From a virus: a stretch of DNA of 21,650 nt. The first letter of the stretch is position 1. Each line of letters starts with the position of its first letter. The position numbers and the translations under genes are program-made. This document shows positions 1-21,650 of this stretch, one piece after another. The notes under the pieces were generated by a model that saw only the letters and a list, made by a program, of their open reading frames with translations, had not been told where the DNA came from and did no database searches. The stretch spans positions 1 through 21,650 of the IMG/VR virus record IMGVR_UViG_3300037504_000179. The stretch is one strand, 5' to 3'.

Positions 1-655
1 TTGCTTCTCGTGCGCCGTCTTTGCTAACGGGAACTATGTGCTCCTCCTCCAAACTGTTGTTAGACCCACAGTATGCACACCGATGTCCAAAAAAATCCAA
101 TGCAAATACCCACTGTTTGTTGGTTAGCGTATCATCTAAGGTAAGTTTCTTCTGTCGTCTCTTTTCTTGATAAATTCTTTTAGCTTCAGTATCCTGCCCG
201 CTCAGGTGTAGGGGAATTATTCTGTTATCCTCCATGTAGCTGGCAATACCTAGCTCGTGACGACGCTTTTCAATTGTTCTTCTGCTTAACCCTAATCTCT
301 TGGCGATTTTTCTATCAATATCAGTGCCCAAAAAAGCGTCCATTTCATCTGTCCATTTTATGGGTTTATTATTACTGCCCGGTCCATATGCAGAAATCCC
401 AAGACTCTCTCTTCTAAGTTGAACTGAACTAGAGCTTATCCCAAGCTCTTTTGAAATAGTTAAATCCGTGTCCGTTCCAAGAATCGCTTCCATTTCTGGT
501 GTCCACTGCAATCTATTGACAGATGTGCCGTATGGCTCTATGTTCAGTTTCCGACGCTGATAGTAAACGACGCCAAGGGTTGTTCCTAACATATCTGCTA
601 ATTCTCGGTCTGTCATGGTGCCAAGTAGCGCGTTATCCTCTTCAGTCCAAATCAT
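1..655 (-). CDS. HNH endonuclease with three HTH repeats, C-terminus cut by window edge
   Basis: The frame is open from an ATG at 655 to the window edge, giving 218 residues with the 3' end missing. Three tandem repeats of about 43 residues fill residues 1-130. Each opens with W-T-x-E and L-G-T, continues through I/L-A/S-x-x-L-G and ends near R-R-x-x-L-G-I, the pattern of small DNA-binding helix-turn-helix units. A basic linker follows, then CAYCG (about residue 192) and EEEHIVP (about 203), which are the paired Cys and the first catalytic His of an HNH nuclease. The rest of the nuclease lies outside the window. The ATG directly abuts the TAG of the upstream repeat-protein gene. Three 60-base lines counted by hand contain only 25-27 G+C, well below the other genes. 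I infer a free-standing homing-type endonuclease acquired from elsewhere. A regulatory DNA-binding nuclease is the alternative. Confidence 0.85.
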   Translation of the reverse strand, partial: MIWTEEDNALLGTMTDRELADMLGTTLGVVYYQRRKLNIEPYGTSVNRLQWTPEMEAILGTDTDLTISKELGISSSSVQLRRESLGISAYGPGSNNKPIKWTDEMDAFLGTDIDRKIAKRLGLSRRTIEKRRHELGIASYMEDNRIIPLHLSGQDTEAKRIYQEKRRQKKLTLDDTLTNKQWVFALDFFGHRCAYCGSNNSLEEEHIVPVSKDGAREA

Positions 656-1633
656 CTAAGGAGCCGACCCCCCATTCCAAGTGATCGCGGCCCACGTCTG
701 AATCCCCGCCGCGTCATCGTCGTTGATGAGATCGTGTACCATCTCCAATTCGTCAAGCGGTGTCGGGTAGCCGTCTTGATAGGCCCCAGTCGGTGTGGAG
801 TTTGTACCGCCGACATCTAGCTCTGGCGTGGCGTCCGTCCAGTCCGCTCGTCGATCCCAGATGTCGGTGATAATGGTGTCAACAGCAGATTGAGCCATCC
901 CATTGTCGCTTGCGTCGAGGTAGTACAGCCCGTTTGCCAGACTGCTCACGTCCAGCACGCTGATCGAGTTGTCGACGCATTGCAGGTACGTCAGCGATGT
1001 CAGTGCACTTACATCCAGCACGCTGATCGAGTTGTCGACGCATTGCAGGTACGTCAGCGATGTCAGTGCACTTACATCCAGCACGCTGATGTTGTTGTTG
1101 CCGCATATCAGGGTCGTCAGCGACGTGAGCGAACTTACGTCCAATACGCTGATGTTGTTGTTGGGGCATCTCAGGAACGTCAGCGACGTGAGCGCACTTA
1201 CGTCCAATACGCCGATGCTGTTGTTGGCGCAGTTCAGGTACGTCAATGACGTGAGCGAACTTACGTCCAATACGCCGATGTTGTTGTTGGTGCAGTTCAG
1301 GGTTGTCAGCGACGAACACTCGGTAACATCGAGCGCCGTGATTTTCGCGTCAAGTCTCACCGTAAAATACGTAATCAGGCCGGGATTGCTAAACGTAACC
1401 TCATACGTCCCAGCACCCGCGTAGGTATGCGCTGTGCTCCCCGTGTTCCCGTCGCTAATCGTGGTTTCGTCGCCATCACCCCACGATACCGTCGTATCGC
1501 CTCCGGTTGGCGTGATACGTTGCAGGGTCAGCGTATCCGCGCCGGTCGCCTCGAACGTGAGTGACGCAACAGGAGCCGCCGCCCCGCCCCCGCCAAGCAC
1601 CGCCCTGCGCCACTGTAGCCTATGCAGCGACAT
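656..1633 (-). CDS. PKD-like plus leucine-rich-repeat virion/adhesion protein
   Basis: This 325-residue protein has no recognisable signal peptide. Residues about 25-90 resemble a PKD-type beta-sandwich, with VSWGDGDET and the typical HTYAGAGTYEVTF ending. Residues about 95-235 are consecutive 21-residue leucine-rich repeats of the type L-T-S-L-T-x-L-x-C-x-N-N-x-I-x-V-L-D-V-S. The C-terminus (QSAVDTIITDIW, later NSTPTGAY) resembles the tail that follows LRR arrays in many phage and bacterial surface proteins. The ATG at 1633 has GGAGAGGG in front. It follows head and virion-type genes and is the last structural-looking gene before the endonuclease. It is probably a virion-surface or tail-associated binding protein; the ligand is unknown. 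The repeats are near-identical in DNA, so copy number may vary between relatives. Confidence 0.8.
   Translation of the reverse strand: MSLHRLQWRRAVLGGGGAAAPVASLTFEATGADTLTLQRITPTGGDTTVSWGDGDETTISDGNTGSTAHTYAGAGTYEVTFSNPGLITYFTVRLDAKITALDVTECSSLTTLNCTNNNIGVLDVSSLTSLTYLNCANNSIGVLDVSALTSLTFLRCPNNNISVLDVSSLTSLTTLICGNNNISVLDVSALTSLTYLQCVDNSISVLDVSALTSLTYLQCVDNSISVLDVSSLANGLYYLDASDNGMAQSAVDTIITDIWDRRADWTDATPELDVGGTNSTPTGAYQDGYPTPLDELEMVHDLINDDDAAGIQTWAAITWNGGSAP
958..1335 (-). repeat. 63-bp tandem repeat array encoding the LRRs
   Basis: Units start at 958, 1021, 1084, 1147, 1210 and 1273 with an exact period of 63 bp, equal to 21 codons, inside the LRR gene. The units at 958-1020 and 1021-1083 are identical base for base, including third codon positions. 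The others differ at scattered sites. An identical neighbouring pair points to a recent duplication. Confidence 0.93.
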
Positions 1634-1674
1634 AGCCCTCTCCGATGTTACCGATAAGTCCGCTACACAGAATG

Positions 1675-2235
1675 CTAGTCCTGTAGAACATGGAGAATTA
1701 CCGTGATATCATCTGTGTTCGCCAGAGTTCCTCCTGTGCGATCTACTAGGAATCCGTAGATGGACGTGCCGCTGATAGGGTCGTAGCGCAGGTATTCGCT
1801 CACGTAGCATGCACTCGGCGTGCCTGCCGAGCGCCAGGAACCGTCCGCTGTACTAAGGATGCCTGCCAAATCATGCAGGTCAGCTTCGGTTGGTGCGAAT
1901 GGAGCGTTGTCCGCGATAGCGTCAGGCTGCGCATTGAATAGCCAGAGTTCCATCTCGCTGTCCTGGCCGGCGTCATCAATGATGGACACCCCGACCACCA
2001 ACCCACCGACGCCGTTAGCCCTCGCCGCGTTAGCAAATTCCAGCAACCCACCAACCACGTCGCCCGCAGTATAGGCCCCGGCTGTCACCGTAGGCGTAAC
2101 CGGGACAGTGCCCCCGAGCCCACCTAGCTTGCCTATGACCGCTTCGCCGGCTGTCAGTTGCACCTGGTTGCCGACTCGCTGCAACCTGTCGTTGTCAAGC
2201 CGCTTTACAAACTCTACTGGGTCACTGCTTACCAT
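1675..2235 (-). CDS. Putative virion structural protein
   Basis: This 186-residue protein has the composition of phage structural proteins: rich in Gly, Ala, Thr and Val, with no charged clusters. I see a stretch near residues 48-58 (TVTAGAYTAGDVVGG) followed by a hydrophobic beta-rich segment, SIIDDAGQDSEMELWLFN. This order is familiar from uncharacterised phage virion proteins, but I cannot name a family. The ATG at 2235 has a strong GAAGGAGAG ribosome binding site lying inside the end of the upstream gene, with a 14-base overlap, so translation is probably coupled. It sits between a membrane/coiled-coil protein and the LRR adhesin, so it may be a fibre, neck or decoration component. The call as structural is inferred from composition and position. 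Confidence 0.6.
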   Translation of the reverse strand: MVSSDPVEFVKRLDNDRLQRVGNQVQLTAGEAVIGKLGGLGGTVPVTPTVTAGAYTAGDVVGGLLEFANAARANGVGGLVVGVSIIDDAGQDSEMELWLFNAQPDAIADNAPFAPTEADLHDLAGILSTADGSWRSAGTPSACYVSEYLRYDPISGTSIYGFLVDRTGGTLANTDDITVILHVLQD

Positions 2236-2770
2236 CTTCTCTCTCCTTCTTCATCGCAGCCTTACCCGTGAACGTAGGTGGCCTTTCGTCCAGGAGGTCC
2301 AGCACGTCCTGCGGAATCGTGTAGTCCGGCTCAAGCTCTGCCTCGCAAATCTGCTTCACCAGCACGGAGATGCCCCGCTTGAGGTCCACCAGCACAGCAT
2401 GTAGCCTGAGTACATAGGAGCGCAGCGCTTTGTTCTCCTGCTGCACCTCTGTCATCTCCCGGCGCAAGTTGATATTCTCCGCTGCCAGATCGTTGAACTG
2501 CCCCCTTAGCTGGTCAATCTCCGTCTGTTGCGTATCCGTCCGACACACCAGCCGGTTGTTCTCTGAGCGCAGTAGTTCTATCGCCGCCCCGAGCGCTGAT
2601 ACGGTCAGGTTGTCAGCCTCCGCATCCGTCTTGGTCGCCAGCGCTGTTTCTTTCTGCGCCTGCGCTTCCTTGATGCGCTTGTACTGACGGTAGAAGAGAA
2701 TGCTGCCGCCGATGCCGCCTGTAGCTAAGGCGCCCATCAGCAGCAGGACTAACTCACGCAGGAAATCCAT
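2222..2770 (-). CDS. Membrane-anchored coiled-coil protein
   Basis: The frame opens at 2827, but the better start is the ATG at 2770, with GGAGGT and GGGAGC just upstream; it also avoids a long overlap with the preceding gene. This gives 182 residues. Residues 2-25 (starting DFLRELVLLLMG) form a single membrane segment. Residues about 28-135 are a long heptad-like helix rich in Glu, Gln, Lys and Leu, with SENNRL, REMTEVQQENKALRSYVL and similar blocks. The tail is short and charged. Layout and size resemble inner-membrane spanins and other phage membrane-tethered coiled-coil proteins, and the next gene upstream also encodes a membrane protein. A role in lysis is possible but not shown, as no endolysin or outer-membrane partner is visible here. 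Confidence 0.7.
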   Translation of the reverse strand: MDFLRELVLLLMGALATGGIGGSILFYRQYKRIKEAQAQKETALATKTDAEADNLTVSALGAAIELLRSENNRLVCRTDTQQTEIDQLRGQFNDLAAENINLRREMTEVQQENKALRSYVLRLHAVLVDLKRGISVLVKQICEAELEPDYTIPQDVLDLLDERPPTFTGKAAMKKEREDGKQ

Positions 2771-2789
2771 GATCGCTCCCGACCTCCGC

Positions 2790-3155
2790 TCAGCGTGGAA
2801 CCATATCCGTAAGCGACTGTAGCGCACACTGTCCTCCAGCTACTGCCAGCCAGAATAACACTCCGGTCCAGAACCCCATCGGCAGTATCAGGCACGCTAT
2901 CATCGTGGTAAAGGCTCCGAACCAAACTCCCAGGCAATACGGGCAATTCACTAGCGCTCGCAAGCTGGCCCATACTTGCCCTGCCCGTGCTTTGCCCTTA
3001 CGGTTGTAAGCTGTTAATCCCCTAAGCGTTGCCAGGCAATCTAAGGGTCCATCGTCCAATGCTATCAGTTGCGCCAGCCGGTAGGTGGCAAACGTCGCCA
3101 ACATCCACACTACCACCAGTGCCCGTGCCGGCTCAGTAGTCAATGCCCAACTCAT
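2790..3155 (-). CDS. DUF1360-like small membrane protein
   Basis: This 121-residue protein has three hydrophobic segments at about residues 12-30, 68-92 and 94-110. It carries the sequence CPYCLGVWFG near residue 71, the hallmark of the DUF1360 family. The YRLAQLIALDDGPLDCLATLRG block at the N-terminal side also matches that family: R-L-x-x-L-I-x-x-D, then G-P and a downstream L-R. DUF1360 proteins are found in phages and bacteria, and their function is unknown. The start at 3155 overlaps the end of the upstream fusion gene by 23 bases and has a GAGGG about 11 bases upstream. It is followed by the membrane-anchored coiled-coil gene, making a pair of membrane proteins that could act in lysis or in changing the envelope during infection. 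Confidence 0.75.
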   Translation of the reverse strand: MSWALTTEPARALVVVWMLATFATYRLAQLIALDDGPLDCLATLRGLTAYNRKGKARAGQVWASLRALVNCPYCLGVWFGAFTTMIACLILPMGFWTGVLFWLAVAGGQCALQSLTDMVPR

Positions 3156-3639
3156 CCAGGTAGGCCCTCACGTCAGCTATGCCGATCTTGTCACCGTCGT
3201 AGGACACGTCCCGTAGGTCCACCCCGGTTTCCTCTGCCAGGTTCGCTGCGTAGCGGGTAGCCTCCGGTACCGGCGCCTCTTCCACCGGCAAGGTTGTGAC
3301 CTCCGGTTCAGCAGGCGCCTCTTCTTCCGGCTCCGGTGCCGACTCCGGTTCAGGTGCCGGCCCGGGAAGGTTGAAGCGCAAGAAGAGGCCCGTGTTCTCC
3401 ATAAACTCCCGGTCCTCTACCCGCACCCAAATGCGCAGGTTGCGCTGGTTGCGCCCGTACTTGTAGCGCTGGCCGGAAGGGCCGAAGATCGTTTGGTTAC
3501 CGATGCTGTTGCCGGTATACTCCATCGCCAACCAATCGCCCTCCGGTTGGGTGTCCAGCGACATAGCAGGCCCGGACGTGGTTTGGATGCTTACCGTGCG
3601 GGTGCTGCTGCTCCTGCGCTTGCCTCCACAACATGCCAT
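3133..3639 (-). CDS. Nested in-frame gene: capsid-adjacent structural protein
   Basis: Inside the glycosyltransferase fusion an ATG at 3639 begins a 168-residue product in the same frame. It is preceded by a perfect AAGGAG at the ideal spacing of 8 bases. The product begins MACCGGKRR, the typical start of a small Cys-rich protein found after the capsid gene in many tailed phages, with a C-terminal E3-binding-like domain. I infer that this was or is a separate gene and that the upstream glycosyltransferase frame runs into it. Both a long fusion and a short free form may be made. Sequence alone cannot show which form predominates. Confidence 0.6.
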   Translation of the reverse strand: MACCGGKRRSSSTRTVSIQTTSGPAMSLDTQPEGDWLAMEYTGNSIGNQTIFGPSGQRYKYGRNQRNLRIWVRVEDREFMENTGLFLRFNLPGPAPEPESAPEPEEEAPAEPEVTTLPVEEAPVPEATRYAANLAEETGVDLRDVSYDGDKIGIADVRAYLDELGIDY

Positions 3640-4932
3640 AGGTCTAGCTCCTTGCTCGTAAATGTCCCGGTGCATCCGGATGATCTTTTCCTTGAAGTAG
3701 CTCCGTGGCCGTGGCGTGTGCTCCGTTCTGCCTTGCCCCTGGCGCCGGTACATATAGAGCCCTTCTTTGAGATGAACCCCGCACCACCCGTGCAGCCCGA
3801 GCTTGATGTTGAACTCCCAATCCTCCCTACCGTTGTCCATCCTGGGAGCATAGCCACCTACCTGCAGCCAGGCTTTCTTGGGATAGAGGATGCCTTTGTG
3901 CATGCCGTTCCGGTTCAGGAGCACCTCGAAGTCGTAATCCGGCATGCGCCGGATGCGCTCCTGCCCCTGGTTGCCCACAAACCGCACATCGTCGTAGATG
4001 ACACTGTGCGGGTGTCGCAGTGCTAAGGCGTGCATCTTCTCTAGTCGGGTAGGCGCCATCCAGTCGTCACCGTCCAGCACCGTGACGTAGCGCCCTTTGG
4101 CCGGCTCGATGCCCGTGTTGGCTGCGACACTGGCGCCCTGGTTTTCCTGCCGGATATACCGGATGCCCTTCCACCGATCTTCCAGCCGGCGTCCCACCTG
4201 AGCAGTGTTATCAGTGCTCCCATCGTCCACAATGATGATCTCCGTGGCCTGGAAGGTTTGGTCCAGCACGGACCTGACCGCTTGCTCCAGGTAGCGCCCG
4301 AAGTTGTAGGTGGTGATGATGACGCTGATCTCCGGAGGCGTCTTGATGAAGAGCCTGCGCTGCTCCGGGTGCTCATTCAGCGTGCGCTGGATAGCGCTGC
4401 CGAAGGCTTTGCCACCCCTGGCATGCTCGAAGTAAGGGTCCACATCCACCGGAAGCGCTTGGAACCCTTGCCGGCATGCCCTCAGTTGGTACTCGCACGT
4501 ACCGCCCCACAGTGGGTAGAGGTCCTTGTTGAACCCACCTACCCGGTCCAGGACGTCGCGCCGGATGAACATAAAGGTGCCCTGCACGTAGCCGTTAGGC
4601 CAAGCCGGATGCCCCATTACCCCATCCCCTATGATGCCGTAGCGGTCTCGGTCCAGCAGCGCACGCTGCCACCCGTTGCGTAAGGCTCCATCCTGGTTGA
4701 GGATGAGCACATCCGTGGCGCACGCTGCGAACCCTGCGTTGCACCCGCCGGCAAAGTATCCTCGATTGTTAAGGTTCACCACCCGAGCGTTAGACCACCG
4801 CCCCACGTCAGGCGCCTCACTACCGTAATCGTTTACGACTATAACCGGAATATCGGAAGGGATAGAGCGTAGCAGGTTGGGCAGTCCGGCGTGCCCATTC
4901 CAGAAGGGGACGATGATCGTCAAGTTGTCCAT
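3133..4932 (-). CDS. Tandem GT2 glycosyltransferase fused to capsid-adjacent structural protein
   Basis: This 599-residue protein has three parts. Residues 1-195 are a divergent GT2 domain, with TIIVPFWNG, VIVVNDYG and LNQDG. Residues about 203-430 are a canonical GT2 domain, with SVIITTYNFGRYLEQAV, IIIVDDGSTDNT and the metal-binding VLDGDDW. Residues 432-599 form a different protein, which starts MACCGGKRR. It has a short EYTG / FGPSG / YKYG segment, an acidic Pro-Glu linker, and a C-terminal helix pair resembling an E3-binding or peripheral-subunit-binding domain (ATRYAANLAEETGVDL, ending IGIADVRAYLDEL). Small proteins like this third part are common next to phage major capsid genes. The ATG at 4932 has GGAG close upstream. 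The acceptor is unknown. In-frame fusion suggests tethering of the enzyme to the virion or a gene merger; the nested start at 3639 is listed separately. Confidence 0.85.
   Translation of the reverse strand: MDNLTIIVPFWNGHAGLPNLLRSIPSDIPVIVVNDYGSEAPDVGRWSNARVVNLNNRGYFAGGCNAGFAACATDVLILNQDGALRNGWQRALLDRDRYGIIGDGVMGHPAWPNGYVQGTFMFIRRDVLDRVGGFNKDLYPLWGGTCEYQLRACRQGFQALPVDVDPYFEHARGGKAFGSAIQRTLNEHPEQRRLFIKTPPEISVIITTYNFGRYLEQAVRSVLDQTFQATEIIIVDDGSTDNTAQVGRRLEDRWKGIRYIRQENQGASVAANTGIEPAKGRYVTVLDGDDWMAPTRLEKMHALALRHPHSVIYDDVRFVGNQGQERIRRMPDYDFEVLLNRNGMHKGILYPKKAWLQVGGYAPRMDNGREDWEFNIKLGLHGWCGVHLKEGLYMYRRQGQGRTEHTPRPRSYFKEKIIRMHRDIYEQGARPMACCGGKRRSSSTRTVSIQTTSGPAMSLDTQPEGDWLAMEYTGNSIGNQTIFGPSGQRYKYGRNQRNLRIWVRVEDREFMENTGLFLRFNLPGPAPEPESAPEPEEEAPAEPEVTTLPVEEAPVPEATRYAANLAEETGVDLRDVSYDGDKIGIADVRAYLDELGIDY
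3648..3653 (-). promoter_or_regulatory. Internal Shine-Dalgarno for the nested structural gene
   Basis: The minus strand reads AAGGAG 8 bases before the ATG at 3639, inside the glycosyltransferase frame. It encodes part of the E-Q-G-A stretch at the junction and is as good as the ribosome sites of stand-alone genes here. It is the main reason for proposing a second product. Confidence 0.6.
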
Positions 4933-4953
4933 AGGTCTCCGAGCAGGCTACTC

Positions 4954-4990
4954 CGTAGGGGAGAGCGCCCCGATAACACTCTCCCCTACG
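4954..4990 (-). other. Strong intergenic hairpin between capsid and glycosyltransferase genes
   Basis: A perfect 12-bp inverted repeat (cgtaggggagag at 4954-4965, ctctcccctacg at 4979-4990) encloses a 13-base loop. It fills most of the 80-base gap after the capsid gene. No T-run follows on either strand, so it is not a classical intrinsic terminator. It could protect the capsid mRNA 3' end, act as a processing site, or reduce read-through into the glycosyltransferase. Confidence 0.75.
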
Positions 4991-5012
4991 TGGCCGGCTG
5001 TCGATGTCTAGG

Positions 5013-6347
5013 TTACGAACACTCAGCAGCGTCGAAGCTGGTCTCCGGGTAGAAGCTGGTCTCGTCGGTGTCAGGGCTCAGCGGGTCTACCGCACTGTTG
5101 CAGCGCACGTTCTGGAATCGAATCTGCATCCAGGGTGCCAGGCAGAACAGACGTGGGTGATGCCACAGTTTGAGCTTGTAGCACTCGTTATCCGTGTCGT
5201 ACTTGCCGAGCATGCGCCCACCGTCCAGGGAGAAGTAGTCACCCGGATTGACGTTGCCCGGAAGCACATCCCGGAAGGTGCTGAGCGACTCGTCTGCGCT
5301 CAGGAACTCACCCTCCCAAATCCGGCGCCCACCAATCTGCCCCGTCAGGAAGTACATATCGAACCGAGTAGGCCCGTTAATGAGTTCCCAATCGTAGGCC
5401 AGAAGCGGAATCGTGATACCGTCCAAGGTGATGTAGCCGTGACCGAAGAGGTTGGCCGGGTTCTGAGCGCTGATCAGGTTGTCCCGGAACTGCCGAGCCT
5501 CGTAGGTCTGCAGGTTGACTTCGTTGTACTGTTGCCCGGCGCAAACCGACCAGCAGGTGTAGAAGTCCAGCAAGCAGTCCCGAGCGAACGTCGGGAGCAC
5601 CAGGATCATATCGCCCAAAGCCACCGGCGAACCGCTGAACTGTGCGTTCCACGACTTCCGCTGCATAATGCGCCGGAAAATCGCCTGGAGCACGTCGATG
5701 ATGTCGAACGTGGCACCGATCGCGTTGCCGTTCACGGTAATGCCGGCGCCGCCGCTCATCACGTTGTTGTTCCAGTTCACCACCCAGGAGTTGAGCGCCC
5801 CGCCGTGCGTGGTAGCCACCCACTGCTGCAGACCGTCGAACTGGCCGCCCACAGCCGAGTTACCGACGACAATAAGCTCTCGCATGTCGTCCAGGATTTG
5901 GTCCGTGGTGTGCAGCATGTCCCACTCCTGCTCACTCTCCACCAGGGTCCCATCCAGCCGGTAGCGTGGCTGCGTCTTGCAGTAGCGCTTGGGCACCATG
6001 ATCTCGCGGGTAGGCCCGGCACGGGTGATGCGCCCGAAGTCCTCCACCGTGATCTTCCGGGTGCCGAACTCCCATTCGTTGGGGTCAGCACAAGGGTCGC
6101 TCTGATACCCTGCGGTATCCGTACCCTGGAGCGTCTGCTCTGGCCGGCGATAGGTGATGAACTCCACCGAGCGATAGCACTCGTCAGTCACCTGAAACCC
6201 GAGCCAATCCAGCAGGCCCAGGGTGCCCCTAAACGTCAGGGACAGAATCTCATCAGCGCACTGGTCGAAGTAGTTGCAGCACCCAATGGGTGTCGCCGAG
6301 CTACTGAGCGTCATGCGCCGCATCTGTTGTCGCATATCCTCTGGCAT
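5013..6347 (-). CDS. Major capsid protein (HK97-fold, inferred)
   Basis: This 444-residue protein is encoded directly after the protease/scaffold gene, the canonical place of the major capsid gene in HK97-type phages. Its ribosome site AGGAGG, 8 bases before the ATG at 6347, is among the strongest here. The sequence has an N-terminal helical part, a TTDQILDDMRELIVVGN helix of the kind seen along the capsid spine, a Gly-rich loop near residues 196-212, and a MILVLPTFARDCLLDF segment resembling an A-domain strand-helix. I assign the fold mainly from position, size and overall pattern. It is unusually Cys-rich, with 13 cysteines at 23, 24, 30, 57, 86, 123, 258, 265, 269, 389, 402, 416 and 443. 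A strong hairpin lies immediately downstream. Confidence 0.8.
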   Translation of the reverse strand: MPEDMRQQMRRMTLSSSATPIGCCNYFDQCADEILSLTFRGTLGLLDWLGFQVTDECYRSVEFITYRRPEQTLQGTDTAGYQSDPCADPNEWEFGTRKITVEDFGRITRAGPTREIMVPKRYCKTQPRYRLDGTLVESEQEWDMLHTTDQILDDMRELIVVGNSAVGGQFDGLQQWVATTHGGALNSWVVNWNNNVMSGGAGITVNGNAIGATFDIIDVLQAIFRRIMQRKSWNAQFSGSPVALGDMILVLPTFARDCLLDFYTCWSVCAGQQYNEVNLQTYEARQFRDNLISAQNPANLFGHGYITLDGITIPLLAYDWELINGPTRFDMYFLTGQIGGRRIWEGEFLSADESLSTFRDVLPGNVNPGDYFSLDGGRMLGKYDTDNECYKLKLWHHPRLFCLAPWMQIRFQNVRCNSAVDPLSPDTDETSFYPETSFDAAECS

Positions 6348-6388
6348 GTCTGTGTCCTCCTATAAGTAATCAGCCGTTAGGCTCAATT

Positions 6389-6400
6389 GCCGGCGCCGGC
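6389..6400. repeat. 12-bp perfect GC palindrome
   Basis: The self-complementary sequence gccggcgccggc overlaps the last base of the protease stop codon and lies in the 52-base gap before the capsid gene. No T-run follows. Related GCCGGC words are frequent throughout the window, so this may simply reflect base composition. Confidence 0.5.
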
Positions 6401-6942
6401 TAACCAGCCGACTGCGCAATCCCCTTGGCTGCCAGTTGCTCCCGAACCCGAGTGCTGGTGTCCACGTTGGCTTCGTCCCCCTCAACCCGGTGCGTCTCTC
6501 TTGGGCGCACGATGGCACGCACCTGTGGTTCAGGCAGGTCTGCCAACCACGCATCGCGCCGCTCCTGCTCCGATTGTTCCAATGCATCCAAGCGCTCCTG
6601 AACCTCCGGAACGAAGGCACCCAGGGTCTCGACCAGCGTATTGAGGACGCCGGCCTGCTCCTGCATCAGCGTGCGCATATCGCGCACCACCCGGACCTCT
6701 GGCGGCACTTGTGCTTCCTCCTGCTCCACGGGCTCTGGCTGCTCACCGTCGCCGGCTTCACGATCCACGTCCTCCGGCGCTTCCGTTTCCTCCGACTGCT
6801 CAGGATCCTCAGCGCTTTCGCTGCGTGCAATCAGGCCCTCACCGGTCACCCGGTCATTGATGTTATCCACCTGGCCGGCCAGGAGCGCAGCCTGCTCCTC
6901 CCCCACCAGTCGCTTCAGTGCTTCCAGAACTTGCGCTTTCAT
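6400..6942 (-). CDS. Nested in-frame scaffold protein
   Basis: An ATG at 6942, residue 383 of the protease frame, is preceded by AAGGAG with a 10-base spacing. It would give a 180-residue protein: a short helix (MKAQVLEALKRL), an acidic Glu/Asp/Pro/Gln-rich stretch, a coiled coil (RTLMQEQAGVLNTLVETL, then QERLDALEQSEQERRD) and a basic tail. That is the profile of a scaffolding protein. In phage lambda the scaffold Nu3 is made from a start nested in the protease gene C, so this arrangement has precedent. I infer an analogous case from the site and the composition. Confidence 0.55.
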   Translation of the reverse strand: MKAQVLEALKRLVGEEQAALLAGQVDNINDRVTGEGLIARSESAEDPEQSEETEAPEDVDREAGDGEQPEPVEQEEAQVPPEVRVVRDMRTLMQEQAGVLNTLVETLGAFVPEVQERLDALEQSEQERRDAWLADLPEPQVRAIVRPRETHRVEGDEANVDTSTRVREQLAAKGIAQSAG

Positions 6943-8088
6943 GTTCTTCTCACTCCTTGTCTGTACGGTCGCTGTGGTGTACCAGGCAGAGGCACTGTCG
7001 TTGGGCAGGATTGCCACCCGTTCGAGCTTGCCTTCCAGCCACACAGGAAAAGTAATACCGTCGCCAACATCCAAAAGCTCAGGTTCAGCCATCGGCTTGT
7101 AGCTGATGGACTGCCCCCACTGGTCGGGCTCTTGCATCAGCGTTTCTGCTGCTGCCCTCCCGATCTCGTCGTCCCTGAATAGCCAGCTATCCACCAGCGC
7201 AAAGCCGTCCCAGGCCAGGTAGTCGATCTCGCCCAGGAAGATGTCCTCGTGGTAGAAGTCCAGTTTGACCGGGTCGCTGGCTCTGTCCTGCTGATTGAAC
7301 CGCTCCACGAAGTCCTCGAAGAGGTCCGTGGAGTCGATCTCCTGGTCCTTGTTCAGAATCGCAGTGCAGGCTATGCCCACACCCCGGTAGCGCCCATCCT
7401 CCTGCCGAAAGATGTTGATGCTGCGGGTCACCGGCACATGCTGCACTTCCACCCGCTGCCACTCCCCTGCGGTCACCTCCCCTTGCGCCAGGGTCAGTTC
7501 TGCCCGGTAGAGCTTGCCTTCTTGGCTGGCAATCGCGTAGAGCCCACCGTCGTCGTCGACGTAAAGGTTGTGGAGCCAATAGTCGATCTCCCACGCCTGC
7601 CAATCGACTTGTTGCCAAATCTGGTTCAGGTTGGTGGCACGCTCTTCGTCCTCCGGAGGCTCCTGCCCTGCGGCTTCATAGATCGCATCCGGCGCCACTT
7701 CGTCCATCTGGTTGTAAGCTGAAATGAGTTCCTCCGCTGCACTCTCCACGGCTTCTGCCCAGTCCTCCGCAGCAACGTCATCGGGACGCTCCACAGCGGA
7801 GATGCCCCTGCCGCCGGCTGCAGCATAGACTGCCTGCCGCACGTAGACATCCGCATCGTCGCCGGGTTCTCGAATCGGGAGCATGCAGTGGCTTTGTACC
7901 CAGTCGTCTGCCTCAATGTTGCCGGCGTCTGCGTTGACGTTGATAAGACAGTCATCGCAGTAGGCTTGGGTGGAGTCCCACCTGGAGGCTGCGCCATCCC
8001 ATTCGTCCACGTCCTTGATCGCACGAAGTTGTACGTAAGGCGTGAACACCTGCTGAATCCTGCGCCAAATCTCGTTTATTGCATTCAC
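6400..8088 (-). CDS. Capsid maturation protease with C-terminal scaffold domain
   Basis: This 562-residue protein starts at GTG 8088 with AGGAGG 5 bases upstream. Residues about 25-100 (DEWDGAASRWD, LPIREPG) form a segment often seen at the front of phage capsid proteases. Residues about 215-345 resemble the HK97-type prohead protease core: KLDFYHEDIFLGEIDY supplies a candidate catalytic His at 280, and WGQSISYKP supplies a candidate Ser at 327 or 329, matching the family's S-x-G/S-Y-x-P block. Residues from about 383 are acidic, low-complexity and then coiled-coil, as in scaffolding proteins. The protein should cleave scaffold and capsid precursor during head assembly. The capsid gene follows at once. 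The protease call rests on motif resemblance; the catalytic residues are my assignment. Confidence 0.75.
   Translation of the reverse strand: MNAINEIWRRIQQVFTPYVQLRAIKDVDEWDGAASRWDSTQAYCDDCLINVNADAGNIEADDWVQSHCMLPIREPGDDADVYVRQAVYAAAGGRGISAVERPDDVAAEDWAEAVESAAEELISAYNQMDEVAPDAIYEAAGQEPPEDEERATNLNQIWQQVDWQAWEIDYWLHNLYVDDDGGLYAIASQEGKLYRAELTLAQGEVTAGEWQRVEVQHVPVTRSINIFRQEDGRYRGVGIACTAILNKDQEIDSTDLFEDFVERFNQQDRASDPVKLDFYHEDIFLGEIDYLAWDGFALVDSWLFRDDEIGRAAAETLMQEPDQWGQSISYKPMAEPELLDVGDGITFPVWLEGKLERVAILPNDSASAWYTTATVQTRSEKNMKAQVLEALKRLVGEEQAALLAGQVDNINDRVTGEGLIARSESAEDPEQSEETEAPEDVDREAGDGEQPEPVEQEEAQVPPEVRVVRDMRTLMQEQAGVLNTLVETLGAFVPEVQERLDALEQSEQERRDAWLADLPEPQVRAIVRPRETHRVEGDEANVDTSTRVREQLAAKGIAQSAG
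6953..6958 (-). promoter_or_regulatory. Internal Shine-Dalgarno for the nested scaffold gene
   Basis: The minus strand reads AAGGAG 10 bases upstream of the ATG at 6942, within the protease coding frame. Its strength supports separate production of the scaffold domain. Confidence 0.5.
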
Positions 8089-8107
8089 CTTAGCCTCCTA
8101 ATAGAAA

Positions 8108-8134
8108 AGGCCACCCGGTAGCGCCGGGTGGCCT
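8108..8134 (-). terminator. Terminator-like hairpin before the protease gene
   Basis: An 11-bp perfect stem (aggccacccgg at 8108-8118, ccgggtggcct at 8124-8134) with a 5-base loop is followed on the minus strand by TTTTCTATT. This fits a Rho-independent terminator reading toward lower coordinates. The T-rich stretch runs straight into the ribosome site of the protease gene. It lies about 30 bases downstream of a good promoter, so it would affect that promoter's transcript as well as read-through from the upstream genes. Confidence 0.75.
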
Positions 8135-8171
8135 CATAGGGCTCGTCGCAATCGTCGTGCCTTACCCTCTC

Positions 8172-8200
8172 AGACTACCACAGGCTCAGGCACTTGTCAA
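8172..8200 (-). promoter_or_regulatory. Sigma70-type promoter for the capsid genes
   Basis: On the minus strand a perfect -35 box TTGACA (8200-8195) is separated by 17 bases from TAGTCT (8177-8172), which is preceded by TGG, an extended -10. Transcription would start near 8165. It is the only convincing promoter I found, and it lies in the longest intergenic gap, 24 bases after the stop of the 73-residue gene. Confidence 0.6.
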
Positions 8201-8223
8201 CCGATTTTGCTGACTTGTCGCCA

Positions 8224-8445
8224 CTAACGTTCCACTTCCTCCTTGAAATCGTCCCAGGGAATGTAGAAGTCCGGGTCTCCACGCTCTTCCACCTGGCGGC
8301 AGTTGCGCTTGAGCCGAATGTGCACTGTTGGTCCGGTCGGCGTTTCGATCAAACGGAAGAGCACCATGCCCTGGGTGTACTTGCTGCCACCCACACGGAC
8401 AAACCCCGCTTCGTCCTTGCTTATACTATCGAAAGATCGAGCCAT
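8224..8445 (-). CDS. Small hypothetical protein (73 aa)
   Basis: The frame opens at 8463, but the ATG at 8445 is preceded by GGAGGTGG at normal spacing and is preferred. The 73-residue product is mixed in charge and probably a compact beta fold, with segments GFVRVGGSKYTQGMVLF, TVHIRLKRN and PDFYIPWDDF. I recognise no family. It overlaps the end of the sulfotransferase gene by 25 bases and is the last gene before the promoter/terminator gap, so it may be a small head or regulatory protein. No membrane segment or metal motif is visible. Confidence 0.7.
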   Translation of the reverse strand: MARSFDSISKDEAGFVRVGGSKYTQGMVLFRLIETPTGPTVHIRLKRNCRQVEERGDPDFYIPWDDFKEEVER

Positions 8446-9260
8446 CGTTTGTACCACCTCCAACAGTAATCGTGCACGTAGCCAGCCTCACCCAACCCCA
8501 AATCCTCCGCAAACCTACCTCGATGACAGTCGCCCGGCGTGACCAGATCCCATAGCTTCCCCAGGATGTCGCCGGTTGCCTTGCGCTCCCTCAGCCTGGC
8601 GCATAGCTGCCCGAAGGTCGCCGGTGGGTTATCCACCATCCGGTCCAGGCTTACCGTCACGTAGTGCCCTTCCGGCACGGTCATCTTGGCTGCCCAAGCC
8701 TCTTCCATCAGTCGGTTGTACCAGTCCGGGAAGGCCAGAACGTTAGGTGGTCCCCAATGCCGTTTGACCACGGAAGCGCAGACGTCCCTGGGGTCCCGGA
8801 TGACGTGGATGAATTTGGCTGTAGGAAAGATCGTGCTCAGGTAGCCGGCCCACAGAATCGCGTGAGGCTCCTTGCAGACGATCTCATCCGTGCCGGTCCA
8901 GGCGTGGATGCGCCCCAACAGTTCATAGGTGAAGAGGCGCCCGAACTCGTCGCGCCGGTGACTGCTGGCTGCGCCGGCTACCTCCGCAACCTCCCGGACC
9001 ACCTCCGGTGTATAGACGCTGCCGGCATTCGGGAGCACATCAAAGCGCTCCAGCATCTTCACCATCCTGGGAAGGAAGCGCTCTATCACGTGGTCCACGA
9101 ACTGCGCCCGGTCCACATTCTGGTTCACAACGTAATCCATTAGGCCGCCCGGCCCAATCAGGAACCTGGGCTCGATGAACACCGCGAAGCGCCGGTCCTG
9201 CTGGAACATTTGCGCCAGTACCGTCGTGCCGCTTCTGCCCGTACCACCTATAATGATCAT
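8421..9260 (-). CDS. Sulfotransferase
   Basis: This 279-residue protein should transfer sulfate from PAPS to a hydroxyl, probably on a sugar. The N-terminus MIIIGGTGRSGTTVLAQMF carries the 5'-phosphosulfate loop (residues 5-14). FIHVIRDPRDVCASVV in the middle carries the Arg and Ser of the 3'-phosphate site. Length fits bacterial sulfotransferases. The frame is open to 9455, but the ATG at 9260 starts exactly at the P-loop strand and has AGGAGAG upstream. It overlaps the stop of the preceding gene by one base (TGATG), so the two are probably translationally coupled. Two adjacent sulfotransferase-fold genes after a GT2 gene suggest stepwise modification of one glycan. The acceptor is unknown, and PAPS would come from the host. 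Confidence 0.85.
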   Translation of the reverse strand: MIIIGGTGRSGTTVLAQMFQQDRRFAVFIEPRFLIGPGGLMDYVVNQNVDRAQFVDHVIERFLPRMVKMLERFDVLPNAGSVYTPEVVREVAEVAGAASSHRRDEFGRLFTYELLGRIHAWTGTDEIVCKEPHAILWAGYLSTIFPTAKFIHVIRDPRDVCASVVKRHWGPPNVLAFPDWYNRLMEEAWAAKMTVPEGHYVTVSLDRMVDNPPATFGQLCARLRERKATGDILGKLWDLVTPGDCHRGRFAEDLGLGEAGYVHDYCWRWYKRWLDLSIV

Positions 9261-9907
9261 CAATCTCTCCTGTGAACTTGGTCCATCATCACGTCGATCT
9301 GGTCCTCCAACCCCGCAAACGCTGCCAGCCGGCCAGCCTCCGCTGCCAGGTCGCCTTTGGTCAGTTCCCGGAAGTCCACCCGCACGTAAGGTGCCCTGGT
9401 GGACCGCAGGAAGCGCTCTGCGCGGCCATAGTAGGCGTGGTAGAGCGTTGCCCAATCGACAGGGTTGCCCCTGTTTCGACGCAACAAAGACTCGACGACG
9501 CCGGTCTCATCTCTGTGCGTTAGCACGTACCTGGGTGTGAAGTCCAGCCGGCGCAGGCACGCATGCCAGGCAAACACCGTCAGCGTCGTCCTGGGGTCCT
9601 TCCAGCCCCAGGCTACCAGCCCATCCGCACGCTTCTGCACCAGGTTCACCATATCCGAGTTCAGTTCCTCCGCAGCGAATCGGATCGCTTTGATGGAGGA
9701 GGGGTTGTGCCAGTTGCCCCGAGCGCCGGCCAGAATCGCCCGGTTGATGACCACGAAGTCGTGGTCCTCATAGTAACCGAAGGGTTGCGTCTTGTCGCCT
9801 TTGGAGCAGCGGTAGCGACACATCGGAAGACCGGCCCGATGCAGCATCGAGCTTACCAAACTGGTGCCGCTCCGGTGCATGCCGAGCACCACATAGACCG
9901 TACTCAT
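9260..9907 (-). CDS. Sulfotransferase-family protein
   Basis: This 215-residue protein begins MSTVYVVLGMHRSGTSLVSS, a clear phosphosulfate-binding loop at residues 9-16. YYEDHDFVVINRAIL and WGWKDPRTTLT match the substrate and dimer regions of this family. VLTHRDETGVVESLLRRN supplies the 3'-phosphate site. The start at 9907 overlaps the stop of the GT2 gene as ATGA; a longer frame to 9937 would begin inside that gene without a better ribosome site. It is shorter than its neighbour sulfotransferase and quite different in sequence, so it is not a recent duplicate. Its position directly after a glycosyltransferase suggests it acts on the same glycan. Confidence 0.8.
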   Translation of the reverse strand: MSTVYVVLGMHRSGTSLVSSMLHRAGLPMCRYRCSKGDKTQPFGYYEDHDFVVINRAILAGARGNWHNPSSIKAIRFAAEELNSDMVNLVQKRADGLVAWGWKDPRTTLTVFAWHACLRRLDFTPRYVLTHRDETGVVESLLRRNRGNPVDWATLYHAYYGRAERFLRSTRAPYVRVDFRELTKGDLAAEAGRLAAFAGLEDQIDVMMDQVHRRD

Positions 9908-10524
9908 ACGACAGGCCCTGTCATTGTCCAGTGGCACCCGTGCTTCTCACGTGTCCGGCGCTGCAGGTGCAGCACGTAATCGTCCACCGGGAAACTCTCC
10001 ACCCGCCACCCATCACGTGCTGCGTAGAGTTCATTGCGCAGGCACGGAGCGCCGTGCAGGTCAAAAGGTGGGTAGCTCAAATAGACGTTCCGGTCCCAAA
10101 GCGCTGTGACCGGCCTGACGTAGCGCAGCCCACCTTGTTCGATCTTCTGCCCGTACCGATTCACGTGGACTAGCTTACCGCATGCATACACACGCTGTGG
10201 CCTTAGCCTGTCGATCATAATCTCCACGAATCCACCCCGTTGCACGATGCAGTCGCTGTCCATCGTGAGCACGTAAGGCGTGCCGGCCTTCTTAATGCCT
10301 TCGTGCAGGCCAGGTCCGTGCCCGATATTACGTGACTTGAACAACACCGTGGTCCTTTCGTGGCCCGCTATGGCCTTCAGCGCTTGGGTAGAGGTATCCG
10401 TGGTACTACCACCATCCACGACTATCACCGGAAAATCCGGGTAGAACTCCCGAATGGAGGCGTGGCACTGCCGGATGAGCTTGGGTGTGCGGTAGTGAAC
10501 GATAACGAAGGTTGTCGAAGGCAT
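9904..10524 (-). CDS. GT2 family glycosyltransferase
   Basis: This 206-residue protein is a single GT2 domain. TTFVIVHYRTPKLIRQC forms the first strand and helix, FPVIVVDGGSTTDTS the nucleotide-binding strand, and RNIGHGPGLHEGI plus YVLTMDSDC the region with the metal-binding D-S-D. It ends soon after the acceptor half (FPVDDYVLHLQRR), so it is a compact soluble enzyme without a membrane anchor. The ATG at 10524 follows the stop of the zinc-ribbon gene by one base and has AGGG at short spacing. It overlaps the first sulfotransferase gene by 4 bases. Donor and acceptor are unknown; a UDP-sugar made by the dehydrogenase at 11585-12490 is a possible donor. Confidence 0.85.
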   Translation of the reverse strand: MPSTTFVIVHYRTPKLIRQCHASIREFYPDFPVIVVDGGSTTDTSTQALKAIAGHERTTVLFKSRNIGHGPGLHEGIKKAGTPYVLTMDSDCIVQRGGFVEIMIDRLRPQRVYACGKLVHVNRYGQKIEQGGLRYVRPVTALWDRNVYLSYPPFDLHGAPCLRNELYAARDGWRVESFPVDDYVLHLQRRTREKHGCHWTMTGPVV

Positions 10525-10525
10525 G

Positions 10526-10723
10526 CTACCCTGACTCTTTCCTTGGGAATGTTAGGATCACAGTGATGTGAGGATTAGGCGCCCGACACGCAGGGCACGC
10601 GAACCTTGTACCTTTGTAGGCTGTGCCGCAATACCCGCAAACGACAAACGCCTGTTGTAGGTCGCTTGACCTGCTTTCGTCACCAGCATGCACTTCCAAT
10701 TTTAAGGGTCCCAAATTAACCAT
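10526..10723 (-). CDS. Small zinc-ribbon protein
   Basis: The best start is the ATG at 10723, with AGGAGGG just upstream; the open frame reaches 10759 but without a ribosome site. The 65-residue product has CGYC and CPAC separated by 11 residues, a classical four-cysteine zinc ribbon, after a short N-terminal segment (MVNLGPLKLEVHAG). The C-terminus (PHITVILTF) looks like a final beta strand. Small zinc ribbons occur among phage head and regulatory genes; I cannot tell which role this one has. It lies one base ahead of the GT2 gene. Confidence 0.7.
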   Translation of the reverse strand: MVNLGPLKLEVHAGDESRSSDLQQAFVVCGYCGTAYKGTRFACPACRAPNPHITVILTFPRKESG

Positions 10724-10731
10724 GCTCCCTC

Positions 10732-10941
10732 CTACGCTTCTTCCTGCCACCGCCGCCAAAGCTCGGCACGCAGCGTGTCATTCAACCCCTGATGCCTAGC
10801 ATCGTAGACGTCGTTCCGGCCGATTGACTCTGCTTCCTCGAAGGATATGTCAAATAGCTCTTTGTCAGTTAGTTCAGCCACCCAAGCGTCCAATGGCTCC
10901 TTTTCGCATGGTCCGTTCAAGCAACACGGGCACTCGTTCAT
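10732..10941 (-). CDS. Small Cys-rich hypothetical protein (69 aa)
   Basis: The start is the ATG at 10941, preceded by AGGAGGG; the frame continues upstream to 11121, but that part is a shadow of the MuF-like gene. The 69-residue product opens MNECPCCLNGPC, four cysteines within 12 residues, then becomes an acidic helical protein ending LRAELWRRWQEEA. I recognise no family. The Cys cluster could bind a metal. It begins 8 bases after the MuF-like stop and ends 8 bases before the start of the zinc-ribbon gene. Confidence 0.65.
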   Translation of the reverse strand: MNECPCCLNGPCEKEPLDAWVAELTDKELFDISFEEAESIGRNDVYDARHQGLNDTLRAELWRRWQEEA

Positions 10942-10949
10942 GTTCCCTC

Positions 10950-11582
10950 CTACCTGTACTCGATGTGGCACTGGCAACTGGTCAGGCAAATCGTGTCGCC
11001 CATGCCGGGCAGCGTTTCCTCTCCCGTGGAGGGAGAGATAAACGGCTCTTCTACGGGTTTCCAGCCCTCTTCTGCCAACGATATACAATCCTCGCAATGT
11101 TCGGCGTTTGCCAAAACCCACCTGTGTTCGGTGTAACCCCGTTCCTCTACCGTGCGTTGCAGCCCACGCTCATACGCTTCCCGGCTGGAGTTGATGTACA
11201 TACGTGCCCGGTTGTAGATTTGCCCCTGGGAGAGGTCGCCGGCTGCTACCTCCGCAGCGAAGTCCTCCAGGTAGCCGTACTGCTCACCGATCATGCCGCC
11301 CACGCTGCCCCAGTCTTGCGGCGTCATCTGCTCCCGACCACCCCGGCCCACGAAGTACTGAGTGAGGTAGTTATCCTTGATCTCCTGGCGCAGAGCGCTC
11401 TGCCAATCCCCAGGAGAGATCGCCTGGTCTGCCACCATCTCCGAGAGCGTTAGCTGCACGTCGTTGGAGGCAGCTACCATCTGGTCCACCTGCTCCCGAA
11501 CCGCAGCGTGAGACGCTATGCGCCCGGTATCAGTGTCCCGGTAGCCGGAACCCCTTAGCCTTGGGTCATAGACGTAAGGCAT
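10950..11582 (-). CDS. MuF-like minor head protein
   Basis: This 210-residue protein resembles the C-terminal half of Mu gpF-like minor head proteins. It has a helical N-terminal two-thirds, then HRWVLANAEHCEDCISLAEEG, LPGMGDTICLTSCQCHIEY at the very end: paired Cys motifs (163, 166 and 199, 203, 205) and a His (162 or 206) typical of that family. Such proteins sit near the portal and are packaged inside the head. A TTG start at 11588 is possible, but the ATG at 11582 has GGGAGG at 7 bases and is preferred. It is separated from the portal gene by three other genes, whereas it usually follows the portal directly. The intruding genes include a UDP-sugar dehydrogenase. Confidence 0.75.
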   Translation of the reverse strand: MPYVYDPRLRGSGYRDTDTGRIASHAAVREQVDQMVAASNDVQLTLSEMVADQAISPGDWQSALRQEIKDNYLTQYFVGRGGREQMTPQDWGSVGGMIGEQYGYLEDFAAEVAAGDLSQGQIYNRARMYINSSREAYERGLQRTVEERGYTEHRWVLANAEHCEDCISLAEEGWKPVEEPFISPSTGEETLPGMGDTICLTSCQCHIEYR

Positions 11583-11584
11583 AC

Positions 11585-12490
11585 TCAATCCTCCCTGTGG
11601 AGATCGCGCCAGTGCCGGGTCTGCTCACCACGCAAGCAGCGCATCTTTTCGTTTACACTGATAAGCGCATCGACCGTAGGTGTGCCGGCGCCCAGGTGGT
11701 TGGCAAAGGTCCGGAAGGCCCTGGTGTCCTTGGGCAGGCATGCTCCACCCCATGCCTTGCCGAATACCCGGTAGACGCTCTCCAGCCCCGGCTCCAGCGC
11801 TGTCAGCCTGGCAATCCGGTCCATGTCGAGCGCTTGACCGTTGACCTTGGCGAACTGCTCAGCCACCAGGTCGAGCTCGTTCCAGAAGGAAATGAGCAAG
11901 GCGTGGAAGAGGTTGTTAGTGTACTTGACGAACTCAGCCTCTTCATACCCTGCGAAGTGCAGCCGGCTGCCCACCCACCCGTAGAGGCTCTTGGCTACAC
12001 TGACGTGCTTAGCGCTTCCAATGCCGACGACCACCTTGGCCGGCGCCACCGCATCGCGTATCGGCGTGCCCGAGTTGAGAAACTCCGGACACACCAGGTA
12101 GTGGTAGCTCTCCGGCAGGATGCTGTGCTCCTGCTTTAGTCGGGAGATCATCAGTCGCGCTGTGCCAGGTGGGCACGTGGACTTCTGCACCAGCGCTTTC
12201 TCCTGTCGGCACCCCGTGGCGTGGTACTCCGCAGCGAACATATCCACCACGCCCTCGACGATACCCAGGTCACACGCACCGTAAGCGCTGGATGCAGTGG
12301 GCACGCAGATCATCAGCACCTCGCCGTAGCTGTACGCAAAGTGCCAGTCCGTAGTGCGCTCCGCAAACTTGGGCAGGTCCTCGAACACTGCCTTGTCCAC
12401 ATCGTAGAAGAGTACATTGTGCCCGTTCACAGCCAGCGCCAACCCCGATGCCCTGCCTACGACCCCTGAGCCTACGATGGTGACGTTCAC
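11585..12490 (-). CDS. Short UDP-glucose/GDP-mannose dehydrogenase family protein
   Basis: This family oxidises a nucleotide sugar twice to the uronate using NAD. The 301-residue product starts at GTG 12490 (GTGA overlap with the upstream stop, GGAG 8 bases before). MNVTIVGSGVVGRASG is the NAD-binding Rossmann motif; KSTCPPGT, VCPEFLNSGT, EFVKYTNNLFHAL and GGACLPKDTRAF (catalytic Cys 251) are all intact. It ends about 50 residues after the catalytic Cys, so the C-terminal domain that helps bind the UDP-sugar in the usual 390-450 residue enzymes is missing. No remnant of it is visible downstream. It may supply UDP-glucuronate to the phage glycosyltransferases, or act on another substrate. The N-terminal extension open to 12604 is not used. 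Confidence 0.85.
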   Translation of the reverse strand: MNVTIVGSGVVGRASGLALAVNGHNVLFYDVDKAVFEDLPKFAERTTDWHFAYSYGEVLMICVPTASSAYGACDLGIVEGVVDMFAAEYHATGCRQEKALVQKSTCPPGTARLMISRLKQEHSILPESYHYLVCPEFLNSGTPIRDAVAPAKVVVGIGSAKHVSVAKSLYGWVGSRLHFAGYEEAEFVKYTNNLFHALLISFWNELDLVAEQFAKVNGQALDMDRIARLTALEPGLESVYRVFGKAWGGACLPKDTRAFRTFANHLGAGTPTVDALISVNEKMRCLRGEQTRHWRDLHRED

Positions 12491-12816
12491 GCTGCCTGCT
12501 CCACAGGCATAAACTCGAACCGGCTCGAGAGGTCCTGCGGTCCGGCCACTTTGACCACGTGCTGCACCTGCGCCGCTGCGTTGAACGCAGCCGTGGAGTA
12601 CCACCCGTAGTCGATCACTTCCTGGCTGGCAGCGTCACTGTGCTGTACCAGCACCTGGCCGGTCACGTCCTGCACCCATGTCAAGCGCAGCCAGGGCAAA
12701 GGCCACCAGATCAACCAGAGTACCCAGGGAGGAAGCTGGTCCTGCGCCCACAGCAAACGTTTTACGAAGTGAAGGTCAAATACCCTGCATACTTTGGACC
12801 GTTCCTGCTCGATCAC
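12487..12816 (-). CDS. Trp-rich hypothetical protein (109 aa)
   Basis: The GTG at 12816 overlaps the upstream stop (GTGA) and has GGAGAAG 8 bases before. The 109-residue product has a striking aromatic patch near residues 25-47, LPPWVLWLIWWPLPWLRLTW, with seven tryptophans in about 25 residues. Polar, Gln/His/Ala-rich segments follow. The patch is Pro-broken and may be a membrane-interfacial or core segment rather than a standard membrane helix. I recognise no family. It sits between a small Cys/His protein and the UDP-sugar dehydrogenase within the portal region. Confidence 0.65.
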   Translation of the reverse strand: MIEQERSKVCRVFDLHFVKRLLWAQDQLPPWVLWLIWWPLPWLRLTWVQDVTGQVLVQHSDAASQEVIDYGWYSTAAFNAAAQVQHVVKVAGPQDLSSRFEFMPVEQAA

Positions 12817-13199
12817 GCTTCTTCTCCATTCTCAAAGTTGATAGGCCCTTCCAGCTCCGGCCTACGCACCCATAAACCAGCAGCGTCGGGTCTGTGCCAC
12901 ACCTGCAAGACTTCTTCGTCCTCGCAGTTCATCGTGTCGCCAACGCATCCGTGGGCTGGTGGATCTCCGTAGTGCAGCCGGCGTGGTCGCTTGATTGACG
13001 CAAACCAAGAGCTATGCGCCTCTACGTCGAACGTCTTGCTGCAACCCTGGCAGCGTATCCGGAAGAGCACTACCTGATTAGAGTAAATGTTCGGGCAACG
13101 CTCAGGCTTGAACTCCCCATATCGCGGCACCCCATTGGCGTCGTACCAAGTTGGCTCTTCGTCTATCCTGTCCTTAATGTCATCGTAGGTTTCATGCAT
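12813..13199 (-). CDS. Small Cys-containing phage protein (128 aa)
   Basis: The frame is open to 13298, but the ATG at 13199 has GGAGG 6 bases upstream and is preferred; it overlaps the portal stop by 8 bases. The 128-residue protein starts MHETYDDIKDRIDEEPTWYD. It has IRCQGCSKTFDVEAH and AHGCVGDTMNCEDEE, which could together make a four-Cys metal site. Proteins of this pattern next to the portal occur in other phages, but their function is unknown to me. It is followed by a 4-base overlap into the next gene. Confidence 0.7.
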   Translation of the reverse strand: MHETYDDIKDRIDEEPTWYDANGVPRYGEFKPERCPNIYSNQVVLFRIRCQGCSKTFDVEAHSSWFASIKRPRRLHYGDPPAHGCVGDTMNCEDEEVLQVWHRPDAAGLWVRRPELEGPINFENGEEA

Positions 13200-14844
13200 T
13201 CTCTTCCTCCGCTTCTGCCGGCGCCGCATCCGGTAAGCCGGCCCACGCTTCGTCGTGCCGGTTGTCCCACTTGGAGAGTGCCCGTTGCACGTCCTCACCC
13301 GTGATGACTACCGTGCCGTCGTCAAAGTACACTTGCTCCGGGTCCACCTCTGCCTGCCGCTGCCGGCCTGGGACGCTATAGAATCGTGCCGGCTCCAGCG
13401 CTTGCTGCCCACTGTCCCACAAGCGCTTGACCTGGATACCTCGACCATACCGCCAGGTCAGGCGCACGATAGGCTCCGCAGGGAAGCGCTCACACGCCCT
13501 CAGCACCTGGTCCTGGCTCAGCAGCCGATCACGCTCCACGCTCTCCACGTCGGTAGCCGTCACGTCCTCTTCTGTCAGAGTCCATTCGTCTGGGATGAAC
13601 CCCTTTTCCGCATACAGGATGCGCCGTTGCTCAGGCGTGAGCGTTTCACCCATGCCCGGACCTGCCGGCGCAGCCATCTCATTGACAGCCTCCGCAAAGG
13701 CCCGGATTGCTTCGTACTCCGACGCCTCACCAAAGGCGTCCCGTTGCTCGAACTCGAAGAGCAGGGTAGGTGGAAGCTCCCGTTGCAGGTTGTCCTGGAA
13801 GGATAGTGCGAAGTCGAGCCCTCCCTTGCCCGTGGCCTTCATCGCCTGCACCTCGGTCTCCCTACCCGTGCCCAAGGTGCCGCCCGACACCGGCCAGAAC
13901 TCCCGTGGATCGTAGCCGAACACCAGCGCATACCCGTACATCAGCATGTTGGTCCATTCGCTCATGTTGAACCCATGTGGAAGCTGACTCAAGGTCACCA
14001 GTTTGGCGTCGATGTCGCCGGCCACCCCGGAGAAGAAGATGCTGAGCCCCGCAAAGAACTCCCGTTCCTTGGCGGTCAAGCGCTCAGCGTTTGCAACCAT
14101 CGCGTCTTCCCAGTCCTGCTCGTCGATGCCGCTCATCAGGAGCAAGCCCTTAGGCATTAGGGCAAACAACATCTCCTTGTCATGCCGGTAGATCGCCACC
14201 ATCAGCACAGCGAACTGCACCGCACGCATCACAGCACAGTAGCCTAGCTGGTGGTAGTCCTCCTGCACCATCGGCAGGCTGGTAGAGCGAATATAGTCCA
14301 GTGGCCCCCACGCCTGCGGCTTACCCTGGGAAGGTGTGTACTCCAAAGGTGCCTGCAGGTCACCGGTCAGCCGGCACCGTGTAGGATCCACGTGGTAGAG
14401 TGCGCCCAAAGGTCCCTGGTCACCGATGCGCCCGATCTCCGACACAGCACCGATGTTGGTGGTCCAGAAGCTCTCGCTCTGCAAGGAAGCATACCGGCGC
14501 CACCCCTGCCCTCCCTCGACGCCTCTGAGCACCCTGGTGAACCGCGCCACCTGATTGCGCCCACCCGTTAAGTTCCACCCTCTGTTCTTGTCAATGTTGA
14601 TGACGCTGGAGACTACTCCGCTCAGCAGCGTTTCCGTGCGCCAGAAGTCGCTGAGCCACTTGTCCAACTCCCTGCTATTGGGCTGATAGGGTGGAATCTG
14701 CTGGATGGTATCCTTCGTCCACGTTTCCAGCATACTCCGCACGGCTGCGACGTATTTGCGGGTGCCCTCCGAGAACCTGGGTTGCCGGCTCTCAGCCTCC
14801 GCACGCTGGATAGGCCCTTGCTCTGCCTGCTCGATCTCTGTCAT
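13192..14844 (-). CDS. Phage portal protein
   Basis: This 550-residue protein is encoded two genes after the large terminase. It has portal-like features: an N-terminal WLSDFWRTETLLSGVVSSVI segment, FWTTNIGAVSEIGR, YHVDPTRCRLTGD, a later LPHGFNMSEWTNMLMYGYALVFGYDPREFWPVSGGTLGTG block resembling the stem/clip region where many portals carry a Gly-rich turn, and an acidic C-terminus. Length fits the family. It would form the dodecameric ring through which DNA enters the head. The ATG at 14844 has GAGAGGTG 7 bases upstream. The assignment rests on size, position and these motifs. The methyltransferase gene between it and the terminase is an unusual insertion. Confidence 0.8.
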   Translation of the reverse strand: MTEIEQAEQGPIQRAEAESRQPRFSEGTRKYVAAVRSMLETWTKDTIQQIPPYQPNSRELDKWLSDFWRTETLLSGVVSSVINIDKNRGWNLTGGRNQVARFTRVLRGVEGGQGWRRYASLQSESFWTTNIGAVSEIGRIGDQGPLGALYHVDPTRCRLTGDLQAPLEYTPSQGKPQAWGPLDYIRSTSLPMVQEDYHQLGYCAVMRAVQFAVLMVAIYRHDKEMLFALMPKGLLLMSGIDEQDWEDAMVANAERLTAKEREFFAGLSIFFSGVAGDIDAKLVTLSQLPHGFNMSEWTNMLMYGYALVFGYDPREFWPVSGGTLGTGRETEVQAMKATGKGGLDFALSFQDNLQRELPPTLLFEFEQRDAFGEASEYEAIRAFAEAVNEMAAPAGPGMGETLTPEQRRILYAEKGFIPDEWTLTEEDVTATDVESVERDRLLSQDQVLRACERFPAEPIVRLTWRYGRGIQVKRLWDSGQQALEPARFYSVPGRQRQAEVDPEQVYFDDGTVVITGEDVQRALSKWDNRHDEAWAGLPDAAPAEAEEENA

Positions 14845-14868
14845 GCTGCACCTCTCAATCCGTTAGGG

Positions 14869-15468
14869 TCATAATGGCTTTATCGCTCTTACCCAAGTCT
14901 GCTGCCTGGGATGCACGTAAGGCAGCCTCGCCAAGGGCTCGAACCCGGCTCGTTGCGCCAGGCTATCCAATGTGTCGAACCGATACCGCACCAGGTGGGA
15001 GTAGGGCACTGTGCCTTTGTAGTCCTCGTCACCCTCGAAAAAGGTGAAGAGGAACTGGCCGCCCGGCACCAGCGTCGACGTCAGGCTGTCAAGGCACTGA
15101 GTAATCATCGTCAGCGGCAGGTGGGTGAAGAGGCTCTGCGCTAGAGCGTAATCGAAGTCCACCCCGAAAACACTGGTGTCGCACTGGTCGTTGTGGTCAA
15201 TCTTGGGCACCTTGACCACAAGAATGTCCCAACCAAGCTCGTTCTCGAACCCCGCCTCTACCAACTCCCGGTTGGGCTCGATGCCGTAGTAGTTGTGCTG
15301 GTTGAGGTAGGGGATGAAGAGCCTGCCGCCCCGCAAGGAACCGCACCCAATGTCCAGGAGCTTGTGGGTGTCGCGCAGCCCCGTGTTAACCAGCACGATG
15401 AACTGCTGCGCCCCGATCAGGTCGTAGAGGTCCCTGGGTCCTACATCACGGTAGTGCTGCCGCTTCAT
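14869..15468 (-). CDS. Class I SAM-dependent methyltransferase
   Basis: This 199-residue protein has the SAM-binding motif I HKLLDIGCGSLRGG (residues 36-48), YYGIEPN as the acidic strand-2 end, DFDYALAQSLFTHL as motif IV-like, and a C-terminal LDSLAQRAGFEPLARL strand-helix. It is a compact class I methyltransferase. It lacks an N-P-P-Y or D-P-P-Y motif, so it is unlikely to be an amino-methylating DNA methyltransferase, and no target-recognition domain is present. A small molecule, sugar or protein substrate is more likely. The ATG at 15468 has GGGGAGG upstream and overlaps the end of the terminase gene by 12 codon-out-of-frame bases or so. It lies inside the packaging block, between terminase and portal. 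Confidence 0.8.
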   Translation of the reverse strand: MKRQHYRDVGPRDLYDLIGAQQFIVLVNTGLRDTHKLLDIGCGSLRGGRLFIPYLNQHNYYGIEPNRELVEAGFENELGWDILVVKVPKIDHNDQCDTSVFGVDFDYALAQSLFTHLPLTMITQCLDSLTSTLVPGGQFLFTFFEGDEDYKGTVPYSHLVRYRFDTLDSLAQRAGFEPLARLPYVHPRQQTWVRAIKPL

Positions 15469-15479
15469 TCTTGCCTCCC

Positions 15480-16832
15480 CTATGTGCCCCTGCCGCCACC
15501 GTGGAGTGTGGCTTCGTAGGCCAGTGCGCCGGCCACCACGCTGTCAGGCGGGTGATTGCTCTTGCCGCTTCTGTATAGGTCGTCGCTCTCGCAATACTTG
15601 TGCTCGTCTCGCATCCATTCAATGTCCGGCGCGATGAAGGCCCCATCTTCCATCGCTGCTATGTAGTTAGAGAAAAGGGACCGACGCCTACTCCCCACCA
15701 TCACCACCCCGCCGCTTCTTGACGTCTTGTAGTCCTCAATCACACTGCCCAGGCCCGTGGCGTCGTGGAGTGCCTTGCCCCGAAACCGCTTTACCCGCTT
15801 GTCGAACCTGCCCACCATTCTAGGCCAGGGCTCTCGCTGCCGGCGCTCAAAGGCGACTAGCCGATATGGGTGCACATCGGTCCTCCAGGTCGCGATCACT
15901 GTGTAATCCTGCTTCTTAGCCCAGTCAGCGCCGGTTGCGTAGCGTGCCCCACGCTGCGGTTTCTCGATCTCGATGTACTCACCTATCGCACCCCGGTAAC
16001 TGCCTAGCGCTGCATCGAACGTGGCGTCCACCCATTCGGTGAGAATGGCCCGGCCCTCAGCTACCGGCTCCTGCAGATCGTACTCGACCTCCCACATACG
16101 GTTGGATGTGTCACGCTTCTTCTCTTCGATCTGGCTTTCCAGGAGCCACCCGTCTTCACAGCTAGTTTCGTGGTAGCTCCATTCGTGAATCGGCCAACCT
16201 TTGGACCGGGCCCGTTTCAGAACCTCCGTCATCGTCTTGTCCGGGTAGTGGTGCGTGCTGGAGCAGACCGTTTGGGAAGGAATCACGATGCGCCGGCCCT
16301 CCACCTTTGCCATCGGCTGCCCCATCGCTGCGTCGAATAGGTCCACGCTCATCTCGTCAACCTCGTCGAGCCTCAGCCGTTGCGGGTGAGGCCCTCGCAC
16401 GCTCTTGGAGCTTGCCATCAGCGCCTGAATGGAGTTGCCGTGCGTGAACCGGCTGACCGTCGTTAAGGGTTCTCCATCCCAAAGCCACCGTGGGCAGTGC
16501 TCAGCATTGTAAAGATCGTCCGATATGTAGTCCTGAACGTTCTTGCTTTGGGCGCCCGAGCCCCCCAATATCTTGACATCGGCTTTGAGCGTCAACGCTT
16601 CCGTCAGGCCAAGAATCGCTAGGAGGTAGCTCTTGCCTCCGAACCCACGGCTGGCTTTCCAGACCACCACGCTGTCCCGAGCGAAGTAAGCGTCACAGAA
16701 GGCCCTCCAGGGTGTCGAGTGCTCAGGTACCACCACAGTATCCGGAATGCACGTGCCGAAGGCGACTTCCACGAAGTCGCGTAGGGCACCCTCCGTGCGC
16801 AGCGGTAGTTTCCAAACATACTCTGTAGCCAC
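15480..16832 (-). CDS. terL: Terminase large subunit
   Basis: This 450-residue packaging motor has Walker A KASRGFGGKS (residues 59-68), Walker B LRLDEVDE (153-160), and a C-terminal RNase H-like nuclease with Asp in TGADWAKKQDYTVI (303), LHDATGLG (357) and HPPDSVVAGALA (430). It hydrolyses ATP to drive DNA into the prohead and cuts the concatemer. The start at 16832 is GTG, with GAGG about 11 bases upstream, weaker than elsewhere, and 13 bases separate it from the upstream gene's stop. The fold is complete. The methyltransferase gene begins within a few bases of its end. Confidence 0.93.
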   Translation of the reverse strand: MATEYVWKLPLRTEGALRDFVEVAFGTCIPDTVVVPEHSTPWRAFCDAYFARDSVVVWKASRGFGGKSYLLAILGLTEALTLKADVKILGGSGAQSKNVQDYISDDLYNAEHCPRWLWDGEPLTTVSRFTHGNSIQALMASSKSVRGPHPQRLRLDEVDEMSVDLFDAAMGQPMAKVEGRRIVIPSQTVCSSTHHYPDKTMTEVLKRARSKGWPIHEWSYHETSCEDGWLLESQIEEKKRDTSNRMWEVEYDLQEPVAEGRAILTEWVDATFDAALGSYRGAIGEYIEIEKPQRGARYATGADWAKKQDYTVIATWRTDVHPYRLVAFERRQREPWPRMVGRFDKRVKRFRGKALHDATGLGSVIEDYKTSRSGGVVMVGSRRRSLFSNYIAAMEDGAFIAPDIEWMRDEHKYCESDDLYRSGKSNHPPDSVVAGALAYEATLHGGGRGT

Positions 16833-16845
16833 ACGTCAACATGCC

Positions 16846-17496
16846 TCAGTCATAGACGATGATGCGCAGGGTATCGTCCTGCGGTACCTGGTGCGGATCG
16901 TCGTCGTTGGCGTCTTGCGCCGGTTGACGTTCAGGGATGATAAAATCGCCAAACTCCGTGCGCATCTGCTTGACCAGCATCTCCATCGCCTTCGTCACGT
17001 CAGGGAGCGCTGAAAGCTCTGCCATCGCGTGGCTGACCTCTCCCACCCTCTGCAGGAGCAGGTCGCGCCTATCTTCATCCTCACATCGCTGCGCCTGGTC
17101 CTGCAAGTAGTCCACCAGCCCTGTTAGCCGGTCCATACTTTGAGTGTAGTTCACCAGCGCCGTGGCTATGGTGCCGGTGAACCCATCCATTAACTCGCGC
17201 CGGTCCTGCCTGGCCTGCTGGAGCGCTTCCTTCTCCGCTTCGATCTCCAGGCGCCGGCTCTCTTCTGCTTTGAAGGCGTCCCACGCTTCTGCCCTGGCGT
17301 CCCAGTCCCAGTCCTTGCGCACTTCGTACCATCGGAAGTGTGGGCGCTCCGCTTTGAGCCCTCTTTTTGCTCTATCTCGCTGGAATGCTTCTTCGATTGT
17401 GCGAGAAGGTCCCAGGGACCGCCAGAGGTCAAATCGCTCGAACCAAAGGCCCGGCTCATCCGGCATTCTAGCCCAAGGCTTTCTGTTTTGGTTCAT
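16846..17496 (-). CDS. Small terminase-like protein
   Basis: This 216-residue protein lies directly before the large terminase. Residues about 12-75 (MPDEPGLWFERFDLW, RTIEEAFQRDRAKRG, RWYEVRKDWDWDARAEAWD) match the helix-turn-helix type N-terminal part of small terminases that carry a W-Y-x-x-x-x-x-W-x-W-x-x-R-A-x-A-W-D signature. The middle is a long charged helix and the tail is acidic with VPQDDTLRIIVYD. It should bind the packaging start site and regulate the large subunit. The ATG at 17496 has AGGAAGG upstream. Its stop is 13 bases before the terL start. Confidence 0.75.
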   Translation of the reverse strand: MNQNRKPWARMPDEPGLWFERFDLWRSLGPSRTIEEAFQRDRAKRGLKAERPHFRWYEVRKDWDWDARAEAWDAFKAEESRRLEIEAEKEALQQARQDRRELMDGFTGTIATALVNYTQSMDRLTGLVDYLQDQAQRCEDEDRRDLLLQRVGEVSHAMAELSALPDVTKAMEMLVKQMRTEFGDFIIPERQPAQDANDDDPHQVPQDDTLRIIVYD

Positions 17497-17510
17497 AATG
17501 GATTACCTTC

Positions 17511-18941
17511 CTACTCTATGCGTGGCGGCACCTTCCAGAAGGGCACCTTGTCCGGGTAATGTCGCTTGAGCCCTTCGTAGCGGTAGAAGAGGTCGCCGTT
17601 GTCGTCCCGATGGTCCGGCAGCAGCGCACCCTGGAAGTAGCTCAGGGGAGAGCGCTCCTTGCCTGGGTTGTTCCAAACGTCCCGGAGCTTGTCGGACCAT
17701 TTAGTGTGTCGGTGCTCCCATGCGGCTTTAGGCCCCACACCCGGATAGACCAGACCGGCCAACCCGGCGTCGTAGGCCCAATCCGGCGTGATGTCGTCAG
17801 GCCCCAGGAGCTTGCCGGTCTCTTTGGCAATCAGGAGTTGGTTAGTGGCGCTCTCGGCCTCCCAATTGCCGAACACCGGATCATCCGGAAGGATGCCGCA
17901 GCAGCAGCCCGTGTCGGTCAGTTGCTTCCACACCGGGTCACTCACCCCTAGCGTCATATCGTGCTTGTGCCCGACCTCCGCTATGGCGTGCATGATATTC
18001 TCAGTCCAGACTGCAGGTGGTCGCATGCATGCCTGCCGGGGACCGAACTGCCGGTAGAGTTCCCGGTAAGGCACTCCGCTGATGCTGCTCATGCGCTGCC
18101 AGCGCCAGCGCACGTCCTTCGTCATAATACCCGGGACAAAGCCGACCTCATAGGAGATCGCCTTAGCGCCGGCTGCGGCTGCCTTCTCAATCAGCACCCG
18201 GTAGGCTTCAGGGTAGCGTGGCGTACTGTCGGAGAGACCCGGCATAATGGGTCGGAACCGCAAGCTGGTGGAGCACCCCAGGTCCGAGAGAATCTTCATC
18301 GTCTTTAGCCACTCTGTGGCATTGGGTGCCATGCGGTCAGACTGCTCGATCAACTCATCATCCGGCGTGATGATCGAGAAGGCCACCCAAAAGAGGTGAG
18401 GCGCCTCTGCCACCGCACGCTGGTACTCCGGAAGCTGGAACACCGTACCCTTGGTGCTGATGCGCACCGGCTGCTCATACTTAATCGCCAGTTTGATGAA
18501 CTCCAGGAGCCACCCCTGCTGACGCTCAATGTGGTCGCACGGGTCATTGATCGCCCCTAGCTGTACCGGCGCCGGGTAGCCGTTGGCATTAGGCCGGTCA
18601 TAGCGCAGTGCCTTGCGCAGGAGGTCGAAGCGCTTGCCGCCACCCCCGCTGAAAAAGCTCTCCACCTGGCGCAGACTGGTCTGCCCGAGCTTTCGGGAGC
18701 GCTGCTCCCGATGGTTTATCAGGTTATCACTGAAACAATAAAGGCATGCGTAGCTGCACACGCTGTGGCTGTCGATCGCCACCGGCAGAGCGCAGTCGAA
18801 CCCATCGCTGGTGAACCGGATGCCCGAGTAATCGCGCATTTCCTCCCTGGCCGGGTCACATCTGTGCCCATCCGAACATGCTCCACACTCACCGCAGGTA
18901 TTCACCCGCTGCCAACGTATCTCACCGTCTTTCAACGCCAT
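17511..18941 (-). CDS. Radical SAM protein, SplB-like
   Basis: This 476-residue protein has the radical SAM cluster motif CSYACLYC (Cys 62, 66, 69), followed by GAINDPCDHIE, VRISTKGT and LRFRPIMPGLSD. This order matches the COG1533 (spore photoproduct lyase-like) branch. It would bind a 4Fe-4S cluster and cleave SAM to a radical. An extra N-terminal cluster, CGECGACSDGHRC (16, 19, 22, 28), could bind another metal. A C-terminal region with DTGCCCGILPDDP carries more cysteines. Some relatives repair DNA photoproducts, while most of the branch is uncharacterised. The ATG at 18941 has GGGAGG 7 bases upstream. It lies directly before the terminase genes. DNA repair or modification is possible, but a peptide or small-molecule substrate cannot be excluded. 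Confidence 0.85.
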   Translation of the reverse strand: MALKDGEIRWQRVNTCGECGACSDGHRCDPAREEMRDYSGIRFTSDGFDCALPVAIDSHSVCSYACLYCFSDNLINHREQRSRKLGQTSLRQVESFFSGGGGKRFDLLRKALRYDRPNANGYPAPVQLGAINDPCDHIERQQGWLLEFIKLAIKYEQPVRISTKGTVFQLPEYQRAVAEAPHLFWVAFSIITPDDELIEQSDRMAPNATEWLKTMKILSDLGCSTSLRFRPIMPGLSDSTPRYPEAYRVLIEKAAAAGAKAISYEVGFVPGIMTKDVRWRWQRMSSISGVPYRELYRQFGPRQACMRPPAVWTENIMHAIAEVGHKHDMTLGVSDPVWKQLTDTGCCCGILPDDPVFGNWEAESATNQLLIAKETGKLLGPDDITPDWAYDAGLAGLVYPGVGPKAAWEHRHTKWSDKLRDVWNNPGKERSPLSYFQGALLPDHRDDNGDLFYRYEGLKRHYPDKVPFWKVPPRIE

Positions 18942-18943
18942 CG

Positions 18944-20338
18944 CTATCCTCCCTCGAATAGTCTCTTGTAGACCCCACGATAGAACCGCTTGGGATTGAC
19001 CACGACATGCGCAATATCTTTCTTAATACCCAGGCCGTCTTGAAAGCCCACCTTGGGCCGGTCGATCACGCTGTCCGGCAGCAGGCCACGAAACGCTTCT
19101 TGCAGAATGCCCTTGAGCGACTGCCCTTCCAGTGTAACCGCTTCCCGGCTGAGGGACAGTGCGAACTCCACCAATGGCTGGTGGCAGAAAGGCGCCCGGC
19201 ACTCCACACTGTGCGCCATGAATATCTTGTTGTTGCGCTGGAAGTTGGTCCGAGCCAAGCGCCGGTAGAGGCGCCGGCGATACTGGAACCAATCTGCGCC
19301 GGTTGCGAAGGCCAGTTGGGAGAAGTTGTAGGAACCCCAAAGCTCATCCGAACCGTCGCCGGTGAACGTCACCTTGAACCCATCTGAGCGCATCGCCCGA
19401 GCCAAGCATAGGCTGGCCCACCCAATTTCGACCTGAACCTTCCAGGGTTGCTCGATGTGCCATACGACGTCAGCCATATCCCCAGGCGCCGGTTTCTCGA
19501 CAGGCACCTCCACCAGGTCGATGCCAAGCTCAAAGGCCACTTCCTTGGCACAACGATGGTCCCGGCTGTTGCGTTGGTACACCGCTGTGTAAGCCACCAG
19601 GTCCGGCACGTGCTGCGCCATCAGGTAGGTGATAGCAGCGCTGTCAATACCGCCCGAAAGCTGCGTGCAGACCCCGACGTCGCTGATCTCCCGGATACGG
19701 GTAGCCTCCGTCAGCAAGGAAAGAAGCTCCACCGGCGAACCGTAGCGCCCCGTCGTCGTCGACGGCATATCGTAGAACTGGTAAGTGTCGAAGGTCGAGC
19801 CCTCAAAGCGCCAGCACTGGCCGGCGCTTACGTCCTCCACCCGGTCAGCGGTAGCACCCATCGCCACTAACGCTTTACGCTCCGAAGCGAAAAGCACCGG
19901 TGCTTCCAGCGAAACGTGCAGCGGAATCTCACCGTAGCGGTCCCGTGCCAGGTAGACGCTGTTAGGCTCCCGGTCGACCACCCAGGCGATAGCGAACATA
20001 CCGTCCATCTTAGGGAGCGCTTGGATGCCCCAGTGATGCAGGGCACACGCCACCACCTCCGTGTCGCCGGTTGTGTGGAAAGCATGGCCGGCGCCCTCTA
20101 GTTGCTTACGCAGTGCTCGGTAGTTCCAAAGCTCACCGTTGTAGGCCACCGTGACGCTGTTGTACGTGAAGGGTTGGTTGGAACGCTCCGAAGGATCCAG
20201 AATAGAAAGCCGGGTGTGGCCCAGGCTGACCTGGCCGGCCTGAATGCAGCCAGAGGCGTCGGGACCACGATGATGCAAGAGCCCCAAGAGTTTCGGCCGG
20301 CACACGTTCACCCCAACGCCTCCTATAATGCCGCACAT
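18944..20338 (-). CDS. Asparagine synthase (AsnB)-type amidotransferase
   Basis: This 464-residue protein starts MCGIIGG at 20338, with Cys2 as the class II glutaminase nucleophile; the frame open to 20437 is upstream noise. HHRGPDASG and AYNGELWNYRAL complete the glutaminase site. LSGGIDS (residues 227-233) is the ATP pyrophosphatase loop, FTGDGSDELWGSY a second AsnB signature, and RAPFCHQPLVEFALSL plus KGILQEAF the C-terminal landmarks. It transfers ammonia from glutamine to an acyl-adenylate. Bacterial AsnB proteins are usually longer (about 550-630 residues). Viral and glycan-cluster relatives often amidate carboxyl groups other than aspartate, including uronate sugars, so with a UDP-sugar dehydrogenase in the same run uronamide formation is a reasonable guess. 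It starts two bases after the ParB-like stop. Confidence 0.87.
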   Translation of the reverse strand: MCGIIGGVGVNVCRPKLLGLLHHRGPDASGCIQAGQVSLGHTRLSILDPSERSNQPFTYNSVTVAYNGELWNYRALRKQLEGAGHAFHTTGDTEVVACALHHWGIQALPKMDGMFAIAWVVDREPNSVYLARDRYGEIPLHVSLEAPVLFASERKALVAMGATADRVEDVSAGQCWRFEGSTFDTYQFYDMPSTTTGRYGSPVELLSLLTEATRIREISDVGVCTQLSGGIDSAAITYLMAQHVPDLVAYTAVYQRNSRDHRCAKEVAFELGIDLVEVPVEKPAPGDMADVVWHIEQPWKVQVEIGWASLCLARAMRSDGFKVTFTGDGSDELWGSYNFSQLAFATGADWFQYRRRLYRRLARTNFQRNNKIFMAHSVECRAPFCHQPLVEFALSLSREAVTLEGQSLKGILQEAFRGLLPDSVIDRPKVGFQDGLGIKKDIAHVVVNPKRFYRGVYKRLFEGG

Positions 20339-20340
20339 GC

Positions 20341-21162
20341 TCAGTCGGTGAGGTAGGTCATCATCGCCTGGAAGAAGAAGTCCGGGTCCAACTCGTGCTT
20401 GCTCTGGCCGGCGAAATGCGGCGCCAAGGCTGCACATAGTTCATCCCATCGTTCCTGGTCCTGGTAGTATTCGATATAAAACCACTTCTCATTACCCTCA
20501 GACTTGCCCCTATCCGGCGCCTCAAACTGCTCCACCATCTCGGAATAGTCCGGACGCTGAGGGATTTGCTGACTCTCCAGAAGCTCCGCAATCGCCTCTT
20601 CTTCATCTCCCGGTGCGGAGGCTACCGCAGAAGGCGCCACCTTCACCGGATCGTCGAGCTTCTTCTGCAACTCGCGTGCGGCTTTGGATTGCGGGTTGTC
20701 CAGAATAGGGGAGCGCCGTAGCTGCTCCACACGCTCCAACGCTGCCCCTGCCTTGCGGTAGAGGCCATCCAGCACCGAACTGAGTTTGTCGCCGTGCGGC
20801 TGCACTCGCTTGCGTAGCTCCACGAGCTTGTCAGCGCTGGCTTCTGCCAGGGCAGCAATCGCGTCACCACTGGCTAAGATAAGGTCAGCCTCTTCATCAG
20901 TTACGTCAAGCAGGAGCGCCGGCCACTGCACGTCAGGGAAGGTATCCTTGCGCAGGTGTCCGTCAATCAGGGTCAGGCCACCGTAGCGCTCCGACCGGTA
21001 CACCTTGAGCACGTCCGTGATGCCTAGCTGCTCCACAGCATCCACCAGTGCATCCGCTTGAATCTTGGGATGCAAACGCCAGTTGCCCTCATTGTCCTGC
21101 AACTCCGCAGGATTGACCAGAATCATGTCCTCGATACGGTTGCGAACCTCAAAGTCAGGCAC
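20341..21162 (-). CDS. ParB-like N-terminal domain protein
   Basis: This 273-residue protein has an N-terminal ParB-like domain: residues 12-75 with ILVNPAELQDNEGNWRLHP, an AVEQLGITDVLKVYRSE segment and LIDGHLRKD (65-73), the nucleotide-binding loop typical of the fold. A helical middle follows, with an acidic Pro/Ser linker and a C-terminal EKWFYIEYYQDQERWDELC domain. Phage ParB-like proteins include nucleases and modification-associated factors. It lacks the helix-turn-helix pair of true chromosome-segregation ParB, so partition is unlikely. The start is GTG at 21162; its ribosome site GGAGG overlaps the last codons and stop of the upstream gene, indicating coupling. Confidence 0.8.
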   Translation of the reverse strand: MPDFEVRNRIEDMILVNPAELQDNEGNWRLHPKIQADALVDAVEQLGITDVLKVYRSERYGGLTLIDGHLRKDTFPDVQWPALLLDVTDEEADLILASGDAIAALAEASADKLVELRKRVQPHGDKLSSVLDGLYRKAGAALERVEQLRRSPILDNPQSKAARELQKKLDDPVKVAPSAVASAPGDEEEAIAELLESQQIPQRPDYSEMVEQFEAPDRGKSEGNEKWFYIEYYQDQERWDELCAALAPHFAGQSKHELDPDFFFQAMMTYLTD

Positions 21163-21163
21163 G

Positions 21164-21487
21164 TTATTCCTCCATAGTATTGATGATCGTCAACGAAATA
21201 GGGGAGCGCCCTTGCGTGGTCGCCTCTAGCTGAACCTGCAAGGGCACGTTACCGAGCGCTTCCAAGCATGCGTCAAAGATCAAGCGCACCAGTTCCGGCG
21301 CTGACCGGGTGCGGCTGGAGGACGCTTGAAGTACGAAGGCGTCCAGGCCGGCCTGGTCCAGGAGTTTAGTGTTAGGTACGTAGGAGATCGTCAGGGTGCC
21401 GAAGAAGGCCGGGTCCACCCCGCAGGCTACCCAGGGTGTGTGCGTGACCTCCGAAACGTCGAAGGAGTTAGGGGTGACGTCGATCAT
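21164..21487 (-). CDS. QueF-like tunnelling-fold protein, degenerate active site
   Basis: This 107-residue protein aligns by eye with QueF (7-cyano-7-deazaguanine reductase). FFGTLTISYVPNTKLL matches the QueF strand of form F-A-T-I-Y-I-S-Y-I-P-D; VRLIFDACLEAL matches its helix; LQVQLEATTQGRSPISL matches the last strand pair ending G-G-I-S. A Cys in VACGVDP is close to the catalytic Cys position. However, the E-S-K-S-x-K substrate motif is replaced by DQAGLD, so classical reductase activity is doubtful. It may use another substrate, like QueF-like amidinotransferases, or be structural. The ATG at 21487 has no obvious ribosome site. Family call is from visual similarity only. Confidence 0.55.
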   Translation of the reverse strand: MIDVTPNSFDVSEVTHTPWVACGVDPAFFGTLTISYVPNTKLLDQAGLDAFVLQASSSRTRSAPELVRLIFDACLEALGNVPLQVQLEATTQGRSPISLTIINTMEE

Positions 21488-21499
21488 AAGTAAAGGTGT

Positions 21500-21531
21500 G
21501 GCGTGGCGCCGATGTAAGCCGGAACCACGCC
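21500..21531 (-). other. Short hairpin in the gap before the QueF-like gene
   Basis: GGCGTGG (minus strand, 21531-21525) can pair with CCACGCC (21506-21500) across an 18-base loop that itself contains CCG/CGG. It occupies most of the 51-base gap upstream of the QueF-like start, which lacks a ribosome site. There is no T-run. I could not match it to a known riboswitch class. Confidence 0.35.
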
Positions 21532-21538
21532 GTTATGA

Positions 21539-21650
21539 TTAGTGTGGGGACCAGTTGGGTTGCTTGCGCATCAGCCGGTCCTTGGTCGCCTGGTAAGTGC
21601 CCTCCGCAGAACCGACGTAGAGTAGCCAGGAAATGACGACTGCAGCAACC
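21539..21650 (-). CDS. C-terminal end of a small membrane protein (partial)
   Basis: One minus-strand frame runs from the window edge to a TAA at 21541-21539. The visible 36 residues start VAAVVISWLLYVGSAEGTY, a likely transmembrane helix, and finish with a basic tail, RLMRKQPNWSPH. The start is outside the window. A second frame is also open across this stretch but encodes an implausible Arg/Pro/Thr-rich peptide. No function is proposed. Confidence 0.5.
   Translation of the reverse strand, partial: VAAVVISWLLYVGSAEGTYQATKDRLMRKQPNWSPH

Follow-up and report, generated by a model that had tools for sequence, protein, structure and literature searches.

A glycosyltransferase pair fused in frame to a capsid-side module, with a conserved internal start site, in a group of tailed phages

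A single reading frame in a virus genome joins two glycosyltransferase (GT) domains to a small capsid-side protein, and comparison of sequences showed that the fusion, a start site inside it and the catalytic motifs of the enzyme are conserved across relatives, with the GTs swapped modularly or lost in some of them. We propose that this one gene would give two products, a free head-side adaptor and a GT-bearing copy that glycosylates the head, a reading to which, taken whole, we give an even chance. The DNA analysed, referred to here as the window, is a 21,650-base IMG/VR virus record with a tailed-phage head cluster on the minus strand, on which all window features described below lie. In this cluster, a terminase large subunit (15480-16832; phrog_9, E 1.6e-6) and a 212-aa protein (phrog_24776) have PHROG matches, while the portal-like protein (13192-14844) and the protease/scaffold-like protein (6400-8088) were assigned by gene order and conservation only, and the putative major capsid protein (MCP; 5013..6347) by synteny and conservation. 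None of the libraries searched names the latter three; for the putative MCP there was no Pfam or PHROG match, its profile likewise found no sequence in PDB, and tblastn against 50,697 phage records gave no match. The fused ORF (4932..3133, 599 codons with no interrupting stop) lies immediately after the MCP gene, with GGAG (4937..4940; dG -6.6) 5′ of its start codon at 4932, and is followed by a gene for a small membrane-like DUF1360 protein with a CPYC motif (2790..3155) that overlaps the end of the fusion. The first-pass annotation had described one frame holding two GT2 domains and then, without a stop, a protein beginning MACCGGKRR, which is borne out, on a strand left unstated there that proved to be minus. 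Its placement of the internal start was likewise correct: the Met of MACCGGKRR is residue 432, encoded by an ATG at 3639, with the Shine-Dalgarno (SD) sequence AAGGAG (3648..3653) at 8-base spacing, and opens a segment of 168 aa (3133..3639), here called the CCG module.

The enzyme part consists of a first GT2/GT-A domain at residues 1-197 (4342..4932) and a second at residues 199-431 (3640..4338), both recognized by Glycos_transf_2 (PF00535), which matched the window in two stretches with a total E of 4e-40 and 137.8 bits against a curated cut-off of 23.3. Among the 23 members with two GT domains, D35 and N79-Q80-D81 of the first domain are invariant, as are D237, S239, D241, D289-D290, G368-R369 and D371-W372 of the second, where D236 and E370 are conserved in at least 90%. 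The Pfam match and the DDxSxD, DD and ED-type catalytic motifs together mark this part as a predicted GT2 (GT-A) enzyme. The first domain was modelled with pLDDT mostly above 90, and in structural comparison the second matched many GT-A enzymes at rmsd 2-4 (VIA-align Z 20-26). Most of the best-scoring folds belonged to polysaccharide or wall glycosyltransferases, protein GalNAc-transferases ranked lower, and the best match of the pair was the chondroitin polymerase K4CP (2z86; Z 26.4), which, like the tandem GT-A polymerase PmHS2, a heparosan synthase, holds two GT-A domains in one chain. Over both domains, however, the rmsd to K4CP is 15.9, indicating that the GT domains are placed differently, and K4CP and PmHS2 are without the capsid-side module of the window enzyme.

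The CCG module is composed of the MACCGG start, a beta domain, a Pro/Glu-rich linker and an E3-binding-like end. Its conserved part, at about module residues 31-100 (3340..3549), is a small beta domain of order b-b-b-b-a-b (AF2 model pLDDT 80-94). No family names the module, and a Foldseek search against PDB and BFVD returned nothing below E 0.001. The highest of the weak fold matches obtained, up to Z 4.8, were to GINS small domains, and we treat these as reflecting a common small beta arrangement. The E3-binding-like helical domain that the first-pass annotation had placed at the end (3145..3264) is weak in the window (PF02817; E 0.049, 14.3 bits, below the curated cut-off of 23.7) but clear in the relatives L005 (5.7e-11, 42.9 bits) and L006 (3e-10, 40.6 bits). 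Other members carry an HhH_5 domain in this place (L021, and more weakly L038, L040 and L044), while in others the end is helical but unnamed, or a basic tail. Ends of this kind often bind nucleic acid or a partner.

To gather relatives, IMG/VR was scanned using the GT part, the whole fused protein and the MCP as queries, and genome contigs were scanned once; the first eight members supplied the HMMs by which the MCP, GT and module were mapped at each locus. With each distinct sequence counted once, the in-frame fusion is present in 31 virus or MAG sequences, with GT identity falling to ~30%: the window and 30 others (L005-L011, L013, L014, L016, L019, L021, L024, L025, L029, L032, L035, L038, L039/L097, L040, L041, L043-L046, L050-L053 and L103), among which L052 and L053 have more divergent modules. 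In most loci the module ORF follows the MCP, itself identified by synteny, and inserted genes sometimes lie between them (e.g. L006, L009, L043). Contig ends cut the loci of L028, L033, L037 and L047, and the module was undetected in the 19-kb contig L048. Set against these 31 fused sequences, a free-standing module was seen in two viruses, L023 and L049, the latter with two tandem copies after the MCP (L049:3598-4187), the second with a strong SD and the first with a weaker one. The further suggestion that such modules are normally free-standing found thin support, since apart from these two viruses the module was seen alone only in two Chloroflexota chromosomes. There, short free CCG genes (L065:6465-6749 and L066:4593-5105, minus) occur with no visible capsid gene, and the module is thus not confined to these viruses; an ORF of ~730-740 aa, Cys-rich and in L065 also Trp-rich, lies upstream of each. 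Two fused members come from MAG contigs, L013 and L014, with the labels Anaerolineae and Chloroflexota, which suggests that the hosts of this virus group are probably Chloroflexota bacteria. Searches with the module by itself added little: an exact-peptide search with the window module found no relative, tblastn with two members of the module family (window and L008) against the 50,697 phage records returned nothing, alignments of the divergent modules held no stretch conserved enough for scanning, and scanning with a more closely related subset brought up no virus beyond those already collected.

At the junction, all 31 fused members have an ATG with a strong SD (dG at or below -6.9) and a Cys within a few codons, and the start at this Met, which the first-pass annotation had singled out for testing in homologs, is present in the free modules as well. 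Measured as duplex energy to the anti-SD, the SD energy averaged -8.6 over 31 sites, junctions and free starts together, compared to -2.9 for a further 381 Met codons from these ORFs, and reached -5 or lower at 97% of the former and 19% of the latter (Mann-Whitney p 2.5e-18, which is indicative and not a true probability because the members are related). The SD core lies in all three codon phases (14/9/6 in 29 fused members) and the peptides encoded across it differ (QGARP, DRRNE, GGCT, EVRP, SGRFP and GVYPP among them), which puts the selection on the nucleotides and rules out a peptide constraint as the source of the SD conservation. Of 28 members, 21 showed weaker local RNA structure around the junction. 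In the structure model, the junction Met borders a linker modelled with low confidence (residues 436-457, pLDDT <50) and has no evident structural role that would account for its conservation in 31 of 31 members. Comparison across relatives shows a conserved in-frame internal start with its ribosome site, from which translation of both forms is judged likely; the earlier prediction of two products, a free module and an enzyme-bearing copy, gains support from the ATG and SD at every junction. Production of the long fusion only, with an accidental internal SD and ATG, is hard to reconcile with an SD found in all members in three codon phases and with free modules that have the same start, and we consider it very improbable. 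Standard ORF calling would miss the 168-residue product, hidden as it is inside the 599-residue call.

The first-pass annotation had also inferred that a GT gene invaded the capsid locus and lost its stop, and as a recent accident this is unsupported. A stop hidden at the junction by a sequencing error was looked for and none was found; independent relatives showing the fusion exclude such an error, and the 30 of them rule out a lost stop as well. In an MCP tree of 33 rows, two-GT fusions fall on both sides of the root, which is a drawing midpoint, so the order of free and fused states is not given by the tree. The spread of the fusion across this tree speaks against a recent accident. A GT search independent of the MCP gave 27 loci, of which 25 have the module and two are cut by contig ends; these contig-end cases aside, every such GT in the GT-based scan came with the module, and in this virus group the pair was never seen apart from it. 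As judged from these genomes, the fusion is old and maintained, a conserved arrangement and not a one-off.

What varies among the members is the GT part, joined at a constant junction: one domain, two domains, a swapped GT, or a chain of three. The four single-GT members (L040, L041, L044, L045) retain the second, module-proximal domain. The free-module virus L023 pairs in the MCP tree with the fused L035 (95/95), and its 62-kb contig holds no such GT elsewhere; its nesting beside a fused relative suggests that the GT was probably lost there, with the internal start taking over and preserving the module as a gene. In L046, the MCP is sister to that of L009 (100/98) and the modules are 48% identical, yet the fused GT shares no more than 29% identity with any other and has a branch length of ~4 changes per column, and we therefore regard it as a foreign GT swapped in. 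In L051, a GT4-like domain (read from sequence), two GT2 domains and the module are joined in 898 codons. L046 also has a separate ORF of 609 aa (L046:7255-9081), GT4-like plus GT2, between its MCP and its fused GT-module ORF, and this resembles the chain fused in L051. That different enzymes were recruited to a single module, and that the internal start was kept every time, is the strongest argument that the joining itself matters. It bears directly on the idea that translational coupling gave rise to the fusion incidentally: the end of the GT gene would run over the ribosome site of the following gene, with read-through tolerated and the fused protein without function. The SD and ATG do lie within the end of the GT gene, as with overlapping phage genes, but ordinary overlaps would also use other frames or stops, whereas here the frame is the same with no stop in 31 of 31, and both the foreign GT and the GT4-GT2-GT2 chain are again joined in frame. 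So far no relative has turned up in which the GT stops next to the module or finishes in another frame, and we consider coupling improbable.

Given a functional fusion, ribosomes starting at 4932 would make the 599-residue protein, with the tandem GT-A pair, a flexible linker and the capsid-side adaptor, and ribosomes starting at 3639 would make the 168-residue adaptor alone. The adaptor would bind the head or prohead, as do packaging and decoration proteins from this genomic place in other phages. Its position after the capsid gene, its small beta domain and its swappable helical end make such binding the most likely role, and we lean towards it with some confidence. Because the adaptor is common to both forms, a minority of head sites would receive the long form, which would bring the GTs to the head to place sugars on the capsid or other head proteins.

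Parts of this scheme have counterparts in phage lambda. The extra N-terminal part of lambda C is a protease. The C/Nu3 pair (annotated in J02459) has one frame, two products and a common C-terminal structural part within the head gene cluster, as is proposed for the window ORF. Here, in contrast, the extra part consists of glycosyltransferases and the shared part lies after the capsid gene. Lambda gpFI, like the CCG module, combines a small beta domain with a helical domain, in an order reversed relative to the module and with no enzyme attached. Its packaging gene FI lies directly after the capsid gene E (J02459), and gpFI is described in PMC4856287 as sitting on the prohead lattice, with non-specific DNA binding as its proposed action. 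Sequence comparison with the module gave no signal of homology (hhalign probability 0, with a single lambda sequence), and the structural match to the C-terminal domain of gpFI (2lsm) was weak (Z 3.0, 49 aligned, rmsd 3.2) and below several GINS matches. We use gpFI as a useful analogy and claim no membership.

Capsid glycosylation has been reported for a few phages, mycobacteriophages among them (PMC11256854), and for this reason we put head glycosylation first among the hypotheses for the long form. PMC11256854 describes glycans on the major capsid protein of mycobacteriophages Che8 and Rita, with phage-encoded GTs as the candidate enzymes. The likeness to the window would lie in these phage-encoded candidates and in the capsid as glycan carrier. 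In the related phage Maravista, the GT genes are located close to the 3′ genome end (PMC11256854), and unlike the window ORF they are not fused to a head protein. That glycosylation of the head is the purpose of the long form is to us a little short of an even bet. The two products may instead act apart, with the free module a head protein and the long-form GT modifying host envelope glycans (to alter a receptor or exclude superinfection, for example); the module would then do no more than localise or stabilise the enzyme, perhaps together with the DUF1360 membrane protein. The best-scoring GT folds, which act on polysaccharides or wall polymers, and the membrane-like gene after the module in the relatives inspected both favour this account; by itself, however, it leaves unexplained why swapped GTs (L046, L051) stand in frame on the module with the internal start kept, and we consider it unlikely, though the most serious competitor to head glycosylation.

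Docking at the head, if correct, would give the module a wider meaning. To our knowledge, how glycosylating enzymes find a phage capsid is an open question, and an enzyme tied by evolution to a capsid-side protein, whose free form is guarded by an internal start, and this repeatedly with different enzymes, suggests a means of docking them on the assembling virus head. More tentatively, a module that binds the head and keeps its internal start protected may be a docking plug to which different GTs were fused more than once, leaving a set fraction of head positions enzyme-bearing, with the capsid decorated during assembly or the enzyme travelling in the virion. Delivery of an enzyme to the virus head becomes directly testable in this arrangement, of which the literature searched gave no description; coverage was thin for subscription journals, and this is weak evidence of novelty.

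Several neighbouring genes deserve mention. The DUF1360 gene with its CPYC motif follows the module in the relatives inspected, whether the module is fused or free, and its product may work together with the Cys-rich start of the module. Interleaved with the head genes of the window (8421-12604 and 14869-20437) are genes for a nucleotide-sugar dehydrogenase-like protein, two sulfotransferases, another GT2 and a methyltransferase, along with genes for a radical SAM protein and for an asparagine synthase. The first five of these fit an investment in glycans, whose target they do not indicate. Near the end of the head cluster lies a gene for an LRR and PKD-like protein with near-identical internal repeats (656-1633). 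In L006, two more ORFs (L006:6824-8010), by eye sulfotransferase-like and methyltransferase-like, lie between the MCP and the fusion, and the second overlaps the GT start.
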